Below are positions 1 to 64,000 of a stretch of DNA of 64,000 bases, piece after piece. The stretch spans positions 248,001 to 312,000 of the forward strand of contig JAGFMI010000005.1 in NCBI GenBank assembly GCA_021030905.1, read 5' to 3'. This DNA is from Pyrenula massariospora (taxonomy: Eukaryota > Ascomycota > Eurotiomycetes > Pyrenulales > Pyrenulaceae). Positions within the stretch are counted from its first letter, which is position 1; each line of letters begins with the position of its first letter. A program made the position numbers and the translations under genes. The notes below the pieces were generated by a model. The model was not told the origin of the DNA, searched no databases, and saw only the letters and a program-made list of their open reading frames with translations.

Positions 1-902
1 GGCAAGCCTCTAAATCGAGGCAGAGAGATGATATCCAAGCGATTGACTCGATGTTCTGCAATTGCAATAAACCGTGAACGCCAGGAGAACCCCAAAGAAA
101 AATCAAAATACAATGTGACGCAATGACTATAGTGAAGGAAGGGGAGCTATGATGAGCACTTTCCCGATGAGTGCATAGTGAGTGTCTTTTACAAGCGCTT
201 TCCCAAACTGTACTTTATCTCTAGGCTTTTGAAGCGTCGCTTTGATGGGATAACAAACGCCCGGACAATGACGGATGGGCCAAGGCTTCTAATTTGGGGG
301 AGGCAACAATGAATCCTCTGCGTGAAAGAAATTTTGCTGACTTACAAGGAGCAGAGAGGTGTCGACCTTACACCCAGATAAGTCTCACGGGAGAACGTGG
401 CTGATCATGTACTGAGTAACTCTCACAAACTCGGTGTTGGCAGACAAGAAAAGGGAAGCGGAAGATTTCCGCCCTGCTAGTCGGCAACTCTTTGTACGGA
501 TTTACTACAAAGAACAAAATTTAAGACCATGATCAGACCTTGATGAATTTTTGGCCTAATGGGAGATAGGTATTCAAAGAGAGGTGGGGCGTTATTTAGA
601 GGGACAGGTGGAGTTCGTGTGAACACTTAGATGGTCTGCTCCTAGATCAACTACAAATGTCTCAGCCATCTTCTCCCGCAGCCGAGCCTTTTGCCCCATC
701 TTCCAAATCAGTGTCCTCTTCTACCGAAACCACCGCCGGGCCTTTTGAACGTGTTTCCAGATCCTCGCCCTGTGTAGCTTCGAGGCCGCCGGAGGTAACA
801 AAAAGGAATGCCTTCCGTTGGAAATTGTCCACGTGGTTGAAGAAATTGCCAAATCTGTGAACCAATCAGCACTGTAACAATCAGGCTATCCAACGAAGAG
901 GC
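1..902. other. Intergenic, no gene seen
   Basis: I find no open frame with protein-like composition, no RNA fold and no repeat here. Short frames around 657-865 overlap each other on both strands, as expected of chance frames. The right edge is the 3' flank of the PUS1 gene. Confidence 0.6.
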
Positions 903-2686
903 TTACACATTGTCCCTTTCCTCATCGTTATAAATCCTCTCGTAGATGGACTTGCGCTTGAACTCATCGATCTCTTTCTCGTAACCACCGAAATCGATCG
1001 GGTCCTTACCCAAGTCCTTACATCGCTTGTTGTAGCTATCGAATACAGGCCTTTCGAGCAGCAAACCCAGTCCCGGCGCTTTTGGTATTCCGACCCTCCG
1101 CGATCCATACGTCTGGACGATGCGATTCGGATCACAGCCACATCGAACGACCAGCGCCGCCATCGAAACCATTTTCCGGATTTGGTGCATCATAAAGCTT
1201 TGACCATGTACTTTAAGGCTGAGCCATTCCGTCCCATCAATGATGATCGGTGTAGGGTTGACGACAAAGGACTTGATTAATCGCTTAGCCGAAGGGTCCC
1301 GATAGCCCTTTCCGATTGTGTAATTATGGAAATTTTTTGTGCCTTGGTATAGTTGCAGGGCGTCTTTGATCCGCTCAAGGCGTTTCGGGTGGATCCGGTA
1401 CGCTCGCTTGGCAGATACGTAGGCAGCTCGGAGCTCTTTGATGGCAGCTTGCGATGGGCTCGAAGACTTGGGAGCTGCCATAGTCGGATCTTCCATTGGA
1501 GAGGTTAATCCTGTGGAGGCACATCCGTTCGATGATTGGTCATCCTCCGCGTTATCTTCAGACTCGGTGTCGCTTTGATGCTGGGCACTGCCCTTCTCGA
1601 CTGCACTCTCAGGCACTTTCTTATTTGGGTCAAGAGCCTGGCCAGAGGTGAAGTATGAAGCTTCAAAGCTCGCCTTCGCTTCGACCAGTCGCTCATCTTC
1701 AATTCTAGCAACTTCTCTGCTCACATCCTCTGCAGCTTTGGCCAGAGGCTTATCGGAAGTCTCTGGTCCAGCCTCCTGAGTCTTTTCCAAATCTTCTTCA
1801 CTCGGGAAAAGTGCCGTGTGAGCAATCTTTTGGGACTTCTCATCAAGCTTTTCTAGTATCGGCTTAATGTATCTCTCGTCCACATCATTCCAGTATGTCT
1901 CGACCTCTTCTTGACGTTTATTCCATTGCTCTATGTCGCCGTTCTCCTTTGCACTCTCATTGACTTTCCTTCCAAGGAATGATTTTGGATGTGGCGGTAA
2001 AAAGGAACTGGTTGGAATGAGGTACTCGTACACCCTTGAATCCACCATTTGGTATGCGCTAAAAGAATTGTTTGTCCTTTGAATCCCCCAAACCCGGATC
2101 TGAGGGGTTAAATTCTCGTTAATTCTTGCTACAATGGCCGGATCCTCGACAATGAGCTTGAGGCTAAGCAGATTGCCAGCGGCATGAACGCCCTTATCCG
2201 TCCTTGCACATCGCCCAAAGCTCGATTTTTTGGGGTCATCTGCGTTTGCCTTGGAAATTGCGCCAGCCTTGACAAAAGCTTGAAAGATCTCGCCCTCAAT
2301 GGTTTTCTGCTTGTGATCGAGCTGCAGACCTTTGTAGCCGCTTCCATTATAACCGATTAAGACAGCCACCTTTCTTTTCGGCTTCCGTTCTTCATTTTCG
2401 ATCTCTTCTCTCGAATATTTTGTTGCATAGACTGCATTTTCGGGCTCGCCTTTGTCAACACGACGTCGCTTAGCTGCCCGCTCAGCGTCGTTACGCTCTC
2501 GCTTGTCTAGTTGGGTTTTGCTCTTAGATATTAGCCAGGAGTAGCGCCTAAATCCAGGACTCTGACAACGGGCTTCCCAGGTCAGAACCGAGATAAAAAA
2601 GCTTACAAATATTCATTCCGCCCCATACTTCTCTTCTTATTCCCGCGACTGCTGCCATGTTGCCTGCGTTTGTTGTTGCGTTCCAT
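903..2686 (-). CDS. tRNA pseudouridine synthase Pus1
   Basis: Exons 2686..2607 and 2520..903 give 565 aa; the 86-nt intron (2606..2521) has a GTAAGC donor and joins in phase. The enzyme isomerises uridine to pseudouridine in tRNA and some snRNA/mRNA sites, mainly in the nucleus (family knowledge). Residues ~77-90 carry the TruA-family opening VAVLIGYNGSGYKGLQ, and RTDKGVHA at ~134-141 holds the catalytic aspartate (about D135). The basic N terminus (KRRQ, NKKR, AKRRR) looks like a nuclear signal. Residues ~245-370 are an acidic, Ser/Gln-rich insert inside the catalytic fold, which fungal Pus1 proteins often carry. The second half ends with the conserved MMHQIRKM region. It is convergent to nothing and its promoter faces the HET gene at 3162. 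All catalytic landmarks are present. Confidence 0.92.
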
Positions 2687-2931
2687 GTTGGATTGGGGAC
2701 AGATTAGTGACAAGCTCGACTGGTATGTGATTGTAGTGGAGGTTGTGAGAGAAGGCGCCGCAAGCTCAAATTGTCTGTATATCCAATCGAGCGCCAGAAA
2801 CTCAGTGTCATTGAGCAACGCAGAGCATTAGTAGATTTTCGTGAATTACGATAGATTTGGAGAAGCCATTATGCTGTCGAGGGTGTGCGGGGATCCATCA
2901 TGCCAAGCCTATTCCCTCCGCCTCTGTTCAA

Positions 2932-3100
2932 CTCGAGGCTGGGGGAGAGAAGTCGTGGCACCCTCTCCCCGCTAATAATCAGTCTGAGGGGGTGGCCACG
3001 ACTTCTGTCCCCGAGCCTCGACTCGAGCCTGAATGGCCGATCTCGGATGCAATCCTTAGCGCTGGCGGACGTCGGCCACGACTTCCGCTGCCTAGCCTCA
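2932..3100. repeat. GC-rich inverted repeat, three motif copies
   Basis: A unit of roughly 30 bp is seen three times. The copy at ~2932-2965 (core AGAAGTCGTGGC) is followed by its reverse complement at ~2988-3026 (core GGCCACGACTTCT) and a second, weaker reverse copy at ~3073-3100 (core GGCCACGACTTCC). Copies one and two could form a near-perfect stem of about 30 bp around a roughly 25-nt loop. The element fills the space between the PUS1 start and the HET-gene start. It may be a small foldback element, a regulatory palindrome in a shared promoter, or part of the HET 5' leader. I see no target-site duplication. Confidence 0.6.
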
Positions 3101-3161
3101 CCTCTGACCTCGAATGTCTTCCATTCCCCCTCCTGAGGCTTGAACAAAGCCTTCGCCGCAA

Positions 3162-5531
3162 ATGAGCACCACGGGTCCAGCAGCTTTAGATCAGCTCTGT
3201 CAAGGCTGTCAAGAGTTCCGCGCTCCTATTCAAAACCAGACATTGATAGATAACCCGTACAACCAATACCTCCGGAATCTTGCCGATGTACTAAAATCGG
3301 CGGCAGATGGTTGTCATCTCTGCAGATTCGTGACCAGGAGTCGTGCAGAATGGCACGATGAGAACCTTTGGGCCAGAAAGGACCCGAAATCTGCTGACTT
3401 GCTATACTTCGTGGCCACCAATACGATTACTGTATCACTTCAAGATGCTGGTGAACCTGGGAGCGGAGGATTTGGGGTACTACTGGGGGAATTTTACGAG
3501 GCAAGAGGTTCGTACGCTATCTAAAATCGTTAATTAACGGCTAAGAATAACTTTTAATAAAGTCGATAAGGGGCTAAGAGCTCAGCTTAGTCTTGAGACA
3601 AAGACTTGGTCAAGTGCTAGCATCAATGTTGTCAGACATTGGATTTCTCAGTGCGCTGAATCTCATGGTTATTGTAAAGCAGATGAGCCAATTTCCCGGA
3701 CATTGCCAACTCGCTTGATTGATGTAGGAACTGAGCAAGATGCCAATGCTCGGCTTGTTGAGACGGAAAAGCTTCCAATAGATACTCTCTACACTACCCT
3801 AAGTCATTGTTGGGGTCAAAATGTTCGGAACAGAGTGCGGCTTTTGAGAAGCGTTGTAGAGAACTTCAAGAGTGGTATCCCTGTGAGTCGCTTGCCTCGT
3901 ACTTTTGCAGACGCAATCACAGTCACAAGGCAGCTCGGTATCTTCTATTTGTGGATTGACAGCCTGTGCATTATCCAAGATTCAGAGGACAACATAGACT
4001 GGCAGAAAGAAGCGGCTCAGATGCGGGATTATTATTCAAATTCGTTCATTACCCTTGCCGCCACAGCAGCTCGAGATGATGAAGGCGGGCTTATTTTCGA
4101 CAGAGATCCTCTAGCAATTATTCCCTGCGAACTTCGCCTTCATGGATGTGGCAATTCCGAAAGAGTCGTGAGTGTCTGTGACGGAGCTACTTGGCATTAC
4201 CAGGTCAATAAAGCCCCATTATCGCAAAGAGGTTGGACGCTACAGGAAATCATGCTTTCGCCGCGTGTCTTGCATTTTACGCAGAATCAAATGTTTTGGG
4301 AATGCCGTTCCAAACCGATGATGGAATGGGATGACGGTACCTTTGACACCAGTGTCTACAGAAGAGAGATGCTACGTAACATCTTATGGCGAAGACAGAC
4401 AAGTCATAATCAGGAACATGACATTTGCTCAGGTGACAACAATAAAAGTGTTCCGTGGCTTTCTGATTGGCTCTCTATTGTCGAAAATTTTCAGTCAAGA
4501 TTGCTCACATACGAAAGTGATAGACTTTTCGCCTTGTCCGGAATAGCCCGCCGCCTGCATGAAACGGCTGGCCTTCCGCCAGGCTCCTACCTCGCCGGAA
4601 TGTGGAAGCCTCTACTCCCACTTCAGCTTTTATGGGAGGGCGGCTCTGGATATAAAAAACAGGGGAGCGGAACCATTGAGACGAAAGACTATCTCGCACC
4701 GTCATGGTCATGGGTTTCAAAAAAGGGTAGAATTCACCCGTTGGATCCCTTATCCTGGCAGTATGAGCAGGTAGATATTGTGGCTGACATACTGGATGCT
4801 TGGACGAAAGCACCAGTTGACCCTTTTGGAGGTGTCGTAAGCTTCCATTTTCTTTCTGCGTTGTCCGACACCTGTGGCATTGTGTCGCCCATAATATTGA
4901 TTACGCTCCACCAATCCACAACAGCTTCAATCTAATTTTACCTTTTGAGCAGATTGATGGAAGGATAGTTGTGCGAGGAAATTTATGCTCATTGGAAAAC
5001 GGAGCTGAAAGTCCAGGATCGTACGCAGAAACAGATGTTACGAATCAAAATCTGAAAACGGACGACAAGCGACAAGCATCGCGAAGAGAGCCGTTCTGCC
5101 AGAAAGACAGATCTATTTTGCTTCATTACGATAATGCCCCATCGAAGTTGGTTTGTGGCACCGTAGCCGCAGATATCGACCTGCACTGGGACTCCCCTCC
5201 TCCCAATCTAGAAATCGACGGTGTCATGAATACTACGATCCTTTTAGCGATTACCGAGCCAAGCAATCGCTTGAAACAGGAACGCCGTAAAGGATTAGAC
5301 ATGGGAAGAGATCAAGAAATGAGAGATCACTCGTTTGCTCGCCATTTCCGCGGACTCATCCTACAGCCAACTGGCGAACAGCCCGGACAGTATAGACGTA
5401 TCGGAATGTATCAATTACGAGATCTGCATGGCCAGGAAGGCCTGGAGCAGGCCGTCTGGACAAGCCCCTTGGAAAACCATTTCTACAAGGACTTTGACGG
5501 GGTGGACAAGTACACCATCGAGATCATTTGA
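3162..5531 (+). CDS. HET-domain heterokaryon-incompatibility protein
   Basis: Three exons (3162..3511, 3591..4836, 4953..5531) join in phase to 724 aa; introns are 79 and 116 nt with GTACGC and GTAAGC donors. HET proteins trigger non-self recognition and cell death on fusion of unlike hyphae, or act in fungal innate immunity (family knowledge). Seen here: an N-terminal Cys-pair region (CQGCQEF, CHLC), the pre-HET phrase LPTRLIDVG, then the three HET signature blocks TTLSHCWG, YLWIDSLCIIQD and MRDYYSNSFITLAATAARD, followed by RGWTLQE and LSPRVLHFT. The C-terminal part (PSWSWVSKKG onwards) is the usual variable tail without WD or NACHT repeats. No break is seen, so the gene looks intact. Which allele class or partner it recognises cannot be read from sequence. 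Confidence 0.88.
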
Positions 5532-5764
5532 GGACCACAGGATCAGTGGGAACAAGAAAACCGAGCGTTGCGGCAGCACAACCGAGACAGCAACATGAAT
5601 TTTTGACTAGATTCTTAGCAGTGAGCTGGCGAAGCCGCAAGAATGGTATTGGTCGAGGCGTAAGCCCGCCTGATTCATACAAGGATGTATTAATGTCTAA
5701 ACCGATACACGAGCAGAGCCCTGAATGTGCCAAGGAGTCTGAAAATGGCGGTTGTCTTTCACAG

Positions 5765-5884
5765 CTAATCATCCAATCCCCTCTTACACCCCAACACCGC
5801 CCAGATCCTTTTCTCCTCTTCCCTCAGCTCTGTCAACGCCAAAGCCAACGACGCCACCGTGACAGACGTCCTCGCCGCGTCATT
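5765..5884 (-). pseudogene. Coding-looking tail beyond the TF stop codon
   Basis: Immediately downstream of the TAG that ends the Zn2Cys6 gene, the same frame stays open for about 39 codons to a TAG at 5767-5765. It reads as a helix-forming tail (DAARTSVTVASLALTELREE, then a basic stretch ending GLDD). Codon choice (GCG, GTG, GAG rich) matches the preceding exon. This looks like the original C terminus separated from the gene by one in-frame stop, but it may be chance. Readthrough, a polymorphic stop or a sequence error are the alternatives. Confidence 0.45.
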
Positions 5885-8607
5885 CTACTCCGCAGAGAAG
5901 TCGCCCAAGATCGAAAAATACCCCTTCCCCACCAGCCTCGCAAAATCCACCCGAATCACCCCCTCCACATCCCCCTCGACCTGCGCATTGATCCCGCCCA
6001 GCCCCTCGACGTGCTCGATAAAGGTCAGCAGGCCCTGCGACCAGTGCAGCTTCCACCCGGGCCCCGCCTCGTCGGTGTGGCGCTGCAGCGCGGATTTCAG
6101 CCGAGATAGCGCCGCGTCGCAGACGGCTTGCTGGTTGAGCGGGGCGCAGCGGAATTCGAGGAGGGAGATGGCGCAGATGGTGAAGAGGTGGTGGGTGAAG
6201 AGCGAGACGTTGAGGTCGGTCGGGTGGTTGAGCGAGTCTGGTTCGGTGATGGCTTGCGCGAGCTGCAAGGCATACCCGAGGACTGTATCCGGGGTGAAGA
6301 GTGGGGAGGTACGGGCGCGAAGAAGGCAGGCGAAGAATATGAGACTGTCAAGGAATCGGGGAGGCATGCTTTTGGGTTCGGGAGGTAGGAAGTTCGCGTA
6401 CGATTCGAGGAAGCTGCGGGTGTTATGGAGGTTCAGGTCTGTAGAAGAAACGTCGGTAGCGTCTGTGGATGGAACAGGAATTGGGAGGGTATGGGGAATG
6501 AGAGTTGCGACGTGGGGTGAAGCTTCTGGTTCAATTGTGAGTTGGAATTTCAGATAAGTGGACTGGATTGGGGCGACGCACTGTACAAGAATTTAACGGT
6601 GTTGTGGTTCAGCCAAGTGTATTTTTCAACATTAAGATTTTTAAGATATAGATCAGGACGGATAAGCTTTGTGGAGTTCCCGTATGCGGTAGAAAGCCAG
6701 GAAGCTAAAACGCTAACCACAATCCAGGAGCGAAGAACCAAATTTCGCTCAGAGTCAGGGCTGTTGTCGGTGTCAGACGGATCAGACGTATCGACGTGCT
6801 TCTCTAGAAGCGCAACGCTAATCTTTATCGCTTGGTTGAGATAATTGCTGGGAAAGTGCTGATATACAGAAAGGAGATCGTTTTCAGAGCGGAGAACCAT
6901 AAAGATTAAAATCCAAAGCCAAGAAATATTCACGGAAAAGGAGCGGCTCTCGAAATCTGCTGGCGTTGCGCGGTGATGTGTCCATTGCTGGGTAATTTCC
7001 GCAAGATGCTCATTTACCATAAGGTCATCAACAGTGCGGTCTCCGATATTTTCCGGACGGAGACGTGCATGCAGGGTAGGGGCTAGAACCCATATGAAAG
7101 CGTTGTCGAGTTGCTCCTCTGGATTGGATGAAGCCCAGGTTCGCACGTGGGTAAGAAAAACATCAGGATCATCCGGCAAGGCAGGGAAGATAGGGGCAAG
7201 AGATTGTTTGACAGAGGAATGGCTGCGCAGATTTAGCATATTACTGTGTAAAACATGAGACGGGTCACTGACATTGCTTTCAACTCATTAGTGGCCTCCC
7301 TGAGGGCAATAATGTCTGCAAACCCACTCGGTCCGTCAGGCTTTTGTTGAAGCGAATTCAGGTACTTCTCTTGGTGCCAAAACGGCTTGATCGGCTTCGG
7401 AGCATCCCGGGCAGCGATGACGCTTTCAAGTGTTTGATCTGGTGCAAGAGAAATGGAGTTTCGAGCGTCGCTTTCAAGAAGTGGCTGTCCCATACGGCTG
7501 TCGCCAAGCCTCCAACCGCCTCTAGCGGAGTCCGGAAAACCAGGGCCGTACCTAGTGTGGTTCAAAGGCGTGGAAGTTTGAGCATCATGGAGCTCGGAAA
7601 ACTTTCGTTTTCGACCCTCGTTCAAGATGTCGCCTTCGGAGACGTAGCCACCTTCAGGGCTGTACACCTTTGTAGTATCGCCAGCATCGAGTGAGGCGCG
7701 ATAACCGCCGGGCAAGGAACCCATAGTCTGCATCCTGAGCTCCTGTTGTTGCGCCTGGCTCTCAATTTGCTGTACACGATTGGAGAGCTCTTGAATGTAT
7801 CTGATTGGTTTTAGGACCTGTAGGAAGAAAAAGAAGGACCACCACCTACCCCTTACTAGGTCCACGCTTCATAGGCACCCGGCTGAACGCGCAATGCGTC
7901 TTTCCACGCTTACAATTACTGCAAGTATCAATCGAACCATCATCCTTCGCCGCATCACACTTGATCTGTGGGTCATACAGGTCAGTAACGCAGAGCTACC
8001 CATTTTGGGCAATACCGGAAAAAAGAATCAGCGAGGACGAATCATAACAGAAGCCAACCTTTTTCCTGCGGCACTCGTCGCACGCGCGAGACACCTTTGA
8101 CCTTTTCCTCCTAGAGCTTTCATCTTGTGTCCCATAGTCGGCATTTGGATCCACGCTGCTCTGAGGTGTTGCGTCGACCATCATGTGCTGCTGCTGTGGT
8201 GTTGACGGCGCCGGCGCATTCCCCTGCAGACTCGAGTGGTAACCCGGTGGCGGCCGCGGTGGTCCGCTGTTATGTCCATTGCTCAGCGCCGCTCCATTGG
8301 AGTCGACGAAGCTGTGTGTTATGCCTCTCTCAATATCCGATTTATTGATTGCACGACTCATGTCCTGCTCCGCCATCAGCTGCAGCTGAGCTTGACTATC
8401 ATAGGCCTCTCGCGCCATCTGCTGCGCTTCCGCCGGGTGAGGGTATTGGTCGTTCGGAGGAGGGTCAGGATAATGTGAGGGATCCATCTTCGCCGTCGAA
8501 ATTTGTCCGGAGGGTTTAGGGGAAGTGGTGGTGGTGGCCGAGTCTCCGGAAGTTGAGGATGGGTTGTAGGATGGAAGGGGACGAGTGGACGCGGACACGG
8601 AAGCCAT
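5885..8607 (-). CDS. Zn2Cys6 transcription factor, Rgt1-like
   Basis: Five exons (8607..8059, 7965..7850, 7800..7273, 7222..6631, 6580..5885) with introns of 93, 49, 50 and 50 nt join in phase to 826 aa. The binuclear zinc cluster is split by intron 1: SRACDECRRKK | IKCDA, then CSNCKRGKTHCAFSRVPMKR, giving six cysteines. The linker KRGPSKGYIQELSNRV and the coil-like LSNRVQQIESQAQQQ resemble glucose-responsive regulators of the Rgt1 type; that assignment is inference from memory of the family. A Pro/Ser/Gln-rich N terminus precedes the cluster and the middle-homology region follows. The fourth intron uses a weak GTTGAA donor, chosen because it restores CVAPIQSTYLKFQL in frame. The start is the first ATG of the open frame. 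It is convergent with the HET gene. The stop at 5885 may be premature (see the tail feature). Confidence 0.8.
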
Positions 8608-10118
8608 GATCGCGCCGCACGCCAAGCGTCGGTTCGGCGCCAAGCACGCAAGGCTTCTCGAGGCAAGACTTCACGGTCGAGGTCGTAATTCCAATGCCCA
8701 AAACATGTGCAGGAGTACGACGGGAGTTCTAGAAAACGCGGATCGATGTCTGATCACTTCCTCGTCTGGATTCTCCAAAGCTTTTAAGCTCCCGGAAGAA
8801 TTCATCCCATCTATGCCCCGACCTTAACCCGGTCGCTCAAATGATCCGTTCTCAACCCAGGCACGGCCACTCGACCTCGTGTCGAGGCTGTGCAGACATG
8901 TTCTACCCACACATTTCAATTGAGGTGACGAGAAAGCTCCTATAGCACTGGATGTGGAAAGAGCTCCGCGCCCAACGACCCCCCAGAGGTGATGCGCAGC
9001 TGTCCAGGAGCTCCCCTTAACTTTACATACAGTTGTGCAACTTCGGCGTTCGGAAATGGAGGCTTCGTTTCATATGCTGTAGAGAGCACTGAGGTCCACA
9101 CAGCACAGAGCCATGGCCAACATGTGTATCGGGTAACACAAACTGTGCTCCGACGCTTTCACGCTCAGATCTCAGGTAGGCGGTAACCGAAGATACCGAC
9201 ATCCTGGTTCGAGACTCACGGTAATTGTGGTACGGAAAATATAATCTCAGCAAGATGCAATTATGGCGCACACAGGCAATTAGCCATCCCGTGCTGCCGG
9301 CGCTTGATTTTCTCGAGCCGCCGAGTTGTGGAGACCTCCTCAAGAAACTTCCAAAGATGCTTACACCCTAAAGTGCATAATGCTTTATATGCCCTGCACT
9401 AGGAGACTGTCTGGTCATGAGAGTCGGCGTCTCCGGCATATCTCCCCGTCAGCCTACACGCGCAAAGCTTAGCCAGTCACTTCGGCGGGTTGCCTTGCCT
9501 AATACGGGTGAAGCCACATGGCTTCATGCCAGACGGCTCCAGCAGTCCTCCAGCAACCATCCTGACAGCAGCCTCGACCCCATGCTTTCGTGCTCCCCCG
9601 CGCCAATGTCAGCTCCAAGACCGATGCCGCAGCAAGCCACTTCTCCAAGCATAGCCACATTCTGTGGCATTCGTCGTTAACCGTTCCTCATTTCGTCAAT
9701 CCCCTTCCCCCACTCCCACTTCTCTAGATATTCCACCAACTCCTTTTAAATGCGACTGCAGATGCAAAAAGAATTTACCTCGGTAACAAGAAAAACGACT
9801 TTTGAGCGTCCGAAATTTACCCTTTTCGGGTACGACGTCCAAGCCTGTATGCACAGTACACCATATTTCATTGACCTCGGTACATTTTGAGAAAGACAAA
9901 CATTGTCGTAGTACGGAGTACGCCAGAACCGGCACAATGGTTTTCGTTCGAACGACTCCATCTATCGAAATGACGGCAATGAGTCAGGAGTGGTAGCCAG
10001 CAGATCAATGAGGCTGTTCACCAGACGTGGGCAGGTATCCGACAACGGAACTATAAAGATAGATGCATATGGAAGCAAGGCCGTTGTTTGAAAATTATTC
10101 AGCAGAAGAAAAGCTTTG
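8608..10118. other. Intergenic, no gene seen
   Basis: This 1.5-kb stretch contains the promoter side of the Zn2Cys6 gene and the 3' flank of the gene ending at 10119. The short open frames (for example 9417-9680) have no recognisable motif and are contradicted by frames on the other strand. I see no repeat or RNA fold. Confidence 0.5.
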
Positions 10119-11934
10119 TCATCGGAAATCAAGTTGAAATTTTTTCCACTTGCCGCCCATTACATGACATCTAGGGCAGCCTCTTCTGACCGGTGCGAAT
10201 CCGGGTTGAACACTGATCGGACTGCTCATGATCTGGGAGACGCAGTCGCTACAAACTCCACAGATACACTCTGTGCATGCGAAAGAATGCTTGAGGAGCC
10301 ATGGTCGTGAACAGCTTGCACAATAAATCTCAACGCTCGGGCCTCCCGAATCGCGATATTGAGACCGTGCCATTTGTAAATTACCCTGCAGAGGGCTGGA
10401 GTCTTCGTTCGTGGAAGCTGAGGTCGGCAATCCCGATGCTGAAATGTGAAAGTTTTGACCGGAGGCTGAGCTCTCCATGGATGACTCCACCGACGGGAAG
10501 GGTTCGGGATCGTTCACGCCTGGAGGGTCTGGCGGTGGCGGTGTCAGGGCGTTTTGCAGGGGTGATGCAGTATAGGATTGTTGTTGGAAATGGCCAGAAT
10601 GCCTGAATCCGGGAGGTAATGAGGAACGATAACTGCCCGATGACGCGGCAGCAGCCATGGTATCGCGGTATAAAGGGGATTGAGGGACCTAGAATTGTGG
10701 CGAAAACGGTTAGCCAAGCCTGTACGAATTTGAAATTTACTCAAGTTTATCGATAGGAGGCGGGCCTAGAAAATTTTCAGCTACCCCAAATTTCTCAGCA
10801 CCAACGCACCCCATCAGATGTAAATAAGGAGAGTCTTCAGCATTGATCTATGATCTTCAATTGTGACTTACCGGGGTTAATTCGCGGTCATCGTCTACTT
10901 CGGTTGCAGATGTCGCGGCTTCGATGAGGTCTTCCCAGCGTTTCCCCTGGACCCAGGCTGCCGTGGGAGGCTCTGCAGACATTGCTTTCCTACCGTCCAG
11001 ACTTTGCCGTCGAGCGAACTCCTTAGATCTTGTTCTCTCATGTTTTGGTTTCCTTGCATTTTGTCCCACAGAAGGTTTCCTTGGCCTCTGTGCTTTGTCT
11101 TTGCGGTGCAATGGAGGTAGTGTCGAGGATCGGGCGTTCGGCGGTGACGACGAGAGGACAGAGGGAAGCAGTTCCCGTGCTCTTCCTCCTTGAAAGTGTG
11201 GTAAATTATCCTGCCTGAACTGGTCGCGGATGGAAGGTAGCTCGACAGAGTTTCGAAGACTTTCTCGCTTTATGTCCGGTTCGGAGTGAGCGTCCTGGCA
11301 AGACATTAGACTGTGACGGACAATTGAAGCTTCCAAAAGCGGCCGAGAATACTCACAAGCTCAGAGTCCCATTCAGACGTCAGGTTATGATTATGCAACT
11401 GGGCGAGTGCCACAGCCGCATTGGCAGCAGCTGGAAGGGCATCTTCGATCGCTCGAGGAGTTGCGGGGGCGCTGATATCAGCGCCATATGCATCTCTATC
11501 ACTTGCATCGGCTTGCCGGTATCAGTTGTTGGGTTGGATGCTTGTTGGGAATGGAAGACATACAAGGTCCTCTTCGGCTTGGTGGGGCATTGGAAAGCGG
11601 TTGCGGCCTCTGAGATGGTGGGGTATTGACCATCAATTGGAAGCTTTCTTCCGTTGCAGGAAGCTTGGGAATGTAGTGATCTGGGTGGGCGCGACGGATG
11701 TGCTCTTGCATGGATCGGTATCGTTTCTCCTGCGGGAAGGTTGAGTGTCAGCTTGGTCACTGCCGAGGTGCAATGCTGTCGCAGGTGTCGGCTAGTTGGT
11801 GGACTCACCCCGAGACAGCGCTTCCGGCAATTGGAGCCATCATGATTGACGAGGGGACAGACGACCTCGTTGTTGGCATCGGATACTGAAAAGGAGCTGG
11901 TGAGAGACGATCTGGGTGGCATGGTCTGGGTCAT
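10119..11934 (-). CDS. Conserved-looking fungal protein with two zinc-binding regions
   Basis: Five exons (11934..11809, 11729..11564, 11511..11357, 11294..10872, 10688..10119) join in phase to 479 aa; introns are 79, 52, 62 and 183 nt. Near the N terminus CPLVNHDGSNCRKRCLG, followed after intron 1 by MQEHIRRAHPDHYIP, gives a C-x-C ... H-x-x-x-x-H arrangement like a degenerate C2H2 finger. The C-terminal ~70 residues hold a second cysteine cluster (YCASCSRPW, CTECICGVCSDCV, GCPRCHV), resembling a RING or zinc-ribbon core. The middle is basic and disordered (KPKHERTRSKEFARR), suggesting nuclear location. I recognise no characterised homologue. A role in transcription or ubiquitin transfer would be a guess. 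One acceptor is AAG rather than CAG/TAG, so that boundary is less sure. Confidence 0.7.
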
Positions 11935-12898
11935 GTATTCTGAAACGAGGAGCGGATAAGCAATGGTGGGAGGTATGTATGATGCGTGGGCGGAGCGAGG
12001 GGGCAGTTGTCAGTAAGGCGCAGCTGGATCATCCAGCTTGCGCATAGTCCTGGCTGGTAGAATGAACCCTCAGGTCGACACCAGAACAGCCCCAGCTATC
12101 GTCCACCAGCTCTCGAAGGAGAAGGAGCAAGAGATCTCGATAATTGGATGCGGCTGTGTGGGATTGATGATGATGCAGCACTTGGAGCTCTCCCAACTCG
12201 TATCGATAAGTGGCATGAATGACGGAGATGGGAGCATCGCCAGCGCAAATGAGGGGTGATGCAGCCGCGAGCTTGTGGTGTGTGTGGGTGGGCCAAAGCC
12301 GAGCTGAAGCCTGAAGCTCCGGGCGCCGCTCAGAGCTTGTTCGCTTAGGACTCTGCTTGAGGCTAGCCTGGCCACTCTCGCTCAACTGCTATCCAACCGC
12401 GCCCCAGATTCATCCATCCGCCATCTGGTATTCGCTCAGCAATTTTCAGGTACTGGGCCAATCATGCGCTAGGCAGCCTTGGACCGTTGTGTCTGTCCAG
12501 CATCCTATAGGTCAAACTGCTGTCGCCGTCGCCGGTCGTCAGTTAACCAGACCTGTCTGCATTGAGCCGCGAAACACAGAAACGCTGTCGGGGTCTGTGA
12601 GCTCGAATATCGCCGATGTCTGATAGCTTGTAGCCGAGGTGACGCTTCTAGCATGATACGAGTCAGACGTTTCGGCTCATTGCCGAGATAGCCTGATGGT
12701 TGGATTATGCACGCTATGTGACTGCTGCACCTCCATCAGGTCCGCAGCCTCTCTTGTTGATCTCGACCTCGAGATGCTCATTTGCTCATTCGGGATGCAT
12801 AACAATGGTGTTATATCTATCTTCTATGCAGCAATCAAAGGGTGCTCCGACGGCGAAGGAAACTTTATGTCGCAAGCCCGGTAAAGGTCATATGACCC
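11935..12898. other. Intergenic, no gene seen
   Basis: Overlapping short frames occur on both strands (12029-12385) with no motif. The region would contain the promoter of the five-exon gene at 11934 and the 3' flank of the MFS permease. Confidence 0.5.
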
Positions 12899-14686
12899 TT
12901 ACCAAACGTATCTGAAATGCAAATTCTCCGAGTCTGTGAGGTCCTTGAAGTCTGTCTCACGCTTCATGGGTCTACCGTCTTTCTTTCCAGATTCTAAAGG
13001 ACATATTCGATCTCGCCTCGCATTTTCATACCCGCACCAGGCCATATAGAGAGACAGGAATATGACGCTGCCGACGTAGCTCCCCAGGATCGCGCCCATG
13101 CCAAGTGCATACCGAGGCGCCTGCTCTTCTTTGAAGAACTGGGGGGCAATAATGTTTGACGTGCAATCTGTTGATTGTTCTAGTGTTAGCGAACATACCT
13201 CGACGATGACGTCAAATTAAGCCGCAGGCATGAACCAACTCACAGGCGATGAAAATGATTGCGTTGACAGTGACCTTTTTGGTATGGCCCGCCGTGTTTG
13301 CCGTAACCAAGCCCAAGCTTAAAATGTAGGGACCAAGGTAGAAATAGGACATGTAGAGAGCCGCCAATCTCCCATGGTAGTTGTCAAGCGGAAGAGTGTA
13401 CAGAAACACTGAACTGGTCATCCCTACTAGGAGGCCAAACAAGCACCACGTCCCTCTGAGCTGAAGCCGGGGATAACGAAGAAGGCAAAAGTAGACACCA
13501 AAACTGCAAACGTAGCTAGATACCGTCTGAACAATTCCCACGGGCATTGTCAAAAGGACAGAACGCTGAGACGAATAGCCGAGACCCTTAATGATCAAAG
13601 GTGCAAAATTCGTCAGGCCACCATTGGGAATCGACACGCAGATGTTGAATCCGAAAAGAAGCCACGTCTTTGGATCAGCGAAAGCCTCGAGAAGCTGGCG
13701 GCGCTTGAAGGTCTTATTCTCGACACCCGTCTGGTCCTCACGCAGGCGCTCGGCGGCTATGGACTTCTCTCTGTTGCCAATGAACTTGGCTCTGACAGGG
13801 TTATCCGGAAGTAGAATTCCAACGATAAAAGCCCACAGGATGGTTAGGGCTGCGGTAATCCAGAACATGCCTCGCCAAGCGTTGTGTTTGTTGGAAATAA
13901 ATCCAATGCCCCAACCGACCGGTCCAGTGATGAGCACCGAAAGACCTTTAGCTAGCGTATCAGTATCATTTCGAGAGCTGTACGCTAGCTCCGAACTTAC
14001 CGGTGTACATCAATCCCGTCCTCACAGGTTGTTCTTTTCGAGTATACCACATAGCGATGATTAGAAGATTACCCGGCACGATGGGACTTTCTAGAGCACC
14101 CAGCAGTACGCGCAGAACAACAAGAGTGGTAAAGCTGTTGGCGAAGCCGGTAGCAATTAAAATTACACCCCAGACTATTTGTGCTGTAAACATGGTCTTG
14201 GCTATAGGTAACTTCTGTAGAATATGCGAGGCAGGTAGTGAAAAGAACAGATATCCGAACTTGAGGGTACGTCAGCTTCGCATTAAAAGCTCTTGACTTC
14301 ACGGGGAAATATTGAAGCTGCAAAACGCTTGTCGTAAATCAGCTGCAGGTGCAGAAAAGGGGACTTACATAAAAAGCACTGCCGGCCCAGGCATATCGAG
14401 TCCCTGTCAAATGACAATCTGCCTTCATGCCATAGAGAGCCGCTGTCGCAGTGCTCACTTTGTCGACTGCCGCAAGCGTGACATTGAACCATAGAATTGG
14501 CACCAATCGGACGTCGAGCTTCCATCTCAACCGATTTTCTTCAGCGTGAGAGAACGTATCCCCATCCAGTCGATCTGCCAGCAACGCAGCCACATCAACA
14601 TCTTCACTTAGAACCGATGGCGGTCGAGAGTCTTCCATTGCAGTGAACGAAGCAGGCTCTGCCTTGAAGGTCTGATATTCGAGCAT
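12899..14686 (-). CDS. MFS permease, DAL5/allantoate (anion:cation symporter) family
   Basis: Four exons (14686..14369, 14259..14001, 13945..13244, 13167..12899) join in phase to 515 aa, the usual length of this family. Twelve hydrophobic segments can be placed. Family marks are RLVPILWFNVTLAAVDKV in the first helix region, the loop phrase LRVLLGALESPIVPGNLLI, WYTRKEQPVRTGLMY, the late-helix IAYCTSNIIAPQFF and the ending DLTDSENLHFRYVW. DAL5-type carriers import organic anions such as allantoate, ureidosuccinate, vitamins or phthalate-like acids across the plasma membrane. The substrate here is unknown. It lies on the same strand as the A-T-MFS/reductase/aminotransferase genes, 1.2 kb beyond the reductase, so it could be an edge member of that group. 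Two acceptors are AAG, which lowers exact-boundary confidence. Confidence 0.85.
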
Positions 14687-15927
14687 GACGAATGACGTTC
14701 AAGGTATATATAAATGCCGAAACATAGGAAACATAGGAAAGAGAGGTCCCTTCCACGGCATTTTGGCACCACAGTACCGGATAAAATTGCTAATAAACAG
14801 CGCCATGATGAAACTTCGTGTTCGGGACACAGTGAGTCAGCGCCTCAGGGCAAGGAAAGATCGATCATTGTAGTGAGATACAAGCCTGAAAGTTTGATCT
14901 AGAAGAACCAACCACTGTCCACGATGTAGCGTGCTTGCACTCGGACCGTCTATTTTGCACTGATGGCAGACCGCAAGATTGTCGTGCATCACCAACATGA
15001 CGGCTACGGATCTAGCCGATATCTGTCGGTCTAAGGCCTTGCAAGGGTTTTCAATTTAGGACAATGGTGCGGCTCCTTCGAGGTGACCGCCTCAAGAAAA
15101 ACTTTAGTGTAGCGAATCGACGAAGGGAATATGATCCTTAAAGCGGCTTAGCGTGGCTTCGTGCTCCTCTTGCGCCTTTTTGATGCAGCAGCCGCCTATT
15201 TTCGAAGGACTGCACGCATGCTTGATGAATAATTTTCTGTCAGGTCTTCCCCAGTCGTCGTAGCAGGGGATTGTCAGCATCAACATTTCGCCAACTCGAC
15301 GGTACCGCGCGGGATGACGATTGGCGTTGTGGCGCCTTTCTCTGTCTCAGGATCACCACTGCTCACCAAGAAAACTATAGGTGCATTGGACCTTAGCGAG
15401 TGATAGGAAATCACCGACAAGGCGAGTCTCTGACCTCGGCTCATCACTACGATGTCGACTCGATATGTGTTCTCATCATACACCGACTACTTGTGCCGCA
15501 GAGAAGCATATATGGCGCATCTGACTAATCGTGCTAACTCTGCAGTTTGCCACCTACATCACTGGTCAAGGCTGCGGCTCAAGACCTTTAACGATAGTTT
15601 CAAAGCGATGATAACGATGTAACAAGGCCATCTTCTAGCACGATAGTCTTAGTGTCATGGTCAAGCCGCCGGCCGCAAGGCTTCTTTATTAAGTGCTATG
15701 GGATGCACACCTCGGCTAGAGGATTCCCTATCCTCACGTCGGTATACTAGTCAACAAGATGACGTTTCCTCATGTACACCATAGCTGACGAGTATCTAGT
15801 CAAAAATTGACTCGGTCGCATCCGCGAGAGACTGAAAGCCAATACTGGCACTAGCCCGTCACGCCGAGTGACGTTGCTTCGAACTATTACTGCACTATTC
15901 CTCAAATCTCTCAATGCTATCTACAAG
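14687..15927. other. Intergenic, no gene seen
   Basis: About 1.2 kb without a convincing open frame on either strand. It would hold the MFS permease promoter and the 3' end of the reductase gene. Confidence 0.5.
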
Positions 15928-17646
15928 CTACCGAACCTGCACCGTCCCTGCATCAGCACTGTACCCTACCGTAAATCTTTTCGTATTCCTAGACAGACTC
16001 CGATCGATCTCAAAGAGTGTCTTTCTCCCCCACGACGTCGCAATCTCTTGGGGTTCTGGCGTAGAGTTCTGACTTAGGCGCAACGACAAACGCCATTGTG
16101 TTTCTACCGGCTTGCGAGGAATACTAAGGTAGTCTTTTGGTGGCACAGGAGGTGGTCTGTCATCATCGTGAACATCGCTCGCTACTGAGTCAGTGGTGAC
16201 CGTGATCCTCGGCTTCGAAGTTAGCCTTGCTGTGGGTGGTCGTATGATTGGTGTCTGCGAAGCTCCCCCGTATCCCCATTGGCGCATCCACAGATTCATC
16301 CAACGTGAGTTGATCATGTCGAGGTCGGCGAGAGTAGGGCTCCGTCTTGTTGTACGCTTTGTCTCAAGTGTGACTGCCTTTGCTTTCGGAAACCTTACTG
16401 CTCTCTCTTTAAGCTCTTCGAAAAAGGAGATCAGTTTTCCGGCTGGGTTGCCGTCAGGATCGAATGTGTCGCTATCCGCACTTCTCTTCAACGCGTTCAC
16501 CCACTCTGGCAATGTGACAACTTCAACGTCAGCTCCCAACCTTTCCCGGATACTAGGTAATAGCTGTGACCATGGAGTTGGCTGCGGGTTGACCACATGG
16601 TAAACCTCCGGTCCTTTCTTTTTCTTTTCCTGATCTTCCCTTTTCCCGAACAGCAACTCTATCATAATCTTCCCCAGCATATCGACTGGTACCCAATCCG
16701 CCGCATCCAGCGGCCCCAAACTCCCTGGAATTTTCTTCAAGTGACCGGAACTCCTGATCAGACTCGGCAACCACTCCTTTCGATTCCACTGCCCCCTTCC
16801 CTTATTGCCCACTGGGCCGGCGACCTGCCCGACTCGACAAACCATCCCCCTCATCAATCCCTTCTTGCACCCCTCCTTGATGATCTTCTCCGCTACCAAC
16901 TTGCTCTGCCCATACGCCAATCTTGCAACCCTCCAATCTCCTACTGCCTCTTCGGGCACTTTTTCTCTTGAACCAAGTACCGCTCCCCAGTTTCCCACCG
17001 CCGCAACCGAACTGACAAAGAAAAGCGTCGTCTCCCCACCCCGGCACTGCCCCGCAAACTTCACCAGATTCCCTGCACCCCTCACATTCGGCTCAAACGC
17101 CGCCAAGCTCCGATTATTATCGAGCGGCCACGCGTTATGCACGACGTGCGTCACCTCCGCCCTCAGCCTCTCATAGTCTCCCTCCCCGAGCCCCAACCGG
17201 CCCTGCGAAACATCGGCGGTGAGGAACTCGATCCTCGCGGGATGCAGCAGCTCGATGCCCAAGCCGCGGCATTTGAACGCGTTCTTCTGCCGCTGTTCGG
17301 CGGTCGCGGAGCGGTTCAGGCAGATCACGCGGGACACGGTCGGCGTGGAGAGGAGGGAGTAGAGGAGGAAGGTGCCGATGTTGCCCGTCGAGCCGGTGAG
17401 GAGGATGACGTGCGGGTTCGAGATTGGGTGCGAGGGGAGTTGGAGCGGGCGGAGGCGGCGGGACGTCGGTGTTTGTGGAAGGCGGGCGCGGGAATTGGAG
17501 GCGATGGGGGAGACGGGTGAGGTACTGAGGGGACGTTTCGTCGTCGTTGGTGTGATGGGGGAGACGGCTTCAATGGGGGGAGAGGGAGCGTGTTTCGGGG
17601 CGGTTGGGAAGAGAGAGAGTATGTTGGTGATGGAGGTTGGGGACAT
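15928..17646 (-). CDS. Stand-alone thioester-reductase-like NAD(P)-binding protein
   Basis: A single exon of 572 aa from the ATG at 17646. The frame is open further upstream but only from non-ATG codons. Residues 1-80 are Pro/Ser/Thr-rich. The Rossmann motif GSTGNIG lies at ~85-91, VSSVAAVGNWG supplies the catalytic serine region at ~212, and the short-chain reductase pair YGQSK sits at ~245-249. HVVHNAWPLDNNRSL and EPNVRGAGNLVKF identify the male-sterility/NAD_binding_4 type. This fold forms the R domain of fungal A-T-R enzymes, where it releases a carrier-bound acyl group as aldehyde or alcohol with NADPH. Here it stands alone. The last ~110 residues are a Pro-rich tail (RPPPVPPKDY) not needed by the fold. 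It runs in the same direction as the A-T-MFS gene 1.6 kb upstream, which suggests it acts on that carrier domain; this is inference. Confidence 0.85.
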   Translation of the reverse strand: MSPTSITNILSLFPTAPKHAPSPPIEAVSPITPTTTKRPLSTSPVSPIASNSRARLPQTPTSRRLRPLQLPSHPISNPHVILLTGSTGNIGTFLLYSLLSTPTVSRVICLNRSATAEQRQKNAFKCRGLGIELLHPARIEFLTADVSQGRLGLGEGDYERLRAEVTHVVHNAWPLDNNRSLAAFEPNVRGAGNLVKFAGQCRGGETTLFFVSSVAAVGNWGAVLGSREKVPEEAVGDWRVARLAYGQSKLVAEKIIKEGCKKGLMRGMVCRVGQVAGPVGNKGRGQWNRKEWLPSLIRSSGHLKKIPGSLGPLDAADWVPVDMLGKIMIELLFGKREDQEKKKKGPEVYHVVNPQPTPWSQLLPSIRERLGADVEVVTLPEWVNALKRSADSDTFDPDGNPAGKLISFFEELKERAVRFPKAKAVTLETKRTTRRSPTLADLDMINSRWMNLWMRQWGYGGASQTPIIRPPTARLTSKPRITVTTDSVASDVHDDDRPPPVPPKDYLSIPRKPVETQWRLSLRLSQNSTPEPQEIATSWGRKTLFEIDRSLSRNTKRFTVGYSADAGTVQVR

Positions 17647-19292
17647 GGTCGTTTCGTTTGGGAAATTGCAGGTTGAGGAGGAAGATGTGATTGAGTGATG
17701 GACGGAGGGAGGGGAGATTGGAGGAGATGTTTCAGGAGTTAACGGGTTGATCAAGTTCAGGTACGTAGGTAGAACGTGGTCTTAGCGTTTTCATATATGG
17801 ACAACGCGAAAAAGGATTATGGACACCAAAGTCATGGAAATGAAAGGGTCAACCTTCCGGAAAACAATTCACAAGAAGAGAAACTATGGAGTAAAACATG
17901 CGCAAGTGGCTTGCAGGCGAAGAAAATGTAGATAATGCACAGTTAAAACATCTAACCCTAAGGCAGAAAAAGCACCGTCGCCGTAGTCGCCTACCTGTCA
18001 TGTCTCCGCGTCGGCCTTTTTCGAGAAACCCAAGCCACAGCTGGCCAACGGGAGCCCGAATCGGTCCAACCTACCCACGGTATTGCCGCATCCAACAGCG
18101 GTGGTCGAATTCTTTTGGCGGAAGGGGGGTCAGTCTGACTCGACAGCACACTGAAAAGTCTTAGAGGGGCCACCGTAAACCCCGCCCCAAAATAGCAGCC
18201 TTATTACCACAAGTGGGCCGGAAATAAAACAAAGCCTGGGGCTCCGGCGGGATCTGCTGGCCCACGCGTTTTGCACGCAGCACGGGCACCACTGCGGCTT
18301 AGCATCGCGGCGCCGCTCGCTCCGGCTGAGCCTCGAGGCTCTGGTAGGGTCATCATTGGCCACAAGTTTGTTGCCTGAAACAGGCACGATTGGGAATCCT
18401 GCTGATGACATCGGAGGCGATTCATGAATCGCGCATACGTAGTGGTCGAAGAAGCAAAAGCCTCCGCGTTGGTGATCGGGTAGATCGTATCGGAAGGCTG
18501 CACTGAATGTGCAAGGGATTGATCACCTAATCGCCGCAAGTCTGACTGATAGCGCAAGAATATTTACCAGAGACACAGTAAAAGAGGTGTGGGGCGAACA
18601 TGCAGGTAATTATTTCCAAACTGACACCCGGCAACGTTGGAACTTGGCTGAAAGAAGACAACATGGCGAGAGTCTGACACGCCGAGAGGGACAGCCTTAG
18701 GAACGGGTTAAGAAAAGCAATCCCGGGGCGAAGTGGGGTCGAGGCTGTGAAAGCGTTCGGCGGTCCGTGGTAGGCTGAGTTAGAGGACAAGGTTTTGGTT
18801 TGACAGCGTTTGGTGCGTGTATCACTGTTACGGAGACGGAATTCGTGTTGTGTGGCTAGAGACATCTCGAAATCGTGCACGGAGCGAAAGCGAGACGATG
18901 GTACTGGCACGAAATAGGAGTGAATGTCGTTGAGCATTCCACTTCGCATGGCCAAGGCTGAGTGGATAGCATTCTAGAACAGATGTGTTGAGCGTACGTC
19001 TTCGTACAGATTCATCCGATCCGCATTAAACAATTACTATGCGCAACGCTAAGGTGACTGTGACAGAATTCCATACATGCATTCCTTTCCCCCTCCTAAA
19101 GCCGGGTATCTTCCGTAGAATGAGTGCCATGCCATGCAAACGCCAAAGATCAACCAGAAGAAAAGTCCAAATTGGATAACGCCGTACCCCAGCCCAGCCG
19201 CTTCCCGCAGGCAAGAGGCGCCGGTCAATGCTATGCCGTAGTAGTATACATATGAAGAAATTTTATAAAGACAATGAATAATGGAATCGAAA
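17647..19292. other. Intergenic between reductase and A-T-MFS genes
   Basis: The 1.6-kb gap shows no open frame with domain signals. In particular there is no fragment of a reductase, thioesterase or transporter linking the two flanking genes. The frame at 18527-18955 (-) lacks any motif. Confidence 0.5.
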
Positions 19293-22200
19293 TCAAATAG
19301 CATCGACGTCTTCTCCACTCTTCTCAAACAGATCCCTCGCTTTTCTTCCTCTCCACGCTTCTCTCGCAGTCCAGGCGTATAATACCGTCGCACCAGCAAG
19401 CATGGCACCTGTCGAGACCTGTGCTCCCAGCCAGTCTTCTCTGTTCTTGCTTGCAGCGAAAGCGATAGGCGATCCGATCAAAAATCCCAGACCACTTGCA
19501 AAATGCATCATTCCCATTCTGGTGCCATAGATAGCCAGGTTAGAACAAATATATGGCAAAGCAGCGTAGGCAAAGGTCAAGGCTATGCCAACAAAGAGTC
19601 CATAGATCAGCAGCCAGGGGATGAGACCGCCAAGGAAACGAATGGCGGGCCAGGTAAACGCTATTGTTGCGCAAACTGCATAGGCGGCAAAGGTGATTAG
19701 TTCGCTTGGTGGGCGAGACTTCCGGAAGGATTTTGCGAGGTCCAGAAAAAGGGCAGAGGACACGCGTCCGATGACTTGAGCAGCGTTGAGGGTGGAGAGA
19801 AGGTCGGAAGAAAGGTTTCGAGAGATTATAAGGTGTTCAGAAGCAAACAGCGGTGTGGTAAAGTAAGGCACAAAAAGGCCGGCAAAAAGGAGGAATATAG
19901 AAGCCAGAAAGGCCAGGAACGAAGACTCGTGGAGGGCGGGAACGTCGATGAGCTGTCTAGATGGACAAAGACTTGTTGGACGGATGATGAGGATGGACGA
20001 ACCAAGTGTCAAGAGAGAAATGACGGCAATGATGCGAATCGTCTCTGCGAAAGAGGTAACAAGAATGAGGTTGCGAAAGAGGATAGTGTAAATAACGCCG
20101 CCGAAGGGGCCGCCAGCAGATGCGAGACTTAGTGAAAGCTCAAGGCGTTTGGAAAAATAACGAGGTAACACCAGTGAAGGAATATTGAATAGAAAGCCCG
20201 AGGAAACGCCAAGCAGGATGCCTTGCGCGAGAAAGACCTGATAATACGATTTTGAGAGAGAAACCATCATTAGGGCAAAGAAGAATGTGAGAGTTGCAAT
20301 GACATGGATAATCCGGAAGTAGCCTTTGTCGAAAAGTGGTCCAGCAACAACTCCGACCATCAGAAACAGCGCGCCTTGAATGGTACCGATCCAGGAAATC
20401 AAAAAAGCGGAATTTGATGGGAAGAGACGGTCTCGATAAAACATTTCAAAGACACCAAACGTATAAATCAAGCCCCAGGTGTTAAAATCTATCAGAAATG
20501 AGCCGAGAATTTGAAGCCAAGCTTGTGTACCTCTATCTTGTGGGATGGCGAATATTTCCTCGGGCGGGAAGAGAAGATCCTTTGCTCTTCGGCGTTGTAG
20601 CTCTTCATGTGGCAAAACTTGACAGACCGTGTCCTCGAACATCTTTTGCATCAAGCGAATGTGTCCATCGCCATTCACACTACTTTGCTCTTCGTTGAAC
20701 GTGGTGCCCTTGTGCCCAGTACCACGGTGTAGAAATGTTGCAAGACTTTCAATAGTTGGGTTGTCGTATACAGCTCTTGGATTCAAAAGGCTCTGGACTC
20801 TGCCGGCGTTTATAGTCCGCACGAGATCGATCACCTGTAAAGAATCTATACCCGCCTTGAAGATGTCGTCTTGAATCCCAAGATCATGGAGGTGGAAGTC
20901 ATTCTCCAGAATCGCATGTAGGGACGCCTGTGTCCGCTCGAACGATTCCATATTGAATGGTGTGAACGCAAACTTGCTTGAAAATAGCTCCTCTTGCTGG
21001 TAGATCTCCTCGATCTCCTCAGCAAAGTATCTATTATTGGGATCTCGCTGTATGGTGCCTTGGCCCGCCCTGATAAGGACTTTATCCGGTGATGTAAATA
21101 GTATATGGTCTCGCCTTATTTTGCCACGGTGGGAACAAGATTTATTGGCGTGCTCAATGTATGGCCATATTTCCTCCATCAACCGTGCTGATTTTTCAGC
21201 GGGATCCTTGGGTTCAACCAGCAAAGCGCTCTGAAATCTTCCTTGCCCGATCACCAAGCAGGCAGTGACCACTGGACAGGATGTGATGATGCTCTCCATG
21301 GTGACAGGATTCAGCTTCTCGCCATTGTTGAAGACAATGATGTCGTCCAATCTTGAGTTGTACATCCACAAATTTGGCTTTGTAGGGTGTTTGGTAAAAA
21401 GCTCCTTGGTACGATATTCTTGAAGATGTGGGAAGGTAACAAATACGGCTTGCATCAGGTCTAGTTTCCGATCTTTGACAAGGACCATTTCATAAAGACC
21501 TTCGCCCGTGTCCCGGAACTCGATGCCGCTGGATGTTTCGTTGAATCTAAAGTATTCCCAGTCCTCAGCCGTCTTTGGCAATTGTGGGACCGACAGATAC
21601 TCTGTCGCCCCAAGGGCCGGTTCAAGCTTGGTATACCTTGAAACGATCTCGGCGGTGGCCCTCGGTAAAGGTCCGCCTACGTAGAGTAGATTCCTAAGTC
21701 TCCCAAGGGCCTCTAGTTGGCTTTCATTTTGGGTCATATCCATGATGATAGTAGGGGGAAGACTACTGCACTCGACGTGACCAAAGACATGACAGCCATG
21801 CGCCACACGAGCAGACAATGGGACCGGAGGAGGCAATACCACGGTAGAGTTGACCCAAACAGGAGCAGAGACTGAATAAACTAAGCCAGCCACGTGAGAT
21901 GGGGGAAAGGGGATAAAGGTTCGCATGTTCCCCCATCGATGTGCCACTTCATTGATCACTAGACGAGAGTAGGCGTCAATAATGGTCGGGTAACCATGTT
22001 TCAGAGGGATGATCTTGGGATTGCCAGTCGAGACTGAGGTGTGCATAAGCACCCAAGGTTTCATTCGGTACTCATCAAATGACTTTTCAAAAGGAATCTC
22101 AGCAACCGGTGTTTCATCAAGGAGGTCCTCGAGCTCCGGAATAATGATCAAGTCCATTTGACGTTGGTCTAAGATCTCATAGACAATTGGAAGTGGTTGC

Positions 22201-22632
22201 GATGTCGAAATGAAGACATTTGCATCAGCTTCGGCTAAAAGCGACAAGAAAGCCTCCAACTTATTACTTGGAGACGGGACGAACGTCTACAGCTGCATGA
22301 GAAGAAGCGTTCAAAAGATTTTTGAAAGAGCAACATACGACATGACCGGTTTTGGCTGCTGCCATGCACAATATCTGGTACCGGAGATCATTCGGCCCCA
22401 AATATGTCAACGTTTCGAAACAGTGCGAGACTCCGACGGATTCTGCAATCCAGTGTGCACATCGATTGATCGCATTTGCAAATCTCCGGTATGAAATGTC
22501 TCGAAACCCGTCCGCGGCGTCCTTGGAAACAGGAATTGACGCAAACGGTCGCGCATAGTTCATACGCGCGCGCTCATCAATGGTGGTTAAGAGTAGACGC
22601 CTCCCATAATCTGGCGCCTGACTCTGGGCCAT
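19293..22632 (-). CDS. NRPS-like adenylation-carrier protein fused to MFS transporter
   Basis: Exons 22632..22339 and 22286..19293, 52-nt intron (GTATGT/TAG), 1095 aa. Residues 1-~520 are an AMP-binding domain of the fungal A-T-R type (IPVSKDAADGFRDISYR, SRLDDIIVFNNGEKLNP, ALGATEY). Residues ~540-620 are a carrier domain with FKAGIDSLQ, Ser580 being the phosphopantetheine site. From ~682 a full MFS transporter follows (DRGTQAWLQILGSFLIDFNT opening, 12 hydrophobic segments), of the monocarboxylate-porter type. The joining codons are one uninterrupted exon, so the fusion does not depend on a splice guess. Odd points: the A3 loop reads HTSVSTGNPK, with Val for the usual Gly, and the A10 motif reads GQGTIQR with Gln507 where family members have the catalytic Lys. 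Expected role: activate and carry a carboxylic acid, and move it or its product across a membrane. That coupling is inference. Confidence 0.88.
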
Positions 22633-23204
22633 TATGGCCCTCGCTGTGCTGCGACGACAAAATTGAAATGATTTTCAAGAAGGGAAATATGCTTGCCAGG
22701 ACATTATGCAGTATGGCCGTGCAGCATCAACATGGTACGAGCGTTTAAGTCTTGCTGATATGGTTCATAGGCGAGGTCAATGTGGCGATGCTATGGCGTA
22801 GCTTGGGGGAAGGATTGTGAGTCGTCAGAATCCTGCGGAGGTCAAGTTGTGGGGTTTCAGATGGTCCTTCAATGCTTGCAAGCGGCATCGCGGAAGCATT
22901 TCAACGTAGAATGTGGGTTCTAAGAAGATGAGAAAACCTTGAGCACGACAATCCCATGGTAGTCAATGAAGCTTCAATGTCGTCGAATTATCGGTAATCT
23001 TAAGTCATTTGGGCTGGAGCGTAAGCGTCTTATCAATGCACCCCAAATATAACTTAGCTATGAAATGACCGCTTTTGTAATGGTCAATACCTGAATAATA
23101 CGCTGTCCATCCCGCGGGTCAGCCACACCACAGGCATCCGGGGGCTGTGGAGAGAACAACGAAATGAATCAGACACTGGCCAGTAAGTTCAACAAATCAC
23201 TTTC
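22633..23204. other. Promoter interval of the A-T-MFS gene
   Basis: The 570-bp gap separates the A-T-MFS start from the aminotransferase stop. No open frame or repeat is seen. Confidence 0.5.
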
Positions 23205-24617
23205 TCATTCGAGTGTAAGTTCTGATGCTTGCCTTGGGGTCTCCAGCGCGCTAGAATTTCCGGCAGCTGAGTCAGTGCCGTGTCGAAGATCTGCGAGCAA
23301 CTGGGCAAGTCTCCTTACGCCTTCTCCAATCTCGTCTGCGTTATGCCATGCCCAGGACAATCGTGCACCGTGTCCAAAGGTACTTTCTGCTCTCTGATCG
23401 CTACTGGGGTCCCCGGTAACGGTCATCATTTGACCGTAAGCAATTTTCAGTCGATACTCTTCCAGCGCCCGCCGTGCAATCTTATCGGCGGATGGTAAAC
23501 CTGGTGGGAAACTGATATATGTGAAAAACCCACCTGCTTCGGGAATACGTTCACTGGAGCTGGTCAGTGCATATGGCTTTCCAGTCGTAACCTTTACCCC
23601 GAGGGGTACAAGATGCTTCTGGATAGCGTTCATCATTGTGAAATAGCGACTTTGATAAGTCGGAATCAGCACATTCTTGATGTGATCGTTCAAGACCCCA
23701 GTAGAGAGTAATTCATCCACGAACACTGAAGATAAGTGGCTTGGAGCACCTCCGGATTTGGTAGAACCAACTTTTGACATTTCATCTGCGAAACCTTCTG
23801 TTCCTTCTACCCAGCTTACCCTAACGCCGGGTGCAATGATCTTTGAAAAAGAACCGTTGCTGACGGCATTCCCGTATTGACTCGTTCCAGGCGACTGGCG
23901 ATCCACATCAACCATGCGCGGAGGAGGGAGTCCAAGCTGCTGCCTTTGAGGCTGTGGGCTATTGGCTGGCCATCGTAGCATGTCATATACGTCGTCCGCA
24001 ACCACAAGTGCGTCAAACTCTCGGGCAATACGAATCAGCTCTTGGCGCCTCCGAAAAGACATCGTTTTCGCGGATGGATTAGAAAATGTCGGGACCACGT
24101 AGATGACATTTTTGTACAGTTTCGGATATCTTGGCCCTGTCTTGAGTGCCTTTCCCCGATGTTCAAGATACTCTGCCTTAATGAGTTGTCTCCTAAGCCA
24201 TTCAATGTCAATCCCCTCTTCGTCCTCCGGTACGCCGCGCAATTTCCCGACAAATCCGGCATCTTCGAAGATAGGGCACGCCAGGAAGTATGTCGGCTCA
24301 ATCATCCAGATGCATCTGGTATATACTGGATCCGTGAATTTGGCAAGGATGTTCGCGAGGTTCCCAGAGGCGCCATTAGAGATGCAGATGCGGTCGGCGG
24401 AGACTCGTCCGGCAACTGGTTTGTAAAACTCTGTCAACCATCGAGCAACGTTCTTCCTCAGGGGTGGGTACCCAGGATCTGGACCATAAATCAAAGCATC
24501 AGCTGAAATCTGTTTGTCGGATAGTGTGGCACAGGTCGCCTCCAGGAGCCCGAGCCGAGGAAACAGATATGTGGATGGCCAGCCCAGCTGAAGATTCAAA
24601 GGCGTTTTGAATTGCAT
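23205..24617 (-). CDS. PLP-dependent aminotransferase, fold type I (2-aminoadipate/aromatic type)
   Basis: A single exon of 470 aa. The start MQFKTPLNLQLGWPSTYL puts the family phrase NLQLGWPS at residues 8-15, so little upstream sequence can be missing. Seen: YGPDPGYPPLR (~44-54), NGASGNLANI (cofactor phosphate region, ~81-90), VVPTFSNPSAKT (~174-185), VVADDVYDML with the PLP-contacting Asp and Tyr (~205-214), and SFSKIIAPGVRVSW with the Schiff-base lysine K259. The family, related to KAT/aminoadipate aminotransferases and the YdcR/ARO8 group, transfers an amino group between an amino acid and a 2-oxo acid. Fungal members occur in both primary and secondary metabolism. It lies 570 bp upstream of the A-T-MFS gene on the same strand, so it may supply an amino or oxo acid for activation. 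Confidence 0.88.
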   Translation of the reverse strand: MQFKTPLNLQLGWPSTYLFPRLGLLEATCATLSDKQISADALIYGPDPGYPPLRKNVARWLTEFYKPVAGRVSADRICISNGASGNLANILAKFTDPVYTRCIWMIEPTYFLACPIFEDAGFVGKLRGVPEDEEGIDIEWLRRQLIKAEYLEHRGKALKTGPRYPKLYKNVIYVVPTFSNPSAKTMSFRRRQELIRIAREFDALVVADDVYDMLRWPANSPQPQRQQLGLPPPRMVDVDRQSPGTSQYGNAVSNGSFSKIIAPGVRVSWVEGTEGFADEMSKVGSTKSGGAPSHLSSVFVDELLSTGVLNDHIKNVLIPTYQSRYFTMMNAIQKHLVPLGVKVTTGKPYALTSSSERIPEAGGFFTYISFPPGLPSADKIARRALEEYRLKIAYGQMMTVTGDPSSDQRAESTFGHGARLSWAWHNADEIGEGVRRLAQLLADLRHGTDSAAGNSSALETPRQASELTLE

Positions 24618-25385
24618 CTTGCTTGAGTAAGGAGGAAGAACAAATTGATCCCCCTCAAGCCGAATCTGTACCGTGAAAATCCAATAGCTTCGTCAGGCGG
24701 GGAAGTACGGCTGCTATGCCCCGGTCTGCTCCATTTGCTCAACAGCCCAAACCTCTTCCAACACAACAGAAATAGCCTAGTGCATGACAAGCAGTCTCAC
24801 TTTGGCAATTGTTGAAGTCAGAACATCGCGGTGCTAAAAGGAGAGGCCGGAAATTATTGTTTGAGGCGCACGATGGCGTCGATCAAAATGAAAAAACACG
24901 ACACGCCGCTGCCCGCCCCGCCCCAAGTCGGCCCAATGGAGAACGACGATGGACGCCACTCCGCGAGGGCGCCAGGGGGAGGTGCGGCCAGGGGAGGTCG
25001 AAGCGGATCTCCCCCCGCCAAAGACTTCCCTCCCCAACTGAAAAGCCCCGATGCCCATCACTATTTCGACCACCCCCCCTAGCGCCTTTAACCATTTCTG
25101 CTTCCAATGACCCTCGTGTTTCGCCTCCGCTGGCCGTGACTGGGCCTTTCTTATCGTGGGCCACCGATCTCTGAAGCACTTTCGGTATGCCCTGTGAACC
25201 TGGAAACGGCCCCTCCCCGAGTTCATACATCATCAGGCCGCACACGATCACTTCCCACTTCCTCTCTGGAATCCGGCTAGGCTGATAATCCTAACATCAA
25301 CAGATCCATCCGCACTCTCACTTCTCACGGTGTCGAGAATGCTTACGAGGAGCCGTATGCAACCCTGTTCTCAGTTGGAGAGAAA
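24618..25385. other. Divergent intergenic region, no gene seen
   Basis: This 770-bp interval separates the minus-strand aminotransferase from the plus-strand metallo-beta-lactamase-like gene and would hold both promoters. Frames at 24809-25251 overlap on both strands, are rich in Pro/Arg/Gly from C-rich DNA, and carry no motif. Confidence 0.5.
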
Positions 25386-26798
25386 ATGTCCGTTACGGTG
25401 AAGCATCTCAACGCTGATAGCAGCTTCTTGTTGGTCTTTGAGCCGGATCAGACCCCATCGGAACCAGACTCTCACCTGCCCACTGCAAAACACACCAGCT
25501 ACACCGTCCTCGTCGATCCTTGGGTCACGGGCGATTCCATTGTGGCTGCTCCATGGCTTGCCATAACCAAGCGTAGGAGACCGGCTTGCATCTCCCACCT
25601 CTCGGAAATCGAAGAGCCGGACCTGGTCATTGTTTCCCAAAACAAGCCAGATCACTGCCATGAAGAGACCCTGCGGCAGCTGCGACCAGGAGCAAGGACG
25701 ACCATCGCAGCAGAACCCGGGGCTGCAAAGACGATCAAGAGCTGGAATGTCTTCGATCCTGCAAAGATCCTGAGCCTCCCAAGATTCCGTTACAAGGATA
25801 GATTCTCCCTCTTGCGGTTCTATATTCCTCCACTATCGAGAAACGGACATCCAGGTGAAGTGACAGTGGCCTTTATACCCGCAAGGAATTATATGACAGG
25901 GTTGCACAATGCCATCGGCATCACGTACCGCCCACCAACGTCTGCACCGACGGATAGCCCTTCTAACCCGAAGCATATCTCCCCAAAGAAAAGCTTCTAC
26001 AAATTGCCCTTGAGCCCCACGAGCCTTCCACCCAACATTGCCCCTCCTGCCCTTCCTCCTCAATTCGCTTCACCGCCGTCTAAAGAAGATGGCCCAACCA
26101 CTACCGAAGTCGACGCTTACAGGCCACGCATTTCTAGAGTTTTCCGAGGAAAGCCGATCGAACTCATGTATCCCCAGATTCACGAGCGACAAAAGTCCCC
26201 ACCAGGATCGCCCCCCAGCTCGAGCGAGATGTCAGGTTCATTCTCTACCATCTCATCTCCTGTCCTTTTGCAATCCTCTTTGTTGCCGACACCTCCATGT
26301 TCTCCGCGAACCTTCGATTCATCTCCAATATCCACATCCTTGGATCAGAGCACTCTGACGAACATCATGCCACCGCCTCTTCCAAAACCACTTTCGGTGC
26401 TATATACTCCACATGGCATCAATTTCGAAACAGACCTCCAACCTTACGTTCGTCATCATCTCGTCAAAACTGGATCCCTTCCTCTTTCCGTGCTGCTTCA
26501 TTCTTTCGACCTAGTTCAGAACCCGTGGTACCTGGGAGGCAATGTGATGACTGGCGTCAGAGGCGGTGCCGAGATCGCCTGCGGACTGATGGCAAAATCA
26601 TGGATCAGCGCCCACGACGAGGCAAAAAGCGACCGCGGTCTACTTGTGAGTAGGCTTATTACTATGCGACGTGGCGTAGAAGAAGCGGAACATGCCATTG
26701 ATGCCAGTGACGAGGGCGGGCTTTTGAGAAAACGAGGTTGGCACTGCGATATTCAGAGCTTAGACGTTGGAGCAGAAATGACGATTTGTGGCGGGTGA
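25386..26798 (+). CDS. Fungal metallo-beta-lactamase-superfamily protein
   Basis: A single exon of 470 aa from an ATG with the family-like opening MSVTVKHLNADSSFLL. DPWVTGDSIV and LVIVSQNKPDHCHEETLRQL resemble the first two strands and the metal-ligand loop of the beta-lactamase-like fold seen in many fungal proteins, where the loop reads S-x-x-x-DH-x-H. Here it is NKPDHCHEE, so the D-H-x-H-type ligands are present. Residues ~185-320 are a Pro/Ser-rich disordered insert. The C-terminal part (SVLLHSFDLVQNPWYLGGNVMTG) resumes ordered sequence. The substrate is unknown. It starts divergently from the aminotransferase, so a link to the neighbouring biosynthetic genes is possible but unproven. Confidence 0.72.
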   Translation: MSVTVKHLNADSSFLLVFEPDQTPSEPDSHLPTAKHTSYTVLVDPWVTGDSIVAAPWLAITKRRRPACISHLSEIEEPDLVIVSQNKPDHCHEETLRQLRPGARTTIAAEPGAAKTIKSWNVFDPAKILSLPRFRYKDRFSLLRFYIPPLSRNGHPGEVTVAFIPARNYMTGLHNAIGITYRPPTSAPTDSPSNPKHISPKKSFYKLPLSPTSLPPNIAPPALPPQFASPPSKEDGPTTTEVDAYRPRISRVFRGKPIELMYPQIHERQKSPPGSPPSSSEMSGSFSTISSPVLLQSSLLPTPPCSPRTFDSSPISTSLDQSTLTNIMPPPLPKPLSVLYTPHGINFETDLQPYVRHHLVKTGSLPLSVLLHSFDLVQNPWYLGGNVMTGVRGGAEIACGLMAKSWISAHDEAKSDRGLLVSRLITMRRGVEEAEHAIDASDEGGLLRKRGWHCDIQSLDVGAEMTICGG

Positions 26799-28384
26799 TT
26801 CATCACTGTTTTCTACATTCACATCCGATGTGTTGGTCGGTTACGTGTTCATCATTTGAGAGAAGTTTTGGAATATGAGCGAGTTTAGGTAGCATTTTCG
26901 GTGCAAATGTTTGTATAGGGCCGCATATATATTTCATGGTCAGCCGTCAGTTTTACGAAAGCGGTCATGGCATCTAATTACATCAAGCTCGCGGTCGAAC
27001 AACACATTCTGACCCATAGATTGGCCACGATATGCGAGAACTTAAATACAACACGAATTCAGCGCAAAGCAAAACGTTGCACTAAAATATCCTCAGTCCT
27101 TACAAGTCTCGATGTAAAAGCGTGAACCATGTGTCCGCGCGATCCTATGTCTCTCCCGTATGCACTCCCTACAGCCTCAAACGTTCAGCCCATAAAAGTC
27201 CGTAACCTTCGCTACAACAACACTGCGCTTAATTCAGCTTCGTCGCTCATTCGATTTCTAGTCACAGACGCCATCGAGCGCCTACGCATGTTTCATATCG
27301 TTACCGTTCTCCATGTCAATAATTCGTATAAACTACTCTATCCTAATCTTTTAGTCTGCGTTGCTTGGCGAGCTGGGAGGCGTTGCTGCCACTTAGGCGG
27401 AGAAAATGGGTAGTAGCTATCGGCGTTCTAATAGCTAATCTGTCTCTAGAACTAGCGGCTGAAGGGAGTAAAGGGCCATCGTCACGGACGATAGACGTGT
27501 AGCGGATCCTGATTGTCGAATGGATGAGCTTTCCCGTTTTCTGTTACGTTGGGCTCGCGTGTTTGAGGCTGTTCTTACGCATTTAGGTGTCTCTAAACAT
27601 TATCAGAGGCCTTTAGTGGACGTGGAAAGTAATCTGATTATTGTGGGAGAGGGTTGAAGGGGATACGATGTAGAGGCAAGCGGGGGATAATAGGCCGTTT
27701 GTCAAGAATAGTCCGGTCGAAGTCAATATTTGAAGCCGAGGACATTAATAGATCGATAACACTTGACCCGACACTTAGTAAAAGCAAGGTACTTGGCTGG
27801 TATTGGATGCTAGCATCCTGCTGCTTGCTGGTGCATAGTTTGGCGGGCGTAGTTTGGCGTCGTTGCCTTTCAGTCGGATATGTTGGTATCAGATGTGGCT
27901 GGATATTTGGCTTTGGTACTTACCGAGATTACGGTCAAATAGAAGTTGCTATTGAGATACTAAATAGCAAGGTAAATGAATACACAGCATTGGCTGGAGC
28001 TGCTGGTGGCGAATTGTACGTTTAGTAATGGTAGGAGAACTTCGTAAACGAGATGCTAGCCTAGAGTCAAGCTAGAAGTCTAAGAGGGCGGCCGAACTCT
28101 TTCACCTGTGTCTGTCGACGGTATTTGCCTGGTCTGACCTGTTCTTGTTCATCCTACCATTAAACAACTGTGAGGCTCCAAGCCAGCTTGGAAGCAGAAA
28201 TGGGGAGATTGCAATCTCGGATGCTGTGCCTTTCGGTCCCTGTTTTGCGAAGGTTCGCAGACAACCGGAAACAAAGGTCAAGATATCGATGGCGGACAAG
28301 ACGCCGTTCAAAATTCGTCATCTCAGTAGCTTAAGTAGCAAATAGAATAATTAAGAACTTTGTTCAGCATAGACGATTCGAATG
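26799..28384. other. Intergenic, no gene seen
   Basis: Lower GC than the flanking genes and interrupted by stops in all frames. The short frames at 27129-27413 and 27654-28025 have no motif. This is the start of a roughly 13-kb gene-poor block. Confidence 0.5.
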
Positions 28385-28780
28385 CTAGATTGAGAGAGCA
28401 TCCTTCGTCGTAGTTTTGTGGCTGCTCAACCTAGCCTTGAAAACATGACGTGACCACGCAATGGAATAGAGGATCGCAGACATTTCGTGAATTAAGTCAT
28501 CGACATTGCAGGCTCTTGTGAGCTCGTCGTTGGTACGGTAATTCTGTGGGTAGGAAGCCCAGCAGTTGGACATGGTGCGGAATATGTTAATGAAATAGTG
28601 GATCGATCGTTGGTCCCTTGGCCAAAAGCGCGGATGCCCAAAGCTTTCCCTCCTTCAGACTCGTACATTGAAGCGTGAATTGCCGTGGCAATGGACATTG
28701 ACTGCTCAATTCCATCCGAGAAGACATTGCAGAGGTACACCCCCATGACATCTCTGGTAGCAGCACAGCCGCGGTTGAAT
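28385..28780 (-). other. Coding-looking segment, unrecognised
   Basis: Two overlapping minus-strand frames look more protein-like than their surroundings. The upstream one reads GVYLCNVFSDGIEQSMSIAT; the downstream one reads SIHYFINIFRTMSNCW, then YRTNDELTRACNVDDLIHEM, ending at a TAG near 28389. They could be two exons of one small gene or remains of a decayed one. I could not place a convincing start or splice pair and recognise no family. Confidence 0.3.
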
Positions 28781-29620
28781 CTCGGATTCTATTTCGGAAA
28801 ACCTTCCCTTCCTCGTGTTCCCGCTCTCACTCTTACTAGTATCAACCCAAGGGGGCGGCAGAAACCTTCCTCACACGTCTTCACTCTGTTTGTCTCATCT
28901 AATGCCACGTTCACGCACAATAAGCCTACGGAGACTTCTATGTTGTAGACCATCCTAAATTAAAGGTCAGTGAACATTCAATGACCAATCCGCCGCCCAA
29001 TTATGTCATGAATTCCTTGGCAAGAAAAGTAGAGCAAAAAGGCCTGTTGCCGAGAATCGAAGGCTAGATCTTACCGCGCTCGTCACCTGACTTATTCCTA
29101 ACGAACTTGGTGCGAGAGCACTTTTGAGGAACAAAATAAGTACCAGAAGAAGAAGTGGCAAGGTATCTCAAACGGGTAGGATGTGATTTATCTTTTCCTA
29201 TCGAGAAGATCCATATAGAAAATTTGTCTAACCCAATTTTCTCCATGGAATATTCATAAGGGCACCCAAAAAAAAGGTGCAAGCCCCTGACATCTGTGTC
29301 GAACGCTGGTACCCGGGTTTACCAACTTATGCCACAGAAGCAGCTCATCCATGTCTGTGTTAAGCGTTGGGACTGGCCAACTAGACCACGAAGGGCCACA
29401 GGGAACCACTCCATCTCCCGTGGAGCTCGGGGCCCTCGAGCGCCACTGGAGGGGAGGGCGGTGGTAGGTGAGTTCCATGTTGATTTTGCCTCGATTTAAT
29501 CGAAGTGAGTCATTCAAGACTTTACCAACTCCGCCATGGTCCAGAACTTGTTTGTGTAGGAAGGCTCACTTGAAGGATATAACAGCCAAAAATAGTCTTT
29601 TCACATGTCACTCCTTTTTC

Positions 29621-30020
29621 TGCTTCGTACAGCCTTCCGGTGTTACAGCATATCATACTATTTGGAACATTGCTACATTATACTAGCATTCCCAGTGTTC
29701 CTTCCCATATCAGTATTCACAACGTTAACAAGGTTTTCTACTCGTATGGCCTTCCGGTATCATAGTACATGCCACCATTTGCAACATCATCTCGTTATTT
29801 CGGTGTTCATGGTATTCCTTATTTCATAGTAACGAGTTTTCTATTCGTATAGCCTTCCAGTGTCATCGCAAATGTGACCATTTGCAACATCACCATGTTG
29901 TGCTGGCGCTTCCGGTGTTCCTTATTTTATATCAACATTCACACTTTTTGACACCATACACCAGTGTTTACGCTGTTCCTCATCTCACCTCAACATTCAC
30001 ATGTTTTGACAAGATGCGCC
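29621..30020. repeat. Degenerate tandem repeat, about 105-118 bp unit
   Basis: Units starting CGTA(T/C)(A/G)GCCTTCCGGT recur near 29624, 29740 and 29845. Each continues through a CATTTGCAACATCA-like core and a GGTGTTCCTTATTT-like segment to a TCAACATTCAC end. One or two shortened units (TCAACATTCACA...TTTTGACA...GCCAGTG) follow up to about 30020. Copies differ by substitutions and small indels, so the array is old. It sits directly upstream of the unrecognised gene at 30250. Confidence 0.65.
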
Positions 30021-30249
30021 AGTGATGTGCGAATGGTTGTGCCATCACGTATCTCTGCCGACCTTCACAAAAAGTAGGATGTGCCAAAGTAAGTGCTATT
30101 CCTTATCTCTGCTAGCCTTCACAAGCTACGGTGTTATCTTGACTGCTGCCCTAATACCGCACGCATCCGTCATCGGAGCTTCGTTCCTTTACCTTTTCCC
30201 TTCACCATTGTTCGCCGCTTCAAACGAATTTTCAACCTGAATCAAAATC

Positions 30250-31456
30250 ATGGCTCATGTAAACGCACGACAAATCGCTCTGAATCTCAGAGTAAAGCAA
30301 TTTCAGTTGGAACACGTCACATTACGCATTGTCGATGAACACCGCCCAGCTTTTTTTAAGCAGTTCAAGGATTTCGTACTGTCTATGAATCACGGTGAAC
30401 CAACGCACTTCACCCAATTTCAAGATGGAAGCAAGGAAGCACGTCAAGCGCTAGGCGCTGAGTTCATGAATTGCAAAGGTGACATAGTCTGGGGTTCAAG
30501 TGACTGGAGCAAGTCAACCCCGATGAAATGGTCGAACAGCATAGACAAGGGAGCGGTAGTCACATTGTGAGACCATTCCTTTGAGTTTGCGACTAAAGGT
30601 TGTGGTTGCCGTCAAATTAACCTGGACCTGTGAGCAGGCTGATTCAAGTTTTGGCTCAACTACTGGGGACCATGCACAAAATGGTGTGGCCAGATACGGT
30701 AACTTACCTTCAACAAAGCGACTACTTGCATTAGACTAATTACACTCAGACTCCAGTGCTGACACGAGCGCATCTGAAGTCCGCCAGAAATCCAAGGGCG
30801 ATTTGTGAAAGCATCGGAGAGACTGAAAAGACTTTGAAAGCTACGCTCTCCGTGATAAAAGTACTTGAGAGAAAGCAGCTACCGGTTGCACTCCGCGAAA
30901 GTACTGGAGTACGGGGAGCTTTTGTCAAGAGTAGCGTTTCCAAATCTGGGTAAGTAAAAAAAGACAGGCTTAGAATGCATCAACCCCTTTCACTCTGGTC
31001 AACAGTCTGACCACCGGCAGGGCTCGAAACCCAAAAGGCAGAAAAGGACAGACAGCGCACAACGAACACCCACAAGACGCACAGAACGGTACCGATGACG
31101 AAGATGAATGCAAAGACTGTCAAGAAAGCGATGACTGCGATGAGAATGAAGATGCAGATGGTCAGGAGAGTGACGTGGAGGCAGAAGACGACGAGGATTA
31201 CGTTCCCACCCGACGAGCTTCAGGCGCGGTTAGCAAAACTGTGGGATACCGTACCATCGCTACAACCAGGAAGCGTCGGGCAACCGTGACTTATGCGGGA
31301 TCGTCACGGCCGACAAGCAAGCGTCGAAATTTGCGGAACACGACGGCAGCTCCAGCAGGGGAAACCAGCGAAGTGCCTGAGAGGAACGGAGTCGTTAGCG
31401 GTGCCCAAGCCAACAACATGCCGAGGCGAAGCCTTCGGCTGGCAAATCAAAATTGA
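30250..31456 (+). CDS. Unrecognised multi-exon gene, acidic/basic nuclear-like product
   Basis: The first exon starts MAHVNARQIALNLRVKQFQL and is protein-like to about 30555, where a GCG|GTAGTC donor is possible. An exon near 30645-30708 (acceptor GAGCAG, donor ACG|GTAACT) and one from 30751 (acceptor ACTCAG after GACTAAT) follow. The last exon (from 31007 or 31022 to 31456) encodes a strongly acidic run (DDEDECKDC, AEDDEDYVPTRR) followed by a Lys/Arg-rich, Ser/Thr-rich tail ending PRRSLRLANQN. Acid-then-basic composition suggests a nuclear or chromatin-associated protein. I could not make every exon join in one phase, so the internal structure is unresolved and the gene may be decaying. No domain is recognised. 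Confidence 0.45.
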
Positions 31457-33253
31457 GGGAAGCTTTTCGAGGCTGGAGGAGGAGGTAGATAGCGATACGA
31501 GCAAGCGCCGGCAGGAGTCTTGCATCACCAACGTTAACCTGCGTGTGATCTGGAACAGACCCAGCCTTTGTTTCCCTGGCGGCCATGACCAGCATGACCA
31601 TGTCTTTACATATTTCACGTGGAAGAAACGAGCGGAGATGAATCGGAAGTATTCATAAATTGTCAATGCTCTTGATGAAAGCAATAAATTTTTGCCTGAC
31701 AAACGTGCAGTAGTCGCTTTGCCCGTATCAGCTGGTCTCAAGCGAAGTCGAGCCTGGAAATCCTGCTGAAACTGATCATCTGTTGTGAGGGCGTCCAATG
31801 GGGCCAAGTGGTAGCGTTTGAGATAGCACCCCGGCAATGGGGTCCGGGAACCATGACATTGCGTCCGTTGAGAACCATGTCGACGTTGTCTACATGGACT
31901 GGTTGCACGATATGATTAAAGACGCTGCTGATCTCTGAGCTTTCAGTTGTGGTAGAACAGCATGGCACGATGGATTCTACAACCCAGGAGACTTATTTGA
32001 AACGCTTGTTCGCAGCAAAAGTTCATCTATTCTCTTTGTCTGAGACAGTAGTCTATCCAATCTCCTCACCATGATAGTACAGTAGGACTGCGATATAAGC
32101 ATAAGGGTGGCCCATAAAGCGCTATCATCCCAGATCAAATAAGGCCCTTCTGATTACCAGCTGTCTCCTTTCCAAAACCTTAGATCTGGAAAAATCTTTA
32201 AAGATCTTGATTTATAGAGGCTGAAAGAGGATTTGAAGATTGGATAACAAGATGGTTGCTCTGTTCCGTACACACTGCTAAGTTTACCAACTTCTCCCCC
32301 ACAACTCCCTGGCCGTATGACCTTAGAAATCTTCTGCTTATCAGGGTTGGTTTGGCCGGTTTTCCTGGTCGTTGCTCGGTGAAGGCGGACGCCAGGCTCG
32401 ATCCGGACCGTTGTTGTCATTGTACCCTGGTTTGATTTCTTGCAGAGCCCTCCGAGGTCAGTTACAGAGGATGCAGTAATCGACACTCTGGTCTTGGCCA
32501 TTGGTCTGGCCCTCTGTACAAACCCCACGGCAGATGCGATCTGGTTCCCACCGCTGACAGCCGCATTTGTAAGTCCTGAAGATCCAATGGCACATCGTGC
32601 TGGCACTTGGAACGGAGACGACTTCGGTCGGACTGTGAGGAGAGGAGCCGAGAGAGTAAAAGCTCTTGGCTTGGGAGGTAGGCTCTGAACTAGGAAGGTT
32701 AGTAATTCAGGGGTTTGTAGGTGAGGACACGTATCCATACTGCAGTGGTAGCGAAGAGACGCAAGGGGAGAGTCTATTGCTTCAGCAGGCGGCAGGGGAG
32801 CTCTATGGTCGCGAAGGGTCAGCTAAAGCTTTCTTCGGTCGATGCGAGATGATCGAGAACGGGTGAGTTTACCTTTACGGTGTCTGTGCTAGGAAGCAGT
32901 TCTGTGTAGCTTGAAATTAGGAAACGATCGCATTGAGGACGAAATGGTTTGTTTGGAAGGGGAATGGTGAATGTGGGAGTGGGCTTACTTCACGGTGGCC
33001 TCGCGTTGCTGCCGAACACAACTTCGCGGCGAGCCGTCCAAGTCACTACTACAGCGCGTCAGGCACCGCTCGGAACTCTGAAGGCGAATTTGCCCATCTG
33101 CTCCCGCCCTCGAAGCATTGGGGCACAGCTGCCCCATCCTTGCCACTTGTTCGTCATGATACGTTGCATGAATAACTAACAAAACTTTCAGCGCTGGAAA
33201 CACATCGTCCTAGAAGGTCATGGCGATTCGAGCAAAAAAAGAGCAGCGAGAGT
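31457..33253. other. Intergenic, no supported gene
   Basis: A minus-strand frame of 194 codons (32154-32738) is the longest, but it lacks motifs and hydrophobic periodicity and I do not support it. Frames at 31304-31837 (-) are antisense to the end of the gene at 30250. Confidence 0.45.
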
Positions 33254-33254
33254 C

Positions 33255-33403
33255 GTCCTGACCAGGACTCGAACCTGGGACCTCTGGTTCTCTGACAAAC
33301 CCGGAAATCAATCGGGGTTCTGCCGAATGATGAGGAACATCACCCGGTTGGCACTTAGGCACTAGACATCAGAGCAGAATGCTAACCACTGCACCACCAG
33401 GAC
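33255..33403 (-). tRNA. tRNA-like gene with long intron, isotype uncertain
   Basis: Minus-strand 5' GTCCTGG pairs with 3' TCAGGAC (7 bp with one wobble). A D-arm (GTGC, loop AGTGGTTA, GCAT) and a perfect T-arm (CCAGG, loop TTCGAGT, CCTGG) are present, so pol III A and B boxes are intact. By standard numbering the anticodon stem is CTGCT/ACCAG with a C-C mismatch, and the loop CTGATG places GAU at 34-36, which would be unusual for a eukaryotic nuclear isoleucine tRNA. A different register (stem TTCTG/CAGAG, loop CTCTGA) would give CUG, i.e. glutamine, but it needs a non-standard D-arm/anticodon spacing. About 77 nt lie between the halves and contain an AACCC...GGGTT hairpin. It may be a functional intron-bearing tRNA or a decayed copy. 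Confidence 0.55.
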
Positions 33404-34047
33404 GCTACTGTGTCTGCGTTGTGACGCAATACAGGTTCGCTCAAGATCGAGAGCACATGCCTGCAGAGCGTTCTAGGAAGGGCCAATATGTGTGCTGGAA
33501 TTGAAGCACGAAGATATTGATAAGTCCTGCTCTTCACATGATAATGGCCTTTGAGTTGCAGTTTCTCTTTCTAGATCTCCCACTCGGATAAAAACACACT
33601 CCCCATGAGAAATCTCATCCCGTGACAAGTATTTTAGAGACCATTGCGCGTGTACCACAAGTCACAACCTCTAGGCAGCCATTGGAGGAAGCAAGTATCA
33701 TTTCCCCAGTAATGAGGGAAACGAGAGAACGATTTAGCTTCATATCAAGCAGCACTGTCATGATGGATGATATGTGCCAACCCCACATCGAAGATGAGTA
33801 AGTAGAGGAAGAATTAGGGGAAGGGCTTAAATGGATCCCGGTCTCTCTCCGTCCTAATCCTGCTCTACTGCCCTGGAGTGAAGTAAACTGCGCTTAGCAC
33901 GAGCGGCGGGTCGATACCATCACCGTTTTGGTATCCAAATAGATTAACCGAAGCGCAATTTCTGTGCGCGGATGGCTCACATGTAGACGTTCGGTATTAC
34001 ACACTGCTCGCATGGGAAATGGACCAGTAGGAATCAAAAATAAATGA

Positions 34048-34197
34048 CGCTCCAGCCCGGAGTCGAACCGGGGTTCTCCAGCTCTCAGATAGACTGCCAG
34101 CAGTTCGTCCAGACCTGAGGACTCCTCCGCCCGCCGCCCTGTGTTGTAAGCACCGAGATCTTAAAGGCTGGTGTGATAACCACTCCACTACCGGAGC
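34048..34197 (-). tRNA. Intron-bearing tRNA with anticodon UUA (suppressor-type)
   Basis: The cloverleaf is complete. Acceptor GCTCCGG pairs with CTGGAGC over 7 positions, and the discriminator is G. The D-arm is GTGG/TCAC with loop AGTGGTTA; the anticodon stem CCAGC/GCTGG is perfect over 5 bp; the variable loop is AGAAC; the T-arm CCCGG/CCGGG has loop TTCGACT. Standard numbering gives C32, T33, TTA at 34-36 (34164..34162) and A37. An intron of ~77 nt (34160..34084) sits at the canonical site after position 37. UUA is complementary to the UAA stop codon and could wobble to UAG. All invariant positions inspected (U8, G18G19, U33, TTC of the T-loop) are present. It could be an active ochre suppressor, or a tRNA copy with a mutated anticodon that is no longer charged. 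Confidence 0.7.
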
Positions 34198-34766
34198 TGT
34201 CGTAATGTTAGAGGCAATTTGTTGATATTAGTAGTATCCTCATTCTGTGATCCGCATGTGGTGCTGACGTGAGTTCTGAAGAACATAATGTGCGAAATAG
34301 ATGAGGGTCCTTTGCATATAACGAGGAATTCATTGGAAAATCCTCTACGGCTTATGTTGAGACTGCTCGGGACTCCTTAATTAGGTGCTTTGCCTGCAGA
34401 TGATTTCTGAACGTCATCTTGGTATCGTGCTCTCTCAATAGTCTTGTGACCCCAAGATTCTTTGGTTTGTCACCTTAGACATATGTCTCAATTGAGCAAC
34501 GTGCTATGCGGGTATGGATACTGTTACGACAGTCTCTGAGTGGTAGCTCAATCAAATGCAACTCTAGGTACAGATGATGTCCCGAATACTGCAGCGAAGG
34601 ACTTGATTTGGGCTCGCTCTCCCTGCTCTCATCGGTGTCGAAGTCTAGGTGAACAACTCAATTCAAGAGCATCAAGTTCATGCGACCTTTGCAAGTACCT
34701 TTCGAGGCCCGTTGATATTCTAGGCACAAAGGTAAACGATTCAAAAAAGAGTGTATGAATCTCGCC

Positions 34767-34840
34767 CAGGAATCGCACCCAGATATACACCTGAACTTGC
34801 AGAATGGATAGCTATGTGTTGACCATTACGCCAATGAGGC
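34767..34840 (-). tRNA. Degenerate tRNA-like sequence
   Basis: On the minus strand an A-box-like TGGCGTAATGGTCA and a B-box-like GGTGCGATTCC lie at tRNA spacing, and GCCTCAT...GCGAGAT could be the acceptor ends. Acceptor pairing is poor (about three Watson-Crick pairs), the D-stem has a mismatch, and no anticodon stem forms. I read it as a tRNA relic. Confidence 0.3.
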
Positions 34841-37800
34841 TTCGCATTCTCATTGCAGGACATTTACATGTAGATGCTTAGCCTGGTAGGTATCAGTATA
34901 GCACACCCTCCTCGCGATGGGCCAGACCAGCATTGGTTGCAGTGAATGTATACCGTAGCTAGAAGACGATGAATCCATGCCTCCAATTTGAGAGCTATTA
35001 CACCGTAGAGGCATAATGGCTACAAAATTGTGGTGCTGCGGAGATAGGTGGTGAGGGTGTTCTCCGGCGCTCGGGAAGCCGCAGAGTTCACGCACGAAGC
35101 CGTCTGCGCGACTCTTTCAGATGGCTGGTTGAAGCAACGACATCCTTTCAAAATGACGATGTCACATTTTTACGAGCTCATGATCCTCATTCTGCTCTGT
35201 TGAGGCTCTTGATGCGTCGTGAGGCTTCTTCATTGTCTTTCGCATTTCGACAGAGCCTAACGTTCTCCGCCCCACCAGTTATCGGATTTCGGAGCAGCTT
35301 CGCACTCCTATCGATGCACATTGCCGCCCATTAATCGAAGACTGTCCTCAACAGATCAGAAGTTACGACGAATCGCGAAAGAGACCGCTCATGGGACAGA
35401 TGTGCTTGCCAGCGAACCTCTTTCGCAGCAGACTTCGAGCCAAGAACGGTAACAGAAGTAAGCTTAAGGCCCAAGAAGTATCTCATCCTTGCCATCGACA
35501 TGAACCTTGACTGTTTTGAGACATAGAGCAGTCGTAGGATCTCCACTGCAGGGTATATCGAGCCGTGTGGGTCACATTCGGCGCTCTTCTGGGGAACCGC
35601 GGTATAAAGCAAGCCTCGAGAAAAATGGACAGCATCCGCATGCTATTGATTGTCGACTCAGATGGTCATTTGGGTTCTTCAGATCATAAAGCGCTAGGCC
35701 CTACAGATTTCCTTACGGCGCCGGCTACTTCTTTTCGATACTGTCGGACCTGATGGCTTGCGAGAAAATACCACAAAGGGCGACAGCAGCACACAAGAGA
35801 GGGAACTACAATGCAGTCATAGCTCCACCCAGATTCTACGCCGATAGTTCAAAAGTGTGAAACTTTGACTATGAACAAGCGTAGAAGAGAAGCGCCAAGT
35901 TCCGATGAACACGATCGGTTGGAGAGCAGAAGTTGAAGAGACTCCAAGACTCAAGGAAAAATAGTCATTCGAAATGAAGCTCTATTCGTCGAGACGAGCA
36001 GCATCTTTGGCGTCTTTCCACGACCTTAAAGATGGCCAGTTGAGTGAGGAACCGTTACGTGGCACAGATCCTAGCCGAGAGATGCACAAGGAGGAAGATC
36101 AGTCGTGGCGCAGAAGACAGGGATCCCCAAAGGCATAAGACAAGGCGGAGCTTTTGCATGGTCGTCTCGGAGGCGAGAATTGGGACCGCGCGAGAAATAA
36201 TCCTGGACAAGATGCTCTAGCATGGGCTCTAGCATGGGCTCCAGCTTTGAGTATTTCGCTCGGGTTGCGCTATTGATTTCGAGAGCGACTGCGGCACCAT
36301 CCTAGCCACGATGACCAAGTTGAGACATCACCCTTGTGGAGTCGGCTTAGACTTTATAAAAGACTAATCATTTGCCGATAGCATTCAAAAGATTTCAAAA
36401 CGAGACAAGCGAGGAGATGAGCTATTGATACTGCAAAAGGTTGGCCACAGCCATGTAATAAGCCAAGATCAGGTCCACCCAGGTCGGTGAAATTTCTGAC
36501 GATAGGTCGATACGGCGCTGTGGCAAAATTCCGTTCTCCGTCATCGAGCTAGCATTCGACAAGTTTTAGAAACAGATGCGTCATACTTCTTGTTGACAAT
36601 TGATCGTTGCTTGTTTCTTGAAAGATGAATGTAGGAAGACTGCTAATGTTCTAAGTCTAGGCGTTGGCCCGGTAGGGCCATTTGCTTGTGGCAAGAATTG
36701 TGAACGGTCAGCGCAGTACCCTCTTATGACTGTTTTATGGGAAGGTCCGAGCATCTCATCGGTCACAGTGAGCACAGAGATAAGATCCGAAAAACTGCAT
36801 CATCAACCACACTTCGTCAAGAAATCGTATTGCTGTTGTGTGCAATGAGCTGCAGCGCAGCGATATGATGTACGACGCTCACTCGAGGGACGACTTTGCT
36901 TGCGCAGGCACGTTCCAAACACATACTCCTTGCGCTCAAACGCAGGAAAGCGGATTTGAGGGAAGACCTGGCGGGAATTCCATGGATAGTGGTAAGAAAA
37001 GGCTCTAGGACAGTTGCATAACACGTTGGAGAGAGCTCGGTCGATCAGCGCAACTCCGAAACGTACTCTTAAAGCGAGAGGAGGTGCCTGCCCATCCCAA
37101 TTGCTCGCTGGCAAGACAAAGGCATCGGAATTGAAGAGAAATAATTCCATGGTGCCTCGAAAAGCCGTCGAGAATCAAAGCACGTTCCACGGATGCTTAG
37201 GATCAATGAGTCCAGCCAAATCACCAAATTTTGAGCAAATCTGCACCATATGCACTTGAACGGACCTTCTGAGAGAATGCATACGCAAAAGATCGGGAGT
37301 AATCCTTCTGCTCTGTGTCGACAACGTTGTTCATAGAGAATGTGCGGCAGAATCCAAGTCTACCTTCCACATTGAGCAAGACGTTCCGGCCTAGGCTGTT
37401 CACGTGAACATTGCGGTAGGCTCCGGCGAAGTCTTCGACAAGCTAAGACCTCTTTGACACAACTATTGGTTGGCAAAACAATCGCAAAACTTTTGTCGGA
37501 TATTCTGTTCGTTTGAGGCATCCTGGTCATTGCTATTACCGATGATATTTCTTAAAATATACAAGGGGGACCACGAGAAGTGTCCAGAAGACGTTGACAT
37601 CCAACTATATCCACTGGCTTTCACGGCTCGAGGACTGGATAATGTCAACATGATTCATCTCATTAATCATCATCTTTTGGCGAAATTCCGGATCCGGTTT
37701 GGTTTGGATCGGGCGAGCTGATCTGAGGAAGTTGCTGTCGCAGGAAATTTCTAACCGATCACGGAAAGCCACGCTCAGACCGTGGTAATGAATTAGAAAC

Positions 37801-40003
37801 GGGACGACCTCAAATTTTGTCGGCGTTTCTCTGATGGGTCGCAGAGATACCAAGACCCTTTATCGGGTCAACTGTCAGGATGTCCCAATGTAAATCTTAA
37901 TACCGCCTCTGGTGGCATTTAAAGTCTCTCCTCAGGTGGCCGCAATCACCGGTCACTCCCAAAGCGCAGTGGTCCTTTCGATCCGGGATCCCAGATGTTG
38001 ACACATGTCCCCACCGAAACACTTCTTTCAAAGGGTTGAGATAAAATGCGGTGGCGCCTCCAAGGTCCCATCTATGGTCTGCTCTTGCACGACATTCCCG
38101 AAGGGCTACTTTCACGGTTTCGATCCATGCCATGGAAGCCGCCAACTAGATTAGGGTAGCATGACAAAAGGGAGCCTTGTTAGTCACTCCCAGACCCAAA
38201 TATCGGGGCTCCTCTTGGATGCCGTCATTGGCATTCCTTGCCTGATACTTGTTAAGATGCTGCATCAGATCCGTTTCTGGGAGTATTTCCATGCCCCGGC
38301 TAGTCTACACTCTGGCGGAGCACCTCTCCGAATACCTTACGCCTTCACCTGAGACGAAAGTCTTTACCCATCTTCCGATATAGCCATCGAACATAACGAT
38401 ACTATAACATAATGGATACCGTGGACGATTTCTCGTCTACAGATTAGGGGTAGCTGATGAAAAGCTCATGATTGAGATATCTTGAACGACGTAATAGTGG
38501 AAGCGACGCAGACGCAGGTTCGACATTATTCGAGTAGGGGTAGCCAATGTGGAATATCTTATGGAATGTCAGACAAGGTAGTCAGCTGAAGAGGAGCTGT
38601 GGTATGATGAAGCCACGAGAATTTTGAATATGGATCGGGCGATCGTGCATCGAGTGCAAAGCTTGACCGGATTAGATCTTTGATCGATGTCCATTAACGT
38701 CCTAGACGAGCAGGCTGCGTGGCCCGACGCTCTGAGCAACGCGACAAAACGTTTTCGTTCATGACAATGATCGGTAATCTAACTAGTAAGCTGGAAAAAA
38801 TTGTTGAAGGAGAGTGTATCTGCAGCTACAATGAGACATGGAAACGAGGTTCTTCAGTACCCAAAAGAGGGCCTTTAAGCAGACGAGAGTCCCTCTGTCG
38901 TGCTCATGGCGCACGGATGTGATTCAGGGGATGCTAGCTATCTCGGGTTGTAGAATTCAAGAAGCCCATTGTGTTGGAACTTGAATTCAGCTCTAGTCCT
39001 TTGAAAGCTTCATGATAGTCCCTAGGTTTCGTGGCGTGGCACAAATCTTCTCACATCGAACTGCGATACGTCAAAATCCAGCGAAAGAGGTCGTAAAATC
39101 GATGTGGAGAGCTCCTTTGCTGATGGGAAGAGTGATAAACTGTGAGAATTGATGCATTCGCTGTGATTTGTGTCTGACAGAGACCTCATCTCCGATCTTC
39201 TCACATTCAACGCAGATCTACCACTTTTTTTATGCGAGACATCATTACTGAATGCAATGATTGCCGATGACTTTGAGCTCATATCAACTAACGAGAGCTG
39301 AGAGGTGTTGTGCAGGACCAGAGTCGCTATTCTGCGGCAGACCGGGGGCCGATGTTCAGCTTTTCACAGCAATTGGTGGTGTGAGAACTGTGCAGTCACG
39401 CGCGCTTAGGAAGCCCAAGGCGATCTACCATAGGAGATCTTGGGATCTGATGACGGTGAGGCAGAGCCGCAGAAAGATCTCCTCCAAGGCAGAGTAGCAA
39501 AAGCCCACATGAACGTCCGTGGCAGTAAATCGATGATTATTTGTGGGATGGTCGGCAGCATAGACCTCCCATGTTCCACACGGGCCAGATTCCAGACAAG
39601 TCCGAGGCCAGATCTTCCCCACTTTCCCACACACCCACCTTTGAGCCTTTGCCCTTGCCGTCTTAGACTTGGTAGTAGCACCGGCTGGGCAGCCCCCATG
39701 CTTCACCGTCGTCGTATACGTTTGTGGAGAGTCCTATGCTGCTGCGAAGCAGCACTGCAGCCCAACAATCCATCGAAGCTTGGATCCTTCCCTTCTCTTA
39801 CACTGTTCGAAGACGTCCAGTAATTGCGGCCACTGGAATGGACTCTGCTGGTTTCCATGCTGCCATTCTGTGGCATGCGCGAAGCTAGAACCCGCGTCCA
39901 ACATTGACGCTACTCCGAACGGCCGCCACTGAGACACCTGCCTCGCAACGCGTCCAATATTCAACCCCAATCGCTGACTGGCGACTCCCGGCAAATTGGC
40001 GAT
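34841..40003. other. Gene-poor block, nothing supported
   Basis: Five kilobases without a frame that shows domain signals. The frames at 36803-37150 and 37897-38145 (-) are the most protein-like but have no recognisable family and no splice partners. A 12-bp unit (CTCTAGCATGGG) is duplicated at 36215-36238. The last 100 bases (from ~39910) are open in the frame of the adenylate cyclase N terminus and may belong to its first exon. Confidence 0.45.
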
Positions 40004-43000
40004 ATGGTCAAAAGGGAGCAAGGAACCCGAAATGGTAGCGAGAGCTCCGGGGCAGAGACGGTGAGGGGCGGATTTGGTGGATCATTTCGTAACCCAAATA
40101 TGAAGGTCAAGACTGGGAAACGAGAAAGGTGAGCAGAGTCTCATACACCCAAAGCCTTCACCACCGAGAAACTCGATGCGCTGTACTCGCCATATCGTGC
40201 ATTGTTCGCGTAGTGGAAGCCTCGAGTTCAAAACACCTAGATGGAGTGCGTAAAGAACCTACAGGACGCTGAAATTTCGTTTATATGCGTGACTCAGTGC
40301 ACAAGACTGTGCGAGACAGAGGCAACGACTCGAAACTGGGTTGCTCTTCGCATGTCTCGACAAATGGCTCCTATGCCGACCGATTCTCTTGAACGCACTT
40401 GCAAGAGCTAGTGTCTAATGTGTCTTAGACTTTGAGAAGAGGATCAAGGACTAATTCGCTGCTGTATAGGTCGGACAAAGAATCTCACTCGAATTTCCCG
40501 TCGAATGACCATGATCTTTTCTCCAAGTCCATGTTCCTTTCTTCCTCCCCAGAAGTCTCGCCAACTGATCAGAAGAATGCTGGCTTCAACAATCACCGGA
40601 AGGCGTTGGCCGTGCTGGGTGCTGACTCGAAATCGCAAGCCCCTGCTCGTAATCCCCCCTCTTCAGTTCAGACCAAGAGTCAGATAGCCCCGTGGGGAGA
40701 GCCACCATCTCGTCCTAGTATGCCTTCTCAGTCTTTCGGACATAGTTTTTACAACGAATCGTCGGAGAATATTGGTCAATTGTCGCCGTCTTTCAGGCCG
40801 GGCACGAGTAGGACAGGCACAAGCGAGTCGGCGTATGATGAGGACGCAAGAAGACCGTCGGTAGCTAGCAACAACACGGTTAGCAGTCAAGGTTCGAAAG
40901 CGAGTGCGGCTGGTCGGATACACAAGAACTTGAAAGGGTTCTTTGGCAACGAGTACGATGGAAATGATTTGAAGGTAGCTTCCGATCCAAGTGTCAACAC
41001 TCAAGGCTCCCAGCCAATGTCGAGGGAGAGCTCAAAGCAACGAAATCGGACGGACTCGATTAACACCAATCATACGGCCGATAGTAGCCTTCGACCCCCT
41101 TCGCCTAGTGGCAGGCCACACACACCGCTTCCGAGTAGCGACGTGACCCCTTGGATGTATCAGAATTTCAATGTGAGTTGTTCCAAATTCCTTCAATCCT
41201 GGGATATCTTCGGCTGGGCTTACCGTCGAACTTGTGTGGGACTGTTGCTTCCCTTTCAGAAATGCTTTTTATCAAGAAAACTTGAGAGCATTCCATAAGC
41301 CGTAGGGAAGCGGTAAACGAGGTTAAGGAGACTGTCTAAATGCAGCACAACTTTAGACAAGCTACCCGCGATGCATGCTCTCTTATGCCCTTCTTGATGG
41401 AAAGTGATTTGATAGAGTACCTTGATTTGTAATTTGAGTGAAGAAAGGAGATTGTGTCTTGTGGGAGATGAAGCGCGGAGTTATGTGTGACGTGCTGATG
41501 AATACATTATAGGATGTTTCTCAGTTCGGAGACGCCCCCGTACGAACAGCGCCTACAAGCGCGGACAGCAGTCGCTACAATACAGTTGCACCTTCTACGA
41601 ATCAAAAAGACCACAACCACATCATCATCACCGTGTTCTTCCTCATCTTCATCGGCATACACGAAGCAAAGAAGAAACCTCGAAGACCAAAGACCTGACC
41701 CCGACCTCATACCCCGCTAGGCCGACCACCAGTCGTGAGCATTCTCAAAATAATCAATCCTTTAGCAATGAAAATCCCTTTCCACCCCCTATGTCCTCCC
41801 AAGCAGCCAATCAGCGGCCAAGGGGGACTAGCCCAACTCCCAGCGGCCACAGCAACCATGAGAGAGACGGCAACCCAGACGGTCGCTCTGGCGGTAAACG
41901 CTTTCTCGATAAATTGCGGAGGCACAAAGGCCCACTGACCGACCTGAAGGGCCTCCCTGGGTCCAAAGCATCGCTCTCTGACAGCGGAAAGAGAGTCCCT
42001 CCCCCAGAACCATCTCCACGAAAGACTGGACGCGAAGCAAGCATTGCGACCTTCGATAGCGCATCGACCTTGAAACCATCAGATACCTTTAACCTCGAAA
42101 AATCAAGTACCCTCGCGTCAAAAGTCCCTGGGAAGTTTGGTCGACATCATAATAGGCGAAATCCTAGCTACGAGAGCAACACTACCGATAGAACCCGTCA
42201 AGGCTCGAATGCACAGGATGGCATGTTCAACCTGGACATGGACCTGGAAAACATGGAAGGCATTATCAGCAAGCCGACGGAACCAATGTCACCTCTCGAC
42301 GCGCCCTTTACAGGGATACCCGGGATGGACGAGACAAAGAGGAATCCGAGCCAAGATTCAGGCGCCGCTGGATCTTGGGATGCTCCAGACAGCTGGGCCG
42401 TGAAAAAAGCTGGTGACGACATAGTCGCAAGGTTGCCCGAAATTAGTGAGGACGGGCTGCCACAAAAAGAGGAGGATGATGGCACTCCGTATTGCATGCG
42501 AGTCTTTAGGGTTGATTCCACTTTCGCTACAGTCTCCTCCAGTATCAACTCTACCGTTGCCGATATTCTACAATTGCTGGCGAAGAAGTCGGTCCTGCAA
42601 GATGCTATCGAGAACTATCAGCTTGTGCTCAAAAAACACGATTTACAACGAGCATTGGATCTCGGCGAACGCCCCATAGCTATGCAAAAGAAGCTGCTAG
42701 AACAGATTGGCTACACGAACGTTGACAAGATTGATGAAGTCGGTCGGGAAGACAACAGCTATCTCTGTCGCTTCACATTCACTCAGACAAAGATGACGGG
42801 ATTTTACAGTCTTGAAAAGGATCCCGGCTTCAACAAGATGGCCAAATTTAGTCACGTTGACCTTCAGGGTCGCAGCCTGGTTACAATTCCCATCACATTA
42901 TACCAGAAAGCCTCAGAGATCATTTCACTCAACCTATCTCGCAACCTAGCCCTCGACGTTCCCAGGGACTTCATTCAAGCCTGCATAAACCTACGAGAAC

Positions 43001-46000
43001 TCAAATTCACGGGTTGCGAAGCGTGGCGATTACCTGCAAGCCTGAGTTGGGCAAGCAGATTAACTGTCATCGATATTTCCAATAACAGGCTTGAACAGCT
43101 AGAACATGCTGGGCTCGACAGATTGTCTGGCTTGGTGAGCATCAAGATGGCAAACAACAAACTATCACACCTCCCACCCTACTTTGGCAACTTCAAATTC
43201 CTCAGAAACCTAAACATGTCGTCAAATAACTTCAAGAACTTCCCCGATTTTCTGTGCGACCTCAAATCCTTGGTTGACCTTGATATAAGTTTCAATCAAA
43301 TCACAGAGCTGCCCAAAATCGACAAGCTTACCAATTTGGAAAGATTGTGGATGACCAACAACAATCTGACGGGTCCATTCCCAGAGAGCTTCAAGAAGCT
43401 CGTGAATCTCAAGGAAGTTGATGCCCGATTCAATGGGATTACGAATATTGAAAAGATCGCACTTCTACCTCGTCTTGAATTGTTACTCTTGGGTCATAAC
43501 AAGGTCGCAACTTTCAGCGGCTCGTTTGCCAAAGTTCGAATCCTCATCCTTGATCATTGCCCTATTACTCAGTTTGACCTTGACGCTCCTGTCCCTACTT
43601 TGACAACCTTGAACATCGCATCAGCAAAACTGGCCTTCATGAAAGACATCACATTCGACAATATGCCTAATTTGACCAAGCTGGTCCTCGACAAGAACCA
43701 TTTCACGAATCTGTCGACCCATCTGGGAAGATTAACGAAACTTGAGTATCTCAGTATAGCGAAGAATCCGTTGAACACTCTGCCAGCAACGCTCGGCAGC
43801 TTGAGCGAGCTGAGACATCTCAATTTGCGAGAATGTAATCTCAAAGCTCTGCCGCCGGAAACTTGGTATTGTGCAAAGTTGGAGTCGCTTAATTTATCCG
43901 TAAATGTTCTAGAGAGCTTTCCAAAGCCAGGTGCTGCTCCCCCACCCTCTGCAGCTGCAGCTCAGACTAATGGAGCTCCAACACCCACGTCGGCGACAAA
44001 TTCGTCTCCTAATTTCGAAGAATTAGGAAAGCTTGAGGATTTCGGCCAGAGAAGGCCTAGCAATGTCTCAGCAGGTTTATTAAGTGTTGGAAGCTCTCCA
44101 GTTGGGTCCCAAAGAAAAGGTTCAGTCGTCTCTTTGTATGGGTCAGGCGGCCGAAAGACGTCAGTGGTATCCAGGACTGGCACAGATGGGTCTTTAACGC
44201 CCGTTACACGGAAAGATTCAAACATCTCGGCAACACGCTTCAGTCAAACCTTTGCCGGGTCCCTCAAGCACCTCTATCTCGCAGATAATCGGCTAGATGA
44301 CGACGTTTATCGTGAACTTGTCATGCTCCCGGAGCTTCGTGTCCTTAATCTTTCTTATAATGAGCTCACTGACTTTCCCCAAGGCCTGCTACGGCGATGG
44401 ACGCAATTGACGGAGCTCTATATATCCGGAAACGAGCTGTCGTCACTGCCATCTGACGACCTAGAAGAGACGAGCAATTTGAGAGTGCTCCATATTAATG
44501 CGAACAAATTTCAAAATCTTCCGGCAGAACTATGCAAAGTCCATCGACTTGCTATTCTCGATGTTGGAAGCAATTCACTCAAGTACAACGTATCGAATTG
44601 GCCGTACGACTGGAACTGGAACTGGAATAAAAATCTCAAGTATCTCAACTTTTCCGGAAACAAGAGGCTAGAGATCAAGCCAAGTGCTTCGTACAACAGT
44701 GCACTAGCTGGCCAGAGTAAATCAGCCGATCTGACAAATTTCAATGGCTTAAACTTTCTGCGCATTTTGGGTTTAATGGACGTCACCCTGACTATCATGT
44801 CTAGTCTTGACCAGCATGAGGATAAGCGTGTAAGGACGTCTGCCTCACAAGCAGGGTCCATATTGTACGGCATGGCTGATTCATTAGGGAAACACGAGCA
44901 CCTATCTATGCTTGACATGTTTGTGCCAAATTTCCGTGGGGACAATAACGAGATATTAATTGGCCTTTTCGATGGGCAAGCCATGTCGTCCTCTGGGTCC
45001 AAGATCTCAAAATACTTGCAGGAAAATTTTCGCGTGACGTTTTCAGAAGAACTTCAAAGAGTACAGAGAGAAAATGATGAAGCTGAGAGGCTGGGTTCTG
45101 ATTTCAGGCTGTCCCCGGTCGATGCAATAAGACGAGCCTTCCTCGCCCTCAATAAGGATATTGCTAGTACTGCAAATCAAGCCATCGAATTGGGCGGTCG
45201 CCGTGACCAAGGCATGCCTCACCGAATCGGAAGTGTCGGTCAAGTTTTTACATCTGACGACTTGACCTCTGGTGCCACTGCAACAGTCATGTATGTTCAT
45301 CGTACGGACCTCTACGTCGCTAACGTTGGAGACGCGGAGGCAATGCTCATTCAGAACAACGCACAACACAGCTTCCTTACCCGGAAACATGACCCTGCCG
45401 ATCCTCAAGAGAGGGAACGGATCCGTGAAGCAGGTGGGTATGTTTCCCGTCATGGAAGGCTCAATGACATGTTGGAGGTCTCGCGTGCCTTCGGGTACTT
45501 CCCTATGATGCCCTGTGTTACTGCTAATCCAGACACCATGCATATATCCCTTACCGACAATGACGAGATGATTCTTCTTGCCTCCAGGGAATTCTGGGAT
45601 TATGTTACGCCGGACCTTGCGATCGATGTTGCTCGACAGGAAAAGAGTGACCTCATGATTGCTGCTCAGAAATGCCGTGATCTTGCGATTGCCTTTGGTG
45701 CCACCAACAAGATCATGGTTCAAATAATTGGGGTTAGTGACGTACGAAAACGTGGAAGTAGCCGCTTCCGAGGCACCAGCTTATCTCTCACTCCCTCCCA
45801 TGGTCAAGATGATACCATATTTCCGTCAAAGCGCGGTAGGCGAGCTCGTGACGGTCCAAGCGACTCGCGTCTTGCCCGTCTCGAAGAACCAGAAGCTCCC
45901 GTCGGCGAGGTTGCTATTGTTTTCACCGACATCAAGTCGTCGACAGCGATGTGGGAAATATTGCCTGTAGCAATGCGCTCGGCTATTCAGATGCACAACG

Positions 46001-47226
46001 ACTTGATGCGGCGGCAGCTGCGCCTCATTGGTGGCTTCGAAGTCAAGACTGAAGGCGACGCTTTCATGGTCTCGTTCCCGACCGTCACTTCAGCGCTACT
46101 TTGGTGCTTCTCTTGCCAATCGCACCTTCTCGAGCTCTCTTGGCCTTCCGAAATCCTCGACACCGTCCATTGCCAAGAAAGATTTGACTCGGATGGCAAC
46201 ACCATATATCGCGGCTTGAGTGTCCGCATGGGCATTCATTGGGGCGAACCTGTGTGCGAAAAAGATCCAATTACCCGACGGATGGACTACTTTGGCCCTA
46301 TGGTCAACCGCGCCAGCCGCATCAGCGCAGTCGCAGATGGCGGTCAGATAACTGTCTCAAGCGACTTCATTGAGGAGATTAGAAGGACGCTTGAGAACCA
46401 CGCTGATGATGGGCGCTCCGGTTCGACAGGGAGCGAAGAAACCATGCACGATGATGCTCTTAGCAACCAGATTCGTAAAGAGCTCAAGCAGCTCTCGTCT
46501 CAAGGGTTTGAGGTCAAGGATCTCGGCGAGAAGAAACTGAAGGGCCTTGAGAACCCGGAGTTCGTGTATCTCATGTACCCTGCCTCGTTGGCCGGACGAC
46601 TTGCCTTCATGGACCAGTCACCACCCGATGCTGACTCGGGTAGTGGGCAAGGGGCCTCAAATGAGCCAGGGCAGCTAAGCAAAAACTCAAAGCTGAGCAT
46701 TGACCCAGATTCGGTATGGGGCTTGTGGGATATCGCGTTGAGATTGGAAATGCTCTGCAGTGCTTTCGAGCAGGACCGGGAAGGGGTTAAGAGCCTCAAT
46801 CGCCCAGAGTTGAGTCTGCTCAGCAGGATGAAGAATCAAGGCGGGGAGATTACGGATGAATTCTTCATGAATTTGTTGGAGCATCAGGTTGTTAGGGTTG
46901 AGGTATGCTTTCCACACGTTTCTTTTTTCTACGTTGGATTTCACTGACCCACTTTTCACCCCCAAAAGAACTGCATAACAACCTTGCAAATCCGATCTCT
47001 TGTGTCACCCTTCAAGAAAGGTGATACTCTCGCCGAACACGCACAGCCCATCGGTGATGTCTTTGCCTCTGTCATGGCCGATATGGACGAATTTCTCAAG
47101 TGGAAGAGAACGGCTGGAGAAAGGGAGGCGAGGGAGAGACAGTACAGGGCTATGGAGCAGCATTTAGCGAGCCTAGAGGATGAGGAAGATGAGGATTACG
47201 ATGGTGAGGATGCACTGGGTGATTGA
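40004..47226 (+). CDS. Adenylate cyclase (Ras-associating, LRR, PP2C-like)
   Basis: Makes cAMP downstream of Ras and G-alpha at the plasma membrane. The likely first coding block starts at the ATG at 40004; a donor lies at 40129 (or 40062). Further exons: ~40437..41172, 41513 to the long exon ending 46902, and 46969..47226. In order: a Ser/Pro-rich N terminus; a Ras-association-like region (42475-42790); about 20 leucine-rich repeats (42830-44760) broken by a Ser-rich insert near 43930-44230; a PP2C-like domain (44860-45745, LIGLFDGQAM, GATATVMYVHR, VANVGDAEAML); the class III cyclase domain (45900-46580, IVFTDIKSSTAMWE, GGFEVKTEGDAFMVSF, DYFGPMVNRASRISA); and a C-terminal cap with an acidic end. 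The metal-binding FTDIKSS aspartate is present. The frame of exon 41513 breaks near 41606-41640 and continues one base out of register, so either a base is missing or splicing there is unusual. The 5' structure is provisional. Confidence 0.9.
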
Positions 47227-48269
47227 TGAAGTGAGACGATATGATGAGGGTTCCTCATTTCTTGTCTCTGAATTTTTTTTCAGCGTTCAAGCGGGACTCT
47301 AGGATCTAAGGTTCGAGCGGCACTGTGTCTGTCTATTTTGGTTACGACCATGATCGGTCGCTACGAGGCATTAAGACGAGATGGGTTGTCTCGCACGTAT
47401 AACTGAGGTAGGGGATATATACTTCATCGTCTTTTGCATGCATATTTCTACATTTAGTTCTTCTATGAGGAAAGATTTATGTTCCAAAAAAGATTCGCAT
47501 ATCCAAATAGCCGATTCACTTATTCTCGAGGCTTATACGCCAAAATCAATTGGCACTTGCGCTCTGATTGGAATTGATATATGGTCACGGTTCCCATCTT
47601 GTGTGGTTTACTATTAGTGAAACAAACCGATACTCAACGGTAGATTTTCGTTCACTCTGGTTTAAACGTCTCATGTGATGCGTCCGACAACCACAGCTGC
47701 AAACATTGCAATATCAAATTTAGGACGGATTTTTTACTCAATTGCATATAATAGCAACTACGCCGCAAACTTCAAAGCACATTAGTGAACACTCCACCAG
47801 CTAGCTGGCTCGAGAACTTAGGATTAGGAGAAGATCGGATGCTCTGTTCCAACGAAATTACGCTCCAAAAAGAAAAGGATTTCGTGGTGATGAGTACACG
47901 TCAAATTTCTTATTTTGAATACAAACTCCTGCATCTTGTTCTGGCTTAAACAGTGTTCGAGTTTGTTTAATCCAGCGAAAGTCAGTGAAACCAAGTGAAA
48001 ATCAAGTGACGTTGAAATTAACCTACCATACGCATCGGATAGGCATGGCATCCCTAGACACCCGATGCAACTAGCCGGTTCACTTTGTTCTTTCTATGAG
48101 ACAATGGCTCGCTGAGAGCATCCAGCAATGTTGCCATCAGAGTAGAGCCATCGCGCCGCTCCATACAACAAAGGCAACATCTCCCAACAGGCCTCGTATT
48201 AACAATCAATCGATCCAAAAACGAGCGTCCCTCTCCCTCTCCCTCAACTTCCAGCATCTCCACCATGAT
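47227..48269. other. Convergent intergenic region
   Basis: The interval between the 3' ends of adenylate cyclase (+) and the NDR kinase (-) shows no supported gene. It is AT-rich, consistent with 3' UTRs. Confidence 0.5.
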
Positions 48270-51200
48270 TTACGACGGCGCACCCATCATCCACGACCCA
48301 TACACATCCCCATCAACAGCCGTCTTCCCACTCAACCTCCCATTTCCATTCCCCCCCAAACTCTCCACACTCGTCATCCCATCCGCGCCCCAAACCTTCC
48401 AATTACTACTCCCCGCCCCAACCCTCTCCTTCCCCCTCGTCACCATCTCATGCCGACTCGTCGCCAAATACCCTTCCCTTTCCATAATCTCCCTCACCAC
48501 CTCCTCCGCAGACTTCGGCTTCTTGTACGCGTAGCCTAGAAACGCGCCCCTCTTGCGCACCTCCAGTACTTGTTTCCCAACGGCTGGGTCACGCAGCATC
48601 TTGTCTCGGGGACGCTTCTTTTCTTTTGGTTTCTTGGTCTTTTGGCTCGAGTTCTCTTTTTCCGCTTCGGGAGTGGTGAATTGCTGGGCCGGTGAGCTGC
48701 ACAACGGTGGCGTAAGGGTGGACGGAAGGTTGGGGAAGAGAACGGGAGATGGCCTGGCGGCATCGCGAGCTGGAGATACGGGGTGAGTGGTGTCGCTAGC
48801 GCCGTCCCCAATGGCCATGGGTTTGCCATTTTTGGGGATCGCTAGGCCAGTCGACACTGGATGAGGCTGTGGAGTGAGAGCACCAGGCGGAGCTTGTCCG
48901 GTGGGTGATGCTTGCAGCTTCACAGCCTCTAAAGTCTTATTCACAGGCGCGGTTGCTTCAGCGTATTTAGCCGCAATAATCTCGTTTGCCGATCTTCCTG
49001 CGTAAACGCCTCCGAGTTCTGGGAGGTTCGCTTGGCTAGGAGCAAGTGGGTTGGATGGCTGGATTGTCTGTCCTTCAGGGTTATGGGTACCGAAATACTC
49101 TGCTGCTGGAGCTGGACTTTGGGGAGTACATGGCTGTTTCTGAAGGTCTTGCGGTGAAGGATCGTTGTCACTGCTGCTCGAATCACTTTCAGAGTCGCTG
49201 ATACTCTCATCATCAAAATATTTCGTGTCCTCAAAATTCTTGACCCGAGGTACGAATGGTGGCTTGCGTAGGTGAAGACTGTCCCACTTTATGCCTGTGA
49301 AGAACGCATGGGCTTTTATGTCTTCAGCATCGTCCGCGTAGACGCAGAAGCCGTTGTAGTCCTTGTGGGTCTTGTCTGCGGGCACCAAGCTCTGACGGAT
49401 GAAAGATCCAGGGAAGTGGCCGTGCGGGAAGCCTGAGGAGCATCGGGCGCCGGACTTTGCACAACTCGACGAGCCCGGGGCAACAGGGACGTAATCATTC
49501 AGCCAATATTTCCGCGAACATAGCCTTTGTTCCTTGTCTTGCAAAAGCAGGATGATTAGGTCAACAGCAAAATCACTAACGTCTTCTCTGTCACCACCAT
49601 ATTGAGGGAATTGTAGCGTTTTGGCGTGTTGCAAGATCTTGACTTTGGTGTCGTGACGGTTCTCACACGCAAAAGGTGTATAGCCGTATAAGCACTCAAA
49701 AAGAATAATGCCGATGCTCCACCAGTCGCATCGACCGTCGTAATGCTCGCCGCGGATAACTTCAGGCGCCATATATTGCGACGTCCCAACGACAGACCGG
49801 GCAAGCTTACGGCATTGCTCCCGGTTACGCCATTCCAAAATACCTTCATTGGATCCAGGTCCTGACGAGGGTTCATGCTGCATATGATTCGACATTGGTT
49901 GGCCGTTAGACTCATTCATACATGCTGCAAGCTTCTGAGATTTCTCACGTTCAAGTGCCTCTTTCTTGTCATCATCGTCACCCTCAATCTTGACACCCAG
50001 TTTGTCTAATAGCGAATGGCGATGCTTGTTGAAATATTGCTGGTCGTGGGACCAGTGTCCATCGAAGGCCAGACCAAAGTCGGAGATCTTGAGATGGCCA
50101 CTCGCATCGATGAGGAAATTGTCCGGCTTGATGTCTCGATGAATCCAGCGGAGTCGATGAGCCTCTTCAATGCATAGAACCATCTCGGCAATATACCATC
50201 TCGTAACATTCTCGTTCAGAGTATTTTTTCGAATTAGTAGGCCAAGGAAGTCTCCTCCGACGCAGTAGTCCATTACCAGATAAAGATTCTTGCTGTCCTG
50301 GAAGCTTGCCAGTAAGGGCACAACCCATCTACAGCCTTCAGATGCTACAAGAAAGTCTCTCTCTGCTCGCAAATGGCCCTCTTGACCGTTTCTAAGCATT
50401 TCAGCCTTACGAATAACCTTCATGGCATATACCTCTCTTTTGGGCTTATCTGCAGCTTTTGCTTTTCGAGGTTTAAGAGCCTCAATAGCATTAGCTCGAA
50501 GTTGCGCAAGATTGTTCACGCGAGATGGAGCCTTCAAAGGATTTGGAGGTGCTTCGGAGTTCGAAGTTGTTTCTGAAGTTGTTTGGCTAGTATTCGAAGT
50601 CTTCTCCTTGACAAGTCGTACAACACCGAAACTTCCCTTCCCTAGAACCTTGATAACTTCGTAACCAGCAACGGAGACACCCTTCACGTCTCGCCGAGTA
50701 CCGTTTGATTTTGTATTGAGTACTCTCGTGTGGCGTAAGAATTCGGATTCTTGCTTTACCCAAGCTTGGCGGACTCTGTTTCTTGCCTCCACAGTCAAAT
50801 TCATCATGTGAAGCCTTCGCTCGAGATCCCTTCGTCTCATCGATCGAGGGCGTGCGCCAAGAAGAATAGCATTGAAATGAGTCTCGAAAAAGATCTTGGC
50901 AGATGCAGTTGCTTCGACAGTGGCGACAGACGGAACATCGAGCGGTATAGCCTCCGCCTCCGAGATAGAGCTTAATAGACTCCGCCCAGGAGACTTTGGA
51001 ACGTCGTGCGTATATACGGTCAACGATTTAGATTTCTCAAAAGGGCCGGTTGTTGATCGTGTTTTGACAGGGGATACCGGGAAGCCATCCGAGGTTGGAT
51101 TTGTTGATGGCTGAGTTGGGCCTGAGCCACTACCACTATTTGTCTGACTGGAAGGGTCAGTGCTGACAGTAGTAGGCTCCTCGGGTAGGATTGATTGAAC

Positions 51201-51847
51201 GCTTGGACGAGATCTTTGACTTGTTCTGTGGACTACAGTAGGATGACCAAAAGTGGAAGACCATGTGTGGGATAAGCGATGAGTAAGGCCCGGGATGGAT
51301 TGACTTCTTTTAAGGTCAGAAGATTTTTTCAGAAGCCGTATTTCTTTCTGACTTGTAGCCCGCGAAAGCTTTCCGTGAGACATGCATCTTTTCTCACACG
51401 AGGAGCTACCAGTGGGCCTTTCATTGCTTGAACCACCAACGAGCGTTAGCTTTAGGGGCCGTTTTATGGTAGTCTCGGTCAGGGAAGATGAAGACGGATC
51501 CGGTGTCAGCATAGCTACATCTTGATGACTAGACGCCGGAGCCGGTCCGTTGGAACTGTCTGCATTTGCATTTAGACACATTAGAAGAATCAGAAAGACT
51601 GCAACATACCTGAGCGACCCCGAGCAAAAAAAGACTTGAACTTGTTACTGCTGCTTCGAATGCGACCCTTAACGCCAACTGCAAAATGGCGGCTGGGAGC
51701 ATTGGCTTCTCCAGACGGTGTGCAGCAACTTGCACCGTCGTAGAATGATTGATCTAAGACGATGACTTTGTTGGTGCTCAGGTCAAATGGCCAAAGACCC
51801 CTTGGATAAGACAGTGGCCGCTTTTTTCGCGAATTGATGATTGGCAT
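48270..51847 (-). CDS. NDR/LATS-type AGC serine/threonine kinase
   Basis: Exon 1 51847..51610 and exon 2 51559..48270, 50-nt intron (GTATGT donor), 1175 aa. After ~300 disordered Ser/Thr-rich residues comes FFETHFNAILLGARPRSMRR and EARNRVRQAWVKQESEFLRH, matching the MOB-binding helical region of NDR kinases. The kinase domain has the Gly loop GKGSFGVVRLV, VYAMKVIRK (Lys), HRDIKPDNFLID and DFGLAFDG, then a long insert of about 95 residues before GTSQYMAPE, a hallmark of this group. The AGC tail (FTGIKWDSLHLRKPPFVPRV) follows. The last 250 residues are low-complexity. NDR kinases control polarity, cell separation and cytokinesis with Mob proteins. This one is not obviously the Cbk1/Cot1 or Dbf2/Sid2 orthologue; I place it in the fungal unclassified NDR subgroup. 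Confidence 0.85.
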
Positions 51848-53897
51848 TGCGATTGCTTTTTTAAGGCGCGGATGGGGTTGAGAAAAGTGGAAAAGACGCT
51901 CTGGTAGCGAGTTTGGTTCGCAAAGGATTGGATTCTAGAGATGCTGCGATAACCGTGCATAAGATTGATGACTGATGATGAAAGGGGATCGAATGAATCT
52001 CTAGAGAAATATCCAAAGACAACAAAGCCTGTTGGTGTATGATAGGAAGTCAATACTTAGCGGAGACCACATTGGAGATTGAGATGGCTATTGTTAGTTT
52101 CTGAGTTACAGTAGAAGGAGCTTCTCTCATGGCTGAAAAGGAAACAGGTGCCCAACGATGTTGCACTTTCTCGTTGACTCACGCTTCGTGCTCCTTCTGT
52201 CTGCAAATGGTAAAAACCAATGTATGAATCATTGTGCAACTCCGACTGCAACTCCGACTTCAAACGAAGCCAAAAGAGACAAATGAAAATCGCTATCTTC
52301 ACATATTCACCCAATCAATCGGTCCGTGACCATTCAGTTATCGAGCGATACTAAATATGTAAAACCAATCTGAGCTTGGCGCTTTCTCAAGTGCATCGCA
52401 TCTGTTGCCTTTATGAAGCTCGAATATGGCGATCTGTCTAAGAGGGTGATTCGCCGTAGGCTGTCGCTTTTTCTCGATCACATTATTCCTTACGTGACCA
52501 GGCTGTGCTCATGGAACTGAAAGGCAGCCTTGACTCGAACCTCGATATTTCTGTCCAGTGTGGATTTTTGCGTGGCTTCCTTTGCACCACTCCATATTTG
52601 GCAAGCAGACCACTGCACCAAAAGAGCCGGCTCTGTGGCCAGTGGTAAAGCTGCTTATGTTCGACAATTCTGTAAAAGCATCTAGATTAGGACCTTCCAA
52701 ATTCTCGACCGCTTGTATGCCGACGAACATTTGATCTGCAGCTTCATCTAACAGGAGCCTGTGTCTTGTAATTTTTCTGCGGCTGGTGGTATAGATGATC
52801 TTTTGATATTTGACGGTCAGAAGTCATCTTAAGCATAACTCCTCTTGGCCTCAGGAGATAGACCAGTATTTCAATGACAGTGGCGTTTGATAGGCATTAT
52901 GTCAGCTGAATTCTTGACGATCAGCACTGGGCTCGGGTGACTCATTGCCAGAATATTGCTTGACACATATGTGAAACGTATTGTCTAGCACTAATGTTGT
53001 CGTTTGTTAAAGGCACAACTTCTCCTTCCCGTCTGTTGAAGTTGAATATCACCTCTCCATCGATTCTAGAAGTACCAAAAGGAGTTGCACAAGCTTCATA
53101 AGTCAATGAGATCATTATCTGTTATGATCTTGACTGCAGTGAGAGTACTCTCAACTCGTTCCTCACAACGTTTGCAACGTCCAAAGTCGTCAATCATTCT
53201 TACAAAGTCGCTTGTGTCGATCTTTCCACCAGCTTATCCAGGCGTTGCAAGTATTTTCAAGTATGCTTGCTCTGTATACCCGGACGTTGCAAGGTCATCT
53301 GCTGGTCGACATCGTCGCGTGAAGTACCGGTGTTCCGAGATTGCACATCCAATGTCCGGAGAGAGACACCAATCACCTTGAACAGTTAGGTAAGGTTGAT
53401 GAATTTGGACAACTGAAGTTCCACCTATTTTTGCATGATCTCTGGAGACATCGACTAATCATCTTGGATTTCCAAGTTCTCGGTCAGGCGACTCAAATTA
53501 TTGCTTCAATTTTAATGAATAATATACGGTTCTACCGCTTATGAAGGGTCTTGTTTACGATCTGAATATGATAAGTCGCTGTTTTCCGGCGTCCACACTT
53601 CATAAACGCTTTGAATATCGTAGATGAAAGATTTATGTTGTCTTTAGTAAAGACGAATTCGAATCAGTAGGATATTTTCGACAGCTTATCTAGCTGTTCG
53701 CGTTATGAAAGGAAAGCCGGTCCACTAGCCACAGCTGAAGCCTCCGCGTTTGGGGAAAAAGGCTTTCCGATTGGTCAGCCCGAAGTCTTACCGGAAGACA
53801 GAAGCCCGAATTTTTCCTTGTTTACCCACCTCCCTGGAGGCACTCTCTATCCTACAGGGCTTCATGGCCCTACTTGCAGATGCGCCCCGCATGCTCA
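51848..53897. other. Intergenic, no gene seen
   Basis: Two kilobases between the NDR kinase promoter and the glyoxalase 3' end. The frames at 53085-53544 and 51778-52314 are short and without motifs. CCAATCA on the plus strand near 52314 is a possible CCAAT-box, lying about 470 bp upstream of the kinase start. Confidence 0.45.
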
Positions 53898-55171
53898 TCA
53901 ATCTTTTGTCTGCTTTATCTTCTGATTCTGAATCACCTCAATCCAATAATCGTCAGGGTCAAGAACAAAAGCTGTTCAGTAAAAAGTCAGAGGCTTTGTA
54001 GAGCAAAGCAGAGTCAAAAGAATATATGTGGGTGCGTACCTATGTCCTTCTGTCTCCCATCAACCAATCTCTTCTTCCAATTGACATTCTTGTCCTCGAA
54101 GCGCTGGCATGCTGCGTCTAAATCATCTACGGAGATGCCTTGAAACATCTTTATCAGCAACACGAAATGCCGTCGCGTCAAAGACTAACATATGTGACCA
54201 AAGCCCTGTGGCTCGGTATTCCCGTTGTGATAGACCTGGCCGTCTTTTTTCTCGGTTCCGTAATTCCAAGTCAATTCCAGGAGTCCCTCTTTGCCGAACA
54301 GCGGATTCCCACCGTTAGGGTTTTCTGTTGTGATAGAGTCTCCGCCAGGATACCCAAGAAAGTATAGATTGAAGCCAGCTGATGCCTGTTCTGAAGTGCG
54401 CAACAGTGTCATTCCCATGACCTCTTGGTAAAAGTTCAAGCTCTTTTCGGCGTCCTTTACGCGGATCATGCTTGGCAAATTGTTAGGTCGCTCATGAACC
54501 CGACAGGCAGTCAACTTACGTGTGATTAAAGCGATAACCCTGGGTATTTGTTGTTGTCACACTCTCCGTCGTCTCTGCTGGATTCTGCCCCACAATTTCG
54601 ACCCAGTAATTATCAGGATCAAGTGCAAACGCGATATGCTTCATCCTCCCATCCGTGAGCTTTTTCTGGAATGGATACCCAGCATCTTCAATTCGCTTGC
54701 AAGCCGCTTGGATATTGTCTACTGTTATGCAGATATGGCCAAATCCCCGCCCAGCATCGGCATTTCCATTTGCCACCTTGAAGTCTGGGTCAGATTCGGT
54801 GCCATAGTTGTGGGTCAGCTCCAGAACGCCTTCGCGGTCAGTCCAGTGATGTTGAGGTGAAGATGATTGCGGTCCGTCGTACGCGAGGAAATAGAGGTCG
54901 AATTTGTTATCGGGAAACGCGAGCTTGTTGATTTGAGTGAGCCCAAGATATTGATAGAATTCCAGTGATTTCTTTGGGTCTTTGACCCTGCAGAGGTTGT
55001 CAGTTTAACCCAACGGCAGGATCTGGATGAACGGCAATTTCACCTCAGCATGGAATGATTGAACTTATATTTAGTGGGATCCGTCGCCATGGTCGCAAAG
55101 TTCGCCAGCCGAAAGTGGTTGGGTTTTTGATATGGGGCACGAGAGGCTGTCCGATTCAGGAACTTCAGCAT
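53898..55171 (-). CDS. Lactoylglutathione lyase (glyoxalase I), two-domain
   Basis: Five exons (55171..55044, 54987..54520, 54470..54190, 54138..54040, 53971..53898), introns of 49-68 nt, join in phase. Two ATGs fit: 55171 (349 aa) and 55090 (322 aa, the usual fungal length). The extra N terminus MLKFLNRTASRAPYQKPNH is basic and Ser-rich with no acidic residue, like a mitochondrial presequence, so dual targeting is possible. The enzyme isomerises the methylglyoxal-glutathione hemithioacetal to S-lactoylglutathione. Each half repeats the fold: KFNHSMLRVKDP, VLELTHNYGTE, GFGHICITVDN, YWVEIVGQ; then RFNHTMIRVKDA, LLELTWNYGTE, GFGHICISVDD, YWIEVIQN. The metal ligands (His and Glu of each half) are visible in both, so both sites look competent. 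It is divergent from the transhydrogenase gene at 55717. Confidence 0.93.
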
Positions 55172-55716
55172 AAAACAACAAGCGATCGAGGTAAGATATC
55201 GTGCGCAGCACGTGGGTGTGTGATTACGATCGAAGACTCGTGGCAATGGTCAAGACATCACGGTCGATGACGTTCGTGTGGGGTGCTGCTTCGTCGAGGA
55301 AGATGCGGACGAGGAATCGGAGACTTCTTCAGCCGTGCTCTTTTTTCCGTGAGGGTGAGTCCCACCTGAGCCCGCCAATTTCTCACGCCCCCCGTCAAGA
55401 CCTCAGTGCTTGCGGAATCCTGCGCTGCTATTATGTCTCTCCGCCGCCAAACGCCAATGCGCCGAAGATCGTGGCCCGACTTTCAATCATCCTCGGCCCA
55501 CAGGCATGGAACGACCCCGCACTCCGCTTGAGTCGGGCCAGATCTTCCCCACACACGATTTCTGGGGAACGATTGCAAGTATCTTTTTTGGAGGACCGTC
55601 GCAAGCGGCTGTCTCCTAACCACTCTATGTCCAAGCGTTACCGTCGAGACTGCTTCTGAACAGCGATATCAAGGCTTACCGGTGCGCCCCATTGTCTCGG
55701 ACTCTTCGTCGCCAAT
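55172..55716. promoter_or_regulatory. Shared divergent promoter interval (GLO1 / HOT)
   Basis: A 545-bp interval between the two divergent starts, with C-rich stretches at ~55370-55560. It must carry the promoters of both genes. I could not identify a specific binding site, and the open frames on both strands here lack motifs. Confidence 0.45.
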
Positions 55717-57252
55717 ATGGTCCTTCCTGCAGTGAGAGTCGTGCCGTCTGCGGCCAAGCGAGCAGTCAATCTGCTTCGAGCTGTCCAGTTTGACCGTGCC
55801 CCTACTTGTCCTTGCCACGCCAATCCTTCTCATCATTATGGGTTGCCATCCTCAATCACGGATGCGCGGAGGCACCTTGCTACCCCGATCGACGTTACAC
55901 GGCAGAAAGAATACGCTTTTGAAATGGCTGCATCTAGTATCCGTTTCGGGCCGGGTTGTACCAAGGAAGTGGGCATGGACTTCTCAAACATGGGAGCTAA
56001 GAGAGTTTGTGTTGTGACAGACAGCAACGTTCTCAAATTAGACGCCATGAAGCAGGTTTTCGAGGCTCTCAACAAAGAAGGGATCGAGTTTACGGTGTTC
56101 GATGAGGTAATGGTGGAGCCGAAGGACTATTCGTAAGATTCTCTGACACCCTACGGATTGTCGAGCCGACTCTGACCACCTCGCAGGATACGAAAAGCTA
56201 TCGATTTTGCGAAGCCCTACAAACCAGATGCTTTCTTGGCTGTAGGAGGTGGATCGGTAATTGACACGGCCAAGCTTATGAACTTATACAGTTGCTATCC
56301 TGAAGCGGACTTTCTGGACTTTGTCAACGCCCCTCTAGGGAAAGGTCTACCTATTGCGAAAAAGCTATTGCCGTTGGTTGCTGTTCCTACAACAGCAGGG
56401 ACCGGATCAGAGACCACGGGAACAGCGATATTCGATCTTGTGTCAAAGAAAGCCAAGACGGGCATTGCCCACAGAAATCTAAAGCCAACACTTGGTATTT
56501 GTGACCCTATAAACACGCGCACCATGCCTCCTGCAGTCCATGCCTCATCAGGTTTGGATGTACTGTGTCATTCGCTCGAATCCTGGACAGCGATACCTTT
56601 TAATGAGAGAGTCCCCCGCCCTCAAAATCCTATTCAACGGCCCGCGTACCAGGGCGCGAACCCCATCTCTGATATTTTCTCTCTGAAAGCGTTAAATTCC
56701 ACAGTCAAATATCTACCACGCGCCGTCAGTGATCCCGGGGATTTTGAGGCACACAGTGAAATGCTGCTTGCTGCAACCTTAGCAGGTGTCGGATTTGGCA
56801 ACGCTGGCGTGCACCTTTGCCATGGTATGAGCTACGGTGTAGCTAGTCAGAATCCCGGCTACAAACATGCTGGTTACGTTGTGGACAATCCAATAATTCC
56901 TCACGGTGTCAGTGTTGCTGTCACTGCCCCGACGGTATTCAAGTTCACTGGAGCGAGCAATCCTGAGAGACACCTGGCAGCCGCACAGGTGTTCGGCAAA
57001 GATGTCTCTAATGTGAAGAAAGAAAGTGCTGGCGAAGTTCTTAGCGAAGCATTAGCCGAGTTCCTCATTAAGTTGGGTGACCAGCCAAGAGGGTTGAAGC
57101 CGATGGGCTTCACGGAAAGTCACGTTGATGATTTGGTCGAGAGCACGTTGCCACAACAACGGGTCCTCATGCTAGCTCCATCTTTAAGCCGAGAGGTCGA
57201 CGAAGAACGAGAACAGTTAAGAGAGCTTTTCAGTGAGGCCATGGAATATTGA
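55717..57252 (+). CDS. Hydroxyacid-oxoacid transhydrogenase (iron-type ADH family)
   Basis: Exons 55717..56132 and 56187..57252, 54-nt intron (GTAAGA/CAG), 493 aa. The first ~50 residues are rich in Arg/Ala and poor in acids (VRVVPSAAKRAVNLLRAV), a likely mitochondrial presequence. The mature part matches the ADHFE1/HOT branch of group III dehydrogenases: FEMAASSIRFGPGCTKEVG, AVGGGSVIDTAK (nucleotide loop), VPTTAGTGSETTG, metal-site regions SGLDVLCHSLES, LCHGMSYGV and IPHGVSVAVTAP. The family oxidises 4-hydroxybutyrate to succinic semialdehyde while reducing 2-oxoglutarate to D-2-hydroxyglutarate, without free NAD. No residue loss is seen. Confidence 0.9.
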
Positions 57253-57754
57253 AAGGATAACATCAAATATCTGAATTAGATGTGTCGAAACATTTCATGC
57301 ATTGAAAGAGTCATTGGCATCCCTCCGGCGTTCTTTCTCAGGGAACCCACAGCTTTGTGATAGTCGAGGATCCGCCAAGCAACTACCACTCTTTGAGAAC
57401 ATACTTCGGCTGCTCAAGCTTCACTTTATGCGACTGTCGATCCTCCTGTTGACCGACCATCAAAGCACTGGAATGATTTCTCCACGGGGAACAGTTTCCT
57501 AATAATCCGCTGCAGCTCCCCCGCAATCCGTGGGAGTGCGTTTTCCGCACTGGTTCCCAACCCCACACTTCAAGCGCGCCGCACATTTTGCTTACTAGTC
57601 AAGTTGTGATGAGTTAGTATACAAGAATCCTCTTTCCCACGATCAACTTGTCACCTCAAGACCTTTCTTCTCTTGTGTCAAGCCTGTGTGTAAAATTTAT
57701 CCTAGCCAAGACACGCCCCTCAAGACACATTCTGAAGTCCGTCATTACTCCACC
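57253..57754. other. Intergenic, promoter of the dehydrogenase gene
   Basis: 500 bp with no supported gene. Pyrimidine-rich runs upstream of 57755 fit a fungal promoter and 5' UTR. Confidence 0.45.
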
Positions 57755-59651
57755 ATGCCTGCTGTCATTCCTCCCAATCTGCCTAAGGTACTTGTCCCTG
57801 AGAAATTATCACCAGATGGCCTAGCCATCCTTAGCACTACGCTTGAAGTGCACGAGAAGAAGGGGCTTTCACCAAATGAACTTTTGGAAGTGATACCTGG
57901 ATATGATGCCTTGGTCATCCGTTCAGAGACAAAAGTCACACCTGCCGTTCTAGCCGCGGGCACAAGGTTGAAAGTAGTGGCAAGGGCCGGAGTCGGCGTG
58001 GACAACGTAGACATCGAAACAGCGACCAAACTAGGGATCGTCGTGGTAAACAGCCCCAGTGGAAACATTGGAGCAGCAGCAGAGCACACGATTGCTCTCC
58101 TAATGTCTATGGCAAGGAACATACCGGATGCCTGTGCCAGCTTGAAAGCAGGGAAATGGGAAAGATCCAAATATGTCGGCGTGGAACTCAAGGGAAAGAC
58201 ACTTGGGATCATTGGACTTGGGAAAGGTACTCGTATGATACTTTCATGTGCAACTAAATGCTGAGTAATTGCCTTCAGTGGGGCTCATTGTGGCCCGTCT
58301 TGCCAAAGGACTTGGAATGAATGTCGCTGGGGTTGACCCCTATGCCACCCAAGCAATCGCAGCAGCGGCATCCGTCAACCTCCTACCGTCTCTCACTGCA
58401 CTCCTACCTGTCGCGGACTTTCTTACCATACATACACCTCTCATTGCCAGCACCAAAGGCATGATCTCAACCGCCGAACTCGCTCTTATGAAACCCGGGT
58501 CCCGAATTCTAAATGTCGCACGTGGCGGCACAATTGACGAAGCTGCCCTCCTCCAAGCCATCCAATCAGGACATCTCTCTGGGGCTGCTCTGGATGTGTT
58601 CACCTCCGAACCTCCCCAATCCCACGACTCCTCCCACGACTCACCCCTTGCACAGCTCATCGCTCACCCTAGAGTCGTCGTTACACCCCACCTCGGCGCA
58701 TCCACTCGTGAAGCCCAAGAATCTGTGTCACTCGACGTCTGTGAGCAAGTACTCTCTATCTTGTCCGGCGCTCTCCCCCGCTCCGCCGTCAACGCTCCCC
58801 TGATTCTCCCGGAAGAATACAAAACCCTACAGCCATTTGTCCGGCTCGTGGAGAAGATAGGATCGCTCTACACGCAGCATTTTTCCACTGCGAAGCCAGG
58901 AAGCACCTTAGATATTAGGAATCGAAGCACATTCGACCTGATTTACGAAGGAGAACTCTCAACCATCCATAACACGAAGCCCCTCTTTGCTGCCTTGATC
59001 AAGGGTTTGCTAGCACCTATCTCCTCCGAAGGTGGCGGCAACGTGAACATCGTCAACGCTGAGCTCATCGCCAGAGAACGCGGAATCGTCATCAACGAGC
59101 AACATTCCCGCGACCAGGCGAACCGTGCTTACTCGTCCCTTGTCACCCTCATTGCCCGTGCTCCAGGGACCAGCAGCCGCGCCTCTTCGGTCTCGCGCGC
59201 CGCACCAACAAAGCAGGAAGTGCAAGAGGGAATGCATGTCGTGAGCGGATACGTGAGCGGAGGACAGCCCTTCATCTCTAGAGTGTCACAGTTCGCGACC
59301 AGTTTCTCGCCCGAAGGCTCGTTGCTGATCTGTCACAACTATGATGCGCCCGGCAAGATTGGCGTCGTGGGAAGCGCTCTGGGAAGGGAAGGAGTGAACA
59401 TCAATTTTATGAGCGTGGCGCCGGCGACCTTTGCGAATGACGATAGCGCTTCGGAAGGTGAGCAGCAGTTGCCGATCAAGTCTTCCGATTCAGGAGGAGG
59501 ACAGGCGCCGGCTGTGAATGGGGCAGCAGCCCAGAAAGGCACGAATGAGGCGTTGATGATTCTTGGCGTGGATAGGGAGGTTAGCGGCAGGGTTGTGGAG
59601 GAACTTATTAGGGGAGGGGGTGTTTTGAGTGTCAGTAATGTTACTTTGTAG
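57755..59651 (+). CDS. D-3-phosphoglycerate dehydrogenase, long form
   Basis: Exons 57755..58226 and 58279..59651, 52-nt intron, 614 aa. The ATG at 57755 (MPAVIPPNLPKVLVPEKLS) starts the catalytic domain directly; the upstream frame opens only from GTG. First step of serine synthesis: 3-phosphoglycerate to 3-phosphohydroxypyruvate with NAD. Motifs: VARAGVGVDNVD, NSPSGNIGAAAEHTIALLM, the dinucleotide loop GIIGLGKVG formed across the intron, LNVARGGTIDEAAL, and TPHLGASTREAQ with the catalytic His. After the catalytic core come an allosteric-substrate-binding-like domain (~330-470) and a C-terminal ACT domain (GSLLICHNYDAPGKIGVVGS, ending VLSVSNVTL), interrupted by a ~40-residue Ser/Gly/Gln-rich loop. 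This is the ~600-aa bacterial/plant-like architecture rather than the shorter yeast Ser3 form. Confidence 0.9.
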
Positions 59652-60526
59652 TGGGATAAACAGTTTTCCAGCTTGCCTTTGGTGTGAGATGACCACGCAT
59701 CTCCTATATTCTCCGATTCTGAAAGCTTCCCTGTATTTGAAGGCTAGCTTTTGAAAGACAAAATTCCCAATCTGTACCTTGCCACTCGTCAAATTTCGCG
59801 CAGCTCATATCGAACAACCCTCCCGGCTCAAAAGCCGACTAGATAGTCTTCTCCATCACAATTCCAAGGAGGGTCCCAATTGTGAGCCCAAAATGTTGAA
59901 GCTGGTGTATGTCCTTTGGTCCAGCCGTCTCAATATTGAGGACATTCGGCACTGTCACTCTTTTCCCCACCAGGCTGTGCTTCAACGCCTATCTGCAAGG
60001 CACCTCGTGCACTTCAATACAGCTGAATAGCCCTTGTACCTCCTACAAGTGTTGGGGTCAGGCAGAGAGCCGTTAGAAAGACGTGTATGCAGGGCGCCGA
60101 TATCGTAGGCATGGTCTTGTGGGGGCCGAGATGACAATGACTGAATCGACACATGAGTGTTTCCTTCAATTGACGATCATTAGGCACGTGAAAGCTTGAT
60201 TGGAGACAAGCTTTCCCCCTGGCAACAATTATTGGTGGCGCTCTTGGGGACCCCGCAAGCTCCCTCCTGCCTTTACCACGGCTAGGGTAGCTTACAAGCT
60301 GCAGGAGCTACCCATACGTCAGTTCTTGATCTTGATGCTGGGAACCCTGTCAGCAGCAGGACTCGAAAATGTTTATAAGTCTGGCCAATGGCGGCCTCAA
60401 CAACTTGGTCGTCACCTGGCAGCTGGCCCTCGCCCATTTCTTCTCGACGTCCAGTCTCCCGTCGGGAAATCGCACCAAGGTAGATATTTGGTTCCCATTT
60501 TGTTCACGAGAGCCTGGAGAGCAAAG
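59652..60526. other. Intergenic / 5' leader
   Basis: No separate gene is seen. From 60200 the frame of the downstream sphingomyelinase gene is already open, but this part lacks conserved sequence and precedes the signal peptide, so I treat it as leader. Confidence 0.5.
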
Positions 60527-62599
60527 ATGGGGAGCTCCCTTGTCGTGATCCTCGTGCTGTGTCTGCTGGCTAAGGCTCAGCAGACCAATGTTGCGCCTGG
60601 TGTCGCTTCATTCACTGCGCCTACCAGATTCCCTACCACCGTATCTGCATTTAGCAGCTTCTATGTACCACCGGCGCCGACACGAGAGCCACAGCCAGCG
60701 CTCCATGACCCAGTTCTAAACATAACTTTTCCACTCAACTTGACAGATCCCGAAAACATACCAGACTTTGACGACGACGACATTGTGTATCCTCCAGCTC
60801 CAGACTCCCGAAATGTATCAAACCATACTCTCTTCGTCGAGACCACGGTTGGTGAGATCCGCAATATCATCAACGGGAACGCAAAAATCTCAGGGGGTAA
60901 CTGCTCGAGATGTCTTGCTGCCCTTGAGCTTGGCCAGAAAGCAGCACGTGTGGCACCCGACCTGGTGCCTGACGCAATGGTGGCACTATGCAAAAGCACA
61001 AAGTTCGCGTCTAACACTACTTGCGAAGAGAATTATTCGGCTCACACTTTCGGTGCCATCTGGACCCAGGTACTTTCACTAGCCGACGTTGGTAACCTGG
61101 ATGGGCATTACATTTGTAATGAGCTCAGCAGCACCTTTTGTTCTCTTCCGTATGTAACCCCGCTGAATACGAAGAATTTATTTCCCAAACCGAAGCCCAA
61201 AAACGCCCAGACTCCTAAGGCCAGTGGCAAGAGAACTAAGGTACTACACATGTCAGACTGGCACCTGGATCCTAGATACTCGGTTGGTTCGGAGGCCAAT
61301 TGCTCTTCCAGCATGTGCTGCAGGAGCAATACTCATAATCCTGTGCTTGGATCTGGCCAAGTATCTTTGCAAGCCTCACTTTATGGCTGGTTCTCTTGCG
61401 ATTCGCCATACTACCTCGTCACAGCAGCCCTGCAGTCAATTGGACCACTGACTGGTACATCGGACAAGTCTCCTTTCGGCTTTACGATCTACACGGGCGA
61501 CCTGGTGTCTCACGATCCGCAAACGCAGCTATCCCGTGCCTATACCGAGTACGCCGAGTTATCTCTTTATTCGCTTTTCAACCAATACGTCAAAGGGCCA
61601 ATTTTCGCCGTGCTTGGAAACCATGACTCTAATCCCGAGGCAATCGATGCTCCCCATAGCCTTCCAGGCCCTCTCGGACAGCAATTAAGCTGGAATTATG
61701 ATCATGTTGCTGGACTGTGGCAGAAAGACGGTTGGATCTCGCCAGCCGCGGCCCAGGAAGCGCGCCTTCACTATGGAGCATATTCAATGAAAAATAATCT
61801 CGGGCTGCGCATCATTACTTTAAACACTGATTTCTGGTACAAGAGCAATTTCTTGAACTATATCAACACCGCCAACCCGGACGTGTCCGGTCAGCAGAAA
61901 TTCCTAATTGATGAACTCCAAGCAGCCGAAGATGCCGGCGAACGCGTCTGGGTCTTGGGTCATGTACTCCCTGGATGGGATGGCACAAATCCTCTGCCTA
62001 ATCCTACAGATTTATTCTACCAAATAGTAGACCGATACAGCCCCCACGTCATTGCTAATGTTTTCTTCGGTCACACGCATGAAGATGAGCTTATGGTATA
62101 CTATGCAAATAATGGCACTGATAGGAGCCGTCACACTGCACAGACGCCTGGATGGATTGGACCGAGCCTGACGCCATTAACCAATCTCAACAGCGGTTTC
62201 CGCATGTACGAGGTCGACACGCACAGCTTCGATATCTACGAGGCTTATACCTTCTATGCAGATGTCAACTCCTTCCCTCACCTGGATGAAACAGGTCCAG
62301 TTTTTCAATTTGAATACTCAACACGACAAATCTACGATACGCCAGAAGGATGGCCAGCCACCGCACCGTTGAACGCAACGTATTGGCATGGAGTCACTGA
62401 GTCAATGGAGAAGAATCTAACGATGGTGGAGACTTTCAACACTTTCCAGGGGAAGAAATCGGTCAAGTCGCCGGCTTGCAATACAACGGCTTGTCAGACG
62501 GCTAAAATCTGTTACATGCGTAGCGGCAGCGAACCTCTAGGCAGGCAATGTCCGCAGGGCTATGGATCGGTACAAAGTGCTTTCAAGCCGCCGAAATAA
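60527..62599 (+). CDS. Secreted acid-sphingomyelinase-like phosphodiesterase
   Basis: A single exon of 690 aa. I chose the ATG at 60527 because it begins a signal peptide (MGSSLVVILVLCLLAKAQQ); an in-frame ATG-led extension of 109 codons upstream would bury it. Residues ~120-205 form a saposin-B-like domain with spaced cysteines (NCSRCLAALE, LCKSTKF, CEENYS, YICNEL, TFCSLP). A calcineurin-like metallophosphoesterase domain follows: VLHMSDWHLDP, FTIYTGDLVSHDP, FAVLGNHDSNPE, VWVLGHVLPG, VFFGHTHEDE, which supply the paired-metal Asp/His/Asn ligands. Many N-x-S/T sites and C-terminal cysteines fit a secreted glycoprotein. The family hydrolyses sphingomyelin or related phospho-head-group substrates; since fungi make inositolphosphoceramide, the natural substrate is uncertain. 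Confidence 0.9.
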   Translation: MGSSLVVILVLCLLAKAQQTNVAPGVASFTAPTRFPTTVSAFSSFYVPPAPTREPQPALHDPVLNITFPLNLTDPENIPDFDDDDIVYPPAPDSRNVSNHTLFVETTVGEIRNIINGNAKISGGNCSRCLAALELGQKAARVAPDLVPDAMVALCKSTKFASNTTCEENYSAHTFGAIWTQVLSLADVGNLDGHYICNELSSTFCSLPYVTPLNTKNLFPKPKPKNAQTPKASGKRTKVLHMSDWHLDPRYSVGSEANCSSSMCCRSNTHNPVLGSGQVSLQASLYGWFSCDSPYYLVTAALQSIGPLTGTSDKSPFGFTIYTGDLVSHDPQTQLSRAYTEYAELSLYSLFNQYVKGPIFAVLGNHDSNPEAIDAPHSLPGPLGQQLSWNYDHVAGLWQKDGWISPAAAQEARLHYGAYSMKNNLGLRIITLNTDFWYKSNFLNYINTANPDVSGQQKFLIDELQAAEDAGERVWVLGHVLPGWDGTNPLPNPTDLFYQIVDRYSPHVIANVFFGHTHEDELMVYYANNGTDRSRHTAQTPGWIGPSLTPLTNLNSGFRMYEVDTHSFDIYEAYTFYADVNSFPHLDETGPVFQFEYSTRQIYDTPEGWPATAPLNATYWHGVTESMEKNLTMVETFNTFQGKKSVKSPACNTTACQTAKICYMRSGSEPLGRQCPQGYGSVQSAFKPPK

Positions 62600-63220
62600 C
62601 TCTCGTGTTGGAGCATTAGTGAATGACGTTATAGTTGTACATAGATTGACAACTTAGAGACATCTTTATGAATGCTGTGGAACCTTCGCGTCAGATTCCC
62701 TGTCAAGATGTCGTCGAAGCTCGAGCCTTGCGATTTGACTTGAGCCTAGCCGAGGGGAAGCTGCAGGCCTTGGCGTAGCTTGGCATCGGCGAGCATCTTT
62801 TCTCCGCTTCCAGTGCAAAAAAGTCGAATATTGAATGCTCTTTGCCAAGCGACGAAGTAATCCCCTCGCCTCGAATTCGCCCTCCCATATCCTCAAAGCG
62901 ATGGCTATTCGGTTGCTTGTTCACTTAATTGTTGAGTCTGTTTAATCGCGCGTGACCGTCGCCTAGATCTCGGTCTACCCGCGCTCGATTTTCTTGCTTC
63001 AAGGTAAGACTGAACCCACTGATGACTTTCTGAGATCCTGGCACTTCTAGAGACAGATGAGTGCTGACTGATCCTGTCCTCGACTTCTAGATTCTTGCTA
63101 TACGATAATGTCTGATAGCGGCTTATTGTGAATCATAAAGGCAACCTCATACAGATTAGATTTTCAAGAATCCGTCACTAAACCTTGAACATACCTCTCC
63201 ATCGACTGACCAAGACTACT
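62600..63220. other. Intergenic, promoter of the KH-domain gene
   Basis: 620 bp, no supported gene. The minus-strand frames at 62666-62924 lack motifs. Confidence 0.45.
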
Positions 63221-64000
63221 ATGTCCGAGGCGGTGATGAACGGCGAAGCTTCAGCTGCTGCAAGTCAGCCAATTACCGCTGCGGACCTACAGAAACAGCA
63301 TGAGGAAGCTCACTACCACCGCCCAACCGTCGAAGACGCGGTGGACGAAGACGACCAAGCGCACCCTCGTTCTTCACAGGCAGCGAAGCAGGTGTCAAAA
63401 CTCGATACTGAATCGGAAGAAGCATTCCCATCGCTCGGAGCTGCATCAAAGGGAAAAGCTCCTGTGGGTGCCGCGACAACATGGGGGGCACGGAAGCCCC
63501 CGACACAGTCGAAAGGCCCCTTGAATGACGCGACAAATGGAACTCAAAAGGCTGCCCCTGCCACGAGTCAATCATCGTCTCGAACCTCAACACCCGTGTC
63601 TGGCCTCGCACCACCTTCAAATGCATGGACTAATAGACAAGGTGGTCCCGCGATCATGTCTATGCCAGGAAAGGTTACACATGAATGCACACTGGCTTCT
63701 GAGGAGATCAACAAAGATAAGCCCATTAAACCACTTCTTGATGGCATAAGTAGAAAATTAGGAGTTGTGGTGACGACTCATACAAGCCCCGGAGAGGTCA
63801 TATTCCGTGCAACTGGGTCAGCACACGCGGCTGATGACGCGCTTAAGCAGATCGCTCAAGCGTTGAGTTCGACTGTCGTTAGGAAGGTTCGTGTCCCTGC
63901 TGCCGCTAGGAAACACATCATCGGTGCAAAAGGTGCAACTGTCCAGATGATAATGAAAAGAACTGGAACCAATATCCAGGTACCAAAATCCCAAGGAGAA
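63221..64000 (+). CDS. KH-domain RNA-binding protein, vigilin/Scp160 type (partial)
   Basis: Starts at the ATG at 63221 and stays open to the window end: 260 aa seen, 3' part missing. The N terminus is acidic and Ser/Ala-rich with EEAFPSLGAA and WGARKP. From ~150 comes a degenerate first KH-like unit (KVTHECTLASEEI to ALSSTVVRKVRV), then a canonical KH core with the G-x-x-G loop (RKHIIGAKGATVQMIMKR, TGTNIQVP). Full-length vigilins carry about 14 KH domains and bind mRNA on ER-bound polysomes, acting in translation and in genome-ploidy maintenance in yeast. No intron is visible in the part present. Confidence 0.85.
   Translation, partial: MSEAVMNGEASAAASQPITAADLQKQHEEAHYHRPTVEDAVDEDDQAHPRSSQAAKQVSKLDTESEEAFPSLGAASKGKAPVGAATTWGARKPPTQSKGPLNDATNGTQKAAPATSQSSSRTSTPVSGLAPPSNAWTNRQGGPAIMSMPGKVTHECTLASEEINKDKPIKPLLDGISRKLGVVVTTHTSPGEVIFRATGSAHAADDALKQIAQALSSTVVRKVRVPAAARKHIIGAKGATVQMIMKRTGTNIQVPKSQGE

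What the first reader, a model, noticed from the sequence alone, without database searches (positions are those of the whole stretch)
19293..22632. Adenylation-carrier enzyme fused in frame to a complete MFS transporter
One uninterrupted exon runs from an AMP-binding domain through a carrier domain with its phosphopantetheine serine into a full 12-helix monocarboxylate-type transporter that keeps its own normal N-terminal phrase. Fungal A-T proteins normally end in a reductase or thioesterase. I know of no characterised A-T-MFS protein. It could activate a substrate and hand it to, or gate, a linked transporter.
Basis: partly seen in the sequence, partly recalled or inferred. Interest (0 to 1): 0.88.

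Follow-up and report, generated by a model that had tools for sequence, protein, structure and literature searches.

The report
Enzyme half fused to membrane transporter
In this fungal DNA a single gene appears to join an acid-activating enzyme unit to a membrane transporter, and the reductase that usually completes such enzymes sits in a separate gene just downstream, so acid activation and transport may be coupled in one protein; no experiment has tested this.

Summary
A minus-strand gene at 22632-19293 (two exons, one 52-nt intron) encodes 1095 aa: AMP-binding + AMP-binding_C_3 (A), PP-binding (T) with its Ser580, a 62-aa linker, and a full-length MFS_1/monocarboxylate-type transporter, in one frame. 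Codon bias stays coding across the seam.

(1) A thioester reductase of the kind that follows A-T in fungal carboxylate reductases is present as a separate gene 1.6 kb downstream on the same strand (ATG 17646 to 15928; match to solved reductase domain 8aep, E 3e-71). The locus reads aminotransferase / A-T-MFS / R / second MFS. (2) The A domain departs from that family at A3 Gly, A7 Asp and the A10-region Lys, so its activity is uncertain. (3) Fungal A or A-T units fused to membrane domains are already known (NPS12, TmpB, Epls).

Best reading: a carboxylate reductase split in two, its A-T half anchored to a transporter and its R half acting in trans. No fungal genomes, reads or transcripts were available, so spread, transcription and assembly are unverified. 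Ten paper searches (open-licence papers, capped listings) showed no A-T-MFS protein.

The parts
22339..22632 (-). Exon 1 of the A-T-MFS gene (aa 1-98, start of the adenylation domain); ATG at 22632 with A at -3
   Evidence: the piece without exon 1 (and without the transporter) scores 57.5 instead of 84.3 bits for AMP-binding
22287..22338 (-). Intron of 52 nt, GTATGT...TGTAG, phase 0
   Evidence: the other acceptor tried leaves an in-frame stop; unspliced, the exon 1 frame ends at a stop at 22264
19293..22286 (-). Exon 2: 997 codons plus stop, rest of A, T, linker and MFS in one open frame
20988..22286 (-). Adenylation domain, part in exon 2 (AMP-binding and AMP-binding_C_3), with A3 TSVSTGNPK, A7 YRTKE and A10-region GQGTIQR departures
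20730..20888 (-). Carrier (T, PP-binding) domain; phosphopantetheine serine Ser580 = codon 20843-20841 in GIDSL
20544..20729 (-). Linker of 62 codons between carrier and transporter; coding-like, no Pfam or PDB match
19296..20543 (-). MFS_1 / monocarboxylate-transporter-like domain (aa 680-1095), full profile length
15928..17646 (-). Stand-alone thioester reductase (R) gene, 572 aa from its first Met; TGSTGNIG, YGQSK and VSS present; no A or T family match
23205..24692 (-). Class I/II PLP aminotransferase (limits are those of the open frame; neighbour, link inferred from position and strand only)
12890..14690 (-). Second MFS transporter gene, several exons, exon limits not resolved (neighbour, link inferred from position and strand only)

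Best explanation
A fungal A-T-R carboxylate reductase (NRPS-like, adenylate-forming reductase) exists here as two genes. The first, A-T-MFS, has an MCT-type transporter joined after the carrier where the reductase would normally be. The second, 1.6 kb downstream on the same strand, is the reductase alone. Proposed working: the A domain activates an acid with ATP and loads it on the phosphopantetheine of Ser580; the separate R enzyme reduces the thioester to an aldehyde or alcohol with NADPH; and the transporter to which the carrier is anchored moves the product, or supplies the acid, across the membrane. Shown here: gene layout, domains, frame, carrier serine, R motifs. Inferred: that this A-T is of the carboxylate-reductase type, that the two genes work together, membrane placement, direction of transport, substrate. 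In doubt: whether the A domain is catalytically active.
For: A, T and MFS families each above curated cut-offs in one frame. In-frame codon score is positive in each 60-codon window across the seam and negative in the two other frames, where stops count as -6 each; the linker alone scores like coding DNA. The downstream same-strand gene matches an isolated reductase domain nearly end to end (8aep, residues 24-403 of 403, 243.7 bits) and TIGR01746 thioester reductase (144 bits, below that model's curated cut-off of 213), with no A or T match. R has TGxxGxxG, YxxxK and the Ser region that PMC5826065 reports as essential or important. The A domain keeps His229, Glu327, Arg410 and Glu421, and T keeps Ser580, which I equate with NcCAR His237, Glu337, Arg422, Glu433 and Ser595 (PMC5826065 sections 13, 20). 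Thr509 fits the hydroxyl residue that PMC5826065 section 28 gives for fungal CARs at the A10 position.
Against: The A domain lacks the A3 Gly (Val183; NcCAR G184A was found only in the insoluble fraction), the A7 Asp (Glu393; NcCAR D405A was much weaker) and the Lys suggested to stand in for the A10 Lys in fungal CARs (Gln507 for NcCAR Lys522) (PMC5826065). The strict published patterns G(S)TExG(T), L(F)S(A)xGEK(F) and, in R, GYxxxKxxxE(S) also do not match letter for letter (ATEYL, FNNGEK, AYGQSKLVAE). The nearest solved relatives of the A domain are acyl-CoA ligases, with weak scores, and no carboxylate reductase appears among the hits, so its assignment to the carboxylate-reductase type is inference. 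Common ancestry of this A-T and this R could not be tested: no fungal genomes are searchable here. R has its own Met, 66 residues before the matched domain that are Pro/Ser-rich, and about 1.65 kb of DNA between it and the A-T-MFS stop. No expression, structure (one search failed) or assay.
Confidence: 0.4

Rival explanations
1. A pseudo-enzyme gate or sensor: the A domain has lost full catalysis and binds ATP or an acid only, regulating or localising the attached transporter; the R gene is a separate enzyme.
For: Three positions conserved in active relatives are replaced (Val183, Glu393, Gln507; against PMC5826065; the A3 and A7 replacements are also visible in alignments to solved ligases), while the frame stays open for 1095 codons.
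Against: Carrier serine, PxxH His, TE Glu and GEK Glu are kept. In PMC5826065 several other A3 residues could be replaced without much effect, Asp405 was not essential, and fungal CARs already lack the canonical A10 Lys.
Confidence: 0.22
2. Plain covalent tethering: the A-T part keeps its own chemistry and the MFS its own transport, and the fusion only fixes their ratio and position at a membrane, as in other proteins that join A units to membrane domains.
For: Precedents from papers: NPS12 is an A domain plus a ferric-reductase-type transmembrane domain (PMC2823734 section 21); TmpB, an oxidoreductase with an NRPS-type A domain, is at the plasma membrane and its loss reduces conidiation (PMC4804170 abstract); Pls and Epls join A-T to transmembrane segments (PMC7179176 passages); an ABC transporter tethers an enzyme of cereulide synthesis to the membrane (PMC7527721 abstract).
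Against: Does not explain why a reductase of the expected kind lies next door.
Confidence: 0.2
3. Two products from one locus: the transporter is also or only made from an internal start (Met647), or the seam is spliced, so that A-T and MFS are separate proteins.
For: Met644 and Met647 lie in the linker, Met647 with A at -3, and a weak donor-like GTGTGA lies at 20680 in the linker, one of only two such sites that the pattern found in exon 2.
Against: No stop in the frame; linker codon bias is coding; a separate A-T protein would need a splice into another frame.
Confidence: 0.1
4. Assembly artefact: two unrelated genes joined at the seam by misassembly.
For: A random join would be on the right strand and in frame about one time in six (own estimate), so frame alone is weak proof. 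Reads were not available.
Against: The linker itself is coding-like in frame (35 of 25,930 presumed noncoding windows do as well); repeats found around the gene are short, 28 nt or less; third-position GC of both halves is similar (0.524 and 0.490).
Confidence: 0.08

Closest known systems
Fungal A-T-R carboxylate reductases / adenylate-forming reductases (NcCAR, AtCAR, PnlA)
   Same: A-T order; an R of matching kind lies next door with TGxxGxxG and YxxxK
   Different: R is a separate gene and an MFS stands in its place; A domain altered at A3, A7 and the A10 region
NPS12 (A domain plus ferric-reductase-type transmembrane domain) and TmpB (oxidoreductase with NRPS-type A domain)
   Same: NRPS-type A domain in one fungal protein with a membrane part (PMC2823734 section 21; PMC4804170 abstract)
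   Different: [quoted passage not shown] the other part is a redox enzyme, not an MFS transporter
epsilon-Poly-L-lysine synthetase (bacterial Pls, fungal Epls)
   Same: A-T fused to transmembrane segments in one protein (PMC7179176 passages)
   Different: Six transmembrane segments and three tandem C domains; no MFS part described
Cereulide NRPS tethered by its ABC transporter
   Same: Transporter and nonribosomal synthetase work physically coupled (PMC7527721 abstract)
   Different: Two partners, bacterial, ABC not MFS
Monocarboxylate transporter family (MCT1, MCT2, MCT8, MCT10 in solved structures)
   Same: Best solved relatives of the C-terminal part
   Different: Those chains are transporters of about 480-570 residues; the matches are weak (best E 1e-5)

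Membership tests
Fungal A-T-R carboxylate reductase (adenylate-forming reductase) | A domain with AMP-binding and its C-terminal subdomain | tested here: met
   AMP-binding 84.3 bits, AMP-binding_C_3 111.1 bits, both above cut-off; that AMP-binding_C_3 is usual in this family is recalled
Fungal A-T-R carboxylate reductase (adenylate-forming reductase) | Carrier domain with phosphopantetheine serine | tested here: met
   PP-binding 27.7 bits (cut-off 20.8); Ser580 in GIDSL
Fungal A-T-R carboxylate reductase (adenylate-forming reductase) | R domain in the same polypeptide | tested here: not met
   No NAD_binding_4 among the four families of the 1095-aa protein; R is a separate gene at 17646-15928
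Fungal A-T-R carboxylate reductase (adenylate-forming reductase) | Residues whose loss abolishes NcCAR activity: His237, Glu433, Ser595, Tyr844, Lys848 | tested here: met
   Matched by His229, Glu421, Ser580 in A-T-MFS and by Tyr and Lys of YGQSK in the R gene, by motif only (list from PMC5826065 abstract)
Fungal A-T-R carboxylate reductase (adenylate-forming reductase) | Published conserved patterns: A3, Asp405-Arg422 pair, Lys522 | tested here: not met
   Val183 for Gly, Glu393 for Asp (Arg410 kept, spacing 17), Gln507 for Lys (PMC5826065)
Fungal A-T-R carboxylate reductase (adenylate-forming reductase) | A domain groups with carboxylate reductases in a tree | not testable with these tools
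   No fungal sequences to compare; nearest solved A-domain relatives are acyl-CoA ligases, weakly
MFS, monocarboxylate-transporter type | Full-length MFS_1 profile | tested here: met
   Profile 4-346 of 347, 41.1 bits, cut-off 33.4
MFS, monocarboxylate-transporter type | Closest to MCT among solved and named families | tested here: met
   12 of 12 PDB hits at E up to 0.01 are MCTs; NF049980 and TIGR00892 match, both far below their cut-offs
MFS, monocarboxylate-transporter type | Twelve helices and transport activity | tested here: inconclusive
   Hydropathy does not resolve 12; fold prediction failed; activity needs an experiment
NPS12 | Ferric-reductase-type transmembrane domain after A | tested here: not met
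   No such family match; MFS_1 instead
epsilon-Poly-lysine synthetase | Tandem C domains with the membrane part | tested here: not met
   No further family match in the protein

The most novel reading that the evidence does not exclude
A split carboxylate reductase in which the carrier-bound intermediate is made on a transporter: the A-T half is covalently part of an MFS, the reductase acts in trans, and the reactive aldehyde is released directly at the transporter, so synthesis and export form one unit. If so, MFS transporters would join the list of C-terminal modules of NRPS-like enzymes.
Probability: 0.3. Interest if true: 0.78.

Novelty: new variant of a known kind. Interest (0 to 1): 0.52.

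Why it matters
Fungal NRPS-like proteins are commonly described by what follows A-T: a reductase, a thioesterase, or in a few cases a membrane domain. An MFS in that position, with a reductase in the next gene, would show that such an assembly line can be broken up and put on a transporter, and would offer a natural test of whether a fused transporter receives the product of the enzyme it is attached to. It also gives a defined gene pair (A-T-MFS plus R) in which division of labour between two genes can be tested.

Tried and rejected
Own-genome search: no whole genome is held for this window, so paralogues and assembly could not be checked. Relatives: viral contigs, no match; genome contigs, 11 pattern matches, none a relative.

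Fold prediction of the 997-residue exon-2 protein without an alignment gave mean pLDDT 35.9 and pTM 0.26 and was discarded; no fold search was made and the second prediction job was not used.

Repeats around the gene that might mark an inserted MFS: 18 direct families and 20 inverted pairs, all 28 nt or shorter and nearly all imperfect. One 14-nt direct pair (20561 and 17601, 86%) and a few others do bracket parts of the transporter, but they are of the length and quality that the tool itself warns are often chance. Origin by insertion of an MFS into an A-T-R gene is therefore not shown; it is only suggested by the order A-T / MFS / R on one strand.

I considered splicing from the weak donor-like site at 20680 past the transporter into the R gene (which would give A-T-R) and rejected it as unlikely: about 3 kb, weak site, no evidence.

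The linker stretch RLMQKMFEDTVCQVLP reminds me of the T-to-R linker of fungal carboxylate reductases, but this is recalled; a PDB search with the 86-aa seam piece found nothing and Pfam nothing.

Paper searches: (10 of 10 allowed). Rows listed were 5 of 5, 3 of 3, 15 of 939, 15 of 41, 6 of 6, 1 of 1, 20 of 642, 10 of 59, 8 of 17 and 8 of 8 papers; for most of these I saw only title and start of abstract. Nine papers were opened. The term MFS does not occur in the held text of PMC2823734, PMC9605436, PMC4205913 or PMC4804170. PMC4835503 only lists domain counts in the passages shown. PMC4890743 passages and PMC4205913 passages show other architectures (A + ferric reductase; A-T-R; A-T-TE).

The second MFS was not assigned to a subfamily: PDB search of one piece gave one weak unrelated hit; the anion:cation-symporter type is my impression only.

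Full report
What was checked. Exon 1 (22632-22339) and exon 2 (22286-19293) are separated by a 52-nt intron with a GTATGT donor and a TAG acceptor in phase 0; the spliced protein has 1095 residues and no internal stop. So the A domain begins in a small first exon, and the long exon carries the rest of A, T, linker and MFS. Pfam finds AMP-binding, AMP-binding_C_3, PP-binding and MFS_1 in that order, all above curated cut-offs. Searched apart, the transporter part gives MFS_1 42.5 bits and the A-T piece of exon 2 gives AMP-binding_C_3 112.6, PP-binding 26.7 and AMP-binding 57.5, the last lower than the 84.3 of the whole protein because exon 1 is missing.

Is the seam real? Codon log-odds, trained on eight other long open frames of the window, are positive in the reading frame in all windows listed from aa 99 to aa 1029 (lowest 0.6, at aa 459; 3.0 at the seam window aa 639) and negative in both other frames, where stops count as -6 each. 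The 62-codon linker alone is stop-free with score 10.4; of 25,930 windows of the same length from presumed noncoding DNA of this window (both strands, all offsets, overlapping), 1,882 are stop-free and 35 also reach that score. First-order Markov shuffles of the linker do so in 0.285% of 20,000. In-frame joining by accident would still happen about one time in six (own estimate), so only reads or transcripts can exclude an assembly error; those were not available.

The surroundings. On the same strand, 1.65 kb downstream of the stop, lies a gene for a thioester reductase alone (ATG 17646 to 15928, 572 aa). It matches the isolated reductase domain 8aep over residues 24-403 of 403 (243.7 bits, E 3e-71); the entry calls the molecule an acetyl-CoA synthetase-like protein, and I recall, not from a call, that it is a fungal carboxylate reductase. 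The gene carries TGSTGNIG, VSS and YGQSK; the wider published pattern GYxxxKxxxE(S) fails on its first Gly, which is Ala. A reductase of this kind normally follows A-T in the same polypeptide in fungal carboxylate reductases (PMC9605436 abstract). Upstream on the same strand is a class I/II aminotransferase and downstream of R a second MFS gene. Of 100 open frames considered (7 plus 93 listed, after that script dropped nested frames from those of 90 aa or more), 37 were scanned with Pfam; no A or T domain was found among them outside the A-T-MFS protein, and the other 63 were not scanned.

The A domain. Measured against the residues studied in Neurospora crassa carboxylate reductase (PMC5826065: abstract, sections 13, 20 part 1 and 28 read), the protein keeps the PxxH histidine (His229), the TE glutamate (Glu327), the arginine of the ribose pair (Arg410), the GEK glutamate (Glu421) and the carrier serine (Ser580). 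It replaces the A3 glycine by valine (Val183), the A7 aspartate by glutamate (Glu393) and the lysine suggested to stand in for the A10 lysine by glutamine (Gln507), while Thr509 fits the hydroxyl residue typical of fungal enzymes. The strict patterns around TE and GEK also fail by a letter or two. Alignment to solved acyl-CoA ligases shows the A3 and A7 differences directly. Those ligases, weakly matched, are the nearest solved relatives of the A part, and no carboxylate reductase appears among the hits listed for it, so calling it carboxylate-reductase-type is inference from the AMP-binding_C_3 match, Thr509 and the neighbouring R. Whether the replaced residues kill, weaken or merely alter activity is not known; it is the main uncertainty about function.

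The transporter. The MFS_1 profile is covered from 4 to 346 of 347, and 12 of 12 solved relatives at E up to 0.01 are monocarboxylate transporters. Matches are weak. I count twelve hydrophobic stretches by eye, but the hydropathy script did not resolve them, and the structure prediction without an alignment was unusable.

How it most likely works. The simplest reading that uses all the parts is a carboxylate reductase in two pieces: A-T, anchored to a transporter, loads an acid; the separate R releases it as aldehyde or alcohol; the transporter moves product or substrate. The layout, domains and motifs are shown; cooperation of the genes, direction of transport and substrate are inferred. Rivals are a non-catalytic A-T acting as a gate or sensor, plain tethering, internal initiation or splicing at the seam, and assembly error.

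What is known. [quoted passage not shown]). TmpB of Aspergillus nidulans, an oxidoreductase homologue with an NRPS-type A domain, sits at the plasma membrane, and its inactivation decreases conidiation (PMC4804170, abstract and passages). Pls and fungal Epls join A-T to transmembrane segments (PMC7179176, passages). An ABC transporter tethers an enzyme of cereulide synthesis to the membrane (PMC7527721, abstract and outline). A virtual library of 84 fungal carboxylate reductases is described, these being A-T-R enzymes (PMC9605436, abstract and passages). None of these, as far as I read, is A-T-MFS. Ten searches of open-licence papers showed no A-T-MFS report in the 91 rows listed (repeats included; several listings were capped). 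Subscription papers, supplements and protein databases with fungal sequences were not searchable, so the architecture may be recorded there.

Verdict. The fusion is a new variant of a known kind: an NRPS-like A-T unit with an unusual membrane C-terminus. The neighbouring stand-alone reductase makes it more interesting, and the altered A domain makes it less certain.

Noticed in passing
window 17646-15928 (-): Stand-alone thioester reductase with a Pro/Ser-rich N-terminus of 66 residues and a C-terminal extension of 113 residues beyond the stretch matched to 8aep.
   Followed up: partly
window 23205-24692 (-): Aminotransferase directly upstream on the same strand; best solved relatives are named aminotransferase II homologue, PH0207 and multiple substrate aminotransferase.
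   Followed up: partly
window 12890-14690 (-): A second MFS transporter gene downstream of the reductase; my impression, not tested, is a different subfamily from the fused one.
   Followed up: partly
window 41491-46947 (+): Large frame with RA, leucine-rich repeats, PP2C and cyclase domains, an adenylate cyclase; with the HET domain at 3538-4935 it suggests to me a filamentous ascomycete, but the species was not identified.
   Followed up: no
window 54519-59651: Run of metabolic genes: glyoxalase-type, iron-containing alcohol dehydrogenase and a phosphoglycerate-dehydrogenase-like gene.
   Followed up: no
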